This document shows positions 1 through 64,000 of a stretch of DNA of 64,000 bases, piece after piece (position 1 is the stretch's first letter; each line of letters begins with the position of its first letter). The position numbers and the translations under genes were made by a program. Source of the stretch: Thiomonas sp. FB-Cd (GTDB taxonomy: Bacteria > Pseudomonadota > Gammaproteobacteria > Burkholderiales > Burkholderiaceae_C); assembly GCF_000733775.1 (NCBI RefSeq), contig NZ_JPOE01000002.1, positions 310,001-374,000 on the forward strand, given 5' to 3'. Below the pieces are notes generated by a model, which worked only from the letters and a program-made list of their open reading frames with translations, ran no database searches and had not been told where the DNA came from.

Positions 1-32
1 TGTCGATCAATGGCGGACAGTTCATGATTTAA
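1..32 (+). CDS. 3' end of a short-chain reductase, probably acetoacetyl-CoA reductase (partial)
   Basis: Only the last nine codons and a TAA stop are in the window; they read SINGGQFMI. The pattern (L/S)-x-N-G-G-x-x-M near the C-terminus is typical of short-chain dehydrogenases of the PhaB/FabG group, where it closes the substrate side of the fold. The next gene downstream is the thiolase phaA, the usual neighbour of phaB, which supports acetoacetyl-CoA reductase. With so few residues this is an inference from a short motif plus context. Confidence 0.45.
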   Translation, partial: SINGGQFMI

Positions 33-489
33 CGGACGATGAGCATAGCCGCATGCATGCCCAGTAGCGGAAGGACATCGAAAGGATGAGACGTGCCTCA
101 GGCACTGCAAGGACCACTGAAGTACCACGGCTGACGAACGCGTGGGTGAGGCCCATCCTTGGCGTTTGTGTCCGATCCGGCACAAGTGGGCACGCACCGC
201 GGATCTGCCAGGCGTCTGCAGGGTGCAAACAGCGCCGGCCTTTTACCTGGCTGGTGCCGTGATGGTCGGAGCGAGCGAGCGGGCGGTGATGAGATGATCG
301 ACGATTGTTTTCTTAAACACCTGACTGAGCCGGATCGGAAGGCCACCGTATCGGTCGTTCCAAGTCTCAAGAGCATCGAAAAAATCCGTCGCCCGCTGCG
401 AAGGGGAGCGGCGGCAGGATCTGTACGGCCCGAAGCGCTCGGGCTTTCATCCCTTTGAGTTGTGGCCGAAATTGACGCAGGAAACCATC
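33..489. other. intergenic stretch before phaA
   Basis: About 450 bases between the reductase stop and the phaA start. The open frames here have no recognisable protein and overlap each other on both strands. A purine-rich AGGAAA ribosome-binding site lies just before the phaA ATG. No terminator or strong repeat was seen. Confidence 0.5.
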
Positions 490-1677
490 ATGTCCAAACC
501 CCACATTGTCCTTTGTGCTCCGGTGCGTACCGCCATCGGCACCTATAACGGAACCTTGAAGGACACTCCAGCGACTGCACTTGGCGCCGCAGTGGTGCGC
601 GAGGCTGTCAAGCGCGCACGACTCGAACCGGCCCGAGTTCAAAGTTTGGTTTTCGGTCAAGTCATCCAGGCTGGCGCCAAGATGAACCCGTCGCGCCAAG
701 TGGCGATCGGCGGGGGCTTGCCCATCGAAGTTCCCGCCATGACCGTCAACCGCGTGTGCGGTTCCGGCGCCCAGGCCATCGCCACGGCGGCTCTGGAAAT
801 CATGGCTGGGCAGATTCAATGCGCCGTGGCTGGCGGGATGGAGAATATGGACAAGGCGCCTTATCTGCTGCCAAATGGCCGGTGGGGCATGCGCATGGGC
901 GACGGTGCCGTGCTCGACAGCATGCTGTTAGACGGCCTGAATGACGCGTTCAGCAATCAGCATTCAGGCTGGCACACCGAAGATCTCGCGTCCAAGTTTG
1001 GCATCACCCGCCAGGAGCAGGACGCATGGGCCCTGCGTTCGCAAAAACTTTTCTCTGCAGCGCAGGCCGCCGGCTTGTTTGATGCAGAAATCGTGCCGAT
1101 CGAAATCAAAGGCCGCAAAGGGCCGGAGCACTTTGCCAGGGATGAGCACAACCGACCCGAGACCACAACCGAATCGCTCGCCAAGCTCAAGCCAGCCTTT
1201 CGCAAGGACGGCACCATCACTGCGGGTAACGCGCCAGGATTGAACACGGCAGCCAGTGCAATGATCGTCGCGGATCGCACTTGGGCAGAAGCGCAGGGCC
1301 TGGAGCCGATGGCTCGCTTGGTGAGCTACGGTGTGGCGGCAGTGGATCCCGGATTTTTTGGCCTCGGCCCGGTGCCGGCGGTGCACATGGCATTGGATCG
1401 CGCCAAGTGGACGGCGAAAGATTTGGAGCGTGTGGAAATCAATGAGGCGTTCGCCGCAATAGCAATTGCGTGTTCGCGTCAACTGGGGCTGCCGCAGGAC
1501 ATCGTCAACGTCGAAGGTGGCGCGATAGCGCATGGCCACCCGATTGGCGCGTCAGGCGCGATTCTCACCACACGGTTGATCCACTCCATGCGGCGTGATG
1601 GACTCAAGCGCGGAGTGGTCACGCTTTGCATCGGCGGTGGCCAGGGCATCGCGCTGGCATTGGAGATGTTGCCGTGA
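490..1677 (+). CDS. phaA: acetyl-CoA C-acetyltransferase (beta-ketothiolase)
   Basis: Thiolase of 395 residues, the usual length. It condenses two acetyl-CoA into acetoacetyl-CoA, the first step of polyhydroxybutyrate synthesis, or works in reverse in degradation. Visible hallmarks are the N-terminal PVRTAIG motif, the nucleophile cysteine in NRVCGSGAQA near residue 90, and the C-terminal NEAFA, GGAIAHGHPIGASGA and CIGGGQG motifs that carry the catalytic histidine and second cysteine. The ATG at 490 is preceded by AGGAAA; an in-frame ATG at 460 lacks a good ribosome-binding site. The stop overlaps the next gene's GTG start in the sequence GTGA, so the two are probably translationally coupled. 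A biosynthetic role is inferred from phaC at 20-22 kb. Confidence 0.93.
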   Translation: MSKPHIVLCAPVRTAIGTYNGTLKDTPATALGAAVVREAVKRARLEPARVQSLVFGQVIQAGAKMNPSRQVAIGGGLPIEVPAMTVNRVCGSGAQAIATAALEIMAGQIQCAVAGGMENMDKAPYLLPNGRWGMRMGDGAVLDSMLLDGLNDAFSNQHSGWHTEDLASKFGITRQEQDAWALRSQKLFSAAQAAGLFDAEIVPIEIKGRKGPEHFARDEHNRPETTTESLAKLKPAFRKDGTITAGNAPGLNTAASAMIVADRTWAEAQGLEPMARLVSYGVAAVDPGFFGLGPVPAVHMALDRAKWTAKDLERVEINEAFAAIAIACSRQLGLPQDIVNVEGGAIAHGHPIGASGAILTTRLIHSMRRDGLKRGVVTLCIGGGQGIALALEMLP

Positions 1678-2452
1678 CGAAACATGCGCAATACGCGACG
1701 GGCCAAGGTTACGCCAAGACCCTGCGGGCGTTGCAGATCGAGCTGGTGAAGTTCCAGAAACACCTGATCGCGCATGGCAGCCGCATTCTCATCATCCTCG
1801 AAGGCCGCGACAGCGCGGGCAAGGACAGTACCGTCAAACGCATCGTGGAACACCTCTCGCCACGCGAGACAAGAGTGGTGGCTCTGAGCAAGCCATCAGA
1901 CAGGGAAGCCAGTGCTTGGTATTTTCAGCGATTTGTCCCGCATCTCCCGCTTGCCGAGGAGTTCGTGCTGTTCAATCGCAGTTGGTACAACCGCGCCGGG
2001 GTCGAGTGGGTGATGGGCTTTTGCACCGAGGCGCAGTACGAAGAGTTCATGGAAACAGTCCCCGTCTTCGAACAGATGCTGGTGCGATCGGGCATCCATT
2101 TGTTCAAGTATTACCTGGACATCAGCAAAGTTGAGCAAAAAAGCGCCTTAAAGACCGGCTCACCGATCCGCTCAAGCAATGGAAGATGAGCCCTATCGAT
2201 GCCGTGGCGCAAAAGCATTGGAAGGACTACAGCGTCGCGCGCAACGCGATGTTCGCACGGACCCACACGGCCCTGGCACCATGGACCGTTGTTTGCGCCG
2301 ACGATAAGAAGCGCGCACGATTGAGCCTGATCATGGACCTGCTTGCGCGTCTGGATTACAAAGGCAAGGATCACGCGTTGCTGCGCCCAGACCCCGCCAT
2401 CGTTTTTGGCTATACAGATCAGATCGTCGCGGAAGGCCTGATTGCGCCATGA
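1674..2452 (+). pseudogene. ppk2: polyphosphate kinase 2 (PPK2), interrupted by a -1 frameshift
   Basis: PPK2 uses polyphosphate to phosphorylate nucleotides. The Walker A motif GRDSAGKDST, the lid-region RVVALSKPSDRE and the Walker B-like FNRSWYNRAGVE are all present. The GTG start at 1674 overlaps the phaA stop by four bases. After codons for SKVEQK the frame is wrong: reading one base back inside the run of six A's near 2134-2140 restores KKRLKDRLTDPLKQWK and continues to the stop at 2450-2452. The full frame would give about 259 residues, normal for a short PPK2. The shift sits at an A6G run, so it may be a sequencing error, a real mutation, or tolerated slippage. The protein family is certain; the functional state is not. 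Confidence 0.85.
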
Positions 2453-2566
2453 GCACTTGCACCGGAGTCAGGGCTTGGGCCGTTCAATCGTGGCGTTGGT
2501 CGAATTGCATGGATCGCATGCTTATTGATTTTTCCTGCACACCAGGCACCACATAAGGAGTCAATC

Positions 2567-2953
2567 ATGTCTAATCGCCACGCTGTCGTCTGGGTTGACC
2601 ACGCCCAGGCTCATGTGTTGTTCATCGATGCTGAAAACATCGAAAAATCCATTCTGGAACCTGCACAACATCCTCGTCTGCACCACAAACGCGGCTCCGT
2701 CGGTGGAGGCAAGGCGGCTGAGGACCAGCACTATTACCACGGCATCGCGCAGGCTCTGCGTGACACGCAAGAGATCCTCATCGCGGGTCCGGGGCAGGCC
2801 AAGCTGGAGCTGTTCAAACATTTGCAGCACCATGACCCCGAGGTGGCCAAGCACGTTGTTGGCATGGAGACTGCGGACCATCCAAGCGACGGTCAGCTTG
2901 CAGACCACGCCCGCCATTACTTCAAGGCCAAGGACCGCATGACAGGCGTTTGA
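2567..2953 (+). CDS. small release-factor-like 'translational machinery' protein
   Basis: A 128-residue soluble protein starting MSNRHAVVWVDHAQAHV, with an excellent AAGGAG ribosome-binding site before the ATG at 2567. The opening valine-rich strand, the following histidine-rich stretch and the later strand ILIAGPGQAK fit the family annotated as translational machinery protein or bacterial eRF1 domain-1-like protein. In other proteobacteria it tends to sit near stress and PHB genes. Function is unproven; a role with ribosomes is inferred only from fold resemblance. It lies between ppk2 and a universal stress protein on the same strand. Confidence 0.7.
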   Translation: MSNRHAVVWVDHAQAHVLFIDAENIEKSILEPAQHPRLHHKRGSVGGGKAAEDQHYYHGIAQALRDTQEILIAGPGQAKLELFKHLQHHDPEVAKHVVGMETADHPSDGQLADHARHYFKAKDRMTGV

Positions 2954-3042
2954 CGGGGTCAATCCATCTGTGACCTCGGTACCCCATGGTGGCCGGAAGG
3001 CGGCCAATATCTGAATCGATGCTCATCGCTGTGTGCAAAGCC

Positions 3043-3489
3043 ATGTACAAAAAAATTCTCATCCCTCTTGATGCCAGTGCAACGGCACAAACAGCTGCTG
3101 AACACGCCATCGCATTGGCGCGGGCGTGCAAGGCAGCTCTGCGCTTTATTACCGTCATTGACCTCAACGGTCTTGTCGGTGGGGTGCCAAGTATCGTGGA
3201 AGTGGTGAACAACGATGCGCGCCTGACGCTCGATGATTGGATGAACCAGGCCTCTCAGTGGGGGTTGGACGTGAGCACCGCCATCGTCGAGACCAACCCG
3301 AAAATTCCGCGTGTGGCCGACGCCATTGTGACTGAGGCGAGTCGATGGGGCGCCGAACTGATTGTCGTCGGAAGCCACGGGCGCAGCGGCGCTCGACACC
3401 TGATGCTCGGCAGCGTTGCTGAAGGTGTGGCTCGGCTCAGCAGAGTGCCGGTGCTTATCGTGCATCCAGGCGAAGCACCTGTGGCCTGA
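3043..3489 (+). CDS. universal stress protein, UspA family
   Basis: A 148-residue protein beginning MYKKILIPLDASATAQTA, the standard Usp first strand, and ending with the ATP-binding signature VVGSHGRSGARHLMLGSVAE (G-x2-G-x9-G-S/T). This signature implies nucleotide binding, as in the MJ0577 branch. Start codons further upstream exist, but 3043 matches the family N-terminus. It follows the release-factor-like gene on the same strand. Usp proteins of this type are often induced in stationary phase or low oxygen, which fits the storage-related neighbours; this regulation is inference. Confidence 0.9.
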   Translation: MYKKILIPLDASATAQTAAEHAIALARACKAALRFITVIDLNGLVGGVPSIVEVVNNDARLTLDDWMNQASQWGLDVSTAIVETNPKIPRVADAIVTEASRWGAELIVVGSHGRSGARHLMLGSVAEGVARLSRVPVLIVHPGEAPVA

Positions 3490-3997
3490 CACAACGCGGC
3501 CACCAGTGGCCTTACGGCGCATCAATTCTCAAGAGCACTCGCAGGCAAGGGGACCTGGCGGAAAGCCCGGGCCCATGGGGAGATGCGCTGGGAGACTCCG
3601 CCATTGCCACGCGCGTACCCGCAGCGAGGTGATCCAGAAGAAGGGAGGTGCAGCCCGCTTCGTGTCGCCGTGCATATCGGGTGAGACCTTGCCAAGGCAT
3701 GGTGACGCGACATTCACGGACCGTGTACCGCCACGATTAGGTCGGACGGCAGGCTGGCCCTCGAACCTGAGGCCCGGAGTCTTGACATGAAATCCACGCG
3801 CTTGCAACGGTACGTGCCACATCGGTCGAGCTCGGATGGAGCCAGCCCTCGGGCAAACAGCACGGTCGTCTCTGGAGACACCGGAACTTGCGTCGCCACA
3901 CCGATCAGACGACGCACCGTTTGCCCCAGTCCTTGATGCAACGTGCAATAAATGGTGCGCCCGATGCTGGAGATTGTGGCCTCGCGGCAAGGCCGCA
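3490..3997. other. intergenic stretch between usp and the TolC-like gene
   Basis: About 500 bases with several overlapping short open frames on both strands, none recognisable. A minus-strand frame from 3998 down to 3714 has plausible composition (it includes GRTIYCTLHQGLGQ) but no homologue I can name and no good ribosome-binding site. It could be decayed mobile DNA. No confident gene here. Confidence 0.4.
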
Positions 3998-5371
3998 CTA
4001 TTCGCTTGGCCGCGATGATTGCAGCAGCGCGTTTACAGCGTCCAGGTCAACAAGCCGCAGTTTGCCGGCAGCGTATTTGAGCTTGAGCTCATTCACCAGA
4101 ACGTCATAGCGCGCCTTGTCGGCCTGGCGCTGCGTTTCGAACAATTGAGAGAGGGCATTGAGCACGTCGATGTTCACCCGCACCCCGACCTTGTAGCCTG
4201 TTTCATTCGCTTGCAGCGCGCTCTGGCTCGAGGCGATTGCTGCCTCCAGGGCCTTGACCTGTGCGCGTCCCGACTCCAGGCCAAAATATGCAGCCCGAGC
4301 GCTCTGTGCTGCGGCGAGGCGCACGCTATCGAGGTTGGCCTGCGCCTTGTCCAGCAGATGCTCCGTTTCCTGCACATGACTTTGCACGGCATAGCCAGTG
4401 AAGATGGGAATTTGGACTTGCACGCCGATGGAGGCGACTTCAGCGCGGGTGCCGAAGGGGAACAGGGTGCTGCCGCCGCTGGTGCTGCCGCGGTCCAGAC
4501 GTGCGTAGGCATCCACCGTCGGCAAATTCGCAGCGCTCGCCTTGCGGCTTTCCAGGCGTGCCACATCCAACGCCATGCGGGCCTGTTCCACCGCCAGATT
4601 CGTTTCCTCCGCCGTTCGTGCCCAAGTCTCCACCGAGCCGGCAAGGGCCGGCAGCCGGATGCCGGGCGTGAGCTCGGCCAAGGGGCCAGGCGGCTTGCCA
4701 GCGAGTTGTTCGAGCGCCGAGCGCGCGAGTTCGATCTGGTTTTGTGCCGCGATGAGCTGCGCTGCGGTGAGGTCGTTGCGCGCCTGCGCATCGCGCACGT
4801 CGACGATGGTGCCGTTGCCGGCGGCAAAATTGTGTTTTGCCGCCTCGAGTTGCTGCGCGATGGCTTTACTCTGTTCACGCAGCGAGCGCAGGGTGTCCTG
4901 AGCTGCCAATACGTCAAAATATGCCGACGCCACCTGAACGAGGAGATCCTGGTTGTCTTGTGTCCACTGCGTGTAGGCGATGCGAGCGGCGATCTCCGCC
5001 TGGTTCACGCCGATGCGTTCGGCCGGTCGGTACAGTGCCTGCGTGGCCGTGAGGTTGACATCGCGCGCGATGTAATCCCAATTCGTGGGAAACCCGAATT
5101 TTTGTAGAAGCGGATTCTCGCTGTTGCTTTGGGCGTTGTCGCTAAGGCTGGCCCCCGCGGCGATCTGCGGTAAAAGGCGTGATCTAGCCAGCGGTACCCG
5201 CGCGAGTGCGGCCTCGTAGTTGGCCTGCGACGCCCGCAGGGCCGGGTTGTGCTGCTGCGCCTCGGCAAACACCTGTGCGAGCGTCTCGGATTGAGCCACG
5301 CCACACCACCCGAGTCCTGCGAGTCCGAGAACAAGCGCTGCGGAGAAGGCGCGGCAGCGTGCGGCGGGCAT
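3998..5371 (-). CDS. TolC-family outer-membrane efflux protein
   Basis: Outer-membrane channel of the TolC/OprM type with two repeats of long alpha-helices rich in Ala, Gln and Leu. The chosen start at 5371 gives a classical signal peptide (basic start, then ALVLGLAGLGW, cleavage near VAQS-ET), followed by TLAQVFAEAQQHNPAL, the typical first repeat. Upstream in-frame ATGs at 5392 and 5470 are possible but weaker. Mature length near 430 residues is normal. It is divergent from the HlyD/ABC exporter genes at 5615-11913, so together they could form a complete envelope-spanning export system. The cargo cannot be read from the sequence. Confidence 0.88.
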   Translation of the reverse strand: MPAARCRAFSAALVLGLAGLGWCGVAQSETLAQVFAEAQQHNPALRASQANYEAALARVPLARSRLLPQIAAGASLSDNAQSNSENPLLQKFGFPTNWDYIARDVNLTATQALYRPAERIGVNQAEIAARIAYTQWTQDNQDLLVQVASAYFDVLAAQDTLRSLREQSKAIAQQLEAAKHNFAAGNGTIVDVRDAQARNDLTAAQLIAAQNQIELARSALEQLAGKPPGPLAELTPGIRLPALAGSVETWARTAEETNLAVEQARMALDVARLESRKASAANLPTVDAYARLDRGSTSGGSTLFPFGTRAEVASIGVQVQIPIFTGYAVQSHVQETEHLLDKAQANLDSVRLAAAQSARAAYFGLESGRAQVKALEAAIASSQSALQANETGYKVGVRVNIDVLNALSQLFETQRQADKARYDVLVNELKLKYAAGKLRLVDLDAVNALLQSSRPSE

Positions 5372-5614
5372 CGCTCTGCATTGACCTTGCATGCGAGTGT
5401 TCGGAAGAAATCGAGATGAATTGGACAACGGTGGATGGGGCATTTCGGGAGGCGCTGCTTGAGTGCGCATGCCGGATTCAGAGCCGGGCTATTCGGCTAA
5501 TGGAGCCCATGCTAACTTCGGTTCGGCCCGCTTGTTTGCGCTTCATCAAGTGCAAGCGTCGTAGCGAGGCGACAATACATCAATACACTCCTTGCCGCGC
5601 TCCACGTCGTCATC

Positions 5615-6652
5615 ATGCTCCAAAGCAAGCGCCTTTCCCTGCTCGTTGTTTTTGTCGTCATCGTCGCCGCGGTTGCCGGGGCGGCTTGGTATTTGACGCG
5701 GCCCAATGTGGCGCCAAGCGCCGTCACGCTTTACGGCAACATTGATATCCGGCAGGTGCAGCTCGCCTTCAACGATGCCGGTCGCATCCAGCAGTTGCTG
5801 GTTCAGGAGGGCGACCATGTGCACAAGGGCCAAGCGGTCGCAAAGCTGGATGCTCTGCGCTTTCAAGACGCGGTGGCGCACGCCGCGGCTTCCTTGCTTG
5901 CGCAGAAAAGCGTGCTGGCGCGCATGCGTGCGGGAAGCCGGCCGCAGGAAATCGCTGAGGCTAAGGCCGGGGTCGAGGCCGCGCAAGCCGCCGTTCAAAA
6001 CGCGCAGATTACCTATGCGCGCCAGGAGACGCTCGTCCAAGCCGATTTTCTCCCCAAGCAAAGCCTGGATAACGCTGCACAGACGTTGAAGACGTCCCAG
6101 GCCGAGTTGCAGCGTGCCCGGCAGGCACTGAGCCTCGTGGTGCAAGGTCCACGCAAGGAAGATATTGCCGCGGCCGAGGCTCAGGTGCAGGCTGACAAGG
6201 CGGCGTTGGCGCTGGCACAGCGCGAACTGACCGACGCCGAGCTCATCGCGCCCGAAGCAGGGGTGGTCGAGAACCGCATTCTCGAAGTGGGCGACATGGC
6301 CGCGCCACAAACCCCGGTGATGACGATTGCGCTCGACAACCCGGTATGGGTTCGTGCTTACGTGAGCGAGCGCGAACTCGGGCGCCTCGCGCCAGGCATG
6401 CGCGCTGAGATCCAAAGTGACAGCTTCCCCGGCCAGCGCCTAGCCGGTTGGATCGGCTTTATCTCGCCCACCGCAGAGTTCACGCCCAAGTCCGTGCAGA
6501 CGACCGAGCTGCGCACCGAGCTCGTCTATCGCGTGCGGGTGTACGCCTGTAATCCCCAGGGCAAGCTGCGCCTTGGCATGCCGGTGACAGTGGACGTGCC
6601 GCTGTCGAACAATCCCCCACGAACGATTCCGAGCGATGTCTGCAAGGGCTGA
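5615..6652 (+). CDS. HlyD-family membrane-fusion protein (YbhG-like), 3' end altered by IS110
   Basis: Periplasmic adaptor of 345 residues: an N-terminal membrane anchor (LSLLVVFVVIVAAVAGAAWYL), a barrel/lipoyl half around residues 38-75 with GRIQQLLVQEGDHVHKGQ, a long coiled-coil hairpin at about 80-215, then the second lipoyl half (APEAGVVENRILEVGDMAAP) and a beta-barrel domain. This is the YbhG type that pairs with tandem-ATPase ABC exporters. The last codons and the TGA stop (6650-6652) come from the IS110 element inserted here. Joining the two flanks of the element shows no stop between this gene and the ATPase gene, so the original C-terminus is uncertain. Confidence 0.88.
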   Translation: MLQSKRLSLLVVFVVIVAAVAGAAWYLTRPNVAPSAVTLYGNIDIRQVQLAFNDAGRIQQLLVQEGDHVHKGQAVAKLDALRFQDAVAHAAASLLAQKSVLARMRAGSRPQEIAEAKAGVEAAQAAVQNAQITYARQETLVQADFLPKQSLDNAAQTLKTSQAELQRARQALSLVVQGPRKEDIAAAEAQVQADKAALALAQRELTDAELIAPEAGVVENRILEVGDMAAPQTPVMTIALDNPVWVRAYVSERELGRLAPGMRAEIQSDSFPGQRLAGWIGFISPTAEFTPKSVQTTELRTELVYRVRVYACNPQGKLRLGMPVTVDVPLSNNPPRTIPSDVCKG

Positions 6653-6668
6653 GTAACCGTGTTGAAAG

Positions 6669-7855
<1,187 letters not shown>

Positions 7856-7860
7856 AGGCC

Positions 7861-9678
7861 GTGGGATCGCCAGCGCTGGAGCTTGATGGTGTGCACAAGC
7901 GTTTTCATCAAGGACGTCGCGTCGTGGAGGCGCTCGCCGGCTTGAGCATTACGGTGCAGCCAGCCTTCATCACCGGGCTTCTGGGCCCGGATGGTGCCGG
8001 CAAAACGACGCTGATGCGCCTGGCAGCCGGGCTCCTGTTGCCTGAGGCAGGCACGGTGCGCGTGCTGGGGCACGACACGCGCGCAAATTCGGCAGCCATT
8101 CAGGAGCTCATCGGCTACATGCCGCAACGCTTCGGCCTGTATGAAGATCTCACCGTGCAGGAAAACCTGAACCTGTACGCGGATCTGCAAGGACTGGACG
8201 AAACCCAGCGCGGCGCGCGCTTCGAGGAATTGCTGCGTCTGACCGCGCTGGGGCCGTTTGGCAAGCGCCGGGCCGGCGCATTGTCCGGTGGCATGAAGCA
8301 GAAATTGGGGCTGGCCTGCTCCTTGTTACGCGCACCCAGACTCCTGCTTCTGGACGAGCCGACCGTCGGTGTCGACCCGATTTCGCGACGGGAGCTCTGG
8401 AGCATCATCAAGACCATGCGCGCGCAGGGGGTGAGCGTCCTCGTCAGCACTGCCTATCTCGACGAGGCTGAGCTGTGTGACGACATCGTGCTGTTACACC
8501 GCGGGCTTTTGCTCGCGCAGCAAGCGCCCGCCGCGTTTGGCGCGCCGCTGGCGGGGCGCTGTTATCTTGTGAAGCACCCCACGCTGAGGCGCCGTGCCTT
8601 GCAGGCACGGCTCGCTGCACGCCAGGGCGTGATTGACGCGCTGGTTCAGGCCGACGGTGTCCACGTGGTGCTGGGCGGCACACAGGCACAAGCGCAAGCC
8701 GGCGAAGACTGGCAGCCGGTGGCGCCGCGCTTCGAGGATGCCTTCGTCAGCCTGTTGCGTTCGGCGCCAGCGGCGAGCCCCACTCCGGCACTTGGCAATC
8801 CTGGTCCAACCCCCACCGCCGGGACGGTGGGAACTGCCGGCGGTGATATCTTGGCGATGTCCCTGTCCGCTGCAGCAGCGCCTGCAATACGGGCCGCCGT
8901 GGCGGCGCCAACCGCCGACACGGTGATCGAGGCACATGAGCTGCGCCGCTTCTTCGGTAGCTTCGAAGCGGTCAAGGGGATCAGCTTCAGCGTGTCGCGT
9001 GGCGAGGTCTTTGGCCTTCTGGGTGCCAACGGCGCCGGCAAGAGCACGACATTTCGCATGCTGTGTGGCCTGCTTTCGGCCAGCTCCGGCACCTTGCGCG
9101 TGGCCGGTGTGGATCTGCACACGGCCCGCAGCGCAGCCCGGGCGCGGATCGGCTACGTCGCGCAGAAATTCGCACTGTACGGCAACCTGAGCGTGGCGCA
9201 AAACTTGAGATTTTTCGCCTCGGCCTACGGATTGCGCGGCGCTCGGCGCAAGGCGCGATTGGACTGGGCGCAACGCGAGTTCGATCTCGGTGGATTTCTC
9301 GATGCCGGTACCGCCGACCTAGCGCTGGGCTTCAAGCAGCGCTTGGCGCTGGCTTGCGCACTAATGCACGAGCCTTCGATCCTGTTTCTCGACGAGCCCA
9401 CGTCGGGGGTTGATCCGCTGGCTCGGCGCGAGTTCTGGCAGCGCATCAACCAGCTGGCCGAGTCCGGGGTGACGGTGATGGTCACGACGCACTTCATGGA
9501 CGAGGCTGAGTATTGCGACAACCTGGTCCTGATGTCGCTGGGTGAGATCCTGGCTCTCGGCTCGCCGCAGGAGATTCGCGCGCGCGTACGCAGCGTCCGG
9601 CTTCCCGAGCCCAGCATGGAAGATGCGTTCATCGAGCTGATTCAGGCGCACGAGACACAGATCCGGAGGGCAGCGTGA
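7861..9678 (+). CDS. tandem-domain ABC transporter ATPase (YbhF-like)
   Basis: Two ATP-binding domains in one chain of 605 residues. Domain 1 has Walker A GPDGAGKTT near residue 43, signature LSGGMKQKLGLA and Walker B LLLLDEPTVGVD. Domain 2 has Walker A GANGAGKST near 392, a degenerate signature LALGFKQRLALA and Walker B ILFLDEPTSGVD. A low-complexity Ala/Pro-rich linker joins them at about 300-350. This is the YbhF type that energises drug or metabolite export with YbhS/YbhR permeases. The usable start is now a GTG at 7861, three bases past the IS110 junction and without a visible ribosome-binding site, so expression may depend on the IS or be reduced. The stop overlaps the next start (GTGA). 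Confidence 0.9.
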   Translation: MGSPALELDGVHKRFHQGRRVVEALAGLSITVQPAFITGLLGPDGAGKTTLMRLAAGLLLPEAGTVRVLGHDTRANSAAIQELIGYMPQRFGLYEDLTVQENLNLYADLQGLDETQRGARFEELLRLTALGPFGKRRAGALSGGMKQKLGLACSLLRAPRLLLLDEPTVGVDPISRRELWSIIKTMRAQGVSVLVSTAYLDEAELCDDIVLLHRGLLLAQQAPAAFGAPLAGRCYLVKHPTLRRRALQARLAARQGVIDALVQADGVHVVLGGTQAQAQAGEDWQPVAPRFEDAFVSLLRSAPAASPTPALGNPGPTPTAGTVGTAGGDILAMSLSAAAAPAIRAAVAAPTADTVIEAHELRRFFGSFEAVKGISFSVSRGEVFGLLGANGAGKSTTFRMLCGLLSASSGTLRVAGVDLHTARSAARARIGYVAQKFALYGNLSVAQNLRFFASAYGLRGARRKARLDWAQREFDLGGFLDAGTADLALGFKQRLALACALMHEPSILFLDEPTSGVDPLARREFWQRINQLAESGVTVMVTTHFMDEAEYCDNLVLMSLGEILALGSPQEIRARVRSVRLPEPSMEDAFIELIQAHETQIRRAA

Positions 9679-10790
9679 ACCGGCAGCGCTTGCGGGGGCT
9701 GATCCGCAAGGAGTTTTTGCAGATTGTGCGCGATCCGTCGGCGATTGCCATCGCGTTCGTGCTTCCAGTGTTCTTGCTTCTGCTGTTTGGTTATGGCGTG
9801 TCGCTGGACGCCCATCGGGTGCCACTGGCCGTGGTGGTTGAGCAGCCAACGGCGCAAACAGCAGGCTTTGTCGGCGGGCTTGTGCAGTCGGACTATTTCG
9901 CCCCCCGGCATTACGCTACCGTCGCCGAAGCCCGGCGAGCACTGATGGAGGGCACTGTGAACGGCATCGTGTGGCTGCGTGCGGATTTCAGTCGCAGCCT
10001 GCTATCGGGTCGCAGCGCGCTGGTGGGCGTGTGGGTGGACGGAGTCAACGCCAACAACGCGCGCATCCTTGAAGGCTATCTGCAAGGTATGTGGCAGAAC
10101 TGGCTCCAGCTGCAAGCCGATGCGGCCGGCAAGCCCCTGACGATTCCGGTGGTTGCCGACGATCGCATCTGGTTCAATCCGGCCTTGCGCAGCCGAGACT
10201 TTCTGGTTCCCGGGCTGATTGCCGTGATTATGACCCTGATTGGCGCGCTGCTTACGGCGCTGGTCATCGCGCGCGAATGGGAGCGCGGCACGATGGAGGC
10301 ACTGATGGCCAGTCCGGTGACGATTGGCGAGATCCTGATTGGCAAGCTCGTGCCTTACTTCGTGTTGGGTATGGGGGGCATGCTGCTGTCCGTGGCGATG
10401 GCTGTATGGCTGTTCACGGTGCCGCTGGTGGGAAGTTTCTGGCTGCTGGTGGCATGCTCGGCGCTGTTTCTGCTGGTGGCCCTCGCCATGGGCCTGTTGA
10501 TCTCAACGCTTGCCAAGAACCAGTTCGTCGCCGCGCAGGTGGCGGTGATCGTGACCTTTCTGCCAGCGTTCATCCTCTCTGGATTCATTTTCGACATCGG
10601 ATCGATGCCGGCAGTGGTGCGGTTTCTCACACACGTTGTGGCCGCGCGCTACTACGTGGCCATTTTGCAGACCTTGTTCCTGGCGGGAGACGTCTGGCCA
10701 GTGGTGCTCTCGAACAGCGCGGCGTTGGCGCTCATGGCGCTGATTTTCTTCGGTATTGCGCGACGCAAGTCCCGCAAGCGTCTGGACTGA
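9675..10790 (+). CDS. ABC transporter permease, ABC-2 type (YbhS-like)
   Basis: A 371-residue inner-membrane protein of the ABC-2 superfamily: one N-terminal membrane helix (AIAIAFVLPVFLLLLFGYG), a large periplasmic domain to about residue 170, then five helices starting at LIAVIMTLIGALLTALVIA. The cytoplasmic coupling sequence REWERGTMEALMASPVT, with the ERGT motif, is diagnostic of this group. The GTG start overlaps the ATPase stop. It should form a heterodimer with the product of the next gene and export through the HlyD and TolC proteins. Confidence 0.9.
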   Translation: MNRQRLRGLIRKEFLQIVRDPSAIAIAFVLPVFLLLLFGYGVSLDAHRVPLAVVVEQPTAQTAGFVGGLVQSDYFAPRHYATVAEARRALMEGTVNGIVWLRADFSRSLLSGRSALVGVWVDGVNANNARILEGYLQGMWQNWLQLQADAAGKPLTIPVVADDRIWFNPALRSRDFLVPGLIAVIMTLIGALLTALVIAREWERGTMEALMASPVTIGEILIGKLVPYFVLGMGGMLLSVAMAVWLFTVPLVGSFWLLVACSALFLLVALAMGLLISTLAKNQFVAAQVAVIVTFLPAFILSGFIFDIGSMPAVVRFLTHVVAARYYVAILQTLFLAGDVWPVVLSNSAALALMALIFFGIARRKSRKRLD

Positions 10791-10803
10791 AGCGACAGGC
10801 ATC

Positions 10804-11913
10804 ATGTGGGCACGCATCCTCGCGCTGATCGTCAAGGAATTTCTCGCCGTGCTGCGCGACGCGGCCAGCCGAACTGTGCTGATCGGCCCGCCGCTGATCC
10901 AGTTGATGGTGTTCGGCTACGCCGCAAGCTTTGATCTCAACCACATTCCCTACGCGGTCTATAACGAGGACACGGGCTACGCCGCACGGGAGTTGCTGGC
11001 GCGCTTTGCAGGCTCCGCGACTTTCGAGCAGATCGCCACCATCACTCGGGAAGCGCAGATTGCCCCGCTGATCGATGACAAGCAGGCGCTTCTCGTGTTG
11101 CATGTGCCGCAGCATTTCACGCGTGACCTGCTCACGCAGGCCCCCGCGCAGCTTCAAATCATCATCGACGGACGCGATTCGAACACCGCATCGCTGGCTC
11201 TCAATGATGTCAGCGGCGTGCTGCTGGACTTCAACCAGCAGTGGGCCGGCACGCATGGCAATCAGGGGCCGCCGGCGCGGCTCGACATACGCGCCTGGTT
11301 CAATCCCAACCTGTTGTCGCGCTGGTTTATCGTACCGGGTATCGTAGCCCTGCTGACACTGGTGGTAACGCTTCTGGTCACGGGTTTGTCCGTGGCGCGA
11401 GAGCGCGAGATGGGTACCTTTGATCAACTGTTGGTGACACCGATGGGCCCATTCGAGATTCTGGTTGGCAAAGCCGTTCCAGGCTTCGTCATTGGCGGGC
11501 TCGAGGGCGGCTTCATCGCGCTGATGGCTGTGTGGTGGTTCAAGGTTCCTTTCGTCGGCAGCATCGCCGCGCTGGCGTTGGGACTGTTTTTCTTTTTGCT
11601 GGCCGCTATCGGTATCGGTCTGATGATCTCCTCGCTGGCCGTTACCCAGCAGCAAGGCCTTCTTGGTGTCTTCATGTTTCTGGTGCCCTCGATCATTCTT
11701 TCGGGGTTTGCCACTCCGATTGCGAACATGCCCGAAGCCGTGCAACTGCTGACTTATTTCAACCCAATGCGTTATTTCCTGATCATCGTCCGCGGTGTAT
11801 TTCTCCAAGGCGACAGCGTGCACATGCTATTGCCGCAGTACGGGCCACTGGCGCTGATCGGCTTGGCAAGCATGGCCGCTGCCGCTTGGCTGTTTCGACA
11901 CCGCATGGCCTGA
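10804..11913 (+). CDS. ABC transporter permease, ABC-2 type (YbhR-like)
   Basis: A 369-residue second permease of the same architecture: first helix near TVLIGPPLIQLMVFGYAA, a periplasmic domain, then five C-terminal helices. The coupling sequence is AREREMGTFDQLLVTPMGP. The start at 10804 (MWARILALIVKEFLAVLRD) matches the family N-terminus, with GCGACAGG upstream; a longer in-frame start at 10756 would overlap the previous gene. It completes the exporter operon with the genes at 5615-10790. Confidence 0.9.
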   Translation: MWARILALIVKEFLAVLRDAASRTVLIGPPLIQLMVFGYAASFDLNHIPYAVYNEDTGYAARELLARFAGSATFEQIATITREAQIAPLIDDKQALLVLHVPQHFTRDLLTQAPAQLQIIIDGRDSNTASLALNDVSGVLLDFNQQWAGTHGNQGPPARLDIRAWFNPNLLSRWFIVPGIVALLTLVVTLLVTGLSVAREREMGTFDQLLVTPMGPFEILVGKAVPGFVIGGLEGGFIALMAVWWFKVPFVGSIAALALGLFFFLLAAIGIGLMISSLAVTQQQGLLGVFMFLVPSIILSGFATPIANMPEAVQLLTYFNPMRYFLIIVRGVFLQGDSVHMLLPQYGPLALIGLASMAAAAWLFRHRMA

Positions 11914-11942
11914 AGCGGCGGTGCTGTGTCCATTCCGGAGAG

Positions 11943-12281
11943 ATGAACGTGATTCGTATCCTGCTGATCGAGACGCTGCTCTTTGGTTTACTGGGTGCCG
12001 TCGTGTTCCGGCTGCTGTTTGCCTTCATTCGGCGGCTTGGCATCGTGTGGCTGCTGAGCCTCGTCGCCGCACTGGGTGTCAGCTTTACGGTATCGGGCTC
12101 GCTGGATCCGCGCCTGTTGCGCGAGTGGGGCAGCGCATCCGCAAGCGTATCGCCGCTGCTGATACGGGCCCTGCGAGCCCTGGCGTGGCTCGCGGGTGCC
12201 GTGCTGGCGCAGTTCGCCGTGGCCAGACGCGCCAGGCTTGGCCTGGAGCCACCGCCGGACTTGCCGCCGGGGGATGTCTGA
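11943..12281 (+). CDS. small membrane protein of unknown function
   Basis: A 112-residue protein with three hydrophobic stretches: LLIETLLFGLLGAVVFRLLFAF, IVWLLSLVAALGVSFTV and LAWLAGAVLAQFAV. The C-terminus is a short proline-rich cytosolic tail (LEPPPDLPPGDV). It starts 29 bases after the permease gene behind a GGAGAG ribosome-binding site, so it probably belongs to the exporter operon. I do not recognise the family; an accessory subunit of the exporter is a guess from position. Confidence 0.6.
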   Translation: MNVIRILLIETLLFGLLGAVVFRLLFAFIRRLGIVWLLSLVAALGVSFTVSGSLDPRLLREWGSASASVSPLLIRALRALAWLAGAVLAQFAVARRARLGLEPPPDLPPGDV

Positions 12282-12804
12282 GACTGGATGTGTTCCCGGC
12301 GTGGGCAAGGGCAATGCCGCGTGTGCTTGGAAGGGATGCGCTTCACCGCAAAGGGCCGTGCCTGAGATAGAACACGTGTGCGCCATATGGGGCGATTTTC
12401 CAAGGCCGCCATTGGTACAGGTGCGTCGATTGGGGAAAACGCATATGCAGCAGCAACAGCGACGCGCGCGACGAGGGCGTGTCTCGTCGTTGAGTGAGAG
12501 CGTTGGCGTGCGTGCAACGGTTGGGCGCAAAGCCGTGATCGGAAATCGCAGCGGCCGCTTCGCCCATCGCGCTCGAATGGGGGAGGGGCGTGGGCTGATG
12601 AAACGAAGCGATGTCATGCAAGGCGGCGAACATCACGCCGCGCACTGAAGGCCGTGCGTGCTGCGTGGGAGTGGCTGCAAAGGCCGGATAGAAGGATCCG
12701 GGCCTTGCCCCGTCGTCAGTGCGAGGTCCGATTGTGGAATGCGAGATCGAGCGTTAGGAATCGGCGCGCTACACAACAGCCTGAGCTCCCAAAACCCTGC
12801 GCGA
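12282..12804. other. intergenic stretch between exporter operon and PHA operon
   Basis: About 520 bases where two operons converge. Frames on both strands are open but their translations are arginine/histidine-rich, as expected from non-coding GC-rich DNA. I saw no convincing terminator hairpin or repeat. Confidence 0.45.
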
Positions 12805-13929
12805 TCAACGTCCCTGGGCCACGATCCAGCGGCCAATCTCGGGCCATACATCCCTGAGCGTGCGCGCGCCCATGAACAGACCCACATGCCCTCCCGGGAC
12901 CATGCGCTTTTTAGTCTTGTCCTTGGGTGTGCTGCAAAGCGCCTCGGCAGCGAAAACCTGCTGGTGACCGGTGATGTCGTCGCTTTCCCCGGCGAGCAGA
13001 TAGAGGGGGCAGGTGATGGCCTTAAGGCTCAGCGTGCGACCGAGCGCGACATACTTGCCTTTGGCCAGAAAATTGCGCTTGAATAGTTGATCAATCACCT
13101 GCAGGTACCAGCGGCCGGGTAGGTCAAGCGGATTCTCGTACCAGCGTTCGAACGCCTCTGTCTTGGACAGCCAGATGGGGTCGTCGATGTGCTCGTAAAG
13201 ATCGATGTGCTCCTGCACGTAATGCTGCTCGGGGTGCATGTTCTTCCATCCAGCGAGCATGTATTTGCCGAGCATCAGCCCGCCGCCGGAGGCCACGAGA
13301 TCTTCATAGAAGCTCATCGGGCTGGCCTTGACCATTTTCACCAGTGAACCATTGCCTGCGTGGGTGTCGATCGGCGAGCCGGCCAGCACCAGGCTGGCGA
13401 TCTTCTCGGGAAAGCGCGCCGCCAGCATCGCCGCTGTCCACCCACCTTGACACAGGCCAACCAAGTTGACGTGACCACCCAGATCATCGATGCAAGCCAG
13501 CAGCTCGGCCAGGTATTGATCAACTTCCAGGTCTTTCATGTCGGGCGTGGCACTGTGCCAGTCGGTAAGGAACAACCGGTTGACGTTGGCGCCGCGCAGG
13601 GTCTGCATCAAGCTCTGGCCTTGGTGGTAGTCGGCGATCATCGAGGTGTGGCCGGCATACGGCGCAATCACCAGCGTCGCAGCGCCCGTGGCATCCGGCG
13701 CCGAATAGTCACACAGCGTCAGCGTGCGCAGCTTGAGCCGCTCGGTATGCGCCGTGGCAAGGTGCGGCTTGAGGCCGCCGTGCAGGCGCGACTCCTCGGC
13801 GACAAACTTGACGTTGCGGGCGAGAAGATCCATGCCCTGCTCAGCCATATCAGCGGCCAGTTGCACGGGCCAGAAAATAGGCACGTTGATGTTCGGCACC
13901 TTCGATGGCTGCTTGGTCGCCTGGGTCAT
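12805..13929 (-). CDS. PHA-synthase/depolymerase-like alpha/beta hydrolase
   Basis: A 374-residue alpha/beta hydrolase with a cysteine nucleophile elbow, GLCQGGW, near residue 158. This cysteine-type lipase box is shared by PHA synthases and some intracellular PHB depolymerases. Other landmarks are VIAPYAGHTSMIADYHQGQS, LTDWHSATPDM (oxyanion side), a late acidic residue in LLAGESDDIT and the histidine in PGGHVGLF, giving a Cys-Asp-His triad. It is much shorter than PhaC and lacks its N-terminal domain. The start at 13929 has a strong GGGAGGA site. Last gene of the six-gene operon. Turnover of PHB or its oligomers is the best inference; a polymerase role is unlikely but not excluded. Confidence 0.75.
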   Translation of the reverse strand: MTQATKQPSKVPNINVPIFWPVQLAADMAEQGMDLLARNVKFVAEESRLHGGLKPHLATAHTERLKLRTLTLCDYSAPDATGAATLVIAPYAGHTSMIADYHQGQSLMQTLRGANVNRLFLTDWHSATPDMKDLEVDQYLAELLACIDDLGGHVNLVGLCQGGWTAAMLAARFPEKIASLVLAGSPIDTHAGNGSLVKMVKASPMSFYEDLVASGGGLMLGKYMLAGWKNMHPEQHYVQEHIDLYEHIDDPIWLSKTEAFERWYENPLDLPGRWYLQVIDQLFKRNFLAKGKYVALGRTLSLKAITCPLYLLAGESDDITGHQQVFAAEALCSTPKDKTKKRMVPGGHVGLFMGARTLRDVWPEIGRWIVAQGR

Positions 13930-13948
13930 AACGATAGTCCTCCCGCCA

Positions 13949-16309
13949 TCAAACGATGGCAAAACGTTTGAACACGATGTGCTTGGCCTGATCAAGCGCC
14001 AGTGCGAACACCAAGACACACGCGATGAGCGCGGCGATTAGCCCCCAAGGCAGTGCAGCCATGAGTACGCCGAAGCCGGCCAAAAAGCTCACCACGAAGA
14101 CGTCACCAAGGCTTGCAAGGAGCATCCAGCGCCCGGGCGCCAACGACCACAAGCGGCCGTCGCTGCGCAGCACATAGATACTCGCCTGGGTGGTGAAGAC
14201 CAGGATCAGGAAGACGACGGTCTGCAACTGCGGCGCAGAAAGCCCTAGGGTGGCATGTGTCCACCAGTAAAACGAAAATGAGAACGCAAGCGACAGCGCC
14301 GCGAACACGAGGGCCGCGGCGACCAGTTTGCGCACCTGCCAGCGCTGTGGACGCGGCGCGGGTTGCACGCGGTCAGTGGCGATCGTCATGGTGACGAAAT
14401 CATTGGTGAACAGCAGCAGTACGATCAGCGTGGGCGAGATGACGAAGCGTCCCGTGAGCCACAAGCCCAGAGTGAGGAAGACAACGATTTCGAAGGTCTT
14501 GAGAGTCTTGTTCAATGTGTAGGTGAGCATACGCCGGTGCACTTCGCGCCCGGTGCGCACCACGGTGAGCACACCGGACAGGCCCGGGTCGGTGAGCACC
14601 ACACCGGCGGCAGCCTTTGCCACATCGGTCGCGCTGGCCACGGCCACGCCAAGCTCCGCCTGACGCAGTGCCGGAGCGTCGTTGACGCCGTCGCCGGTCA
14701 TGCCGGTGACGTGGCCGTTGCGCTGCAGCGCCTGCACGATGGCGTGTTTGTCCTCGGGCAGCACACGGGCGAACAGATCACAGTTTTCTGGGTCGCGCAG
14801 CGCGTCGCCCTTTGCCTCGCATACGCGTGTGCCGAGGCCCAGCGCAGCACCGATGGCGCGCGCGGTTTCCAGTGCATCGCCTGTGGCCATGCGTACGCGC
14901 ACGCCGAGAAGCGTGAGTTGGGCGATCAGGTCGGCGGCGTCCGGGCGCGGCGGATCGGATAAGCCGACGAGGCCGAGGAGCTGCAATGCATCATCGTTCC
15001 CCGCCGCAACCGCCAGCACGCGCGCGCCCCGGGCGGCGAGCTGTGTTTGCGCGGCGTCGAGCGCGCCCTGTTGCGCGCGATCGAGCCGGCAAAGGGGCCC
15101 GATAACGCTGGCCGCCCCCTTCAAGGCATGCCAAGGCTTGCCGTCGGCGAGGTACACGCCTTCGCTGCGGCGGGTGGCCGGGTCGAAAGGGTGAAAGGCT
15201 TGACGCAGCGGCGCACCCTGCAGAAGCCCTTGCTTGCGCGCTGGGTCGAGAACGGCCAGATCCAATGGATCCTGCGTGGCGTCGTCGCTGGCCAGTGCGG
15301 CAGCGTACAGCACCTGCTTGGCGTCGGTGCCCGCTGCCAAGGGCATCACGGCTTGCAGTGTGAGCGTGTTCTGTGTCAGTGTGCCGGTCTTGTCCGACAC
15401 CAGCGTGTCCATCGCAGCGGCTTCTTCCACGGCCGGGAGCCGCGTGACCAGGACGCCCTTGTGCGCGAGTTGCATGCTGCTGATCGCAGTGGCCAGCGTA
15501 TAGGTCGCCGGCAGCGCTACCGGGACGGACGCCACCAGAAGCATCAGCGCGAACACCGCGGTGTCCAGCATGGGCATATCGTGCGACAAGGCATAGGCGA
15601 CGACGAGCACGACCAGAACCGCATCGAACACCACAAGTCGCTCGACAATACCGAAAATTGTGCGCTGCATATGACTCGGCGCGCTTGACGTGCGCACGAG
15701 TTCCGCGGTGCGGCCGAAAAAGGTATGTGCGCCCGTGCCCGTGACGATGCCGCTTGCCTCTCCTTGCCGCACGATGGACCCGGCGTAGGCCGATTTTCCA
15801 GGGCCAGCGTCCACCGGCAGCGATTCGCCGGTCAGTGCAGCCTGGTCGAGTGCCACGTCGCCTTCGAACAGTTGCAGGTCGGCTGGAACCAAGTCGCCAG
15901 CGCGTACGTGCACGACGTCTCCCGGCACCAACTGCTCGGCGGGGACAGTGCGCCAGACGCCGTCGCGCAGGACGCGGGCGTTGACGTGCAGTTGCTTGCG
16001 CAGCAAGGCCAGCGCGTCCTTGGCGCGCTGTTCCTGGGCGAAGGCGACCACCGCATTGAACAGCAGCAATGCGGCGATCACGATGGCCTCCGGGCCACGC
16101 CGCAACAAAACCTGCAGCACGATCACCGCTTCGAGCATCCACGGCACCGGCGCCCAGAACTTACCCAAAAATTGACGCCAAGCCGCGACTGCCTTATCCG
16201 GGATTGCATTAGGCCCCGACTGCGCCAGGCGCCGATTCACCTCGTCGTCGGTCAGGCCGCGCGTGCGATCGGTGGTGGCTGTTTCGGCAACGAAGGCTGC
16301 GGGGTTCAT
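13949..16309 (-). CDS. plasma-membrane-type P-type ATPase, probable proton pump (class IIIA)
   Basis: A 786-residue P-type ATPase. The N-terminal cation-ATPase domain has LTDDEVNRRLAQSGPNAIP, the actuator loop has TGES (ALTGESLPVDAG), the membrane motif is PVALP, the phosphorylation site is DKTGTLTQN and the hinge is MTGDGVNDAPALRQAE. The PVALP motif and the length match class IIIA H+-ATPases of plants, fungi and some bacteria rather than Ca2+ or heavy-metal pumps, and there are no N-terminal metal-binding CxxC domains. In an operon with pta, ackA and phaC it could use fermentation ATP to export protons. Transported ion is inferred from family. Confidence 0.85.
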   Translation of the reverse strand: MNPAAFVAETATTDRTRGLTDDEVNRRLAQSGPNAIPDKAVAAWRQFLGKFWAPVPWMLEAVIVLQVLLRRGPEAIVIAALLLFNAVVAFAQEQRAKDALALLRKQLHVNARVLRDGVWRTVPAEQLVPGDVVHVRAGDLVPADLQLFEGDVALDQAALTGESLPVDAGPGKSAYAGSIVRQGEASGIVTGTGAHTFFGRTAELVRTSSAPSHMQRTIFGIVERLVVFDAVLVVLVVAYALSHDMPMLDTAVFALMLLVASVPVALPATYTLATAISSMQLAHKGVLVTRLPAVEEAAAMDTLVSDKTGTLTQNTLTLQAVMPLAAGTDAKQVLYAAALASDDATQDPLDLAVLDPARKQGLLQGAPLRQAFHPFDPATRRSEGVYLADGKPWHALKGAASVIGPLCRLDRAQQGALDAAQTQLAARGARVLAVAAGNDDALQLLGLVGLSDPPRPDAADLIAQLTLLGVRVRMATGDALETARAIGAALGLGTRVCEAKGDALRDPENCDLFARVLPEDKHAIVQALQRNGHVTGMTGDGVNDAPALRQAELGVAVASATDVAKAAAGVVLTDPGLSGVLTVVRTGREVHRRMLTYTLNKTLKTFEIVVFLTLGLWLTGRFVISPTLIVLLLFTNDFVTMTIATDRVQPAPRPQRWQVRKLVAAALVFAALSLAFSFSFYWWTHATLGLSAPQLQTVVFLILVFTTQASIYVLRSDGRLWSLAPGRWMLLASLGDVFVVSFLAGFGVLMAALPWGLIAALIACVLVFALALDQAKHIVFKRFAIV

Positions 16310-16331
16310 ATGCAAGCGCTGAGCAGCGAGG

Positions 16332-17615
16332 TTATTTCACCCATGCCGCCCAGCCCAGAGACAGCAGCAGGGTAAAGGCCAGCCAAGCCGCCGCCGGCAG
16401 CATGGCCTTTTGCCTGGAGATGCCCAAAGCGTACCCCGCTTTGAGAAGATTGTTGCTTCCGGTTGCGATGAGCACAGCGGTGATCACCGCCGTTTCGGTC
16501 ACCTGGAAATGTCCGGCCAGCAGTGAAAGCACGAAGGGATCAATGTCGGTGAACCCAACAAGGAAGCTCAGCACGTGCAAGCCGGTCGCTCCGAAGTGCT
16601 GCGTGACGAAGCTCGTGATGGCCGCGAAAGCCACGAAAAGTCCGGCGAACAGGAATGCAACGGGCAGGTCAAGTGGATTGGCGCTGTGTGCTCCAAGCGT
16701 CGCCCCGGGGGCTTGCGGCGCCTGTCGGCGGCCGCGTTGCCAAAGCCACCAGGTCACGCCAAGCGAGCCAGCCAGCAGCAAAGTGAACGGTAGTGCAAGG
16801 TGCAATGCCGCGGGCCAGTGCCCCAGTGCGACGATCACGATCCACAGCCTGACATACATCATCGCGGTCGCCAGGACGGTGGCCGCGGGCGCTTGTGCAG
16901 CGATGCCCGTGTCGAGTCGTGCTTGCCGCGCAAGCACGACGGTAGCTGCCGTGCTGGAATACACGCCGCCGAGAACGCCGGTGAGCAATGTGCCTGCTTT
17001 CGGAAACAAATAGGCGTGCGCCAGATAGCCCGCGTAAGAAATGGTGGAAATCAAGACGACGGCCATCCAGACTTTGGCGTAAGTGATGTCGACGAGGCCA
17101 GGGATCGGTGTGTTGGGCAGCAGCGGGAGAACGAGACCAGCCAGGATGAGGAACTTGACCAGGGTCACGCCCTCGGCCATCGGCATGGCGTCCGACAGGC
17201 GACGGATCAGCGGCTTTTCGGCGAGCATCAGAATGGCGACGATCAATACTGCGGCCACCAGCCAGTCGGGCTGCGTGAGCACAAGCGGGCCGAGCGCAAA
17301 GGCAAGCAAAGCAATGACCGAAGGCAACAGCGCGCCGCCCCCTTCCGCCCCAGCGGCGCCGTGCCGAGCCAGATCCACTGCGAGCCAAACCGCCAGCGCT
17401 GCCAGGCCCGCAAGGTAAAGCCCACGCGGCGAGGAGCCGTCGAGAAGCCAAAGCACGAAGCCCGCCGCGCCGATAAGGGTTAGCGTGCGTGTGGTGCCGA
17501 AGCCGATGCCTTCATCCTGCGCGCGGCGGTAGCTGTGCAGCTCAAGCCCGAGCACAAAGCTGAGCACCGCGGTGGCGGCGAATTGCAGGAGAAGCGGTGG
17601 TAGGGTACCGGTCAT
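16332..17615 (-). CDS. MgtC/SapB-type membrane protein with DUF4010
   Basis: A 427-residue polytopic membrane protein. The N-terminal part (AATAVLSFVLGLELHSYRR, later RTLTLIGAAGFVLWLL) matches the MgtC/SapB domain and the C-terminal 200 residues match DUF4010, together about 12-13 membrane segments. The function of this fusion family is unknown; it is often annotated as a membrane protein near acid- or energy-stress genes. It starts 4 bases downstream of the ackA stop and ends 22 bases before the proton-pump ATPase start, so all three should be co-transcribed. Confidence 0.8.
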   Translation of the reverse strand: MTGTLPPLLLQFAATAVLSFVLGLELHSYRRAQDEGIGFGTTRTLTLIGAAGFVLWLLDGSSPRGLYLAGLAALAVWLAVDLARHGAAGAEGGGALLPSVIALLAFALGPLVLTQPDWLVAAVLIVAILMLAEKPLIRRLSDAMPMAEGVTLVKFLILAGLVLPLLPNTPIPGLVDITYAKVWMAVVLISTISYAGYLAHAYLFPKAGTLLTGVLGGVYSSTAATVVLARQARLDTGIAAQAPAATVLATAMMYVRLWIVIVALGHWPAALHLALPFTLLLAGSLGVTWWLWQRGRRQAPQAPGATLGAHSANPLDLPVAFLFAGLFVAFAAITSFVTQHFGATGLHVLSFLVGFTDIDPFVLSLLAGHFQVTETAVITAVLIATGSNNLLKAGYALGISRQKAMLPAAAWLAFTLLLSLGWAAWVK

Positions 17616-17619
17616 GCGT

Positions 17620-18822
17620 TCACCTTCCGGCCGTTACCGTCAGCAGGGCTGCGGCCTGCGCCGCCATCACGGCTTCTTCGTCGGTGGGCAGCGCAAGGAC
17701 GGGGATGCGGCTGGCGCTTGAGGCGATATTCAGATTGCCATTCGCGTTCGCCTCGGCGTTGAGCGCCAAGCCCAACCAGGCAAGCCTCTGCACCACGGCG
17801 GCCCGGATCATGGGTTGATGGGTGCCAATTCCACCGGTGAACACCAGTGCGTCGAGCCCGCCCAAAGCGGCAACCACCGATCCCATCTGGCGCACGATAC
17901 TGGCCACGAACACGTCGATGGCTTGCTGGGATCGCGGGTCCTTGCTGGCGAGCAGGTCGCGTGTGTCAGCGCTGATCTCCGACACACCGAGAAGTCCGCT
18001 TTGCTTGTAGAGCAGGTCGCTGACTTCTTCCGGTCGCATGCCATCGTGCTGGAACCACTGCAGCACAAGGCCCGGGTCGAGCGCGCCGCAGCGTGTGCCC
18101 ATCACCAGTCCGTCAAGCGCCGTAAACCCCATTGTCGTCGTAACGCTTTGAAGGCTGCGCATGCCACACAGGCTTGCGCCACCGCCTAGATGCGCGACGA
18201 CCACGGCTCCATGCGCCTGCTCGCCGAGCACGGCAGGAAGGCGCCGGCTAATGGCGTCATACGACAGGCCATGAAAGCCATAGCGCTGGTAGCCCCGCTC
18301 ATGCCAAACGCGTGGAATCGCGTAGCGCCGCTCGGCATCAGTGTGGTTTGCATGGAACGCGGTGTCGAAACAGGCCACCTGCGTCGCGTCGGGCAAGATG
18401 GCTTGTGCCGCTTGCACGCCCGCAAGACCAGGGCCCTGGTGCAGCGGCGCGAGGCTTGTGAGGTCCTGCAGATCAGCGAACACGCCGGGCGTGATGCGCA
18501 CGGCTTGGTTGTAGCGCAGTCCTCCGTGAACGATGCGATGCGCCACAACCGTGGGGCGTGGCGCATCGCACGCTCGCATCAGCCAATCGATAAGCCAGGT
18601 GGTTTCGCCGCCGATGTCGCCGCGCAGCGCATTGGGCGCCTCAGTGCGGGAGGGCTCGCCGGTTCGGCTATAGGTCAAAGTGGGTTTGCCGTCTGGCGCG
18701 TCGATTTCACCACGCAGAGTCGCGGTCGGAAGGCCCGAGGCACCGCGGGCGATGGCGTGATCGAACAAAGCGAACTTGAGGCTGGCCGAACCCGCATTGA
18801 GGCTGAGTACCGAGGAGCTCAT
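17620..18822 (-). CDS. ackA: acetate kinase
   Basis: A 400-residue acetate kinase, standard length. It makes ATP from acetyl phosphate and ADP, releasing acetate. Recognisable parts are VLSLNAGSASLKFALFDH at the start, the substrate region VVAHRIVHGG, the catalytic-site CFDTAFHA, VVVAHLGGGASLCGM in the nucleotide domain, GALDPG, and FTGGIGTH near the end. The ATG at 18822 overlaps the stop of the upstream pta-fusion gene by four bases (ATGA), so the two enzymes of the acetyl-CoA to acetate route are translationally coupled. Confidence 0.95.
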   Translation of the reverse strand: MSSSVLSLNAGSASLKFALFDHAIARGASGLPTATLRGEIDAPDGKPTLTYSRTGEPSRTEAPNALRGDIGGETTWLIDWLMRACDAPRPTVVAHRIVHGGLRYNQAVRITPGVFADLQDLTSLAPLHQGPGLAGVQAAQAILPDATQVACFDTAFHANHTDAERRYAIPRVWHERGYQRYGFHGLSYDAISRRLPAVLGEQAHGAVVVAHLGGGASLCGMRSLQSVTTTMGFTALDGLVMGTRCGALDPGLVLQWFQHDGMRPEEVSDLLYKQSGLLGVSEISADTRDLLASKDPRSQQAIDVFVASIVRQMGSVVAALGGLDALVFTGGIGTHQPMIRAAVVQRLAWLGLALNAEANANGNLNIASSASRIPVLALPTDEEAVMAAQAAALLTVTAGR

Positions 18823-20240
18823 GCAGGCACCATCGTGCTGGTTGCCAGAACCAGAAGCACGGCCAGTGCGCACGATGCCATGCGCGCATCCGAAAGGTCG
18901 GCCCTGCTGGTGAGCACGACGGGCACGCGCGTGCCCAATACGATACCCGCGACCTTGGCCTCGGCGAGATACTCCAGCTGTTTTGCGAGCATGTTGCCCG
19001 CCTCCAGATCGGGTGCCACAAGGATGTCGGCTTGACCGGCAACGCTCGAGACAATGCCTTTGGTATCCGCGGCGCGTTTGGACACGGCGTTGTCGAATGC
19101 GAGCGGGCCGTCGAGCAGGCCGCCCGTGATCTGTCCGCGGTCCGCCATCTTGCACAGGGCCGCTGCATCAATCGTGGAGGGAATCTTGGGGGTGACGGTT
19201 TCCACTGCCGAGAGAATGGCGACCCGGGGCTGTGCGATGCCAAGTGCATGCGCCAGATCGATCGCGTTTTGGACGATGTCTCGCTTGGCTTCCAGATCTG
19301 GCGCGACGTTGACCGCCGCATCGGTAAGCAGCTGCAAGCGGGGTTGGCCCACGGCATCGATCACGAACACATGGCTGATGCGCCGTGCCGTGCGCAGTCC
19401 CGTTTGCGGATCGACTACGGCATGCATGAGCTCATCCGTGTGCAGCGACCCCTTCATCAATGCCTGTACCTCTCCCGTGCGCGCCATGGCTACCGCTTTT
19501 TCAGCCGCGGCATGACTGTGCTCGGTCGCCACCAAGGGATAGGCCGTGAGATCAATGCCAGCGGCAGCGGCAGCGGCGCGCATTTTGGCTTCCGGGCCCA
19601 CGAAAATCGGGCGGATCAGCCCCGCCATCGCCGCGTCCACGGCGCCACCCAAGGAAACGGCATCCACCGCGTGCACCACAGCCATCGAGAGGGGTGGTCG
19701 CCCTGCCAATGCAGTGCGGGCCTGTTCAATGATTGCTCGCAGCTTTACGCCCGGGTCGCGCAGCTCCAGCCTGGGCAGATGCACGCGCGGGCGGCTGACC
19801 TTTTCAGTTGGCACGAGCACGTGGGCGGATCCCTCGACAACAGTTTCGTTGCGCTGATTGACCACGGTGCAGTGCAGGGTTGCGCGGGGCGCACGCTCGG
19901 CAATGGTGTCGATCGCCGTGACGGTCACCGTGACCCGCACGGTGTCGCCCAGGAACAACGGCTTGAGAAATTTCAGATCCTGGCTCAAGTACACCGTCCC
20001 CGGCCCTGGAAGCTGGGTGCCAAGGACATTGGAAATCAGCGCGGCCGACCACATGCCATGCGCCACCACCCTGTGGAAGGGATCGCTTGCCGCGAAGGTT
20101 GCATCCACGTGTGAAGGGTTCACATCCCCTGACATCAGCGCAAAGGTCTGCACTTCGTCCTCGGTAAAGTTTCGCGTCAGCGAAGCCGAGTTTCCAACCT
20201 GCAGTTCAGCAATGGGGTGGTTTTCGATGAGGTCGGCCAT
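18819..20240 (-). CDS. bifunctional MaoC-like hydratase / phosphate acetyltransferase
   Basis: A 473-residue fusion. Residues 1 to about 140 form a MaoC hot-dog domain (SLTRNFTEDEVQTFALMSGDVNPSHVD with the catalytic Asp/His, then VAHGMWSAALIS), normally an R-specific enoyl-CoA hydratase. From about 165 to the end is a Pta/Ptb-type acyltransferase (IFVGPE, ALMKGSLHTDELMHAV, RISHVFVID, TDAAVNVAPDLEAKRDIVQNA). The fusion could link (R)-3-hydroxyacyl-CoA chemistry of PHA metabolism to acyl-phosphate formation. The start at 20240 (MADLIENHP) matches homologues; another in-frame ATG lies at 20264. It sits 29 bases after phaC and overlaps ackA. Confidence 0.9.
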   Translation of the reverse strand: MADLIENHPIAELQVGNSASLTRNFTEDEVQTFALMSGDVNPSHVDATFAASDPFHRVVAHGMWSAALISNVLGTQLPGPGTVYLSQDLKFLKPLFLGDTVRVTVTVTAIDTIAERAPRATLHCTVVNQRNETVVEGSAHVLVPTEKVSRPRVHLPRLELRDPGVKLRAIIEQARTALAGRPPLSMAVVHAVDAVSLGGAVDAAMAGLIRPIFVGPEAKMRAAAAAAGIDLTAYPLVATEHSHAAAEKAVAMARTGEVQALMKGSLHTDELMHAVVDPQTGLRTARRISHVFVIDAVGQPRLQLLTDAAVNVAPDLEAKRDIVQNAIDLAHALGIAQPRVAILSAVETVTPKIPSTIDAAALCKMADRGQITGGLLDGPLAFDNAVSKRAADTKGIVSSVAGQADILVAPDLEAGNMLAKQLEYLAEAKVAGIVLGTRVPVVLTSRADLSDARMASCALAVLLVLATSTMVPA

Positions 20241-20269
20241 GGCATATCGGGGGTGGAGGTCCATGAGGT

Positions 20270-22210
20270 TCAGCGTTGCAGCACGTAACTGCCCGGCGCA
20301 TCCATCAGCGGCTTCGCGCCTGCAACGCCCATGCGCGGCGGCGCAGTCATTTGGCTGCTGTGGGCACCCAGCCACGCACTCCAGCGCGGCCACCATGAAC
20401 CATCTTCAGGCGTGGCCTGCGCCAGCCATTGCTCCGGCGCTTGAAAGGCGCTTCCATGCTTGTGCAACGCCCAGTGATAATGCCGCCGTGGGTGCCCCGG
20501 TTCGCTGACGATGCCAGCATTGTGACCGCCGCTGGTCAGCACGAAAGTTACCTCGCTGTGATCCAGCAGATGAATCTTGTATACGGACCGCCAGGGCGCA
20601 ACGTGGTCAGCCTCTGTGCCGACGACAAACCACGGAAGCGGTACATCCTCCACCGTAACGGTCTGGCCGTCCACCTTCCAGCGCCCTTCAGCCAGGTCAT
20701 TATTCAGATAGAGGCCGCGCAGGTATTCGCTGTGCATGCGAGCGGGCATGCGCGTGGCGTCAGCGTTCCAGGCCATCAAATCGTTTGGAGGACGGCGCTG
20801 GCCCATGAGGTAGTCGCGGGTGATGCGTGACCAGATCAGGTCATACGAGCGCAGCATCTCAAAGGCGCCGGCCATCTGCGTGGTGTCCAAATAGCCCTGC
20901 GCCCACATCATGTCTTCTAGGAAGCTCACCTCGCTTTCGTCGATGAACAAGGACAGCTCTCCAGGTTCGGTGAAATCGATCTGCGAGGCCAAAAGCGTAA
21001 CGGTAGCGAGGCGCTCATCGTCCTTGGCCGCCAGGGCGGCGGCCGCGATGGATAAAAGAGTGCCGCCCAAACAGTAGCCGACGGCGTGTACCTTGCGCCC
21101 AGGCTGGATGCGTCCTACCGCGTCCAGCGCGGCTAGAGGGCCAAGCGCGAGGTAATCATCCATCCCGAGTTCGCGGTCCTCGGGGCCTGGATTCTTCCAT
21201 GAGATCATGAAAACTGTGTGGCCCTGGTCGACAAGATACTTGACCATCGAGTTCTGGGGTGAGAGGTCGAGGATGTAGTACTTCATGATCCAAGCAGGTA
21301 CCACCAGAAGCGGCTCGGCCCAAACCTGCGCGGTGGTTGGGCTGTATTGAATGAGCTCAATGAGCCGGTTTCGAAATACCACCTTGCCGGGGGTGAGAGC
21401 GACTTGCTTCCCTGGGAGGAAATTCTCCGTTCCAGCGCGGGGCTGGCCAGTCATGACACGTTGCAGATCATCCATCCAGGCCTTGGTGCCCTCGACCAAA
21501 TTCATGCCGCCAGTCCTGAGCGTGGCATCGATGACTTCGGGATTCGTCAAAGGCGAATTGGTTGGTGCAAGCATGTCCAGCCATTGCCGAGCGGCGAAAG
21601 CAACCACCTGCTCATGATGCCTGGACACACCGCGCACGCCGGATGTGGCATTGCGCCACCAGTCTTCCTGTAACAAGAATGCCTGTTGAAGCAAATTGAA
21701 CGGGTACCGTTGCCAGCCTGGATCGGCGAAACGCCGGTCGTTCGGGGTTGCGGCGATGCAATTGGCTGTATCGCCCATGCCTGGCCGATGCGCTATTGCG
21801 CGAGCGCAATACTCTGCGTAGATGGCCGCATTGCGCAAGGCACTTCCTGCTAACGCAAGGCGTTTGCCCGGCGAGGCGGCAAGGTGTGTCCACCAATCAG
21901 CCGCGGCCAATCCCAGAGACGCGGGTGATAGACCCAGCGTGCGCCGCGCCTGCATGGCGTGCGCGGCGCGATCAATTAATTCAGCCAGCCCCGCGTCGGG
22001 CTGAGGCGGCGGACTCAAGCAAGCTGCCGACTCCGCGCTTGGCGCAGGCACAGCTGCCGCGAGGGAGACACCGATTTGCGGGCGCTCGCCGGGTGAGCCT
22101 GAATCGTGCTGAGCGCCGGTTGGGATGGGGATTTCAGGCGCAGGGGTGATCCCGATCGCGGTACCGGAACGGTTGCGCCGCGAAGCACGGGGTTGCGTGT
22201 TTGATTTCAT
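20270..22210 (-). CDS. phaC: poly(3-hydroxyalkanoate) synthase, class I
   Basis: A 646-residue PHA synthase that polymerises (R)-3-hydroxyacyl-CoA into granules. The PhaC N-terminal domain covers about residues 130-300 (WWRNATSGVRGVSRHHEQVVAFAARQW, FLPGKQVALTPGKVV). The nucleophile elbow GYCLGGTLL carries the catalytic cysteine near residue 377, with the later Asp in GTEADHVAPWRS and His in TSGGHNAGIV. The N-terminal extension of about 90 Pro/Ala/Ser-rich residues is longer than in the Cupriavidus enzyme. The start at 22210 is chosen because GGAG lies six bases upstream; 22216 and 22222 are alternatives. First gene of the six-gene operon, with an FNR-type box upstream. Confidence 0.94.
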   Translation of the reverse strand: MKSNTQPRASRRNRSGTAIGITPAPEIPIPTGAQHDSGSPGERPQIGVSLAAAVPAPSAESAACLSPPPQPDAGLAELIDRAAHAMQARRTLGLSPASLGLAAADWWTHLAASPGKRLALAGSALRNAAIYAEYCARAIAHRPGMGDTANCIAATPNDRRFADPGWQRYPFNLLQQAFLLQEDWWRNATSGVRGVSRHHEQVVAFAARQWLDMLAPTNSPLTNPEVIDATLRTGGMNLVEGTKAWMDDLQRVMTGQPRAGTENFLPGKQVALTPGKVVFRNRLIELIQYSPTTAQVWAEPLLVVPAWIMKYYILDLSPQNSMVKYLVDQGHTVFMISWKNPGPEDRELGMDDYLALGPLAALDAVGRIQPGRKVHAVGYCLGGTLLSIAAAALAAKDDERLATVTLLASQIDFTEPGELSLFIDESEVSFLEDMMWAQGYLDTTQMAGAFEMLRSYDLIWSRITRDYLMGQRRPPNDLMAWNADATRMPARMHSEYLRGLYLNNDLAEGRWKVDGQTVTVEDVPLPWFVVGTEADHVAPWRSVYKIHLLDHSEVTFVLTSGGHNAGIVSEPGHPRRHYHWALHKHGSAFQAPEQWLAQATPEDGSWWPRWSAWLGAHSSQMTAPPRMGVAGAKPLMDAPGSYVLQR

Positions 22211-22237
22211 GCCCATCTCCATAAAGCCTATAGGTTA

Positions 22238-22279
22238 TTTGTAATGCTGCAACGCCGCAGGAAGGTTGATATGCGTCAA
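22238..22279 (-). promoter_or_regulatory. FNR/ANR-type box with matching -10 upstream of phaC
   Basis: The sequence TTGATATGCGTCAA at 22266-22279 matches the FNR/ANR/DNR consensus TTGAT-N4-ATCAA with one mismatch. On the minus strand, 22238-22243 reads TACAAA, a fair -10 hexamer. The centre of the box would be at -41.5 if transcription starts near 22231, the classical position for a class II activated promoter, 20 bases ahead of the phaC start codon. Low-oxygen activation of the phaC operon is the inference. The same box lies about 120 bases before ugd on the other strand. Confidence 0.6.
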
Positions 22280-22392
22280 GCGTAACGGCGGTGGCCATCC
22301 GAGAGTGGACGCGCGCAAGTGCTGCTCCAAACCGCGCCGTGCGCTGTCAATGCACAATAATGGGCTACTGCGACATTACCAAGGATGGATTC

Positions 22393-23718
22393 ATGCGAGT
22401 CACCGTTATCGGCGCCGGGTATGTGGGCCTGGTTACTGCGGCATGCTTTGCCGACGTTGGCAACACCGTTATCTGCGTTGAACGTGACGCTGGACGTATT
22501 GCTGCGCTGGAAAAAGCCCAGGTGCCGTTTTATGAGCCAGGCCTGAGCGAACTCGTGGCACACAACGCGCAGGCGGGACGCATGGGTTTCATGCCCAGTC
22601 TTGCGCAAGGACTCAATGGGGCGCAGGTGTGCTTTATCGCCGTCGGTACGCCGCCACTGCCCACTGGCCAAGCTGACATGAGCCAGGTGCGAGGTGCCGC
22701 CCATGAAATTGGCCAGTACGTCAATGGTCCGCTCGTGGTGGTGCAGAAGTCCACTGCGCCCGTCGGCACGGTCGCCATGGTGCAAGACATCATCGACGAG
22801 GAAATGGCACGTCGCGGCGTACAGCACTGGGTTAGCGTGGTAAGCAATCCCGAGTTCCTCAAGGAGGGATCGGCCATTGACGATTTCACGCGTGGTGACC
22901 GCATTGTGGTGGGTAGCATCGACGAACGTGCCATCGCGGTGATGCGCGACCTGTATCGGCCGTTCAACCGTAATCACGAGAAGATGATGGTGATGAACGC
23001 GGCTAGTGCCGAACTCACCAAGTATGCCGCCAATACCATGCTGGCCACGCGCATTTCCTTCATGAATGAACTTGCCCGATTGGCTGAGGCTGTGGGCGCC
23101 GACATTGAGCAGGTGCGGCTTGGAATGGGGGTGGACCAACGCATCGGCAGCCACTTCCTGTATGCGGGCGCGGGCTACGGCGGATCATGCTTTCCGAAGG
23201 ACGTGAAGGCACTTGCCTTCATGGCGCGCGAAGCCGGCTTGCGCGCCGAACTGGCCGAGGCCGTCGACGCGGTCAACCAGCGGCAGAAGCAGCGCCTGTT
23301 TGAGAAGATTGCCGCACACTTTGCAGCGGATGGACTCAAGGGCCGCACGATCGCTGTATGGGGGCTTGCTTTCAAACCCAATACGGATGACATGCGGGAC
23401 GCCCCCAGCATTGACCTCATTGAAGCCTTGCTCGGGGCGGGTGCCAAGGTCCAGGCCTTTGATCCGGTTGCCATGGAGAGCGCTCGAAAAATCTGGGGAG
23501 CTCGTCCAGGTCTGGAGCTTACGAAAGACGCCGCGTCGGCGCTGCAGGGTGCAGATGCGCTGGTCGTCGTCACTGAATGGCATGCATTCCGCTCACCCGA
23601 CTTCGAGCAGATTGCTTTGCAACTGCGTGCCAAAGTCGTATTTGATGGTCGCAACCTCTGGGACCCGCAGTCCGTGCGCGCCGCGGGGCTGGCCTATTAC
23701 GGGATTGGTCGCGGTTGA
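22393..23718 (+). CDS. ugd: UDP-glucose 6-dehydrogenase
   Basis: A 441-residue NAD-dependent dehydrogenase that oxidises UDP-glucose to UDP-glucuronate for surface polysaccharides. The N-terminal dinucleotide fold starts VTVIGAGYVGLVTAACFADVG; the catalytic cysteine is in GAGYGGSCFPKDVKAL near residue 263; the C-terminal domain contains WGLAFKPNTDDMRDAPS and VFDGRNLWDP. The ATG at 22393 has AAGGATGG upstream; longer in-frame starts lack support. It stands alone, divergent from phaC and converging on the ATP-grasp gene with a 22-base overlap of the 3' ends. Confidence 0.94.
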   Translation: MRVTVIGAGYVGLVTAACFADVGNTVICVERDAGRIAALEKAQVPFYEPGLSELVAHNAQAGRMGFMPSLAQGLNGAQVCFIAVGTPPLPTGQADMSQVRGAAHEIGQYVNGPLVVVQKSTAPVGTVAMVQDIIDEEMARRGVQHWVSVVSNPEFLKEGSAIDDFTRGDRIVVGSIDERAIAVMRDLYRPFNRNHEKMMVMNAASAELTKYAANTMLATRISFMNELARLAEAVGADIEQVRLGMGVDQRIGSHFLYAGAGYGGSCFPKDVKALAFMAREAGLRAELAEAVDAVNQRQKQRLFEKIAAHFAADGLKGRTIAVWGLAFKPNTDDMRDAPSIDLIEALLGAGAKVQAFDPVAMESARKIWGARPGLELTKDAASALQGADALVVVTEWHAFRSPDFEQIALQLRAKVVFDGRNLWDPQSVRAAGLAYYGIGRG

Positions 23719-24992
23719 GTCGTTGATGCCTCTTGCCCTGTGGGTTCCGTGTACACCGGGGCGAAGCCTCCGCCCGGTGTGCGGAAGTTGGTCGTTTGAC
23801 CTTGATAGAGGCGTGCGCTGAACCAAAGCACATGACCTGTATCGGCGTAAGCCCTGAGGTCGAACTTGAGGGGCTGGGGGGCATTGGCGTCGCCAATGTT
23901 GCGTTCCCCGGGAGGGGACAAAGCTTGAGCCACATACTGGCCGCGCACGATGCCCGACCATACGCCTTTGGTGAGCTTCGCGCCGCGGTAGGCCGCGCGA
24001 CTGCCGTACCCGGCCCAGGGCTTGAAGAACAGGCCTCGCCGCTCAGCCCAGAGCTTCTCCGCATTTTGTGTGCAGACGATTTGCGTCTGCGGCACATGCG
24101 CTGCGAGAAGCGCAGAAATACTGCTTTCCACGCCCAGAGCGCGCAGCGAGTCGGCGTCGCTCAGTAGCGCCAGATTGCGCTTGTCGGCATAGAGGGCATG
24201 GGCGCGGGGGTGCGGGGTAATGACCGCGGCATTGGCACTCCACGCCCGGCGCAGCGCAGCATGAGCCGGTGCGTCGAGTGCAAAATCGGTCAGCCGGTTG
24301 TAGACCATATCGATCGCCTTGTCGCCATGCCAAAGGCGTGAATCGTCCATACGCAGCGCGGTGGGATCCACAATAACAGTTTCGATGCCGGCGCGTTCGA
24401 ACAGTCGTGCAAAGAGCAAGAACTCGGCGTAGAGGTACTGCGTGGCGGGCTCCGAGTCGACAATGGCTATGCGGCGCGGCGCGCCAGTGTGTCCTGCTTG
24501 CCTCCATTCACGCAAAAACATGGCCATGATGTCAGCCTCGAAGGCGTCAACGGACTCTGCGCTTGGGACCATGTCTTGCATTTCCTCGCAGCAGGCTCGC
24601 TGGGCGCGCGCCAGCACCGCGGACAGGAGCGCGCCACCCGGGTTTGTATTGATCTCGATGAGATGCAAGGACTCACCTTCAAGGTGGAAGTCAAAGCCAA
24701 GAAATACGCCCGGATTGCCGGGGTCGTGGCGGGCTGCCGCCGGCGCTCGAGCGAGCACGGCTTGCTCGAAGCTTGGCAACGAGGCGACACGCTCCACGGC
24801 CTTCACCACGGCTCGCATTCGGGCAATGTGTCTGCCCGCGACAAAGACCGGCTGCGCCGAGAACATGTGAGGGTTGCGTTGCTGGATAAGCGCGTACAAG
24901 CCGGGCTGGCCGAGTTCGGACTCCAAGGCTTGCGCCAGAGCCTGGCGATCCAGGCTGATGCAAAAGCAATCGCGATTCAGTCTTTCAATCAT
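23697..24992 (-). CDS. ATP-grasp-type ligase of unknown substrate, partner of the amidotransferase
   Basis: A 431-residue protein from the ATG at 24992, which lies five bases after the upstream amidotransferase stop. FLGFDFHLEGESLHLIEINTNPGG resembles the metal- and ATP-binding strand of ATP-grasp enzymes, with the Glu and Asn that bind magnesium. Later segments include VITPHPRAHALYADKRNLALL and FFKPWAGYGSRAAYRG, where a glycine-rich loop follows a KP dipeptide. It resembles uncharacterised proteins found beside asparagine-synthase-like genes. Formation of an amide or peptide bond is inferred. Its job may be to build the peptide that AsnB-like amidation caps. Confidence 0.6.
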   Translation of the reverse strand: MIERLNRDCFCISLDRQALAQALESELGQPGLYALIQQRNPHMFSAQPVFVAGRHIARMRAVVKAVERVASLPSFEQAVLARAPAAARHDPGNPGVFLGFDFHLEGESLHLIEINTNPGGALLSAVLARAQRACCEEMQDMVPSAESVDAFEADIMAMFLREWRQAGHTGAPRRIAIVDSEPATQYLYAEFLLFARLFERAGIETVIVDPTALRMDDSRLWHGDKAIDMVYNRLTDFALDAPAHAALRRAWSANAAVITPHPRAHALYADKRNLALLSDADSLRALGVESSISALLAAHVPQTQIVCTQNAEKLWAERRGLFFKPWAGYGSRAAYRGAKLTKGVWSGIVRGQYVAQALSPPGERNIGDANAPQPLKFDLRAYADTGHVLWFSARLYQGQTTNFRTPGGGFAPVYTEPTGQEASTTQPRPIP

Positions 24993-24997
24993 GGCTT

Positions 24998-26791
24998 TCA
25001 GGCGGGCGCGATGTCCACGTGCGTTTGTAGCCACCACTCGAGCAATGCAGCATGCCATAACTTGCTGCCCTGAATACGGGTGAAATGTTCGGGCGCCTCG
25101 GGCGCATCAAGCAATCCGTCGACGTACCCGCGTTGGTACAGGCCGCGGTTGAGACATGCGGTGGATGTGAGCAGATCTCGCATACGGCCCAGAAATGCGC
25201 CGCGCACATGTTTGAGCGCCGGCACAGGGAAATATCCCTTAGGGCGATCGATGACGGCGTCCGGAATCAGGCCGCGGGCAACAGCCTTTAGTGGGTACTT
25301 CCCACCTTCGCGCAGGCGCAGCTCGGGTGGCATGCGGGCTGCCAGCTCCACCAGCGTGCGGTCGAGAAAAGGCACGCGCAGTTCGAGTGCGTGCTCCATA
25401 GGCAGGTTGTCGACGCGCTTGACAGGGTCATCGACGATCAGCGTGGTCACATCGAGGCGCAGAACGCGGTCAAGAAAGGTGTCGGCGCCTGATCGATCGA
25501 ACGCATCTTCGATCAGTTCAGAGGTGACGTCCGGCACGTGATATTCGGGAGCGATGAAGCGCAGCCACTCGGCATGGTCGCGGTCGAAGTAGTGGCGGGC
25601 GAAGCGTTGCAGGGGCAAGCCCCTTTCGGCTTGCATTTGCGGATACCAGAAGTAACCCGCGAATACCTCATCGGCTCCTTGGCCAGCCAACACGGCCTTG
25701 ACGTCGTGGCCCACCCATTCTGCCAGCAGGTCGAACGCCACAACGTCGTGACTGAACATCGGTTCGGTCATGCGCGCAATGGTTGTTGGGAGTCGCTCCA
25801 GAACCATGCTGTTGGGAATGCTGAGCTTGTGGTGACGTGTGTTGAAGGTGCGCGCGATCAGGTCGGAATAGATGAATTCATCGGCCTTTTCAGGGGTGTC
25901 ACCCAGGTCTTCAAAGCCGATGGAATAGGTGCGTAGATCAGGGACGTGGTGTGCCAGCATTCCCACGAGCAGGCTGGAGTCCAGCCCACCGGAGAGCAGC
26001 ACCCCCACCGGTACGTCGGCGGCGTGCAAATGGCTGTCGAGCGCCGACTGTAGTGCGTGGCGCGTGCGGGTGATCCATTCCTCCTCGCTAGGCTCGGGTG
26101 CGCGACGCCCAGCGTAAAGATGCCAATAGCGTGAAAGTGTGCGTGTTCCGTCGAGTTCCACCCGAAGCAGGTGAGCGGGTTGCAGTTTGCGCACACCTTG
26201 GAGGATGGTGCGTGGTGCGGGAACGACGGCATGCAAGGTGAAGAGGTGGTGCAGGGCGATGGGATCGATGGCCTTATTCACGCCGCCTGCGGCAAGCAAC
26301 GCGGGAAGGCTGGACGCAAAACGCAGGCGATTTCCGTCCTGAGCCAGGTACAGCGGCTTCATCCCGAAACGGTCGCGTGCCAACAGCAGGATGCCGACGC
26401 GTGGATCCCACAGCGCAAAGGCGAACATGCCATCAAGATGCGCAACCGCACCTTCGCCCCAGGCAGCATAGGCTTTGAGAATGACTTCCGTGTCGCCGCA
26501 TGTGCTGAAGTGGTGGCCAAGCGTTGTAAGTTCGGCGCGAAGTTCGCGATAGTTGTAGATCACCCCGTTGAACACCAACGTGCAACCCGAGTCGGGGTCT
26601 GTCATGGGCTGGTCGCTCGCAGCACTCAGGTCGATGATGGCCAGACGTCTGTGGCCGAACGCTATCGGCCCAGCGCTCCAGTGGCCAGCGTGATCCGGGC
26701 CGCGAGGCGCAAGACGCGCAGTCATGCGACCCACGGCTTCTGCATTGGCACGTGTGCCGTCGAACCGTAACTCGCCGCAAATTCCACACAT
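24998..26791 (-). CDS. asparagine-synthase-family amidotransferase (possibly N-acetylglutaminylglutamine amide type)
   Basis: A 597-residue glutamine-dependent amidotransferase. Cys2 in MCGICGELRFDG is the glutaminase nucleophile; RGPDHAG and FNGVIYNYRELR complete that domain. The synthetase domain has the pyrophosphatase loop VLLSGGLDSSLLVGM near residue 260 and VLAGQGADEVFAGYF. The opening and HALFTLHAVVPAPRTI-like segment (here HHLFTLHAVVPAPRTI) resemble the AsnO group that amidates the osmolyte N-acetylglutaminylglutamine, rather than housekeeping AsnB. The next gene, five bases on, encodes an ATP-grasp ligase, consistent with a two-enzyme peptide-amide pathway. The precise product is uncertain. 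Confidence 0.8.
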   Translation of the reverse strand: MCGICGELRFDGTRANAEAVGRMTARLAPRGPDHAGHWSAGPIAFGHRRLAIIDLSAASDQPMTDPDSGCTLVFNGVIYNYRELRAELTTLGHHFSTCGDTEVILKAYAAWGEGAVAHLDGMFAFALWDPRVGILLLARDRFGMKPLYLAQDGNRLRFASSLPALLAAGGVNKAIDPIALHHLFTLHAVVPAPRTILQGVRKLQPAHLLRVELDGTRTLSRYWHLYAGRRAPEPSEEEWITRTRHALQSALDSHLHAADVPVGVLLSGGLDSSLLVGMLAHHVPDLRTYSIGFEDLGDTPEKADEFIYSDLIARTFNTRHHKLSIPNSMVLERLPTTIARMTEPMFSHDVVAFDLLAEWVGHDVKAVLAGQGADEVFAGYFWYPQMQAERGLPLQRFARHYFDRDHAEWLRFIAPEYHVPDVTSELIEDAFDRSGADTFLDRVLRLDVTTLIVDDPVKRVDNLPMEHALELRVPFLDRTLVELAARMPPELRLREGGKYPLKAVARGLIPDAVIDRPKGYFPVPALKHVRGAFLGRMRDLLTSTACLNRGLYQRGYVDGLLDAPEAPEHFTRIQGSKLWHAALLEWWLQTHVDIAPA

Positions 26792-26877
26792 AGGCAGTTT
26801 CGTAAGATGTAATCTGGTAATTGTCGTTGATGCAGCTGCTTCTGGAGGGAGGCCTGGTTTCGGCTCCGAGGCTTGGT

Positions 26878-27573
26878 TTAGGCGCCAGATCCAAACAGCA
26901 GGCCCACACCTGCCGTGATGGCCATCGCCAGTGCGCCCCAGAACGTTACGCGTAGCACGCCACGCACAAGCGGTGCGCGGCCCATGAAGGCCGCAAGCCC
27001 CCCGAGGATGGCCAAAAAAACAATGGATGTCACACTGACGATCCAGGGCAGATTCCCTCTTGGGAAGACCACAACGCAGAGAAGCGGCAGCGCAGCACCT
27101 ACGGCGAACGCGAATGCCGACGTGAATGCAGCCTGAAGGGGGTTTGCCCTCACGCTTTCAGAAATACCAAGTTCGTCGCGGGTATGGGCCGCCAGCGCAT
27201 CCTTCGCCATCAACTGCGTTGCCACTTGCTTGGCTAGATCGGCATCCAGACCCCGCTGCACATAGATGCCAGCAAGCTCAGCCTCCTCGCGCACGCCGTC
27301 GAAGGCCAACTCCTGGCGCTCGCGGGCAATGTCGGCCTGTTCGGTGTCGGCCTGGGAGCTGACCGAGACATACTCACCTGCCGCCATGGACATGGCCCCC
27401 GCGACGAGGCCCGCGACACCGGCCACGAGCACCGCGCTGTGCGTGGCGTTTGACGCGATAACACCGACGATCAGGCTTGCCGTGGAGACGATGCCGTCGT
27501 TGGCGCCGAGCACCGCCGCGCGCAGCCAGCCCGTATGCTGGGTGCGATGGCGTTCAACATGCATTCTCGACAT
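26878..27573 (-). CDS. VIT-family (CCC1-like) iron/manganese transporter
   Basis: A 231-residue membrane protein of the VIT1/CCC1 family. The start at 27573 has a GGAG site. Typical elements are WLRAAVLGANDGIVSTASLIVGV in helix 1, AGAMSMAAGEYVSVSSQADTE in helix 2 and the cytosolic loop, and three C-terminal helices. In eukaryotic homologues the loop binds metal and the protein moves Fe2+ or Mn2+ out of the cytosol. It lies 32 bases after a P-type ATPase reading frame on the same strand, suggesting co-transcription. Substrate in this organism is inferred. Confidence 0.85.
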   Translation of the reverse strand: MSRMHVERHRTQHTGWLRAAVLGANDGIVSTASLIVGVIASNATHSAVLVAGVAGLVAGAMSMAAGEYVSVSSQADTEQADIARERQELAFDGVREEAELAGIYVQRGLDADLAKQVATQLMAKDALAAHTRDELGISESVRANPLQAAFTSAFAFAVGAALPLLCVVVFPRGNLPWIVSVTSIVFLAILGGLAAFMGRAPLVRGVLRVTFWGALAMAITAGVGLLFGSGA

Positions 27574-27605
27574 GGCTGGAGTCTCCAATAAGAAAGGCAC
27601 CTTGG

Positions 27606-30169
27606 CTAATACCACTGCAAGCCTTTGGCTGAACGTAGCACTTGCAGCCAAAGGCCGCAGGCCAACAGCAAAATGAGGGCGGCGGCCAAGGGTGGCCAGG
27701 TGATGGTGGCGAAGCCCATCACGTGACGCAAAGCGGGAATGAGAGTGACCGCCGCCAGCATGATGCCAACGCTGGCGAACAAGCGACCCAACCAAGGGTT
27801 GTCGATCGGAAACTTCAAGAGCACGGTGTGCGTCCTGTTGCGATTGGCCAAGATTAGCAGGAATAGCACAAGCACCAGAGCGCTGAATATGGTCAAGCGC
27901 AGGCTGGCTTCACCCCAGCCTGCATACGCTTGCAGTAGCGCATATCCGCCCAACAGGATGGCGGCAACGCCAAGCCCTTGCGCCAGTGCCGAAGCGACGT
28001 TCCTGGGCGCAAATGGTGTCGCATTCAATGGGCGTGGCGGGCGGAGCATGAGGTCAATGGCCGACGGCTCGGCCTCGAAGACGATGGAGCAGGCGGGATC
28101 GATGAGCAGTTCCAGAAGCACGATATGCACGGGCAACAGTAGCACCGGCCAGTGCAGTAGTGCAGGTACGAGGGCCAGAGCGATGATGGGCAAATGCACC
28201 GCAAATACGAAGCGGGTGGCCTTGGTGATGTTGTCGTAAATGCGCCGGCCGCCACGGATCGCACCGACGATGCTTGCAAAGCTGTCATCAAGAAGGACCA
28301 AGGCGGCTGCCTCGCGAGCCACGTCCGTGCCGCGCTCCCCCATGGCGATACCCACATCGGCGGCCTTTAGCGCGGGCGCGTCATTGACGCCGTCGCCGGT
28401 CATTGCCACGACTTCGCCTGCCTCTTGCAGCACGCGGACCAAGCGAAGTTTCTGCTCTGGCTTAAGGCGCGCACAAAGGTCTACATAATGGAGGCGTTCT
28501 CGCAGCGCGACATCATCCAACGCCATGATTTCAGGACCCGTGATGACTTCAGCTCGCTCGGACAGACCAACTTGCTGGGCAATCGCGCGCGCCGTGGCGG
28601 GATGATCGCCGGTGAGCATCAGCACGCGCACGCCAGCAGCACGGCATTGCGCAATGGCGGCGGGCACATCCGCTCGTGGCGGATCGATCAATCCGATCAG
28701 ACCAAGGAACTCAAAATCGAAGTCATGCTGGCTCTTGGGCCATCCGCTTGTGGCGCCTGCAGACCTCCAGATTCCACGTGCCACACCCAGAACGCGCAGG
28801 CCGCGTGCCGCCATCGCTTCCACGCGCTGGTGGATCGCTTGACGATCCGCTTCGGGCAGGTGGCACAAGTCGGCTACCGCCTCAGGCGCGCCCTTCGTTG
28901 CCAGAAGATGAGCATCGGGAGCCGTGCCCGAGAGCACACGGGTTAGCGCCAGGATGTCGGGGTCAAGCGCGTACTGGAACTCAGCGCTGCGTTCGTCACG
29001 GATATGCTCGGTGCCTGCCAAGCGCGTGTGGCCGAATTCCTGGATGGCTTGCTCCATCGGATCGTAAGGGTTCGGGGGCGTGGCCAGCATGCCGAACTCG
29101 ATCAGTGCGTGAAAGTCCTCGGGAAATGCGGGTTCGGTGGCTTTGAGCCGGACGTTTCCAACCGCAAGTTCGCCAACCTGCATGCGGTTTTGCGTCAGCG
29201 TGCCTGTTTTGTCTACAGCCAGGACGGTGATTGCGCCCAGAGCCTCCACGGCCGGCACGCGGCGCGTGAGGACTTTGTTTTTTGAGAGACGCCAAGCGCC
29301 CAAGGCCAAGAATACGGTGAGAATGACCGGAATCTCCTCTGGCAAGATGGCCATGGCCAGAGCAATGCCCACCAGCAAGCTATCCAGCAGTGCACGACCG
29401 TCCCATAGTCGGTCAGCACCAGCGAAGTCGCCAGCGTGAGGGCGATGAGCGTGAGATTGCGGATCAGCGTGCGTGAGGACCGCTGCAACCCGGAGCCGGC
29501 CTCTTCAGTGGTCGTCAAGGCGAGGCCGATGCGACCGACAGCGGTCGCGGAACCCGTGGCCTGGACTACGGCAAGGCCTGCGCCCTTGGTCACCACCGTG
29601 CTGGCGAAGAGCTCCGCTGAGCCGTCACCGCCCGGCGCGGGAAGTTCATGCAGTGCCGCATTCGCCCGCTTGTCCACCGGCACGGACTCGCCGGTGAGAA
29701 GGGATTCATCCGCCGTGAGCTGGCCCTGAAGCAGTTGAGCGTCTGCTGCGATACGGTCGCCTTCGTTCAGCACGAGCAGGTCGCCGCGCACCACATCGCG
29801 TCCTGCGATGCGCGTCTCCTTTCCGTCGCGGATCACCAGCGCGCGAGGCGCCGAGAGATCGCGCAGCGACTCCAGGGCGCGCTCCGTCTTGCGTTCCTGG
29901 GCCAGGGTGATGCCAATGACCACGAACACGAAGGCAAGGAGGAAAATGGCTTCGGCCTGGTTGCCCAGCAGCAGATAGATGCTACCGGCGACTAAGAGCA
30001 TCAGAAACATCGGCTCGCGCAGCACGCCAAGCGCGATACTAAAAAGGGTCCTGGGCGCGCTTCCCGGCAAAAGGTTGGGGCCTTCGGACTGGAGTCGCTG
30101 GACAGACTCGGCAGTGGATAGGCTCTGGATTTTGCTGGCTTTCGCTCCTTGTGCTTGGGGTGGCTCCAT
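27606..30169 (-). pseudogene. P-type cation-transporting ATPase with a frameshift
   Basis: Two adjacent frames together encode one P-type ATPase of about 850 residues. The N-terminal part (from ATG 30169) has the cation-ATPase N domain and TGES (LLTGESVPVD). It loses frame after LVLTDYGTV near 29403-29412. The second part continues with GRALLDSLLVGIALAMAILPEEIPV, DKTGTLTQNRM and MTGDGVNDAPALKAAD. Insertion of one T after the TAT codon would restore LTDYWDGRALLDSLL, so a single-base deletion explains the break. The PEEIP motif places it near Ca2+-type pumps, ion unproven. It precedes the VIT transporter. Either a recent null mutation or a sequencing error. Confidence 0.85.
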
Positions 30170-30170
30170 C

Positions 30171-30401
30171 TCAATGCACCAGCTTGTCGCGCAGAAGCGC
30201 CGCCAGCTCGATACCCGAGACGACCGAGGTACCCAGGATTCCAGCGTGCATCGCGCGGAAGCTCACGTTGTCGTTGCACCGGCCGATGAGGAAGCCAAGG
30301 TCAGGGGTAACGGACGCGGCAAGACGCCCCGATTGCACTGCCCCGCGTTGCTGGCGATTGACTGGGAACGTGAGTCCCAAGATGTCGAGCCGACCAGTCA
30401 T
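30171..30401 (-). CDS. short hypothetical frame upstream of the P-type ATPase
   Basis: A 76-residue frame whose stop abuts the ATG of the ATPase gene, an operon-like arrangement. The C-terminal half (GILGTSVVSGIELAALLRDKLVH) has protein-like composition, the N-terminal half less so. I do not recognise a family. It may be the 3' remnant of a longer gene cut by the IS630 element that begins about 95 bases upstream. Low confidence. Confidence 0.3.
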   Translation of the reverse strand: MTGRLDILGLTFPVNRQQRGAVQSGRLAASVTPDLGFLIGRCNDNVSFRAMHAGILGTSVVSGIELAALLRDKLVH

Positions 30402-30495
30402 CGCCCGGCCCGATTGACGGTTCCAAGATCGTGTTCGCTGATCTTGCGTGCCCGCGCACCAACTTCCATATCTGGCAAGCGGATCCTCCTATTGC

Positions 30496-31606
30496 TCCGG
30501 CCCTGTGAAGTATTAAGCTGCGTAGCGAACGCGCCGGTCCTGGAAGTAGCTCATCACACGCTGCGGGTTTTGTTCCAGCATCGCCATATGGTCGTTCGCA
30601 GCTTCGCGTAATTTGGCCTTGGTTCGCACCGGCACGCGTTTGCCCATTTCCTGTTTGAGATCGGCGTTGAGCCTCTCCTCAGGGTTGAGTTGGGGGCTGT
30701 AACTGGGCAGGTAAAACAGCTCGATCTGCGCGTTGTGCAAGGCGACCCACGCCTTCACCAACTTGCTGTGATGCACCCTCAGGTTGTCCAGAATCAGGAA
30801 CACCTTCTTGCCTGCATCCTTGATCAACGCCTGCAAGAACTCGATCAGCTTGTCGGCGTCAAACGCCTCGTCGATGATCATCCAGCGGGTCTTGCCCTGG
30901 TTGGTGACCGTGGCGATCATCGAGAGCTTCTGGCGCGTCCCGCCCACCGCCATCGCCACGGGGGTTTTGCCCGCAGGGGCAAAGCTTCTGCCGCGCACGT
31001 CCGTGTTGACCAGCGCGGTTTCGTCTCCCCAGTGAATTTCCGCGCCCTCAACCCTGGCGCGCTGCTCGATGGCGGGGTATTCCCCCTCCAGCCAAGCCTG
31101 CACCGCCGCGGGGCTTTGCTCATAGGCTCGCTTGATGGGCTTTTGCGGCGTAAAGCCCCAGCGGGTGAGGTACTTTCCAACGCTGCGCACCTGCAGTTTG
31201 ATGTCGAACTCTTGTTCAATGAGTTGCATCACCGCAGCGCGGCTCCACAGATGGAAGTCCATCTTGAGTTGCTCGGGACGTGTGTCAATGATCAGGCGCT
31301 GGATCGTCTCTTCTTGCGCTTGACTGAGCACCCGACCGTCGCCTCTGGCGCGTCCCCGCCGAGTCGGCCGGATGGCGCTCCAGCCGCCAGCCTCGTACAA
31401 GTCGATGGCCGCTCGAACCGGCGGGTAACTCAGCCCCGTCATGTCCACGATCTGCATGATCTTGACGCCCCGCTTGTGCAACCTCACGACTTGCTTGCGC
31501 CGCTCGTGAAGTTGCTCGAGTGTTTGCTTTCTTGCGTTTTCTTTTTCCATCATCAATGGATCAAAAAACTTGCTGAAAGTTCATATTTTATTGGGCCTTA
31601 TCTATA
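30496..31606 (-). mobile_element. IS630-family element, intact copy
   Basis: Ends were estimated by comparison with the interrupted copy at 51573-53887: both share sequence from TCCGGCCCTGTGAAG on the left to GGGCCTTATCTATA on the right and differ outside. The ends share a short inverted GGCCC. Length is about 1.11 kb, normal for IS630. It carries one transposase gene. It seems to have cut a small hypothetical gene on its right side. Confidence 0.8.
30513..31556 (-). CDS. IS630-family transposase, intact
   Basis: A 347-residue transposase: an N-terminal helix-turn-helix (VVRLHKRGVKIMQIVDMTGLSYPPVRAAIDLY, residues 22-55), a winged-helix segment and a DDE domain. The three acidic residues are visible in IHWGDETALVN, FLILDNLRVHHSK and YSPQLNPEERLNADLK. 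The frame is continuous. It cuts and pastes the element, usually into TA dinucleotides in this family. Confidence 0.92.
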   Translation of the reverse strand: MMMEKENARKQTLEQLHERRKQVVRLHKRGVKIMQIVDMTGLSYPPVRAAIDLYEAGGWSAIRPTRRGRARGDGRVLSQAQEETIQRLIIDTRPEQLKMDFHLWSRAAVMQLIEQEFDIKLQVRSVGKYLTRWGFTPQKPIKRAYEQSPAAVQAWLEGEYPAIEQRARVEGAEIHWGDETALVNTDVRGRSFAPAGKTPVAMAVGGTRQKLSMIATVTNQGKTRWMIIDEAFDADKLIEFLQALIKDAGKKVFLILDNLRVHHSKLVKAWVALHNAQIELFYLPSYSPQLNPEERLNADLKQEMGKRVPVRTKAKLREAANDHMAMLEQNPQRVMSYFQDRRVRYAA

Positions 31607-31992
31607 AGCGCGAAAAAGGTGGTGACGCCCGGAGCGGTGGCGCTTGTTTGAATCGGGCCTGTTATAAGGCGCCAGACGCGCGTCGCGAACTTTTGCGGTT
31701 GATCTATGGCCAGCCAATGCATCCACCGTGCCCCGTCGAAGGACGATTCTGGTAGGGGCCGCCACGCATCCCACTCGGCGATGCGGGCGACGTGGGGCAG
31801 CATCGTGGTATCCACAAGGTGGCGGCCGTCCGCGTCGCCGTGTCCCCACCAGGAGTGTCCCGTCTGCATCGCGCCGGCCACCAAAGCGAAACGTTTGGGC
31901 GCTTGTGTCAACCGCGTGAGGCTCCGCAGCAAGGGCCTGGAGAGCCAAGGGACGAAGCCGGGCACACAGCAGGTTTTGGAACTGTCCATCAT
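31588..31992 (-). CDS. hypothetical protein, 3' end inside the IS630 element
   Basis: A frame of 134 residues beginning MMDSSKTCCVPGFVPWL with a tryptophan-rich centre (TGHSWWGHGDADGRHLVDTTMLP, ARWMHWLAIDQPQKF). Composition is protein-like, but a competing minus-strand frame overlaps it and I recognise no family. The last few codons lie in the terminal sequence of the IS630 element, so the original C-terminus was probably lost. Just downstream of the CDF gene on the same strand. Confidence 0.3.
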   Translation of the reverse strand: MMDSSKTCCVPGFVPWLSRPLLRSLTRLTQAPKRFALVAGAMQTGHSWWGHGDADGRHLVDTTMLPHVARIAEWDAWRPLPESSFDGARWMHWLAIDQPQKFATRVWRLITGPIQTSATAPGVTTFFALIDKAQ

Positions 31993-32024
31993 TGCAGCGG
32001 AATGAATTGAGTCTCCGGAGCCGC

Positions 32025-32948
32025 TCACCTCGATATTCCTTCGGAGGTCGTATTGCCGGGGCAAGCAGCCCGAGGCACCGCGGCAAGTTCACAGGAGGCG
32101 GCAAAGGCCTCGGATTCGATTTGCAGCGTCACGTGCCTGATCTCGAAGCTGTCGTGCAGCATGCGCTTCGCCTGCTCGAGAATGGCATCGATGCCTGGCG
32201 CATCCCTGCCGAGTGTCCGATGCGCAGTCAAGCTCACCTGCGAGGTGCTCAGCGCCCACACATGCAGATCGTGCAGCGCCTGGATACCCGGTATCGTCAG
32301 CAGGTGGGCGCGAGCCGATGTCAGATCGATACCGGCAGGTACCCCATCAAATAGCAGATGCAGGGACTGCCTGAACACGATCCATGTCCCCCACAACACA
32401 ACCCCTGCAATGAGCAGCGTGACGGCTGGATCGACCCAAGTCCACCCCGTGGCCAATACCGCTGCCGCACTGATGACCACGCCGAGCGACACCGAGGCGT
32501 CGGCCGCCATGTGCGCAAAAGCACTGCGGTCGTTCAGGCCGCTCTTGCCCTTCCCGAGAAAAAGCCATGCAGTTCCTCCGTTGACCATGATGCCAACGCA
32601 CGCGACGGCGTGCACTGACCATTCGCTCACCACGGCCCGGGCTTCGAAGCGCTGTAGAGCTTCGAGCGCAAGCGCACCCATGAGCACCAGCAGGAATGTG
32701 CTGTTGACGACGCTCGCCAGGATAGAGCCACGTTGCCAGCCATAAGTATGGCGGTCGTTCGCATGCAAACGACCTGCGGCAAGCCCCGCCCAAGCCAACC
32801 CAAGAGCACCCACGTCACCGAGATTGTGACCCGCATCGGCCAACAGTGCGAGAAAATTCGACCGCCATCCATAGAAGGCCTCGACGGCGACGAACGCTAG
32901 ATTGAGCACAATGCCAAGCGCGAAGCGCGCTCCGAAATCTTGAGGCAC
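32025..32948 (-). CDS. CDF-family metal efflux protein (CzcD-like)
   Basis: A 307-residue cation diffusion facilitator with six membrane helices. Helix 2 has the metal site LLADAGHNLGDVGAL (H-x3-D) and helix 5 has HMAADASVSLGVV (H-x3-D), the Zn/Cd/Co site of the CzcD group; the C-terminal domain is cytosolic. The only usable start is a GTG at 32948 giving PQDFGARFALG. The codons just upstream read HDHPV, as in longer homologues, but there is no ATG before the in-frame stop, so the normal N-terminus may have been lost. Exports divalent metals using the proton gradient. Confidence 0.87.
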   Translation of the reverse strand: MPQDFGARFALGIVLNLAFVAVEAFYGWRSNFLALLADAGHNLGDVGALGLAWAGLAAGRLHANDRHTYGWQRGSILASVVNSTFLLVLMGALALEALQRFEARAVVSEWSVHAVACVGIMVNGGTAWLFLGKGKSGLNDRSAFAHMAADASVSLGVVISAAAVLATGWTWVDPAVTLLIAGVVLWGTWIVFRQSLHLLFDGVPAGIDLTSARAHLLTIPGIQALHDLHVWALSTSQVSLTAHRTLGRDAPGIDAILEQAKRMLHDSFEIRHVTLQIESEAFAASCELAAVPRAACPGNTTSEGISR

Positions 32949-33283
32949 AGGGTGATCGTGGTCGGCGAGCGTGAACTTTGGGGAATCTGCGGTGTGCTAG
33001 CGATCCGGGAGGCGTGTCATGCCGCGCTACGCAGCTGCATGACGCCATATCCGATTTTGAGCTTTATAGACTCTGCGCACCACGTGGAGCGTGAGCTGTG
33101 TCAAGCCATGCTTGTTCGCAACGTCCATCGCGTGTGGCGCAGGGTCCCGGTGCAGGCGTGCCGCGATGAGGTACAGGGAGCGCGAGTGGGCGACATTGGT
33201 CCCAGCGCCAGGTTTGCCCCAGGGGTGATGAACCAACGCCGAGCACCGCGCGGGGGGGGGCGCCGACGTATCACGCCTGCTCC
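32949..33283. other. intergenic stretch with a long G run
   Basis: About 335 bases between the CDF start and the HbpS-like gene. Contains a run of ten G's at 33250-33259. Short frames are present on both strands (for example minus 33236-33027) but none is recognisable. No clear promoter or terminator seen. Confidence 0.4.
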
Positions 33284-33793
33284 TCAGAACGCGAGGTCAT
33301 CTTCGACGCCTGCCAATCCAGCCTTGGCGCAGATGTCGTCGCTGTCCCCACCCGGTGCACCCGACACGCCGATAGCGCCAACCAACTGGCCGGCAGCTTC
33401 GATCGGCATGCCGCCGCCGACCATGACCACGCCGGGCAGGTTCTTGATCGCCTGTTCGGCCGAGCCGGGTTTGTTCACCCGCGCGGCAACAGTGCTTGTG
33501 GACTCGCGCCAGCTCGCTGCGGTCCGAGCCTTGCCTTCGGCCGCAGCCAGGGTATGCCAGCCGGCGTAGCGGTCGCGCACCACGACCAACGGGAGGCCCG
33601 AGGGGTCGGTGACCGCCACCGCCACCTGCCAGCCGCGCGTCTGGCACTCGGCCTTCGCCGTCTGCGCAGCTTTGAGCGCAATCTCCGGCGTGATGATTTT
33701 CTGCGTCCAGGTGGCGGCTGGGCTTTCGGCATGGGCCGATGTGCCGTACACGGCCGCAAGCAAGGACAAGGCCACAATCATTGGCTTACGCAT
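33284..33793 (-). CDS. secreted HbpS/GlcG-family protein
   Basis: A 169-residue protein with a signal peptide (MRKPMIVALSLLAAVYGTSAHA) followed by a GlcG/HbpS domain. Landmarks are AVTDPSGLPLVVVRDRYAGWHTLAAAEGKARTA and the glycine-rich C-terminal VGGGMPIEAAGQLVGAIGVSGAPGG. Members bind haem (HbpS) or cobalamin-type ligands, or have no known role. The start at 33793 is preferred over 33826 because it begins the signal peptide. It lies downstream of the redox/permease cluster on the same strand and could serve metal or haem sensing outside the cytoplasm. Confidence 0.82.
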   Translation of the reverse strand: MRKPMIVALSLLAAVYGTSAHAESPAATWTQKIITPEIALKAAQTAKAECQTRGWQVAVAVTDPSGLPLVVVRDRYAGWHTLAAAEGKARTAASWRESTSTVAARVNKPGSAEQAIKNLPGVVMVGGGMPIEAAGQLVGAIGVSGAPGGDSDDICAKAGLAGVEDDLAF

Positions 33794-33810
33794 GGTGCTG
33801 GTTCCCCGGC

Positions 33811-34047
33811 TCAGGCGCTGATCCACTGTTCGACCTGCGCGCGGCTGGGAATGCCGCCAGCGTGCACGACCTTACCATCGATGACCACTCCAGGCGTGCT
33901 CATCACGCCGTACTTCATGATCGAGGGGATGTCCTCGACCTTCTCAACCTGGGCCTGTACGCCCCTGGCTTTGATGACGTCTTCAACGAGCTTTTGCGTG
34001 GCCTTGCAGTTGGCACAGCCGGTGCCGAGAATTTTGATGGTGATCAT
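33811..34047 (-). CDS. small thioredoxin-like redox-active disulfide protein
   Basis: A 78-residue thioredoxin-fold protein with the active-site motif GCANC (C-x2-C) and the cis-proline in MSTPGVVIDGKVV. The family is the 'redox-active disulfide protein 2' group, which often accompanies ArsP-like permeases. The start at 34047 is set by an excellent CAGGAG site. Cytosolic. Neighbouring genes are the DUF2892 protein and the permease on the same strand, suggesting that it works with the permease on a thiol- or metal-linked substrate. Confidence 0.88.
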   Translation of the reverse strand: MITIKILGTGCANCKATQKLVEDVIKARGVQAQVEKVEDIPSIMKYGVMSTPGVVIDGKVVHAGGIPSRAQVEQWISA

Positions 34048-34102
34048 GGTCAGACTCCTGAATGTCGTATGCGATGAGCGCCCGCAAGGGTGCGTGTTGG
34101 AT

Positions 34103-34354
34103 TCAGCAGCAGCTCTTGTCTGAAGCCATGGCGCTACTGGCATTGGTGGCGTCTCTGAAGCCCAGTGCCTTGAACACCTTGGCCGCGGGACAAAAGCCGG
34201 TGAAACCCATCTGGAACACGTTCAGGCCGACGAAGCCCGTGAGCCACAGCCAGGTGGGGTGCAACAGGTCGATCTGGCCGGTGATCTGCGCCAGCATCAG
34301 GCTGAGCAGAACCATGAACCCGGCCATGATGCTCACCATGCGATTGGTGGTCAT
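34103..34354 (-). CDS. DUF2892 small inner-membrane protein
   Basis: An 83-residue protein with two hydrophobic segments (SIMAGFMVLLSLMLAQITG and WLWLTGFVGLNVFQMGFTGF) and the hallmark FCPAAKVFKALG of DUF2892, as in the C-terminal membrane domain of rhodanese YgaP. It ends in SDKSCC, a possible metal- or sulfur-binding tail. Located between the permease and the thioredoxin-like gene. Likely a partner in sulfur or metal handling; exact role unknown. Confidence 0.85.
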   Translation of the reverse strand: MTTNRMVSIMAGFMVLLSLMLAQITGQIDLLHPTWLWLTGFVGLNVFQMGFTGFCPAAKVFKALGFRDATNASSAMASDKSCC

Positions 34355-34403
34355 GAAAATCTCCTTGGATTGTGGAAAGATAGGGAAGTGATCGACCTGC
34401 GCG

Positions 34404-35501
34404 TTACATCAGGGCGTTGAAGACGTAGCCCACGATGATGATGCCCACGGCCACAACGCCGGCGAATAGCGCAATCAGCTTGGGTTTCATCACCTTTTTA
34501 AGGATCATGAACTCGGGGAAGGACAAGGCGGTGACAGCCATCATGAACGCCAGGGTGGTGCCCAGCGCCGCGCCCTTTCCCAGGAGCGCCTGCACCACGG
34601 GGATGATGCCCGCCGCATTGGAGTACATGGGCACGCCGATGAGCACGGCCAGGGGCACCGACCACCAGTTGCCCTTGCCCATGAGATGCGCCATGAAGTC
34701 TTGCGGCACGTAGCCGTGAATCCACGCACCCACGCCGACGCCGGCGACGATGTAGGGCGCCACCTTGAGCACGATCTCGCGCACATGTTTCCAGCCTTGG
34801 GCAAAGCGCGCATCCCAGCCGGGCCTGGTTTCGGCATTGCTGACGGCCGGGATATCGAACACCCAGGGCTCGACAAGCTTCACCGGGTTCAGCCGCCCGA
34901 TCACCAGCCCCGCCAGGATGGCGATGGCCAGGCCCAGCCCCAGATAGATCGAGGCGATCTTCCAGCCGAACATGCCGAACAGCAGCGCCAGCGCCACCTC
35001 GTTGACCATGGGCGCCGACACGAGAAAGGAAAATGTCACGCCCAGCGGCACGCCGGCGGTGAGAAAACCGATGAACAGCGGCACCGCCGAGCATGAGCAA
35101 AAGGGTGTGACGATGCCCAGCGTGGCCGCCAGCACGTTGCCCACGCCCTGGCGCCGGCCGGCCAGAATGGCGCGCGTCTTCTCGGGCGTAAAGAAAGTCT
35201 GAATGACGCCGACGACGAAGACGATCAGCGCCAGCAGCATCAGCACCTTGGGCACTTCGAAGGCGAAGAAACTCACCGCACCGTAGAGATGGCTGGCGGC
35301 GACCATGCCGCTTGCGCCGGACAGCCAGTGCATGAACGCATCGGTGGCAGATTGGAGCTGGCTGTAGAGCAGGACCCAGCCCATGACAAACACTGTGGGT
35401 ACCGTCCAGGCGCGCCAGACCGGAATGGGCCGATTTGTGTCGGACTCGCCGGTGCATTTGGCCGCTTGGGGTGCGTCTTGGGAAACGGTTTGCGTATTCA
35501 T
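34404..35501 (-). CDS. ArsP/UPF0718-type permease
   Basis: A 365-residue permease with about eight to ten membrane helices. The diagnostic motif GIVTPFCSCSAVPLFIGF with paired cysteines and the second half VPMYSNAAGIIPVVQAL match the UPF0718/DUF318 permease family. ArsP members of this family export trivalent organoarsenicals, others are uncharacterised. Together with the downstream DUF2892 and thioredoxin-like genes this forms a compact cluster seen elsewhere with an ArsR regulator; no intact arsR is visible upstream here. Substrate is inferred. Confidence 0.87.
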   Translation of the reverse strand: MNTQTVSQDAPQAAKCTGESDTNRPIPVWRAWTVPTVFVMGWVLLYSQLQSATDAFMHWLSGASGMVAASHLYGAVSFFAFEVPKVLMLLALIVFVVGVIQTFFTPEKTRAILAGRRQGVGNVLAATLGIVTPFCSCSAVPLFIGFLTAGVPLGVTFSFLVSAPMVNEVALALLFGMFGWKIASIYLGLGLAIAILAGLVIGRLNPVKLVEPWVFDIPAVSNAETRPGWDARFAQGWKHVREIVLKVAPYIVAGVGVGAWIHGYVPQDFMAHLMGKGNWWSVPLAVLIGVPMYSNAAGIIPVVQALLGKGAALGTTLAFMMAVTALSFPEFMILKKVMKPKLIALFAGVVAVGIIIVGYVFNALM

Positions 35502-36097
35502 CGAACTCTCGCAAGCAAGGGGCTAGATTTGGGTTGCTCCCTGAAGAAGACGAATGAGCGTGGAAAAGGATGCATTGGGCGGGATGCCAAAGCTCAAAGA
35601 CGCAATTGCAGCTAGCCAATTCAGCGCAAGGCGAATCATGAGCCAGGTGTGGTTGGCCCCGAGCGAGGCAGTGGTGGAGATATGGCATAAGGCGCCGGAC
35701 CTCGACATCGCCTGATCTTGATCACCTGGATTTAATTTGAGGGTGGGCACGCCCGGATCGCGTGTGAAGTGAATGCTGTCGCAATGCCAGCAGGAACCCA
35801 CCGAAGCGACGCGTCCCGGCTCAGTGCCGGAATGAGCGCCGTAGGAGCCTCCGCTTTTTTGGCCAAAGGGATGTCAAGTTTCGGCGAGCAAGCCGGAGTG
35901 CTGGTTGGTATACCGGTTTGCGTCAGTGGCACAACAGCCCGAAGTCACGCCTCGGGAGATCGCCATCAGCTACTTGGGCGGCACCGCTGTGTGATCGATC
36001 GGCGGCACCGGGACAACGCAGCAATGGCCGCGTCGCCTTGGTGGGGCGGGAGCATATAAGAGGAAGAGGGGCAAGGTCAGCGCGAGTCTGCAAAGAA
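35502..36097. other. intergenic stretch upstream of the permease operon
   Basis: About 600 bases without a confident gene. It holds one small plus-strand frame (35554-35715, listed separately) and should hold the promoter of the permease operon on the minus strand. Other frames overlap each other and look like chance openings. Confidence 0.4.
35554..35715 (+). CDS. possible small protein, 53 residues
   Basis: Begins MSVEKDALGGMPKLKDAIAA with a GAAGAAG purine tract six to eight bases before the ATG and ends WHKAPDLDIA. Composition is protein-like and soluble. No family recognised. It is antisense to the upstream region of the permease operon. It may be a short regulator or a remnant; evidence is only codon composition and the ribosome-binding site. 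Confidence 0.25.
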   Translation: MSVEKDALGGMPKLKDAIAASQFSARRIMSQVWLAPSEAVVEIWHKAPDLDIA

Positions 36098-36667
36098 CTA
36101 CCGCACGGGCAGCCCGTGCGGGCCGCGGGCCGTTTGTGGGGCATGGCAGCACACTAACCCCGTTTGCGGATCGAATCGCACACCGCAAACACGAACAAAC
36201 GCTTCCCGCAACCGGGCGCGCGCCCGTAGAACGCGGGATTTGGCTGCGGGTAGAGACAAGCCGCGTAGCGTGGCATAGTCACGCTGCGTCATGCCCTGCA
36301 GCTCGCAGAGATCGAGGACGTCGCGGTCTTCATTTGTGAGCGAGGCGAGTGCTTTGGGCAGGCAGTCGGACAGCGTTTCCACCGGCGGTTGCTCACCAGA
36401 TTCCGCCGGCAGATCCTCAGATAACGCGTCGTGGGGATGAAGCGTGCGCAGGTGATCGGCCAGAGCGTTGCGTGCCAGGGTGAACAGCCAAGCACGCGGT
36501 TCTTTGAGGTCACAGAAATTGCGCCCCTGATGCAGGGCTTTGAGGAACACGGTTTGCAGCAAGTCTGCTGCTTGATCGCCATCACCCACGCGATGTCGCA
36601 GGTACCTTTCAATCTCCGAATGATGCTTCCGCCAAGCGCGGGTCACACAGGTTTCCGCTGTCGGCAT
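36098..36667 (-). CDS. ECF-like RNA polymerase sigma factor (SigZ-like)
   Basis: A 189-residue sigma-70 family factor. Region 2 is ERYLRHRVGDGDQAADLLQTVFLKALHQG with the -10 recognition and core-binding helix; RAWLFTLARNALADHLR follows. Region 4 (LASLTNEDRDVLDLCELQGMTQRDYATLRGLSLPAAKSRVLRARARLREAF) has the -35 helix-turn-helix. A short cysteine-bearing tail (VRVCGVRFDPQTGLVCCH) resembles SigZ-type factors. The start at 36667 is chosen by homology; an in-frame ATG at 36727 is possible. No anti-sigma gene is adjacent. Target genes unknown. Confidence 0.85.
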   Translation of the reverse strand: MPTAETCVTRAWRKHHSEIERYLRHRVGDGDQAADLLQTVFLKALHQGRNFCDLKEPRAWLFTLARNALADHLRTLHPHDALSEDLPAESGEQPPVETLSDCLPKALASLTNEDRDVLDLCELQGMTQRDYATLRGLSLPAAKSRVLRARARLREAFVRVCGVRFDPQTGLVCCHAPQTARGPHGLPVR

Positions 36668-36862
36668 GTGAGTGGCTCCAGTCAGAGGCGTGGGCTGGTG
36701 AATGTTGGTGGGCATGGCGGAAATCATACGTGCCGTTAGCCTTTATCGCTGCCGCTCTCTGCCAGAGCTGCGTCCGACAATTTTTCACCGCGGCTCTTGA
36801 AATCGGGCGCAGTATCGCCAAGTATGCAAAGTCGGATGAAATTCGTTACCATCTGACTCTTC

Positions 36863-37222
36863 GGGGCCGACCCGGTTTCGACGTGAATGTTGACGTTGTG
36901 GAGTGCATGCCGAGCACCAGTAAGCTCGTAAATCCACTGGAATCAAGTTAAACGCGAACGACGATAGTTTCGCTCTCGCAGCTTAATTGCCGCGAGCCTT
37001 GCAACGGCACGCTGATGGGCCGGGGTGGTAACACCTGCAAGGTCATGAACATCAGATCGCGATCTTGTGCGCCGCGCGCAATGTCGTTAAATTCAGCGGA
37101 TCGCCAGTTTAGAAGCATGTCCACCTGCGTCTGAGCGGTTAAATCCAAATGATGGCACTAAGCATGTAGAGCTTGCAGCAGAGAGTTTGCGGACGGGGGT
37201 TCAATTCCCCCCGGCTCCACCA
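36863..37222 (+). ncRNA. ssrA: transfer-messenger RNA (tmRNA)
   Basis: One-piece tmRNA of 360 nt. The 5' end GGGGCCGACCCGGTTTCGACG and the 3' end (T arm GGGGGTTCAATTCCCCC, then GGCTCCACCA) pair to make the tRNA-like domain. The resume codon GCG at 36954 starts the tag reading frame ANDDSFALAA with a TAA stop at 36984-36986; the ALAA end is the usual proteolysis signal. It rescues stalled ribosomes together with SmpB (61867-62316) and RNase R (54528-56900). A rho-independent terminator follows directly. Confidence 0.97.
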
Positions 37223-37233
37223 ATACTCGAAAT

Positions 37234-37261
37234 CCCAACCCTTATCGGTTGGGTTTTTTTT
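37234..37261 (+). terminator. rho-independent terminator of ssrA
   Basis: Stem CCCAACC / GGTTGGG (37234-37240 with 37247-37253), six-base loop, then eight or more T's. Lies 12 bases after the tmRNA CCA end. Confidence 0.9.
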
Positions 37262-37483
37262 GCCCACGGCGCCAGTGTTGGCGCGGTTTCCGGCCTTGGC
37301 CTCTTGAGCATGGCCCTCTGGAAGTCGCCCTTCCAGGCGTACTTTCCGCCGTTTTTCTCTCTCTTTTCTCTGCTGCCCTCTTGAACATTCAAGGCCAGAA
37401 GTCGCGTGTTGACGCGGGTTTGCGGACCATCGGTTTGCTTCCTCGCTTGCTCGGGAGCGTGCGACCGAGACAGCGAAAGGCAC

Positions 37484-37504
37484 AAAAAAACCGCCCTGAG
37501 GCGG
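37484..37504 (-). terminator. rho-independent terminator downstream of the DUF167 gene
   Basis: On the minus strand the stem CCGCC-TCAG-GGCGG is followed by seven T's (37490 to 37484). It lies about 50 bases after the stop of the 37551-37946 gene and should end its transcript. Confidence 0.7.
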
Positions 37505-37550
37505 CGTGTCGGCGCGGTACGGATGTCAGCGCGAGCCTGCCAAAAGCGCC

Positions 37551-37946
37551 TCACGTTGCACCTGAATCTTCCAGAAACTTAGCCAACACCGCTGGGATTT
37601 TGCTGGGTGCATGAATACGCAGTTGTTTGTTGACGTTAAACCGGCCGAACACCACGGTGACGGCCTTGGCCGGAACACCGAATTCCTCAGCTAAGAATTT
37701 CACCATATGGTCGGTCGCGCGGCCCGCCACCGGCGTGGCTGTCACACTCACCTTGAGTTGATGCCCTTTGGTCTTACCAATGGCATCACGTTTGGCAGAG
37801 GGTTCCCCTAGGATATTGACGACCAGAGTGTCGCCATCCCAAGCACAGGGCGTAGTCATCTTCATGCGCGGAGCGGATGGCTTGATCTCATCGCCCTGTT
37901 CGTCGACGTCAAACAACTGAGCTTGGGATTTAGATTTTCGCGCCAT
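37551..37946 (-). CDS. DUF167 (YggU-like) domain protein
   Basis: A 131-residue protein. The C-terminal 95 residues match the DUF167/UPF0235 family: VNILGEPSAKRDAIGKTKGHQLKVSVTATPVAGRATDHMVKFLAEEFGV, then VFGRFNVNKQLRIHAP, an alpha/beta fold of unknown role. An N-terminal extension of about 35 residues is charged. Its ATG is only 9 bases from the left end of the IS3 element, so the native promoter has been displaced and expression may depend on the IS. Confidence 0.8.
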   Translation of the reverse strand: MARKSKSQAQLFDVDEQGDEIKPSAPRMKMTTPCAWDGDTLVVNILGEPSAKRDAIGKTKGHQLKVSVTATPVAGRATDHMVKFLAEEFGVPAKAVTVVFGRFNVNKQLRIHAPSKIPAVLAKFLEDSGAT

Positions 37947-37994
37947 AGTATTTGTGAACCGCCCACGGGTTTCGTGGAGGCCAGTTGGTTTAAG

Positions 37995-38927
37995 TCAGGC
38001 CGCCACCGTGGAGGTCTGACTGACTTGCTGCATCCAGTAGTTTGCCTCAGCTTCTGCCGGAGGGATATAACCCAGGGGTTCCATCAAGCGGTGATTGTTG
38101 AACCAGGCCACCCATTCCAGGGTCGCCAGTTCCACCGATTCCCTGGTCTTCCAGGGGGCGCGACGATGGATCAACTCCGCCTTGTACAGCCCGTTGATCG
38201 TCTCGGCCAAGGCGTTGTCATAGGAGTCGCCCTTGCTGCCTACAGAAGGCTCAATCCCAGCTTCAGCCAGCCGCTCGGTGTAGCGAATGCTGACATATTG
38301 CGAACCTCTGTCTGAGTGATGGATCAAGGCATCGCCCCGCTCGGGTCGGCGGGCATAGAGCGCCTGCTCCAGGGCGTCGAGCACGAAGTCCGTGCGCATG
38401 GAACTGCTCACGCGCCAGCCGACAATGCGCCGGGCAAACACATCGATGACGAAGGCCACATAGAGCCAGCCTTGCCAGGTGGACACATACGTGAAATCGG
38501 ACACCCAGAGCTGATTGGGCCGCGCAGCCTTGAAGACCCTGTGGGCGTGGTCCAGCGGACACAGCGCCTTGGCGTCAGGGATCGTGGTGCGCACGACCTT
38601 GCCGCGCCTGGTGCCCTGCAATCCGAGCCTGCGCATCAGCCGCTCCACCGTGCAGCGCGCCACCACCACCCCCTCGCGGTGCATTTGCTTCCAGACCTTG
38701 TCAACGCCATAGACCTGCATGTTCGCTTGCCAGACCTGTTGGATGTGGGGGATCAGCCGCTGATCGCGCTGGGTGCGTGCCGACAGCAACTCAGGATGGC
38801 GCTGCCGGGCCGCATGCAGGCGGTATCCGCTTGGGGCGATCTGCAAGACCTTGCAGATCGGCTCGACCCCGAAGCGTTCACGATATGAGTCAACAAAGGC
38901 CTTCAGCTCTTGAGTCGGCGGTCGAGC
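37995..38927 (-). CDS. IS3-family transposase OrfB (made by -1 frameshift from OrfA)
   Basis: Catalytic part of an IS3 transposase. The DDE integrase core shows [43 protein letters not shown] and [19 protein letters not shown], giving D, D and E in normal spacing. An HTH_21-type region precedes it ([16 protein letters not shown]). The frame is open upstream into orfA; the fused product is expected from a -1 shift near the orfA stop at 38903. Confidence 0.9.
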
Positions 38928-39226
38928 TCCGCCTGGGCGAAAAACGCGCTGGCCAGCTTGAGGATCTCGTTGGCCCGGCGCAATTCCTTGACCTCGCGCT
39001 CCAGATCCTTGACCCGCTGCGCTTCTGCCGAGGTCACGCCTGGGCGCGTGCCTGCATCGACCTCGTCGCGTCTGACCCACTCCAGCAGGGTGTGCGCCGA
39101 GCAGCCGATCTTGGGGGCAATCGACTCCACTGCGGCCCACAGCGAGGGGTACTCACCGCGGTGCTCCTGCACCATGCGTACGGCGCGCTCACGCACTTCA
39201 GGGGAAAACTTGTTCGACTTGTTCAT
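38903..39226 (-). CDS. IS3-family OrfA (DNA-binding)
   Basis: A 107-residue protein beginning [20 protein letters not shown], the classical IS3 OrfA helix-turn-helix, followed by a leucine-zipper coiled coil ([28 protein letters not shown]) used for multimerisation. It overlaps orfB in the -1 frame. Confidence 0.92.
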
Positions 39227-39506
39227 GGCTCCATTCTCTTGAATGTTGGAGCCTCCTCAAATCCCGGGGCGGTTCATGATCGGGTGGCCCTTGACTTGCC
39301 CACGATTCTTTTTGCTCATCGACCAGGTCTGCGTGGAAATCAACACTCTGCCACGGTAACGTGGCAAGTCGAAGTCCTTGACCCGCGAAACCCCCGCTGC
39401 GCTGGCATGCGGTTAGCGGTGGGAGAGTTCATTGCGTCGAGTTTCATCGCAAGTCGGTAAACTCTCAACTGACACAACTTGTTAGATTTTTGGCTTGCTG
39501 AGCCTG

Positions 39507-40487
39507 ATGATGCCTATGTCGTTTGCTGACCTTCCCGAAGATTCCGAGGATCCTCACCATACCCCCGCCGAACGCGCTGCAGCGGCCGCGCGCAGCACAT
39601 GGGTCAGCGTCGGAGTGAATCTAGGGTTGACGTTTACCCAGGTTGCAGTCGGTCTGATGGCGAAGTCCCAGGGCTTGGTGGCAGACGGCATCCATTCGCT
39701 GTCCGATCTCGTGGCGGACTTCGTCGTGCTCTTTGCAAGCCATCACAGCCAGCGAGATGCGGATGAAGGGCATCCCTATGGCCACCAACGCTTCGAGACT
39801 GCTGCCTCGCTGGTTTTGGGTGTTCTGCTGTTGGCTGTTGGGGTTGGCATGTTGTGGTCGGCCTTTCGCAAGCTTGAAGAGCCTGACACGGTCCAAAAGG
39901 TGCATTTGGCGGCGCTTTGGGTGGCAGGCGGAGCGATCGTTGCCAAGGAGCTTTTGTTCCGCTACATGTTGTCGGTGGCCAAGAAGGTCAAATCAAGCCT
40001 CCTGGTGGCCAACGCATGGCATGCCCGCTCTGATGCTGCATCGTCAGTCGTCGTCGGCATCGGCATTATTGGCAATTTGGCGGGTTTTCCCATTCTGGAT
40101 CCGATTGCCGCACTCATCGTGGGATTCATGGTGGCCAAGATGGGCTGGGAATTTGGTTGGGACGCGTTGCATGACCTCATGGATCGGGCGGTCGATGACC
40201 AGGAAGTTCAGGGCATTTTCCAAACCCTGAGGCAAACGCCCGGGGTGCTCGGTGTCCACGATGTGCGCACGCGCAAGATGGGCGACATGATCGTCGTTGA
40301 CGCCCATATCGAAGTAGATGCAGCGATTAGCGTTGAGGCAGGGCATGACATTGCCGTGGCTGCGCGGGATCGTGTAATGCAGCGTCATCGTGTGTTGAAT
40401 TTGATGACGCACGTCGATCCATGGCACAAACCGGACTTGGATCACGTTGGTTTGCCAGCGGGGGCAAACGCTGAAAATCCTGGCTGA
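39507..40487 (+). CDS. CDF-family cation efflux protein (FieF-like)
   Basis: A protein of about 326 residues with six membrane helices. Helix 2 reads GLVADGIHSLSDLVADFVVL (D-x6-D type, as in FieF) and helix 5 region AWHARSDAASSVVVGIG (H-x3-D). The C-terminal cytosolic domain contains HDVRTRKMGDMIVVDAHIEVD and THVDPW. It is of a different subgroup from the CzcD-like gene at 32 kb and more like Fe/Zn exporters. The start is uncertain: TTG 39495, ATG 39507, 39510 and 39516 are all in frame. Sandwiched between IS3 and IS630 elements. Confidence 0.88.
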   Translation: MMPMSFADLPEDSEDPHHTPAERAAAAARSTWVSVGVNLGLTFTQVAVGLMAKSQGLVADGIHSLSDLVADFVVLFASHHSQRDADEGHPYGHQRFETAASLVLGVLLLAVGVGMLWSAFRKLEEPDTVQKVHLAALWVAGGAIVAKELLFRYMLSVAKKVKSSLLVANAWHARSDAASSVVVGIGIIGNLAGFPILDPIAALIVGFMVAKMGWEFGWDALHDLMDRAVDDQEVQGIFQTLRQTPGVLGVHDVRTRKMGDMIVVDAHIEVDAAISVEAGHDIAVAARDRVMQRHRVLNLMTHVDPWHKPDLDHVGLPAGANAENPG

Positions 40488-40598
40488 TCTTGTGCAGATC
40501 GATGACCCTGTCGCGCACCGCGTGCGCAACGAGTCGATCCAGGGGAATGGGCAGCGTACCCTACATCGCCGATCCAGAGCGTCCAATGCGCTGTAGCG

Positions 40599-41766
40599 AG
40601 TGTAGTGAATTATTCTTAAGTGAACTTAATGTCTTGCTGCATCTCCAATGTTTTACTGTGGACTGGGGTGGAGAGAGCGAGTGCGAGTTGCCCCTGAGAT
40701 TGTTTTGACCAATGAGGAGCGAGCCGAGTTGACGAAGCTGGCTCGTTCCAAGCTCACCAGCGTGAGGCTGGCGCAACGCGCACGCATCGTGCTGCTGGCT
40801 TCGCAGGGCATGCAGAGCAAGGAGATTGCCGCCGAGCTGGGCATTGGGCGAGTCCAGGTCTCGCGCTGGCGCGAACGCTATGCCGAGTTCAGGCTTGCGG
40901 GCATCGAGCACGACTTGCCGCGCGGGGCACCGCCGGTGACTGTGGATGTGGCGCGCCTCATCGAACTGACCACCCAGCGCAAGCCCGAGGCGGCCACGCA
41001 CTGGAGCACCCGAACCCTGGCCGCCGAGTTGGGGGTCAGCGCAGCCAGCGTCTCGCGGCATTGGCGCAAGAACGGCCTGAAGCCCCATCTGGTGCGTGGC
41101 TTCAAGGTCTCGCGCGACCCGAAGTTCGTCGAGAAGCTCGAAGACATCGTGGGGCTGTACCTGTGGCCGCCCGAGCACGCCTTGGTGCTGTGCTGTGACG
41201 AGAAGAGCCAGGTGCAGGCGCTGGACCGCACACAGCCTGGGCTGCCCCTGAAGAAGGGGCGTGCGCAGACGATGACGCCCGACTACAAGCGCAACGGCAC
41301 GACCACGCTGTTCGCGGCGCTGAACGTGCTCGACGGCCAGGTCATCGGCCAGTGTCAGCAGCGCCACACCCACACCGAGTGGCGGAAGTTCCTGCGGCAG
41401 ATCGACCGCGAGACGCCCAAAGGCAAGACGCTGCATCTGATCGCCGACAACTACGCCACGCACAAGCATCCTGCCGTACAGGCTTGGTTGACCAAGCATC
41501 CGCGATTCAACATGCACTTCACGCCGACCTCGGCGTCGTGGCGGAACAGGGTCGAGCGCTTCTGCCGCGACATCACCGTCAATCGGCTGCGCCGCGGCGT
41601 GTTCACCAGCGTGCCGCAGTTGATCACTGCCATTGATGAGTACGTTGCCCATCACAACACCAAACCCAAGCCGTTCATCTGGACCAAGAGCGCTGCCGAC
41701 ATCCTGCAGAAGGTCATTCGTGCCAACAGTCACTTAAGTTCTAAACAGAATGCAACACTACACTAG
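40599..41766 (+). mobile_element. second IS630-family element, different type
   Basis: About 1.17 kb, with short terminal inverted repeats sharing AGTGTAGTG (left from 40599; right end near 41764 as CACTACACT) and a further CTTAAGTGA repeat inside both ends. Carries one transposase gene. Unrelated in detail to the element at 30496. Confidence 0.75.
40681..41766 (+). CDS. IS630-family transposase
   Basis: A 361-residue protein from the GTG at 40681 behind GGAGAGAG. The N-terminal helix-turn-helix is QRARIVLLASQGMQSKEIAAELGIGRVQVSRWRERY. The DDE core has LVLCCDEKSQVQALDRTQPGL, LHLIADNYATHKHPAV and SASWRNRVERFCRDI. The last motif is usually SWLNQVERFF; the catalytic Glu is kept. Intact and probably active. 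Confidence 0.9.
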   Translation: MRVAPEIVLTNEERAELTKLARSKLTSVRLAQRARIVLLASQGMQSKEIAAELGIGRVQVSRWRERYAEFRLAGIEHDLPRGAPPVTVDVARLIELTTQRKPEAATHWSTRTLAAELGVSAASVSRHWRKNGLKPHLVRGFKVSRDPKFVEKLEDIVGLYLWPPEHALVLCCDEKSQVQALDRTQPGLPLKKGRAQTMTPDYKRNGTTTLFAALNVLDGQVIGQCQQRHTHTEWRKFLRQIDRETPKGKTLHLIADNYATHKHPAVQAWLTKHPRFNMHFTPTSASWRNRVERFCRDITVNRLRRGVFTSVPQLITAIDEYVAHHNTKPKPFIWTKSAADILQKVIRANSHLSSKQNATLH

Positions 41767-41987
41767 CGTTTGGGTACGAGGCAAACATGATGCATTGCTT
41801 GTGCGCCCGAGAGCGGGTTATTCATTCTCCGACCCGATGGGACGGCCAAGGCGAGCGCCAAGGTGCGTCCGGGAAGAGCCCGCGTGAAGCAGACAGGCCC
41901 CGCATTTGAGCAATTTCACCGCGCATCTCCCGACTACAGCGCCGCAAGGCGCTTAGTCGCGGAAGCATTCACTATCGGTCTCCCACT

Positions 41988-43160
41988 GTGAATACTCGGC
42001 GCATTGCCCACTTGGATATGGATGCATTCTTCGCTTCGGTGGAGTTGTTGCGCTACCCCGAGCTTCGGGGACACCCTGTGGTGGTTGGCGGGCGCCATGA
42101 TTGGCACCCGGTGGCGAAGACCGACGGAACCCGGCGCTTTGCCCGACTGCGCGAGTACGCAGGACGTGGTGTGGTCACTACCTCTACTTACGAGGCGCGC
42201 GCCTTGGGGGTGTTCTCTGGCATGGGCATGATGAAGGCGGCGGTGCTCGCGCCAGAGGCCTATTTGCTGCCGGCGAATTTCGAGGCGTACCGGCACTATT
42301 CCAAACTCTTTAAAGAAGCAGTGGCCACCGTCGCCCCGGAAATCGAAGATCGCGGTATCGATGAAATTTACTGCGATCTCAGTCTGCTGCCGGACGACAC
42401 CCTGGCGCTGGCACATCAGATCAAACAGGCGGTGCGCGAAGCGACGGGCTTGAGCTGCTCCATTGGCATCACACCAAACAAACTGCTATCCAAGATTGCT
42501 TCGGAATTACACAAGCCGGACGGCATCACGGTCTTGAGCCTCGAGGACGTGCCCACGCGAATTTGGCCACTTCTGGTCAGTAAGGTCAATGGCATCGGGC
42601 CCAAGGCGACGCTCAAGCTTGAAGGGCTGGGAATTCGCACGATCGGTGAATTGGCGATGGCAGATGCAGGATTGTTGCAGCGGCACTTCGGCGCCACCTA
42701 TGCAACATGGCTGAGGGACGTGGCCCAGGGCATCGACCATCGTCCCGTCGTAACCCAGGTCACACGGAAGTCCATTAGCCGCGAAACCACCTTCGAGCGT
42801 GATCTGCATCCGCTTGTTGACCGAGCTGAGCTTTCAGCCGTGTTTGCGGAACTCTGCAAGCGCGTCGCAGCGGATCTGCAGCGCAAAGGTTTGGCCGGCC
42901 GCACCATTGGGATCAAAGTGCGTTTCGAGGACTTTCGCACAGTCACCAGGGACGTGTCGCTGATCACCCCGACAGCTGATGCGCGAACAATCCAGCGTGC
43001 CGCCAGGATGTGCCTTAAGCGGATCGAGTTGCAGCAAAGGTTGCGCCTGCTCGGGATCCGAGCAGGCGGGCTTGCGGGTGTTGAAGGACAGTTGGAGGGT
43101 GACAGGAATCCGCCACAGCAGATGGAGCTGTTGGGGATCAAATGCGATCAATCGATGTGA
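41988..43160 (+). CDS. dinB: DNA polymerase IV (Y family)
   Basis: A 390-residue lesion-bypass polymerase. The GTG start gives MNTRRIAHLDMDAFFASVELLRYPEL with the first metal aspartates; TTSTYEARALGVFSGM and the second acidic motif RGIDEIYCDLS follow. Thumb helix-hairpin-helix: VNGIGPKATLKLEGLGIRTIGELA. The little-finger domain runs from about residue 245. It contains an unusual insertion between VVVGG and the ARLREYAGRGVVTT segment, seen in some betaproteobacterial DinB. Surrounded by IS elements; the C-terminus lacks the canonical beta-clamp QLxLF tail but has QQMELLGI, a plausible clamp motif. Confidence 0.92.
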   Translation: MNTRRIAHLDMDAFFASVELLRYPELRGHPVVVGGRHDWHPVAKTDGTRRFARLREYAGRGVVTTSTYEARALGVFSGMGMMKAAVLAPEAYLLPANFEAYRHYSKLFKEAVATVAPEIEDRGIDEIYCDLSLLPDDTLALAHQIKQAVREATGLSCSIGITPNKLLSKIASELHKPDGITVLSLEDVPTRIWPLLVSKVNGIGPKATLKLEGLGIRTIGELAMADAGLLQRHFGATYATWLRDVAQGIDHRPVVTQVTRKSISRETTFERDLHPLVDRAELSAVFAELCKRVAADLQRKGLAGRTIGIKVRFEDFRTVTRDVSLITPTADARTIQRAARMCLKRIELQQRLRLLGIRAGGLAGVEGQLEGDRNPPQQMELLGIKCDQSM

Positions 43161-43292
43161 GTGTGGAACGCGCATCATTGAGTCGAGCGCAGGTGCCGGG
43201 GCACGGCGTTATCAGGCCGTTGAAATGCTGGCCCACCGCGCCGGGATCGGCGACGATGTCAGACAACGAAGATCGGCGGTGAGAGAGGAAGG

Positions 43293-44345
43293 ATGCGAGG
43301 AGCCGATAGCTTTAACGCGGCGCTGTTCAGCACGTTGAAGCTGGATGAGTTCGTGCCCCAGACCCATCCGCTGCGCCCAATCCGCAAGTGGATGAACGAG
43401 GCGGGCGTCAAGGGTGGTCGTCCGAGCATGGCGCCGGAGAAGCTCATGCGTGCGATGTTGCTGCACGTTCTTTACAGCGTGCACAGTGAGCGCCAGATCG
43501 TCAAGCAGACGTCCTTCAACCTGCTGTTTCGCTGGTTCGTCGGGCTGTCGATTGAGGATGCGGTGTGGAACCACTCGGTGTTCGGCAAGACTCGTGATCG
43601 GCTGATCGAGTTCGACGCTGTCACGGATTTGTCCAACGCGACGGTGAAGATGGCCGACAAGCGCGGACTGTTGTCGGGCGAGCACTTCAGCGTGGACGGC
43701 ACGCTGATCCATGCCTGGGCCAGCCGCAAGAGCGTCAGGCGCAAGGACGGCGGCGAGGACGACAGGCCGCCCGAGGACTGGCACGGCGAAAACTGCAGCA
43801 ACGATACGCACGCTTCGATGCACGATCCCGAGAGCCGTCTGTATCGCAAGAGCAGCGCAGCGCCTGCGCTGCCGAACTATCAGGGGCATGTGCTGACCGA
43901 CAACCGCCACGGTCTGGTCGTCAACGTACAGGCTAGCGCGGCTGATGGGTGTGCCGAGCGCGACGTGGACGAGCGTATGCTGTCCGATGTCGCCAAGCGC
44001 GACGTTCGGATCATGGTCGGCGCCGATACGGGGTACGACATGCGCTGCTTCGTGAAGGCGCGCCGCAAGATGAACGTCACACCCCACGTGGCGCAGAGCA
44101 CCAAGCGCACCGGAGGCAGTGCGATCGGTGGTCGCACGACGCGGCACGCTGGCTACGCAGTCATCAGCGCAAGCAGGCGTAAGCGAATCGAACAGGACTT
44201 CGGCTGGGGCAAGACGATCGGCCCGATCCGCCAGATCATGGTGCGGGGGGCAGAGAAAGCCGATCAGCTCCTGACCTTGACGATGGCGGCCTACATCCTC
44301 ACCCGGATGCGCACCTTGGCCAACGTGCGTCCGCAATGCGTGTGA
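43293..44345 (+). CDS. IS5-family transposase
   Basis: A 350-residue transposase of the IS5 / IS4-like DDE type. The DUF772 N-terminal domain (FVPQTHPLRPIRKWMNE, KLMRAMLLHVLYSVHSERQIVKQ) is followed by the catalytic core with HFSVDGTLIHAWAS, VGADTGYDMRCFV and RKRIEQDFGWGKTIGPIRQ (R-x3-E). The frame is intact. Element ends could not be fixed by eye; the element probably spans from about 43.2 kb to about 44.45 kb. Confidence 0.88.
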   Translation: MRGADSFNAALFSTLKLDEFVPQTHPLRPIRKWMNEAGVKGGRPSMAPEKLMRAMLLHVLYSVHSERQIVKQTSFNLLFRWFVGLSIEDAVWNHSVFGKTRDRLIEFDAVTDLSNATVKMADKRGLLSGEHFSVDGTLIHAWASRKSVRRKDGGEDDRPPEDWHGENCSNDTHASMHDPESRLYRKSSAAPALPNYQGHVLTDNRHGLVVNVQASAADGCAERDVDERMLSDVAKRDVRIMVGADTGYDMRCFVKARRKMNVTPHVAQSTKRTGGSAIGGRTTRHAGYAVISASRRKRIEQDFGWGKTIGPIRQIMVRGAEKADQLLTLTMAAYILTRMRTLANVRPQCV

Positions 44346-44484
44346 TGGGCCGAAAGCCCGGAAATGCCCGTTCATGGCCCGGCCTCCCGGCCTGTGCAGG
44401 CCGAAATCGCCGCGTTTGCTCGGAAATTGGGCAACGTGTGACCGTCACCATGCCGAACCGAAGGCAGAAATGCATGCGTCTTTC

Positions 44485-44492
44485 GAATCAAC
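44485..44492 (+). repeat. IS66 target-site duplication, left copy
   Basis: GAATCAAC, identical to 46922-46929. Eight bases is the standard IS66 duplication length. Confidence 0.9.
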
Positions 44493-44562
44493 GTATGCGT
44501 CTGGCGAACCCATCTTTTCAGTGAAGGACGGCTGAGCGAAGCTTGGGGTTTTGGGAGGCTGC

Positions 44563-44928
44563 ATGCGATCAGACAAGCTCAGTGAGGAGAGGATTGGGGA
44601 GATTCTGGCGATCCTCGATGAACTCAAGGCCAGCGGTGGGCGTGCCGAGGTTTTTGCCCAAAGCCATGGCGTCAGCTACGGGCAGCTTCGGGGCTGGCTG
44701 TCCCACGCACCGCGCTGGCGGGCGCAGTTGGCAGGGCAGGAGGTGCCTGCGCGTGCGAGCGGGTTCGTGCAAGCCCGGCTCAGCCCGAGGTCTGGTGCGG
44801 TGGCCGCCGATGCGCTGCCGGCCCACGCGCGCATCACCTGCGTGGCTGGCGCTCGGCGGGCGCAGATCGACTGGCCTGTGGCCCATGCGGCGGAGTGCGC
44901 GCAGTGGCTGCGAGCCTGGCTGGGGTGA
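44563..44928 (+). CDS. IS66-family accessory protein TnpA-like (OrfA)
   Basis: A 121-residue protein from the ATG at 44563. The first 50 residues form a helix-turn-helix-like segment (RIGEILAILDELKASGGRAEVFAQSHGVSYGQLRGWL). The rest is typical of IS66 orfA products. Ends three bases before the next start. Confidence 0.85.
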   Translation: MRSDKLSEERIGEILAILDELKASGGRAEVFAQSHGVSYGQLRGWLSHAPRWRAQLAGQEVPARASGFVQARLSPRSGAVAADALPAHARITCVAGARRAQIDWPVAHAAECAQWLRAWLG

Positions 44929-44931
44929 GCC

Positions 44932-45273
44932 ATGCTGCGCATTGAGGCCGTCTGGCTGGCGGTGGGTGCCAGTGATCTGCGCGGCGGCATGGACAGCCTG
45001 CTGGGGCAGGTTGTGGCCCGGTTTGGCTCGGCCCAACGGCACCACGCCTACGTGTTTGCCAACCGCAGCGCGACAAGGCTGAAGGTGCTGGTGTTTGATG
45101 GCGCCGGGATCTGGCTGTGCACGCGCCGACTGCAAGAAGGCCGGTTCGTCTGGCCGCAGGACGATCGTGAGGCGCTGCACCTGAGCGAGCAGCAATGGCG
45201 CTGGCTGGTGGCCGGGCTGCCGTGGCAGCGGATGACGGCGCACGCCACGGCAGCAGCCATTGCCGTGGTGTAG
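44932..45273 (+). CDS. IS66-family TnpB (OrfB)
   Basis: A 113-residue protein with the IS66 OrfB signature: LRGGMDSLLGQVVARFG, HAYVFANRSATRLKVLVFDGAGIWLCTRRL. Required for IS66 transposition; biochemical role not established. In operon with the flanking IS66 genes. Confidence 0.92.
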   Translation: MLRIEAVWLAVGASDLRGGMDSLLGQVVARFGSAQRHHAYVFANRSATRLKVLVFDGAGIWLCTRRLQEGRFVWPQDDREALHLSEQQWRWLVAGLPWQRMTAHATAAAIAVV

Positions 45274-45341
45274 ACCCGGGTTGTTGTCGATCCGGACAAC
45301 TCCCACTGCTCGCGCGCGCTCACGCGCGCGAGAATGTGCCC

Positions 45342-46880
45342 ATGCTCGACGCCATCGATTCCGACCGACTGCAGGCCCTGGGGGACGATCCGACGGCGCA
45401 GTACGCGCGTGCGGTCATTGCCCGCATGCAGGCGGATCTGAAGTTGAAGCAGACGAAGATCGAGGCCCTGAGCTTCGAGCTGGCGCGCCTCAAGCAATGG
45501 CGTTTTGGGCAATCGAGCGAGGCACTGGACACCCAGGGCGAGCTCTTCGATGCCAAGACGCAGGCGCTGCTGCAAGCCGAGGAACAGGCCGAGGACCGGG
45601 CAGCCGATGAGGAGCGCACAGCCCCAGGCAAACGTCGCCCCAAACGCCAACCACTGCCCAGTCAACTGCCGCGCATCGAACACCGCTACGAGATCGAATC
45701 GGGGCAGTGCCCGCAGGGCCACGCCCTGCGCCGCATCGGTGAGGAGATCAGCGAACAGCTCGACTGCGAGCCCACGCGTTTCTTCGTGCACCGGCACATC
45801 CGCGGCAAGTACGCCTGCGCATGCTGCCAGACGGTGTTGGCTGCGCCCATGCCGGCCCAGATCATCGACAAGGGCATCCCCGCTCCCGGCCTGCTGGCGC
45901 AGGTGGTGCTGGCCAAGCACGACGATCACCTGCCGCTGTACCGCCAGGAGGAGATCTATCGTCGCAGCGGCGTGCACATCCCGCGCTCGAGCATGGCGCA
46001 GTGGGTGGGCATCTGTGGCGTGCGCCTGGAGCCGCTGGCCCAGGCACTCAAAGACCATCTGTTGGCGCAGCCCGTGCTGCACGCTGATGAGACCCCGGTG
46101 GCCGAGCTGGCCCCGGGCACCGGCAAGACGCACCGCGCCTATGTCTGGGTCTACCGCAGCGCGTTGACCCCGGCCGTGGTGTTTGACTATTGCGCCAGCC
46201 GCGCCGGTGCGCATGCGCGCGACTTCCTGCAGGACTGGTCAGGGACCTTGCTGACCGACGGGTTCAGCGGCTACGCCGCCCTCCATGCCCAGGACTCGAT
46301 CGTCGAAGCGGGTTGCTGGGCGCATGTGCGGCGCAAGTTCTTCGAGGCGCACAAGCTGGCCGGCAGCGCCATCGCGCAGGAGGCACTCGAGCGCATTGGG
46401 GCCTTGTATGGCATCGAGCAGACCCTTCGGGAGCATCCGCCCGATGCGCGCACCGTCATGCGCCAGCACCAAAGCCAACCCTTGCTGGATGCCTTGCACG
46501 CCTGGCTGCTCGACCAGCGCCCACTCCTGGCCAAGGCGGACGCCACGGCGCGGGCCATCGACTATGCGCTGGGCCGCTGGAGCGCCTTGTGCGTGTTTGC
46601 CAGCGATGGGCGCGTGCCCATCGATAACAACCCCGTGGAAAACGCCATTCGTCCCCTCGCCCTGGGCCGCAAAAACTGGCTCTTTGTGGGCTCGCCCCAA
46701 GCCGGCAGCCGAGCCGCGGTGCTCATGACGCTGATCGAATCGGCCAAGCTGTGCGAGGTCGACCCCTGGGCCTATCTCAAGGACGTGCTGACGAAGCTAC
46801 CCACCTGGCCCAACAGCCGCTTGGGCGAATTGCTGCCGCACAACTGGGCCAAAGCCAACACCCCTGCCGTCAGCACCTGA
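45342..46880 (+). CDS. IS66-family transposase TnpC
   Basis: A 512-residue transposase. An N-terminal coiled coil (ARMQADLKLKQTKIEALSFELARLKQWRFGQSSEA) is followed by a zinc-binding segment (GKYACACCQTVLAAPMPAQ) and the DDE core with PVLHADETPVAEL, LLTDGFSGYAAL and SIVEAGCWAHVRRKFFEA, ending with IDNNPVENAIRPLALGRKNWLFVGS. The start at 45342 is the first ATG at the family N-terminus. Intact. Confidence 0.94.
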   Translation: MLDAIDSDRLQALGDDPTAQYARAVIARMQADLKLKQTKIEALSFELARLKQWRFGQSSEALDTQGELFDAKTQALLQAEEQAEDRAADEERTAPGKRRPKRQPLPSQLPRIEHRYEIESGQCPQGHALRRIGEEISEQLDCEPTRFFVHRHIRGKYACACCQTVLAAPMPAQIIDKGIPAPGLLAQVVLAKHDDHLPLYRQEEIYRRSGVHIPRSSMAQWVGICGVRLEPLAQALKDHLLAQPVLHADETPVAELAPGTGKTHRAYVWVYRSALTPAVVFDYCASRAGAHARDFLQDWSGTLLTDGFSGYAALHAQDSIVEAGCWAHVRRKFFEAHKLAGSAIAQEALERIGALYGIEQTLREHPPDARTVMRQHQSQPLLDALHAWLLDQRPLLAKADATARAIDYALGRWSALCVFASDGRVPIDNNPVENAIRPLALGRKNWLFVGSPQAGSRAAVLMTLIESAKLCEVDPWAYLKDVLTKLPTWPNSRLGELLPHNWAKANTPAVST

Positions 46881-46921
46881 CTCTTACTGCAGGGGTCAAG
46901 ATGGGTTCGCTGGACGCTTAC

Positions 46922-46929
46922 GAATCAAC
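46922..46929 (+). repeat. IS66 target-site duplication, right copy
   Basis: GAATCAAC, matching 44485-44492. Confidence 0.9.
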
Positions 46930-47269
46930 GGTCTGTTCACGAGCGGTAATTCAATGAACTCTCCCGCCACTAAACCGCTTATATGGATGCCTCCCGGATA
47001 GCAAGCAGATTTTGCTTGTGATGAGAAGAAGTCGGCTGCGTCCTTATATCCGGCCTCATTGCAGTTGCCCAGTTGCCTGGGATCTGCGGGCCCCGATGCT
47101 TATTCGCTGGCGAACACCTCATCTCTCGCGAGGACTTTTTACGTCCGAGCGGTTTACCAGGTTTTGCTCACCCGCGGTCTGACCACTTTCACATCACTTC
47201 GCTTGTGCTGCCTGCTATCTATTCACACCTCCTGTCAGCGGATTGGCACCATTGTTTGGCGCCGGCGAT
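46930..47269. other. non-coding stretch between IS66 and IS110-type element
   Basis: About 340 bases. Frames are open, but the translations (Cys/Ser/Leu-rich) do not look like real proteins. Part is probably the non-coding right end of the adjacent IS110-type element; its exact end could not be fixed with a single copy. Confidence 0.4.
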
Positions 47270-48346
47270 TCACGCCATTTCGGGTTTCACACTCACATGG
47301 TTGCTTTCATACTCCTGCGCTTTGGCAGTAAGTGCCCAGATCGTTCTCGCCATCTTGGCTGCCTGCGCCACGCAGACGACATTCGAATGGCGTCGTACTT
47401 TCAGCCCCGCCATCCAGGGACTTGGTTGCCTGACGTTGTGCACTACGCCTCTGGCACCATTGACCAGCAGGGTACGTAGGTAGGTGTCCCCTCGTTTGGA
47501 GATGCTGCCCAGCCGAACTTTGCCACCGGTGCCACTTTGTGACGGCACAAGGCCCAGCCAGGCACAGAATTCACGTCCGGACTTGAATGCGCTGGCTTCC
47601 CCCATGGTTGCTATGGCCGCTGTGGCGGTCAGCAATCCGACGCCTGGAATCTTGGCAATGCGCTGCATCTGGGGGTCTTGCTGGAGTTGCAATTTCAGTC
47701 GACCCTCTATGGCCAGAATGTCCACTTCAAAAGCCTTGACACGCATGACCTGCTCCCGCAAGCTGTCGACGACCACCTGCGGGAGGGTGCTTGCCAGCGC
47801 CTCAAGTGCCGACTCAATTTCGCTGAACAGCGCTTTATCGCCCTTGGCGAAGGTGGCTCCGAATTCGTAGAGTAACCCTCGCAGTGCATTGGTCTGCATG
47901 ATTCGCATCTTCATCAGTGCCTGACGCTGCCGGTGCAATGTCAACGTCGCCTGCTGAGCTACTGATTTGATGCCCACAAACTTGACACCAGGTTGCTGCA
48001 CCGCCAGCCAGATGGCGCGTGCGTCCGTGGCGTCGGTTTTGTTTCCGCTGACAAATGGGCGAACCACTTTGGCGTGCAGAAGTCGCACGGTATGGCCCAA
48101 AGAGCGCAACGCCCGTGCCCAGTAGTGTCCACTGCCGCAAGCCTCGATGGCGATCAGGCTGGGCCTGCGGTTGGCGAAGTGTTCTAGCACCTTTGCCCGC
48201 TTGATTTGCACGTTGGAGATTTCGCCGGTCTCCATGTCGACGCTGTGCAGTTGAAACACCTTCTGCGCAATGTCCAGGCCGACCACCTGCTGCCCGGCCA
48301 TCGTGCCAATCACTTGTCCCGCGTGCATCCCAGTATTACGACTCAT
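47270..48346 (-). CDS. IS110-family transposase, second type
   Basis: A 358-residue DEDD recombinase unrelated in detail to the 6.7/52 kb pair. The N-terminal domain has VVGLDIAQKVFQLHSVD, IAIEACGSGHYWARAL and NKTDATDARAIWLAV. The C-terminal domain has KIPGVGLLTATAAIATMGE, SQSGTGGKVRLGSISKRGDTYLRTLLVNGA with the catalytic serine. This C-terminal pattern (KRGDxYLR) is that of the IS1111 branch. Start at 48346 (MSRNTGMHAG); an upstream in-frame ATG at 48388 is possible. Confidence 0.9.
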   Translation of the reverse strand: MSRNTGMHAGQVIGTMAGQQVVGLDIAQKVFQLHSVDMETGEISNVQIKRAKVLEHFANRRPSLIAIEACGSGHYWARALRSLGHTVRLLHAKVVRPFVSGNKTDATDARAIWLAVQQPGVKFVGIKSVAQQATLTLHRQRQALMKMRIMQTNALRGLLYEFGATFAKGDKALFSEIESALEALASTLPQVVVDSLREQVMRVKAFEVDILAIEGRLKLQLQQDPQMQRIAKIPGVGLLTATAAIATMGEASAFKSGREFCAWLGLVPSQSGTGGKVRLGSISKRGDTYLRTLLVNGARGVVHNVRQPSPWMAGLKVRRHSNVVCVAQAAKMARTIWALTAKAQEYESNHVSVKPEMA

Positions 48347-48464
48347 GATGGATCCTCTGTGGTGTTGGTGAAGACGGTGGTCTATCACTTCTTGGGCGCT
48401 TTGATGCCGTATCCAGCAGAGGATTCACCCGCAACTCGGGACTTCTCTACTGACCAACGGCTGT

Positions 48465-49044
48465 TCAGGCTTTGTGCCCAATCCACTGCCCAGCCCGAAG
48501 GAGGGAGGCATCCATAGCATCTTGCGCGGTTGTCGTGGGGGTTTCGCGGGTCACAGACTTGGACTTGTCCCGTTGCCGTGGCAGAGGTTTCGGTCTCGCC
48601 GCCACGCCCGTTCCAGGCGTGTTCGCGTCGATGAGCACCACCAACGCGCTGTTTTGGTCGCGTTGCATGACATGCCCGCAGTGCGGGCAGACATGCATGC
48701 GGTCTGCGAGCGTCTTGGGCACAATCTCCCAGCACGCCGCGCAGCGCTGCGACGGTTTGAGCTGGCGCGTGTTGCTCAGGTGCAGTCGCGTACCAGCTTC
48801 TTCCGCTTTGTACGCGAGCATCGGATGCGCCATGCCGAACGCAGCCGAGAGGATCTCCCGGTTGAGTCCGGCCTTTTGCCTGACCCGCCGGCCCGGTGCA
48901 TCCACCGTGCCCCTCGCGCTGCGGCTCATGGTCTTCGGGGCCAATTGCTCAGTCGCCAGGACGGCGCATTGCCGCACCATCTTGGTTGTTTCCTTGTGCA
49001 CGAAGTCCTGGCGCCGATTGGAAATCCGGTCGTGCAGCCTCGCG
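48465..49044 (-). pseudogene. TnpB (IS200/IS605-type RNA-guided nuclease), C-terminal fragment
   Basis: The C-terminal half of a TnpB. IARLHDRISNRRQDFVHKETTKMVR and ATEQLAPKTMS (RuvC-II Glu) precede the four-cysteine zinc ribbon CAACWEIV...HVCPHCG and the RuvC-III Asp in QRDQNSAL. The N-terminal and RuvC-I region is missing: sequence to the right of about 49045 belongs to another transposase remnant. TnpB is a programmable DNA nuclease guided by an RNA from the element's right end. This copy should be inactive. Confidence 0.75.
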
Positions 49045-49212
49045 ATGCGACACCCGAGCCGTTTGAAGCGCAACGATCCGTTCGCCAGGCTGCAAGCCCG
49101 CGGCGTCACGCTCAACAAGGTTTGCGTGGCCGTGGCACGCGATCTGGCCGGCTTCGTCTGGGCCGTGGCCTGCCATGCTTTGGCACCTTTGCGAGGCCCC
49201 AGCCCAGTCTGA
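49045..49212 (+). pseudogene. C-terminal fragment of another transposase
   Basis: A 55-residue frame beginning at MRHPSRLKRNDPFARLQ, followed by GVTLNKVCVAVARDLAGFVW, and then a stop. The pattern resembles the last helices of IS110-family transposases (here of unclear subtype), and the frame upstream turns into nonsense exactly where the TnpB fragment starts on the other strand. So this is a junction of two truncated elements. Family assignment is tentative. Confidence 0.45.
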
Positions 49213-49708
49213 ACCATGAAATGCAACAGCAGATCGATCCGGCGATGCGCCGTGGCCCCGACGAGGGGAATCTTCGACCTTCCTATTCCGGCATTCGATG
49301 TCATCCATGACCCAGCGTACCTCGACCGAGGCAGCCGCCGAGACAAATCGATGAACGGTGGTACCCAACCCACGGATACGAGATTGACTCATCGCCGCGC
49401 CTTGCCACTGCGCATCACCCGATCGATCTGAACTCATTCACATGCAATCATTGACAACGGCGACCATACGAGGAAGGGGAATGCGCGAGCACGTGTTCAT
49501 GAATTTTTTCGATCGGGAAGAACCGAACAATGAGTTGGACAGCCCAGCGCGAAGTTGGGGAGAATCATTGGTGACTGAACCGACGTCTCCAAAGACACCT
49601 TGACCAGTTGTCGCTAGGTTCATGCTGCGCGAGTTCGCGGATGACATTCGTGATTCGCCATAGTGATTATTATTTTCTGCGCGCTTTCTACGACATCAGG
49701 AGTCATTA
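49213..49708. other. non-coding stretch upstream of the DsrE-like gene
   Basis: About 500 bases of likely decayed mobile DNA (49213-49430), then lower-GC sequence from about 49660 with TTATTATTTTCTGCGCG that may hold the promoter of the DsrE gene. No confident gene. Confidence 0.4.
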
Positions 49709-50386
49709 ATGAAAAAATTGAGCGGGAAGTTCTTGCTTGGGTCAGCCATCCTTCTTGGCGCACTCGCTAGTTCAAGCGTCGTATACGCCGCCGACAGCAA
49801 CAACGCTGGACAGAATCAAGTGCTCGATCAATGCCAGTACCTGCCATTGGCGACGAACCTGGCATTTCCGAAAAAATTCGGCACCAAGAACACGACTGTT
49901 TGTGTTGACATCCCCGTCCAAGTAGAGCAGGCGAAGATGGTGTTCAACATGGACACCGATACCGTTGATGGCAAGGGCAACTCAAACGGCTTGAAGCACA
50001 TGCTCATGATGGGAGCTGTCATGAAAGAGCAGATCGCGAAGGGCTTGATCAACCCTAAGAACGTTGACATCATCGGCGTCATGCACGGTTCGGCCTTGAA
50101 GTGGTTGGTCAAGCCCGTTCCCCCGCAGCAGAAGAAATTCATCGAAGGTATCTTCAAGCTCAAGCGGGAAGGAGTAAACATTCATATTGAAGCCTGTGCC
50201 GCCGCCATGAACGGCGCCCACCTGACGAAGAAGAATCTCTTCTCCTACGATGCCAACGGCAATCCAGATCCCAAGGCCGGAGGCCGGATCTACGTGAACC
50301 AGGGTGCTTTCGCTCGCGAACTCTATCTCGAGAACCACGGCTACGCGTACTTCGAGGAAGGCTACGACTACCACGGAAAGAAATAA
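49709..50386 (+). CDS. exported DsrE-family protein
   Basis: A 225-residue protein with a clear signal peptide (MKKLSGKFLLGSAILLGALA, cleavage after VVYA) and a DsrE/DsrF-like domain. VFNMDTDTVDGKGNSNGLKHMLMMGAVMKEQI and VDIIGVMHGSALKWLV match the fold, and the conserved cysteine lies in INIHIEACAAAMNG-like sequence near residue 162 (here VNIHIEACAAAM). Cytoplasmic DsrE proteins relay sulfur; the exported branch is little studied. The ribosome-binding site is CAGGAG. It stands alone among IS remnants with a lower GC content than its neighbours, suggesting transfer. A role in sulfur oxidation is a guess. Confidence 0.82.
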   Translation: MKKLSGKFLLGSAILLGALASSSVVYAADSNNAGQNQVLDQCQYLPLATNLAFPKKFGTKNTTVCVDIPVQVEQAKMVFNMDTDTVDGKGNSNGLKHMLMMGAVMKEQIAKGLINPKNVDIIGVMHGSALKWLVKPVPPQQKKFIEGIFKLKREGVNIHIEACAAAMNGAHLTKKNLFSYDANGNPDPKAGGRIYVNQGAFARELYLENHGYAYFEEGYDYHGKK

Positions 50387-50557
50387 GGGATAAGTCGGTC
50401 GACGCCAACCCCGAAATGATCCCAGTCTCGCAGGACTGCCGACGTATCGCCGAAACGCTTGCCGCTAGGCGATACTGCACACTGTTGGCGCGGATTGGGC
50501 GTCGTTACAGTTGAGCGCGGTTCGTTGATCGCGGAGGCCGGGCCGCCCGCTTTGGCG

Positions 50558-50586
50558 GATTATGTAGATGCCGTGATTATGTTGAG
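50558..50586 (+). repeat. left inverted repeat of the recombinase-remnant element
   Basis: Two tandem units, GATTATGTAGA and GATTATGTTGAG, separated by six bases. The whole 29 bases match the reverse complement of 51104-51132 with one mismatch. See the findings. Confidence 0.85.
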
Positions 50587-50653
50587 CCACGACCGGCGTC
50601 GTGCGCCAACGGACCGTCTGGAGCGGCAGGCGCCGATTTTGATCTCCACATAA

Positions 50654-50998
50654 TCAGAGCGCCCGCAGGAAGTCGATCAGCGAGTCGGGCGCCCGATAGC
50701 GGCGGAGCGTGCTCTCTGGCTCTTGAAGCCTGGCCAGTGCCAGCTCCTTCATTGCCAGATCCGCCTCGACATATTGGTGGGTCGTTGCCGGACTCTCATG
50801 GCCGAGCCAAAGCGCAATGACGCTGATGTCGACGCCGGCCTGCAGCAAGTGCATTGCCGTGGTGTGGCGAATCCCGTGCGGCGAGATGTGGCGTGTCGCC
50901 AAACCTGGACAGGAATCCACGGCCACTTGTACGGCGTGATTCAGTCGCTGCATCACGTTCCATCGCGACATGGATTGGCCATCGCGATTGAGCAGCAA
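50654..50998 (-). pseudogene. tyrosine recombinase, catalytic-domain fragment
   Basis: About 114 residues from the C-terminal catalytic domain of a XerC/D-like or phage-type recombinase. The conserved box is ISPHGIRHTTAMHLLQAGVD (H-x2-R), then VIALWLGHESPATTHQYVEAD with the His and the nucleophile Tyr. The first catalytic Arg and the whole arm and core-binding domains are missing, so it cannot recombine DNA by itself. The stop codon overlaps one of the short repeats. Confidence 0.85.
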
Positions 50999-51103
50999 TG
51001 GCTAGTCCGATTCAAACTGCTGAAATTATGTCGAGGTCAGGACCATATCCTCGACCCGCAAAAGCTCATTGCCACGAGCTTCTCCGAACTGCATCTCGGG
51101 AAG

Positions 51104-51132
51104 CTCAACATAATCACGGGATCTACATAATC
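51104..51132 (-). repeat. right inverted repeat of the recombinase-remnant element
   Basis: Reads CTCAACATAATC, six bases, TCTACATAATC on the plus strand; reverse complement of 50558-50586 with one mismatch. Confidence 0.85.
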
Positions 51133-51410
51133 GGCTTTGGGCAGTGGAGCTCCACATAAGGCCGAGGTGCTGTCTGCGGGTAGTCGTGTTGCACGACTTC
51201 TCGACCCCGGAACTGGTCATTGGATCCCCGGCGATGCAAACGGCTGGTTGGGGTCGAGACTGTGCGGAAGCTGATTGAGTTGGTCGGATCCAAGTCGTGA
51301 TGATGTTGGCGCGGCCTGACTCTGTGGCCGAGGAGTCCAAGGCCCGTCCCAGAGCGGAATGAACGCGTCCCGGCGTGATCGGTGAAGCGCGATGAAGGCG
51401 CGCAGGGGGC

Positions 51411-51572
51411 TCAGCCACCCACCAACTGCATTGCCCGCATCATCTTGTCGAACCCAAGGATGCTGAGCACCCTCTTGAGGTTGTAGGCCAGCACGTTCAG
51501 GCTCATCTCCGTACCCACGCCTTGCAGGCGCGGGGTCAGGAAGTGCGTGTACCCCATCCAGTGCTTTATTGA
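51411..51572 (-). pseudogene. IS1182-family transposase, C-terminal fragment
   Basis: Minus-strand frame reading HWMGYTHFLTPRLQGVGTEM, then SLNVLAYNLKRVLSILGF and a stop at 51411. This is the standard last segment of IS1182-type DDE transposases (the HFLTR...TEMSLxVLAYNLKR motif). The upstream part of the gene is cut by the IS630 copy that starts at 51573. Confidence 0.8.
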
Positions 51573-52125
51573 TCCGGCCCTGTGAAGTATTAAGCTGCGT
51601 AGCGAACGCGCCGGTCCTGGAAGTAGCTCATCACACGCTGCGGGTTTTGTTCCAGCATCGCCATGTGGTCGTTGGCGGCTTCGCGTAACTTGGCCTTGGT
51701 TCGCACCGGCACGCGTTTGCCCATCTCCTGCTTGAGATCGGCGTTGAGCCTCTCCTCAGGGTTGAGTTGGGGGCTGTAGCTGGGCAGGTAAAACAGCTCG
51801 ATCTGCGCGTTGTGTAAGGCGACCCACGCCTTCACCAACTTGCTGTGATGCACCCTCAGGTTGTCCAGAATCAGGAATACCTTCCTGCCCGCATCCTTGA
51901 TCAAGGCCTGCAAGAACTCAATCAACTTGTCGGCATCAAACGCCTCGTCGATGATCATCCAGCGGGTCTTGCCCTGGTTGGTCACCGTGGCGATCATCGA
52001 GAGCTTCTGGCGCGTTCCGCCCACGGCCATGGCCACCGGGGTTTTGCCCGCAGGGGCAAAGCTTCTGCCGCGCACGTCCGTGTTGACCAGCGCGGTTTCG
52101 TCTCCCCAGTGAATTTCCCCGCCCT

Positions 52126-53312
<1,187 letters not shown>

Positions 53313-53887
53313 CTTTCAACACGGTTACTCAGCCCTGGCGCGCTGCTCGATGGCGGGGTATTCCCCCTCCAGCCAAGCCTGCACCGCCGCGGGGCTTTGC
53401 TCATAGGCTCGCTTGATGGGCTTTTGCGGCGTAAAGCCCCAGCGGGTGAGGTACTTTCCAACGCTGCGCACCTGCAGTTTGATGTCGAACTCCTGTTCAA
53501 TGAGTTGCATCACTGCAGCGCGGCTCCACAGATGGAAGTCCATCTTGAGTTGCTCGGGACGCGTGTCAATGATCAGGCGCTGGATCGTCTCTTCTTGCGC
53601 TTGACTGAGCACCCGACCGTCGCCTCTGGCGCGTCCGCGCCGAGTCGGCCGGATGGCGCTCCAGCCGCCAGCCTCGTACAAGTCAATGGCCGCTCGAACG
53701 GGCGGGTAGCTCAGCCCCGTCATGTCCACGATCTGCATGATCTTGACGCCCCGCTTGTGCAACCTCACGACTTGCTTGCGCCGCTCGTGAAGTTGCTCCA
53801 GTGTTTGCTTCCTTGCGTTTTCCTTTTCCATCATCAATGGATCAAAAAACTTGCTGAAAGTTCATATGTTATTGGGCCTTATCTATA

Positions 53888-54168
53888 GCGTCCCGAACAC
53901 GTTCTTGGCAGCCCTCTTGTGTGCCGAGGGGTCGATGCCCTGCGCCACAAGTTTGCGCGCCTGATCGCGCCGTTCTCGCGCCAGGGAAAGGGGAACGTCG
54001 GGGTATTGGCCCAAGGCAAGCAGCTTTTCCTTGCCGTCAAACGTGTATTTGAAGCTCCAGAGCATGGAGCCGGTCGTTGCAACCTTGCACATACAAGCTC
54101 CGCTCATCCCTGACGCGGTAGGATTGGTCGTGGGGCTTCAGCGCCCGCAGTTTGGCATCAGATAGCAT
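53888..54168 (-). pseudogene. P4-type integrase, N-terminal fragment, frameshifted and truncated
   Basis: The first frame from ATG 54168 reads MLSDAKLRALKPHDQSYRVR and DERSLYVQ, the DUF4102 arm-binding domain of P4-like integrases. After a frameshift near 54090 a second frame continues SMLWSFKYTFDGKEKLLALGQ and YPDVPLSLARERRDQARKLV, ending at the IS630 edge. The catalytic domain is gone. Located next to the 3' end of tRNA-Leu, the classical attachment site for such islands. Confidence 0.85.
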
Positions 54169-54170
54169 TT

Positions 54171-54216
54171 GGGGTATCGGTGGCGAGGGGTATCAGAATA
54201 CCCCAGAGAATACCCC
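54171..54216. repeat. four GGGGTAT repeats between integrase and tRNA-Leu
   Basis: GGGGTATC at 54171-54178 and 54187-54194 in direct orientation, ATACCCC at 54198-54204 and 54210-54216 inverted. Their place between the integrase start and the attachment-site tRNA suggests arm-type integrase-binding sites or an operator. Confidence 0.55.
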
Positions 54217-54266
54217 GCGATATCCCTGGATGCAGGCGGAAAACGGCGGGTGAGGGCAGAAACAAA

Positions 54267-54298
54267 AAGCCCCTAAGTTTTTGAATTCTTAGGGGCTT
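54267..54298 (-). terminator. rho-independent terminator after tRNA-Leu
   Basis: An 11-bp perfect stem AAGCCCCTAAG / CTTAGGGGCTT with a 10-base loop, followed on the minus strand by a T run. It lies about 34 bases past the tRNA 3' end and should end its transcript. Confidence 0.85.
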
Positions 54299-54331
54299 CT
54301 GAACGAATACGAACTGCTGTGAACTAACTCT

Positions 54332-54416
<85 letters not shown>

Positions 54417-54527
54417 AAGGAGCAAAATCTTAGCAGGATTTTTTGCGCTGTCCAGTATGCTGCGCATGCGTGACTGCCGGGCCGATAGCGCAGGCCCCGT
54501 GCTCCCAACAACAAGAGGAATGAGACT

Positions 54528-56900
54528 GTGATTGTCGAAGGTGTTGTTCAAGGCCATCGTGACGGCTATGGATTGGTGGTTTCCGAGCAGGGCGTGCAGG
54601 ACATATATTTGTCTCCGCAGCAGATGCGTACGGTGATGCATCTGGACCGCGTACGGGTAAAGATCGTGCGCCAGGACAAGCGAGGCAGGCCTGAAGGCCA
54701 AGTCATCGAGATTCTGGCGCGCTCGAACCGCCCCGTCATTGGGCGTCTCCTGCAGGAAGGTGGTGTCTGGCTGCTGGCCCCTGAGGACAAGCGTTATGCC
54801 CAGGACATCCTGATTCCGGGTAACGCTGTCGGCACTGCCAAAGCTGGCCAGATTGTGAGTGTGGAAATTGCTGAGCCAGCCTCCCCTTACGCGCAACCCG
54901 TTGGCAAAGTGACCGAGGTGCTGGGGGAACTGCATGATCCCGGGATGGAAATTGAGATCGCGGTGCGCAAGTATGGAGTTCCTCACCGTTTCAGTGCGGA
55001 CACCGAGAGGCAAGTTGCCGCATTGGCTGCGCATGTGCGCGAACAGGACCGCGCAGGACGCTACGATCTCACCGATGTGCCGCTCGTCACAATCGATGGC
55101 GAGGATGCACGTGACTTCGATGATGCGGTGTACTGCGAACCCGCGAACATAGGCCGTGAAGAGGGCTTCCGCCTCATCGTAGCGATTGCCGATGTTTCAC
55201 ACTACGTCAAACCCGGTGAGCCCCTGGATTTCGACGCGCTGGAACGCGCTACGTCCGTGTATTTTCCCAGGCGCGTCATTCCCATGATTCCGGAAAAGCT
55301 GTCCAATGGATTGTGCTCGCTCAACCCGAAGGTTGATCGCTTGTGCATGGTCTGTGACATGCTCATTGACAGTTTGGGCGAACTCAGGGCGTACCAATTC
55401 TATCCGGCCATCATGCGCTCACACGCGCGCTTTACGTATACGGAGGTGGCAGCCATTCTGGAAAATACACGCGGAGCAGAGGCGCAGGCGCATTCGGAGT
55501 TGGTGCCCCACCTGCTTCATCTGTATGACGTCTACACGGCTTTGCTCAAGGCGCGACGTGTGCGCGGTGCGATTGATCTGGAGGTGCCGGAAACCCAGAT
55601 TGTGTGCGATGCCAGCGGGCGAATCGAGAAGATTGCGCTACGCACGCGCAACGAGGCACACCGGCTTATCGAAGAATGCATGCTGGCTGCGAATGTCAGT
55701 GCAGCCGACTTCCTGGAGCGAAACAAGCATCCAGGCCTCTATCGCGTCCACGAAGGACCGACTCCGGAAAAGCTCGCGTTGTTGCGCAGCTTTCTCAAGA
55801 CCCTTGGTTTGCCGGTCAGCATTGGCGACAATCCAGAGCCCTCGGACTACCAGCAACTCTCGGATGTTGCGCGCGAGCGCCCCGATGCGGCACAAATCAA
55901 CGCCCTGATGCTTCGATCGATGCAGCAGGCAATTTACAGCCCACATAACAGCGGGCACTTCGGTTTGGCCTATACCGCCTACGCACACTTCACCAGCCCG
56001 ATACGCCGCTACCCCGACCTGCTGACCCATCGCGCAATCAAGGCCGTACTCGCGTCACAGCGATACAAATTGCAGCCACCTGAAAGTATGGTCTTGTCGT
56101 TGCCCAGTGCGCAGGCGCAATCCAAGGCCGCGCAGGCCAAGCTCAAGGCGGGTGTGGAAGTGAGCGTCAAACGCATCAAACCCGCCTCAGACGAATTGTT
56201 GGCGTGGGAAGCGGTGGGCCAGCATTGTTCAGCAAATGAGCGACGGGCCGATGAAGCCACGCGCGACGTCGAGAGCTGGCTCAAGTGCTGGTACATGCGT
56301 GACAAGCTTGGTGAGGAGTTCGTCGGTGCCATTACGGCGGTGACGAGCTTCGGCATCTTCGTCCAACTCACGGCCTTGTATGTGGAGGGGTTGATCCACA
56401 TTTCGGAACTTGGAGCCGAGTACTTCCGATTCGACGAAGCGCGCAACGAGTTACGGGGCGAACGCACCGGCAAGCGCTATGGCCTTGGTGACCGCGTGTT
56501 GGTGCAGGTAAGCCGGGTCGATCTTGATGGCCGCAAGATCGATTTTCGCATGGTGGCGGACCCATTGCGCGCGATGGGTGGTGGCGCGGCCAGCGCGGCG
56601 TCGTCGCGCCGCCGCGGGCGCGTAGAGTCCGTGCTCGCCCCGCTCGGTGCCGCGCTTGACGATAGTGACAACAGCGTGTTCGAGTTGCCCGTGGAGCGCG
56701 AAGACCGCAGTGTGACCCAGGCCAAGCGTGTCCGCACGGCGGCCACCGGCGGAAAGCGCAACGCGGTGACGTCAGAGCGGCAGCACATCAAAGCCACGAC
56801 GAAGGCGCCTGCCGCGAAGGGCAGCAGCAAGGGCTCGGCAAAACGGGCTGGAACCGCGAGCAAATCTGTTGCGCCGAAAAAGCGAAGCCGTACGAAATAG
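54528..56900 (+). CDS. rnr: ribonuclease R
   Basis: A 790-residue 3'-5' exoribonuclease. Two cold-shock domains (GVVQGHRDGYGLVV onward, to about residue 150) precede the RNB catalytic domain with VTIDGEDARDFDDAVYCE (the metal aspartates) and YAHFTSPIRRYPDLLTHRAIKA; an S1 domain follows (GAITAVTSFGIFVQLTALYVEGLIHISEL), then a basic Lys/Ala/Thr-rich tail of about 110 residues. The GTG start at 54528 has GAGGA upstream and a stop lies in frame before it, so the N-terminal helix-turn-helix of the E. coli enzyme is absent. Degrades structured RNA and the mRNAs released by tmRNA. Confidence 0.93.
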   Translation: MIVEGVVQGHRDGYGLVVSEQGVQDIYLSPQQMRTVMHLDRVRVKIVRQDKRGRPEGQVIEILARSNRPVIGRLLQEGGVWLLAPEDKRYAQDILIPGNAVGTAKAGQIVSVEIAEPASPYAQPVGKVTEVLGELHDPGMEIEIAVRKYGVPHRFSADTERQVAALAAHVREQDRAGRYDLTDVPLVTIDGEDARDFDDAVYCEPANIGREEGFRLIVAIADVSHYVKPGEPLDFDALERATSVYFPRRVIPMIPEKLSNGLCSLNPKVDRLCMVCDMLIDSLGELRAYQFYPAIMRSHARFTYTEVAAILENTRGAEAQAHSELVPHLLHLYDVYTALLKARRVRGAIDLEVPETQIVCDASGRIEKIALRTRNEAHRLIEECMLAANVSAADFLERNKHPGLYRVHEGPTPEKLALLRSFLKTLGLPVSIGDNPEPSDYQQLSDVARERPDAAQINALMLRSMQQAIYSPHNSGHFGLAYTAYAHFTSPIRRYPDLLTHRAIKAVLASQRYKLQPPESMVLSLPSAQAQSKAAQAKLKAGVEVSVKRIKPASDELLAWEAVGQHCSANERRADEATRDVESWLKCWYMRDKLGEEFVGAITAVTSFGIFVQLTALYVEGLIHISELGAEYFRFDEARNELRGERTGKRYGLGDRVLVQVSRVDLDGRKIDFRMVADPLRAMGGGAASAASSRRRGRVESVLAPLGAALDDSDNSVFELPVEREDRSVTQAKRVRTAATGGKRNAVTSERQHIKATTKAPAAKGSSKGSAKRAGTASKSVAPKKRSRTK

Positions 56901-56908
56901 CGACTCAA

Positions 56909-58588
56909 CTAGGCTGCGCCAGGCCCCTCACGCACCATGGCGCAAGTTCGCGCCCATGCGGTGTCTCCAGGGTCACCGAACGGGCTAGGCGCGAACTCCT
57001 GCTCTGCTGCCGCGGTACGCGCAACGGCCCAAGCCCGCAGCATCCACTGTGGCAAAGTCCCAGCTCGCAACTCGGCCTGTTCGCGCACCACGCAATCGGC
57101 ACCAGCTCCATGCAGCCACACGGCAGCCTGCGTCGCGGCAAGCTCTGCCCGGGGTACGTGCGCAAGGAACGCGGCCAATGCGCCGGCCAGGACATCACCC
57201 GTGCCTGCTGTGGCCAGCAGGCCGTTTCCGCTCGGGTTGATCCACAACTCGCCGGTGGTGGTGGCGATCACGCTACCCGCGCCTTTAAGCACACAGTGGG
57301 CATGGCTTGTGGCCACAAGTTCGGCGGCCGCATCCAGGCGATTGGCCTGCACTTGGCCAGTATCCCACTGCAGCAGACGGGCCGCCTCGCGCGGATGTGG
57401 CGTCAACCAGGCTGGACGGGTTCGCGCGCGCAACGCACGCCAAAGCGGGCCGTCGCGCGCCTCAGCGGCTAGCAGGTTGAGGCCGTCCGCATCGATCACC
57501 AGCGGGCCATCAACCTTGATGAGGGTCTCCAGCACGTCCAGAGCATCTGGCGAGGCTCCCGCGCCCGGCCCGAAGACGTCACAACCAGCGCTGCTGAGCT
57601 TGGCTGCCTGGGCCTGAAGTAGAAGGGCGGCGGGGCGGCGCAACATCAGTTCGGGCCACACGGGATCCACTACAGATGCGGCGGGGTCGAACAAGGCTGC
57701 GAATACCCGGCCTGCGCCCATGGCAAGGGAAGACCTGGCGCACAGCAGCGCTGCGCCTGCCATGCCACTGCTGCCGCCGAACACGCGTACGTCGCCGCGC
57801 TGCCCTTTGTGGGCCGCTGCGCGTAGCGGGGGCAATGCGGCCAAGGCGCAGTAACCATCCACGAGACGTGCAGTGGGAGCGAGCTCGTGACCGGGTAAGT
57901 CGTCGGGCCGGCAGTCGAGTGTGTCAAGCCACAGCTCGCCGCAGGCGGGCGCGGAGGGTCCCGTAAGGAGTCCCGGCTTGAGGCCCAGAAAGGTCAAGGT
58001 GACTTGGGCGCGGACGCACAGGCCTGGGGCTGTGCCAGTATCCGCAGAAAGGCCTGATGGCAAATCTGCCGCGAGCACGGGCGCGCGAGTCCGATGCAGC
58101 GCTGCGATCGCGTTACCGAGTTCACCCTCTGGCGCCCGACTCAGCCCTAAACCCACGAGCGCGTCGATGACAAGTTCGGCCCACTGAAAAAGTGTTGCCG
58201 AATCGGTTGCGCCCCAGTCCCTGAGCCGGACCCCGGAGCCTTGTGCTTGGTCCAAGGCCCAGCACCAGTCGGCAGGACGGCGGTCGGCTGTCCACTGCGT
58301 CGCGTCACCGCAGGCCACCACCAATACCTCGACCTCCATATCCTGCTTGGCCAACATGGACGCAGCTGCGAGCCCATCGCCGCCATTATTTCCCGGCCCG
58401 CACAGAACGAGAACACGGCGCGTATGTGGAAACCGGGCCCGTGCCAGTGCCGCGATGCCACGCCCTGCACGCTGCATCAGCGTATGCGGCTGCAGCGCTT
58501 GTGCAGCAATGCGCTCAATGCGGCGTAGAGCAGCCTCGCTCCATACGGGCAAAGGCGAATGCTGTGAGGACGGGAGTATGCGAAGCAT
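56909..58588 (-). CDS. nnr: bifunctional NAD(P)H-hydrate epimerase / dehydratase
   Basis: A 559-residue metabolite-repair enzyme. The N-terminal YjeF epimerase domain (to about 225) has LMQRAGRGIAALA, CGPGNNGGDGLAAA and DALVGLGLSR. The C-terminal dehydratase (about 250-520) has HKGQRGDVRVFGGSSGMAGAALL, the catalytic DADGLNLLA, LTPHPREAARLL and GTGDVLAGALAAFLA. It repairs damaged NAD(P)HX. It converges on rnr with an eight-base gap. Length normal for the fused form. Confidence 0.95.
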   Translation of the reverse strand: MLRILPSSQHSPLPVWSEAALRRIERIAAQALQPHTLMQRAGRGIAALARARFPHTRRVLVLCGPGNNGGDGLAAASMLAKQDMEVEVLVVACGDATQWTADRRPADWCWALDQAQGSGVRLRDWGATDSATLFQWAELVIDALVGLGLSRAPEGELGNAIAALHRTRAPVLAADLPSGLSADTGTAPGLCVRAQVTLTFLGLKPGLLTGPSAPACGELWLDTLDCRPDDLPGHELAPTARLVDGYCALAALPPLRAAAHKGQRGDVRVFGGSSGMAGAALLCARSSLAMGAGRVFAALFDPAASVVDPVWPELMLRRPAALLLQAQAAKLSSAGCDVFGPGAGASPDALDVLETLIKVDGPLVIDADGLNLLAAEARDGPLWRALRARTRPAWLTPHPREAARLLQWDTGQVQANRLDAAAELVATSHAHCVLKGAGSVIATTTGELWINPSGNGLLATAGTGDVLAGALAAFLAHVPRAELAATQAAVWLHGAGADCVVREQAELRAGTLPQWMLRAWAVARTAAAEQEFAPSPFGDPGDTAWARTCAMVREGPGAA

Positions 58589-58600
58589 GGCGGGCTCTTA

Positions 58601-59095
58601 TTTATAGCCATCCCAGGGCACCTGCAACTGCGCCGGCCAGTAGCAGCCACAGTGGATTGACCCGCGTCCAGAGACTCAATCCGATCACAGCCATGACCCC
58701 AATGCCCTCCCGCGTTGTGAACATTCTGCTCGGCTAGCAGCCAGCCGGCCGAGAGCAAGAGGCCCACCGTAACCGGAGCCAGACCATCATGGAGCGCTCG
58801 TATCCACCGATGTGCTGGATTGTCGCTGCTGAAGCGGAAATAGGCCAGCGTGATCAGCGTGGAGGGGAGAATGAGGCCTACCGCGCCGGCCAGGGCGCCC
58901 GCCAGCCCGGCGACATGCCAACCCAGCAGTGTGGCGAGCAGAGTCATATTGGGCCCGGGCGAGGGCCAGCGCAGCGTTGAACTCTGTGTCCGTGACCCAA
59001 TGCTGAGCGTCCACAAGGTAACGGTGCATGTCGGGAAGGAGCCCGATTGCGCCACCCACCGAAAGTAACGACCACAGCAGGAAATGGCCGAACAA
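58601..59095 (-). pseudogene. ChrA-type chromate transporter subunit, frameshifted
   Basis: Three frames together encode one short-chain ChrA protein. Frame 1 gives LFGHFLLWSLLSVGGAIGLLP and WVTDTEFNAALALA. A shift near 58958 leads to SPGPNMTLLATLLGWHVAGL through WLLAEQNV. A second shift near 58718 leads to REGIGVMAVIGLSLWTRVNP and a natural C-terminus at 58601. No ATG precedes frame 1; only TTG 59095. The motif SPGPN is the ChrA signature. Pairs with the intact chrA at 59604-60170. Two independent shifts favour real decay. Confidence 0.8.
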
Positions 59096-59603
59096 GCCGG
59101 GAAGCGCAACCAGATTTGGGCCGAACGCACTGAGCGTAAACGTTCATCAGCTTGTCTGGGAGGAACCAGAGGCCTGCCTGCTCTGGTTTGGTAAATCGCG
59201 ACGGGCTGAGCAATTGCATCTCGGTGCGTCGCTGTCTTGATTGCGCTTTGACTTTGATATACGGCGCTGCATTTCTATCGCCATTCCGGAGTTCGCGCTG
59301 AACGGGTCAACGCGAACTCGACTGGGGGCGGCGCGTGATGCATGCCGCGCGTGCAAGGGCGTTGGCCTGTGCCGCAGGACGTGCGAGGGAGCTGGCGTGG
59401 ACAACGAAAACAAGGCCACGCGGGCTCGGCGCGGATGGCAGCGCGGCATGGCTGCGCAACCGACCCGGCTTTCCAGTTACACGTATGTGATCGATGGCTC
59501 ATCGGCTTGAATATTATGGATCGAGGCCAAAATCGCGGAAGCTTGCGCTGTGAACGCCGGGTCTGATGCCATCGAGGTGTGGATAGTACAGACGAGCCTT
59601 AGG
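59096..59603. other. stretch between the two chrA genes
   Basis: About 500 bases separating subunits that are normally adjacent or overlapping. Open frames on both strands, for example plus 59241-59510, look non-genic. It may be the remains of an insertion or deletion event. No inverted or direct repeats seen. Confidence 0.4.
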
Positions 59604-60170
59604 TCATCTACGCCGATAGCGCGCCAGGAAGACGGCAGCCGGACCAAGTGCCAGCATGACCGTGAGCAGTTGCCAGTGCATTAATCCGACGCCGATGAAG
59701 GCCATTGCGGCCCACAGCGGCACCGCCCACGCAGTGCGCAGCACTGGGGTAAGCCGCAGCGCCATTGCGATGACCAGCCCCGTTGTGACCAACTCCATGC
59801 CACGCAAGGCGTCATGCAGCGCCGGAAGGCTGGCCCAAGTCGAATAGCCGACAGCGATAAGAAGCACGATCGACACCGGCGCAGCCAGCATTCCGGCCAA
59901 GGCTGCCAGCGCTCCCTTCCAGCCGAAGCTGCGCTGGCCGATCATCAAGGCCAAATTGATCAAATTGGGCCCGGGAAGTACCTGGCTGACCGAAAGCAGA
60001 CCGACAAATTCATCGCGGCTCAACCACTGCTTTTCGTCCACCAGCGTGCGTTGTGCAAAAGGCAACACCCCACCAAATCCCGAGAGGGTCAAGCGGTTGA
60101 ACGACCAGAAAAGCTCGCGCAGATCACGGGGGCCAGGACGGACCGCGGTCAAGACGACATGTTGGTGCAT
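59604..60170 (-). CDS. ChrA-type chromate transporter subunit (short form)
   Basis: A 188-residue membrane protein, one ChrA domain. RELFWSFNRLTLSGFGGVLPFAQRTLV and FVGLLSVSQVLPGPNLINLALMIGQRSFGWKG contain the family's FGG and PGPN motifs, followed by four hydrophobic helices. Two short ChrA proteins usually act as a pair to export chromate; the partner gene downstream is broken, so the pair is probably not functional. The start at 60170 matches homologues; an in-frame ATG at 60236 is possible. Confidence 0.88.
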   Translation of the reverse strand: MHQHVVLTAVRPGPRDLRELFWSFNRLTLSGFGGVLPFAQRTLVDEKQWLSRDEFVGLLSVSQVLPGPNLINLALMIGQRSFGWKGALAALAGMLAAPVSIVLLIAVGYSTWASLPALHDALRGMELVTTGLVIAMALRLTPVLRTAWAVPLWAAMAFIGVGLMHWQLLTVMLALGPAAVFLARYRRR

Positions 60171-60299
60171 GGGTGAGGGTTTGGTTGGCGATCGTGCAAT
60201 GCGAGAGCTGGCCACGCATTCAAGCCCGATCAACATTCGTCGCTTTCACGATACGGAGATCTTGTTCCGCGATATGAAAAGTAGATGCTGCTATGCAAT

Positions 60300-60415
60300 G
60301 TCGTCTTCTTCAGGATGATGATTTATCTTTTCATAATAAGAAAACAACTACATATCATATTGATTATAAAGTGAATAAAAATTAGTCTTCTATAAGATAC
60401 AACACATTGCTGCAG
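60300..60415 (+). promoter_or_regulatory. AT-rich control region upstream of aceA
   Basis: A stretch of roughly 80 percent A+T (60315-60405) in an otherwise GC-rich window, with several T/A tracts such as TTTTCATAATAAGAAAAC, and a partly palindromic TTGCTGCAGTGCAC at 60408-60421. It fits a promoter with upstream A-tracts or a nucleoid-protein site controlling isocitrate lyase. No exact regulator assigned. Confidence 0.45.
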
Positions 60416-60471
60416 TGCACATATGAGATAAGCTTTGGGTGTCCTTAGCACCTTCTCATGGAGATCCTCTC

Positions 60472-61779
<1,308 letters not shown>

Positions 61780-61827
61780 ATCGCTGCAGGCAGGGCCATC
61801 CCGATCAGAGGTGAGGAGACGCACCCG

Positions 61828-61856
61828 GCCGGGCCCGCAAGGGCCCGGCTTTTTTT
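61828..61856 (+). terminator. rho-independent terminator of aceA
   Basis: Nine-base GC stem GCCGGGCCC / GGGCCCGGC (61828-61836 and 61841-61849), GCAA loop, followed by seven T's. It ends about ten bases before the convergent smpB stop, so its hairpin could also serve smpB. Confidence 0.92.
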
Positions 61857-61866
61857 CGCCATGGGC

Positions 61867-62316
61867 CTATTTGTTAGCGTGGCGCATGATGCGCGCTTTT
61901 TCGCGCTGCCAGTCCCGTTTGGCCTCTGTGTCTCGCTTGTCGTGCAGTTTCTTGCCGCGACCGAGGGCAAAATCGACCTTGATGCGCGCACCCTTATAGT
62001 GCAGGTTCAGCGGCACCAGCGTGTAGCCGCGTTGTTCCACCTTGCCGATCAGGCGGCGAATCTCGTCCTTGTGTAGCAGCAACTTGCGGCTTCTGCTTGC
62101 GTCTGGGCGGACGTGTGTGGACGCGCTTTGCAACGCCGTGACGTTCATGCCGACGAGGAACAGCTCACCATCTCGGATGAGCACGTACCCGTCCAGCAAT
62201 TGCGCCCTGCCTGCTCGAATCGCCTTCACCTCCCAGCCTTCCAGCACGATGCCGGCCTCAAATCGGTCTTCGAGGAAATAGTTGAATGCGGCCTTCCGGT
62301 TTTCGGCAATGCTCAT
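61867..62316 (-). CDS. smpB: SsrA-binding protein
   Basis: A 149-residue SmpB, which binds tmRNA and the decoding centre of stalled ribosomes. Typical are [62 protein letters not shown] and the C-terminal basic tail [28 protein letters not shown], with the conserved GKKxxDKR and W that mimic an mRNA in the channel. Divergent from ratA with about 60 bases between, a conserved arrangement in proteobacteria. Confidence 0.97.
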
Positions 62317-62377
62317 GATGGTGCCAGATGGGGTCTGGCTGGTTTTTTACAATCAGCTATTTTAAGAAGCCCATCCC

Positions 62378-62812
62378 ATGGCCGTCGTCCGCAGGTCCGT
62401 CCTTATTTGGTATAGCGCAAATCAGATGTATGGACTGGTGACCGACGTCGCCTCATATCCTCAGTTCCTGCCGTGGTGCGGGGGCGCAGACGTTCATGAG
62501 TCCACGTCTGAGCATATGCGTGCGACCATCCGCATTGACTTTAAAGGCGTCAAGCAGAGTTTCACCACCGAAAACACGCAGATACCTGGGCGTGAGATCC
62601 ATTTGCGTCTTGTTGAGGGGCCATTCTCGGATCTGCAGGGCCATTGGCATTTCACTCCACTTGAAGACGACAAGGCCTGCAAGATTGACTTCGAGCTTGA
62701 CTACCATTTCTCAAGCAGACTGGTGGAGGCCGTCATTGGTCCTGTGTTTGGCCATATCGCAAAGACATTTGTTGAGGCCTTTGTGCAACGTGCGGAGCGC
62801 GTGTATGGCTAA
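62378..62812 (+). CDS. ratA: RatA/COQ10-type START-domain protein
   Basis: A 144-residue protein of the polyketide-cyclase/START fold. Opening VVRRSVLIWYSANQMYGLVTDVASYPQFLPWC and RATIRIDFKGVKQSFTTEN are signatures. The E. coli homologue was described as a toxin blocking ribosome association; mitochondrial COQ10 homologues bind ubiquinone. Which role applies is unsettled. It overlaps the rnfH start by eight bases and is divergent from smpB. Confidence 0.92.
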   Translation: MAVVRRSVLIWYSANQMYGLVTDVASYPQFLPWCGGADVHESTSEHMRATIRIDFKGVKQSFTTENTQIPGREIHLRLVEGPFSDLQGHWHFTPLEDDKACKIDFELDYHFSSRLVEAVIGPVFGHIAKTFVEAFVQRAERVYG

Positions 62813-63170
62813 CCTTATTCAAGGTCTGCCCGGCATACAGGAGGGGTGGATCGACGTGCAGGTTTTTTGGGCGCCAGCGCAGGGATCGCCCCAACTGCGC
62901 AGCGTGCGATTGCCGGCGGGAGCAAACTTGGCTGATGCAGTGGTTGCCAGTGGTCTTGACGTGGCCCTACCCAATGCGAGCTGGCGCGAGCCTGGTGGTG
63001 AGTTTCGCTTGGCGGTACACGGTGTATTGAGGCAAGCGGACGCCATCCTTCGCGGGGGCGAGCGCATTGACATTACGCGCGCGCTGAAGGTGGACCCGAA
63101 AGAGGCGCGACGCCAGCGCGCGCGTACGTCGGGACGGGCAGTGGTGCGTGGCGCGGCGCGGCGCGGCTGA
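62805..63170 (+). CDS. rnfH: RnfH/UPF0125 ubiquitin-like-fold protein
   Basis: A 121-residue protein with a beta-grasp fold: DVQVFWAPAQGSPQLRSVRLPAGANLADAVVASGL, then RLAVHGVLRQADAILRGGERIDITRALKVDPKEARRQRA, the typical UPF0125 ending, with a short basic tail. Also called RatB. Function unknown. Starts inside the end of ratA (ATG at 62805), so the two are translationally coupled. Confidence 0.9.
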   Translation: MANLIQGLPGIQEGWIDVQVFWAPAQGSPQLRSVRLPAGANLADAVVASGLDVALPNASWREPGGEFRLAVHGVLRQADAILRGGERIDITRALKVDPKEARRQRARTSGRAVVRGAARRG

Positions 63171-63179
63171 GCGCTCGAC

Positions 63180-64000
63180 TCAGAGCTGCGCCGGAGGTAG
63201 GACGTCGGCAGGATCGCGCGGGAGCCAAATGCGGAGCATCAATCCCCCCCCTTTGGCGTTACTGATCTCCAGTCGCCCGCCCATGCGGGCGATGGTTTTG
63301 TCCACGATGGCCAGCCCCAGACCCGTGCCCTTGGCCGCCGTGCGTGCCTCATCACCACGAAAAAATGGCTGGGTGAGAAGAGGCAGTTGCTCGGCGGGCA
63401 CACCCGGCCCATGGTCGCGCACGCTCAAACATATTTCAGACCCGCGCTTTGCGAATCCAATGTCCAATTCCACACGATCGGTACCGGGCGATCGACCGTA
63501 GCGCCGGGCATTCTCGATGAGATTAACGACGATCCGCTGCAACTCCAGTGGATCGCCTAGTGCGGAGGCTTCTGCATTTCGGGGCATGCGGACGGTCATG
63601 TCAGCCACCTTGGTCGAGTCGGCCACAATCTTGGCAACCAAGTCGGGCAGCTGCACGCGCTCGCGCGTCGGGCTTGCGGCTCGAGCATATTCCATGAACT
63701 TGCTGATAATGGAGTCAGCTTGCTCAATGTCAGCGATGATGTCGTGCTGCGCTTGCGCGTCTGGCACGCTGAGTTCAGCTTCGAGGCGCAGCCTGGCAAG
63801 GGGCGTACGAATGTCGTGCGAAATGCCGGCCAGCATCAGCGCCCGGTCTTGTTCGATTTCTTGCAAGGCTCTGGCCATGCGGTTGAAACCCCGGTTGACC
63901 TCGCGGATTTCCTGTGTGCCCGATGTTTCGTCAAGCTGGTGCGAGAAGTTCCCTTCGCGCACCTGGGCCGTGGCTATGCTCAGATCACGCAATGGGCGAT
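63180..64000 (-). CDS. sensor histidine kinase (EnvZ-like), partial at window edge
   Basis: The last 273 or so residues of a membrane histidine kinase; the sensor and first membrane helices lie beyond the window. A HAMP linker (RDLSIATAQVREGNFSHQLDETSGTQEIREVNRGFNRMARALQ) leads into the HisKA domain with phospho-acceptor His in MLAGISHDIRTPLARLRLEAELS. The ATPase domain has the N box LIENARRYG, G1 DHGPGVP, F box PFFRGDEAR and G2 GTGLGLAIV. The H-box LAGISHDIRTPL matches EnvZ/OmpR-type kinases. Its response regulator is probably upstream, outside the window. Confidence 0.92.
   Translation of the reverse strand, partial: RPLRDLSIATAQVREGNFSHQLDETSGTQEIREVNRGFNRMARALQEIEQDRALMLAGISHDIRTPLARLRLEAELSVPDAQAQHDIIADIEQADSIISKFMEYARAASPTRERVQLPDLVAKIVADSTKVADMTVRMPRNAEASALGDPLELQRIVVNLIENARRYGRSPGTDRVELDIGFAKRGSEICLSVRDHGPGVPAEQLPLLTQPFFRGDEARTAAKGTGLGLAIVDKTIARMGGRLEISNAKGGGLMLRIWLPRDPADVLPPAQL

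Follow-up and report, generated by a model that had tools for sequence, protein, structure and literature searches.

A six-gene operon of Thiomonas sp. FB-Cd that looks like a low-oxygen survival module joining a PHA synthase, an acyl-phosphate pathway and a proton-type P-ATPase

A core formed by phaC, a maoC-pta fusion and ackA is widespread, and it is already in print in connection with three systems. The first is the lxa locus of Burkholderia cenocepacia J2315 and B. contaminans, whose induction at low oxygen is credited to a 2013 paper (PMC4981469). According to Table 2 of PMC4981469, lxa contains genes for acetate kinase, PhbB, a PHA polymerase, a phosphate acetyl/butyryl transferase and a cation-transporting ATPase, together with universal stress proteins and a CRP-family regulator. 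The second is phaC group D1 of Burkholderia sensu lato, with the arrangement phaC-(phaJ-pta)-ackA-fabI, for which its authors propose the storage of excess acetate and not ion export (PMC8231600). The same article cites a Sinorhizobium meliloti cluster, ORF-pta-ack-fabI, whose pta-ack pair is related to that of group D1, although its first ORF is hardly alike and it is under PhoB, phosphate-starvation control; the passage on this cluster does not mention a pump. The third is phaC2 (bll6073) of Bradyrhizobium diazoefficiens, a phaC paralogue preceded by a TTGA-N6-TCAA box and raised in microoxia (PMC9104804, PMC6515984, PMC10888616). The FixK2 box and activation of phaC2 are described in PMC9104804; PhaC2 is assumed to be inactive as a PHB synthase.

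Here we analyzed a window of 64,000 nucleotides from Thiomonas sp. FB-Cd, in which six contiguous genes lie behind one FNR-type box (Table 1). Their core matches the arrangement of group D1, which has FabI or PhaB where the Thiomonas operon has a DUF4010 protein, an ATPase and a hydrolase. Whereas lxa is a cluster of 50 genes (PMC6127331), with its ATPase gene BCAM0318 about 20 locus numbers away from phaC BCAM0297, the Thiomonas ATPase gene belongs to the same contiguous run of six as the core. As with phaC2, the Thiomonas phaC follows a CRP/FNR-family box; however, pta and an ackA of B. diazoefficiens have distant locus numbers (blr3457, blr3458), while in Thiomonas the fusion and ackA follow phaC. 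The first-pass annotation of this DNA knew of no description of all six genes as one unit; in view of lxa, the phaC-phaJ/pta-ack-fabI group and phaC2 as a FixK2 target, that novelty does not extend to the core.

Table 1. Features of the operon, its putative promoter and the adjoining island (positions in the window)
Feature	Positions	Strand	Remarks
Thiolase (PhaA-like), outside the operon	490..1677	+	PF00108/PF02803
PPK2 polyphosphate kinase, two overlapping ORFs	1674..2452	+	PF03976
Universal stress protein	3019..3489	+	PF00582
PhaC/PhaZ-fold hydrolase	12805..13929	-	PF06850 PHB_depo_C; gap of 19 after P-ATPase
Class IIIA (H+) P-type ATPase	13949..16309	-	TIGR01647; gap of 22 after DUF4010
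DUF4010 membrane protein	16332..17615	-	PF13194, 171.6 bits; gap of 4 after ackA
ackA, acetate/propionate-family kinase	17620..18822	-	TIGR00016; 4-base overlap with maoC-pta
MaoC (R-hydratase)-Pta/Ptb fusion	18819..20264	-	PRK08190; gap of 5 after phaC
phaC, class I-like PHA synthase	20270..22210	-	PF07167, PF12551
-10-like hexamer TACAAA	22238..22243	-	begins exactly 22 nt past the box
FNR/ANR-type box TTGACGCATATCAA	22266..22279	-	one mismatch to consensus; conserved in genus

Direct reading of the ORFs and junctions confirmed that the six genes follow one another tightly on one strand. The phaC ORF opens at 22222, and its likely start is the ATG at 22210, which is preceded by GGAG. Because of the tight gaps, and because the gene order is kept in seven same-genus genomes, the earlier proposal of a single operon is supported at the level of sequence. 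Across positions 12300-22450, terminator-like sites show no excess (10, versus 8.1 in shuffled sequences, sd 3.0). No sigma-70-like promoter was found in the same region (2.1 in shuffles), and a plain sigma-70 promoter driving the operon was rejected.

The box TTGACGCATATCAA has a single mismatch to TTGATNNNNATCAA, which we take to be the FNR consensus. If TACAAA is the -10 element, its spacing from the box places the dyad at -41.5, and spacing arithmetic predicts a transcription start at about 22231. This is the footprint of a class II FNR promoter (TTGAT-N4-ATCAA at -41.5 before a -10) with one mismatch, in agreement with the first-pass annotation. The operon box is the sole TTGAY-N4-RTCAA in the window, and it is one of three sites there that match the full consensus with at most one mismatch. 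The genome contains 32 TTGAY-N4-RTCAA sites, versus 10 for a reversed-pattern control; among 15 that were read, few adjoin an evident low-oxygen gene and some lie inside ORFs. The classical low-oxygen gene ccoN (TIGR00780, 743 bits, cut-off 583.15) has, in this genome, the same type of box 22 nt before TACCTT. FixK2 itself is not known to be an Fe-S sensor. At least three FNR proteins of this genome, found among 10 of the 17 HTH_Crp_2 matches, contain C-x2-C-x5-C, a fourth Cys and ExxSR, one of them scoring 148.4 against Fnr PRK11161, below the cut-off of 228. Together, the class II footprint, the four-Cys FNR proteins and the box geometry of ccoN support the suggested FNR-class control. The phasin gene was also considered for a promoter of this type and was discarded: it has CTGAT-N4-ATCAA and lacks a -10 at that spacing.

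The box was compared with 11 other same-genus loci that have at least 600 bases upstream. Nine of these, like the window, have TTGAY-N4-RTCAA with a -10-like hexamer at 22 nt, within flanks that diverge; the hexamer shows TACAA in nine of the ten box-bearing loci (window included) and is TCATAA in the tenth. In the other two loci one half-site is intact and the spacing is kept. A further four same-genus loci, with fewer than 300 bases upstream, have no box. In the region from -19 to -7, 8 of 13 columns are invariant, versus 2 of 78 in the flanks, the invariance of the half-sites being partly by construction because the box pattern served to pick the sites. In the wider set of 80 MaoC-Pta loci from named genomes, the scanned stretches contain 15 exact boxes, spread over 14 loci, where the remaining DNA of these loci would predict 0.79; this amounts to an enrichment of about 19-fold before the cluster. 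An exact box precedes half of the loci with phaC and upstream sequence (11/22, absent from the other 11) and 3/54 of those without phaC.

The PHA synthase scores 539.3 bits against TIGR01838 (class I PHA synthase), below the cut-off of 622.65; since the catalytic motifs (GYCLGG, D and H) and PF07167/PF12551 are present, we regard it as PhaC-like. The fusion exceeds the cut-off of PRK08190 (676.6 bits versus 282), and its MaoC motif is DVNPSHVD. Among solved structures, its transferase half scores 225 bits against the Ptb 7vg9 and 57 bits against the Pta 7t88. It falls below the cut-offs of TIGR00651 (phosphate acetyltransferase; 67.2 versus 311.2) and of the Ptb family model (300.9 versus 410.5), and passes that of PRK11890, which NCBIfam names phosphate acetyltransferase (454.8 bits versus 413). 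The "Pta" half therefore resembles phosphate butyryltransferase more closely than it does classical Pta, and hence the Pta/AckA route through acetyl-phosphate that had been annotated is not established. AckA, the sole PF00871 match in the genome, passes TIGR00016 (304.3 bits, cut-off 293.4) and fits acetate, not butyrate, kinase models. The hydrolase has a Cys nucleophile box (GLCQGG), is over the cut-offs for PHB_depo_C and DUF3141, and has no PhaC_N match; it scores slightly higher against class III PhaC (120.9) than against PhaZ TIGR01849 (102.6, cut-off 300.75), both under cut-off. Six standalone copies of the hydrolase have no telling neighbour, and mostly lie by an APC-like transporter and an MFS protein, named so by sequence appearance only.

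The P-ATPase scores 682 bits against TIGR01647, above the equivalog cut-off of 615.5, which upholds its annotation as class IIIA, and its best solved chain is the plant H+-ATPase AHA2 (5ksd). The AHA2 motifs with the membrane residues Asn106 and Asp684 have aligned counterparts in FNAVVAF (at 84) and NDFVTMTI (at 636); the position of AHA2 Arg655 is Glu. Judged by the family model, the operon thus appears to encode a genuine H+-type P-ATPase. For the DUF4010 protein, PF13194 is the sole Pfam match listed at E 10, and a link to MgtC was dropped. Structure predictions for this protein and the hydrolase, from alignments of three and four rows, had mean pLDDT values of 46.3 and 43.6, and were set aside.

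We consider it rather probable that these genes form an FNR-activated low-oxygen operon in which storage, respiration-free ATP and H+ export are combined. When oxygen falls, an FNR protein would bind at -41.5 and switch on the six genes together. PhaC, with PhaA, PhaB and the phasin of the adjoining island, would polymerise 3-hydroxybutyryl-CoA and so dispose of carbon and reducing power, while the fusion and the kinase would convert acyl-CoA via acyl-phosphate into ATP without respiration. The P-ATPase may spend that ATP on H+ export and so maintain the membrane potential and the internal pH at times when respiration is unable to do so. Mobilisation of PHA, or of an acyl thioester, is the probable role of the hydrolase, and the DUF4010 protein may be a membrane partner. 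The earlier idea that PHB carbon pays for the ATP is one of two possibilities, as PHB could be made as an electron sink or broken down as fuel. It has long been asked by what means respiring bacteria maintain a charged membrane when oxygen is absent. With polymer storage, substrate-level ATP formation and a putative dedicated proton pump encoded in one switchable operon, it can be tested directly whether a P-type pump or a reversed F1Fo spends fermentative ATP in anoxia.

A different view, which we regard as unlikely, is that the operon burns PHB to yield ATP and a C4 acid. The hydrolase or reverse thiolysis would deliver (R)-3-hydroxybutyryl-CoA, which MaoC would interconvert with crotonyl-CoA; the Ptb-like half would form a C4 acyl-phosphate, from which the kinase would make ATP and the acid. 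In the many relatives that also have an enoyl reductase of the FabI type, the product could be butyrate. The Ptb-like scores of the transferase and its fusion to MaoC fit this scheme, as do the PHB_depo_C domain of the hydrolase, whose gene is directly 3' of ackA in three loci (one incomplete), and the presence in 18/80 loci, at most 4.5 kb away and on the same strand, of a FabI-like gene, so labelled from PF13561 in one homologue and the fabI of PMC8231600. On the other hand, the NCBIfam name of the transferase, its score under the Ptb model, the acetate-type kinase and the slightly higher score of the hydrolase against class III PhaC argue against it, and FabI is absent from the window operon.

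Less likely still is that the pump defends internal pH in acid or stress survival, with the PHB and acyl-phosphate genes as stress passengers and oxygen as one of several inputs. Thiomonas inhabits acid mine drainage (PMC2829063), and the operon has a universal stress protein, Hsp20 and PPK2 beside it. Genes for Hsp20, phasin and a PhaB-like reductase precede the thiolase, mostly left of the window, and PPK2 is also near the operon in four other loci. Of the lxa gene types phaC, pta, ackA, cation ATPase, universal stress protein and CRP/FNR regulator, all except the regulator occur within about 25 kb, a stretch that runs from Hsp20, 2.3 kb left of the window, as far as 22279 and contains none of the 17 genomic HTH_Crp_2 matches. 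A universal stress protein match also occurs in seven of 25 neighbourhoods of related ATPases. Against this stand the class II FNR footprint, common to ccoN, and the boxes that records of Massilia, Telluria, Sneathiella and Azospirillum also show at the cluster.

Conservation of the gene order beyond this strain held in part: all six genes are kept in 7 of the 18 same-genus genomes bearing the fusion, and the set is incomplete in the other 11; a fused match is absent from 7 of 25 same-genus genomes. The ATPase, DUF4010 and hydrolase genes are variably gained or lost within the genus, as expected if six ordinary genes without shared function merely kept their order through descent in one genus, but this reading is already disfavoured and very improbable, given further ATPase-ackA pairings and a distant genome (L043) that keeps the order phaC-maoCpta-ackA-ATPase-hydrolase at 59-78% identity, with a flavoprotein gene replacing DUF4010.

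What is new is the repeated association of the core with an ion pump that runs on ATP. Within 10 kb, a P-type ATPase gene accompanies the core in 8/80 loci (absent in 72, many of whose stretches stop at contig ends) and an F-type ATPase beta gene in 4/80. Six loci have a same-strand P-ATPase gene downstream within 3 kb of the fusion, adjoining ackA in four of them, and five ATPases tested, including that of L043, all pass TIGR01647. Among neighbourhoods of related ATPases, 22/25 are without the queried PHA, acetate kinase, phosphorylase and phosphoketolase genes. A wider reading would be a modular proteobacterial "fermentation-to-ion-pump" cassette, in which a core under oxygen control, made up of PHA synthase, the hydratase-Ptb fusion and an acyl kinase, would draw ATP via C4 acyl-phosphate from stored C4 units, PHB itself among them, and would have repeatedly captured a dedicated ATP-driven pump (H+ P-ATPase or N-type F-ATPase). 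Stored polymer would then directly sustain ion gradients in anoxia; we hold this generalisation to be unlikely. A like logic appears with another pump, the F-type, N-ATPase-like one, and with another store: in L170, genes for glycogen phosphorylase, acetate kinase and phosphoketolase form one run with that of a close relative of the operon ATPase (75-76% identical). Because core-pump joins recur and this run exists, the earlier claim that fermentative ATP drives ion export gains support, without being proven. Our literature search found no paper combining phosphoketolase, acetate kinase and "proton-translocating P-type ATPase". In L198, a 46% identical ATPase, scoring 614.2 and thus marginally below the TIGR01647 cut-off, follows phosphorylase and phosphoketolase.

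Six consecutive genes lie on one strand with gaps of 5, -4, 4, 22 and 19 bases, as judged from ORFs and junctions, in agreement with the tight spacing described in the first-pass annotation; this six-gene operon is real and conserved. According to Pfam and NCBIfam models, it encodes PhaC, a MaoC-Pta fusion (PRK08190), an acetate/propionate kinase (AckA), a DUF4010 protein, a class IIIA H+ P-type ATPase and, lastly, a hydrolase of the alpha/beta type that carries the PHB_depo_C and DUF3141 signatures. The phaC ORF opens at 22222, and its likely start is the ATG at 22210, which is preceded by GGAG. By eye, motifs that we take to be catalytic are present in PhaC (Cys, Asp and His), the hydrolase (GLCQGG, D and H) and the MaoC part of the fusion (DVNPSHVD). 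The ATPase scores 682 bits against TIGR01647 (cut-off 615.5) and keeps the Asn and Asp equivalent to what are presumably Asn106 and Asp684 of the plant H+-ATPase AHA2, with Glu at the presumed Arg655 position. The ackA gene is the only one of the acetate kinase family in the genome.

Features of the window and of compared loci (L-numbers; C2 is a contig of the window's genome)
Feature	Location	Strand	Remarks
Six-gene operon	22210-12805	-	
FNR-type box	22279-22266		TTGACGCATATCAA
PPK2 polyphosphate kinase	1674-2452	+	two overlapping ORFs (profile 6-154 and 166-228); split gene or frameshift
Hsp20, phasin, PhaB-like genes	L180 3705-6033, just left of window		PhaB-like reductase ends at window base 32
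ORF pair	6669-7619 / 52362-53312	- / +	first 45 residues shared
ORF pair	30513-31553 / 53325-53834	- / -	first 45 residues shared
Second P-type ATPase	27606-29378 and 29213-30169	-	two overlapping ORFs; probably interrupted
P-type ATPase match	C2:2153284-2154240		74% identical; internal stop
ccoN	L148 1-1527	-	TTGAC-N4-GTCAA box, geometry as in operon promoter; P-type ATPase piece on its other side
F-type ATPase operon	L177 753-10584		beta subunit first, then metallo-hydrolase-like gene (by look), then PHB_depo-like hydrolase
H+ P-type ATPase run	L170 8620-17023	one	then carbohydrate phosphorylase, acetate kinase, phosphoketolase

A gene order confined to this strain would have counted against the first-pass reading; the order is kept elsewhere. 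The fusion was found at 70% identity or more in 18 of the 25 same-genus genomes searched; the remaining seven match its transferase part only (46-52% identity). All six genes stand in order in seven of these 18: the window's genome, G003 (phaC cut by a contig end), G006, G011, G014 (with an additional flavoprotein disulphide reductase gene before the ATPase), G021 and G023 (phaC matching in two pieces). Another seven carry phaC-maoCpta-ackA-DUF4010, which in G005 and G018 lies near the end of a contig; the first three genes alone are present in two. G001 lacks phaC but has the five genes after it, the ATPase being divided between two contig ends, and one contig ends too early to show the order. 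In another genus, locus L043 carries phaC-maoCpta-ackA-flavoprotein-ATPase-hydrolase, the five shared genes being 59-78% identical. In the order, 5 of 250 genomes have the hydrolase at E <= 1e-70, counting the window's own; in the genus, 26 of 28 have it at E <= 1e-60, often at a different place.

The -10-like TACAAA follows the proposed FNR box at a spacing of exactly 22 nt, which is the class II distance. Genome-wide, there are 32 TTGAY-N4-RTCAA sites versus 10 for the reversed pattern. Among 15 of the 32 that were read for neighbouring genes, one lies upstream of ccoN (TIGR00780 above cut-off) and is followed by TACCTT after 22 nt, another is about 0.8 kb away from where an FNR gene begins (protein of L156), and a third is close to a molybdopterin oxidoreductase gene; several are inside ORFs or near other genes. 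Of 11 other same-genus loci that extend 600 bases or more upstream of phaC, 9 have the box; the remaining two, L129 and L133, retain the spacing and a single half-site, and no box was found in four further loci with only 53-284 bases upstream of phaC. In an ungapped alignment on the box, 8 of the 13 columns between -19 and -7 show no variation, versus 2 of 78 flanking ones; for the half-sites this invariance is partly by construction, as these were chosen by pattern. We also scanned the best 80 of 586 MaoC-Pta loci in the genome_contigs collection from 450 bases before the projected maoC-pta or phaC start to 30 or 200 after it. Exact boxes occur in 14 (15 sites, 0.79 expected in the scanned stretches), or in 13 of 77 without L039, L040 and L042, which are same-genus genomes also used in the genus comparison. 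They are present in 11 of 22 loci with phaC and 3 of 54 without it among these best 80; four more phaC loci, outside the 22, begin at a contig end. The window's genome encodes at least three FNR proteins with the four-cysteine pattern. The genome-wide excess, the conservation in the genus, the enrichment at MaoC-Pta loci and the FNR proteins make the predicted FNR-type low-oxygen switch before the operon well supported.

Of the same best 80 loci, 73 have ackA after the fusion, 26 have phaC before it, 18 have a FabI-like gene within 4.5 kb on the same strand, and two (the same-genus L039 and L040) have DUF4010. As raw counts, eight have a P-type ATPase (at least 220 bits) and four (L071, L074, L075 and L109) an F-type ATPase beta-subunit gene within 10 kb. 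The P-type ATPase is downstream on the same strand in six of the eight and adjoins ackA in four of these (L048, L049, L076 and L116); in L041 and L093 it is farther off, in L041 on the opposite strand. Of the eight, the five tested (L041, L043, L048, L049 and L116, the last cut by a contig end) are all H+-type by TIGR01647. For the four F-type loci and L177, the 'alternate F1F0' model scores about as high as atpD or higher, yet in none of the five does it reach its own cut-off, so that these enzymes may be called 'N-ATPase-like' at most. The link of the phaC/maoC-pta/ackA core to ion pumps is worth experiments.

Low oxygen would probably act through FNR to yield one mRNA from the operon. Acetyl-CoA and 3HB-CoA probably enter PHB as an electron sink, the fusion and the sole acetate-kinase-family protein probably use acyl-CoA, via acyl-phosphate, to make ATP, and the P-type ATPase probably exports H+. 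A P-type pump moves one H+ per ATP; it may work against a larger gradient than a reversed F1Fo, which would suit this acid-dwelling genus. Two earlier claims stand in weaker form. The acyl-phosphate may be acetyl-phosphate or another: the transferase half fits the acetyl-named NCBIfam subfamily models, but against solved structures it scores 225 bits with phosphate butyryltransferase and 57 with acetyltransferase, and both TIGR00651 and the Ptb model fall below their cut-offs. The flow may run towards PHB or away from it; a synthase and a possible depolymerase share the operon.

Parts of this arrangement have known counterparts. The low-oxygen-activated lxa locus of B. contaminans and B. cenocepacia unites ackA, phbB, phaC, pta and a cation ATPase (PMC4981469; PMC6127331); strain H111 lacks lxa (PMC3759415), and its anoxic survival needs Anr (PMC9104464). 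A phaC-(phaJ-pta)-ack-fabI arrangement has been described (PMC8231600), and Bradyrhizobium phaC2 is controlled by FixK2 (PMC9104804; PMC6515984; PMC10888616). PHB genes are reported in Thiomonas in PMC2829063; in its consulted passages KdpABC is named and an H+ P-type ATPase is not. No description of all six genes as one unit was found in the limited set of open-access literature searched.

In the order, 28 of 250 genomes, counting the window's own, have ATPases of this kind (E <= 1e-170), at 32 places in all; of the 30 places in genomes other than the window's, 25 were examined. The L170 run is, by its predicted genes, a parallel store-to-pump cluster. In L198, a phosphorylase and a phosphoketolase lie upstream of an ATPase scoring just below the H+ cut-off, and in L200 both are present as short pieces only. 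A universal stress protein was matched in seven of the 25 neighbourhoods; in the others, no queried gene was found. In the window's 4.4 Mb genome, 18 stretches match the P-type ATPase, some being pieces of one gene; the C2 match in the table is one of them.

The PhaB-like reductase beside the window is followed by thiolase, PPK2 and universal stress protein genes, so phaA, phaB and phaP lie about 19-21 kb from the operon's phaC and are available to it. A second phaC is on contig C5, with neighbours that resemble phaA, phaB and phaR by look only. In L125, L126 and L130, too, the operon has PPK2/USP/efflux genes as neighbours. A CTGAT-N4-ATCAA site precedes the phasin gene. Both ORF pairs in the table are transposase-like by look only, as repeated insertion-sequence genes of the window.
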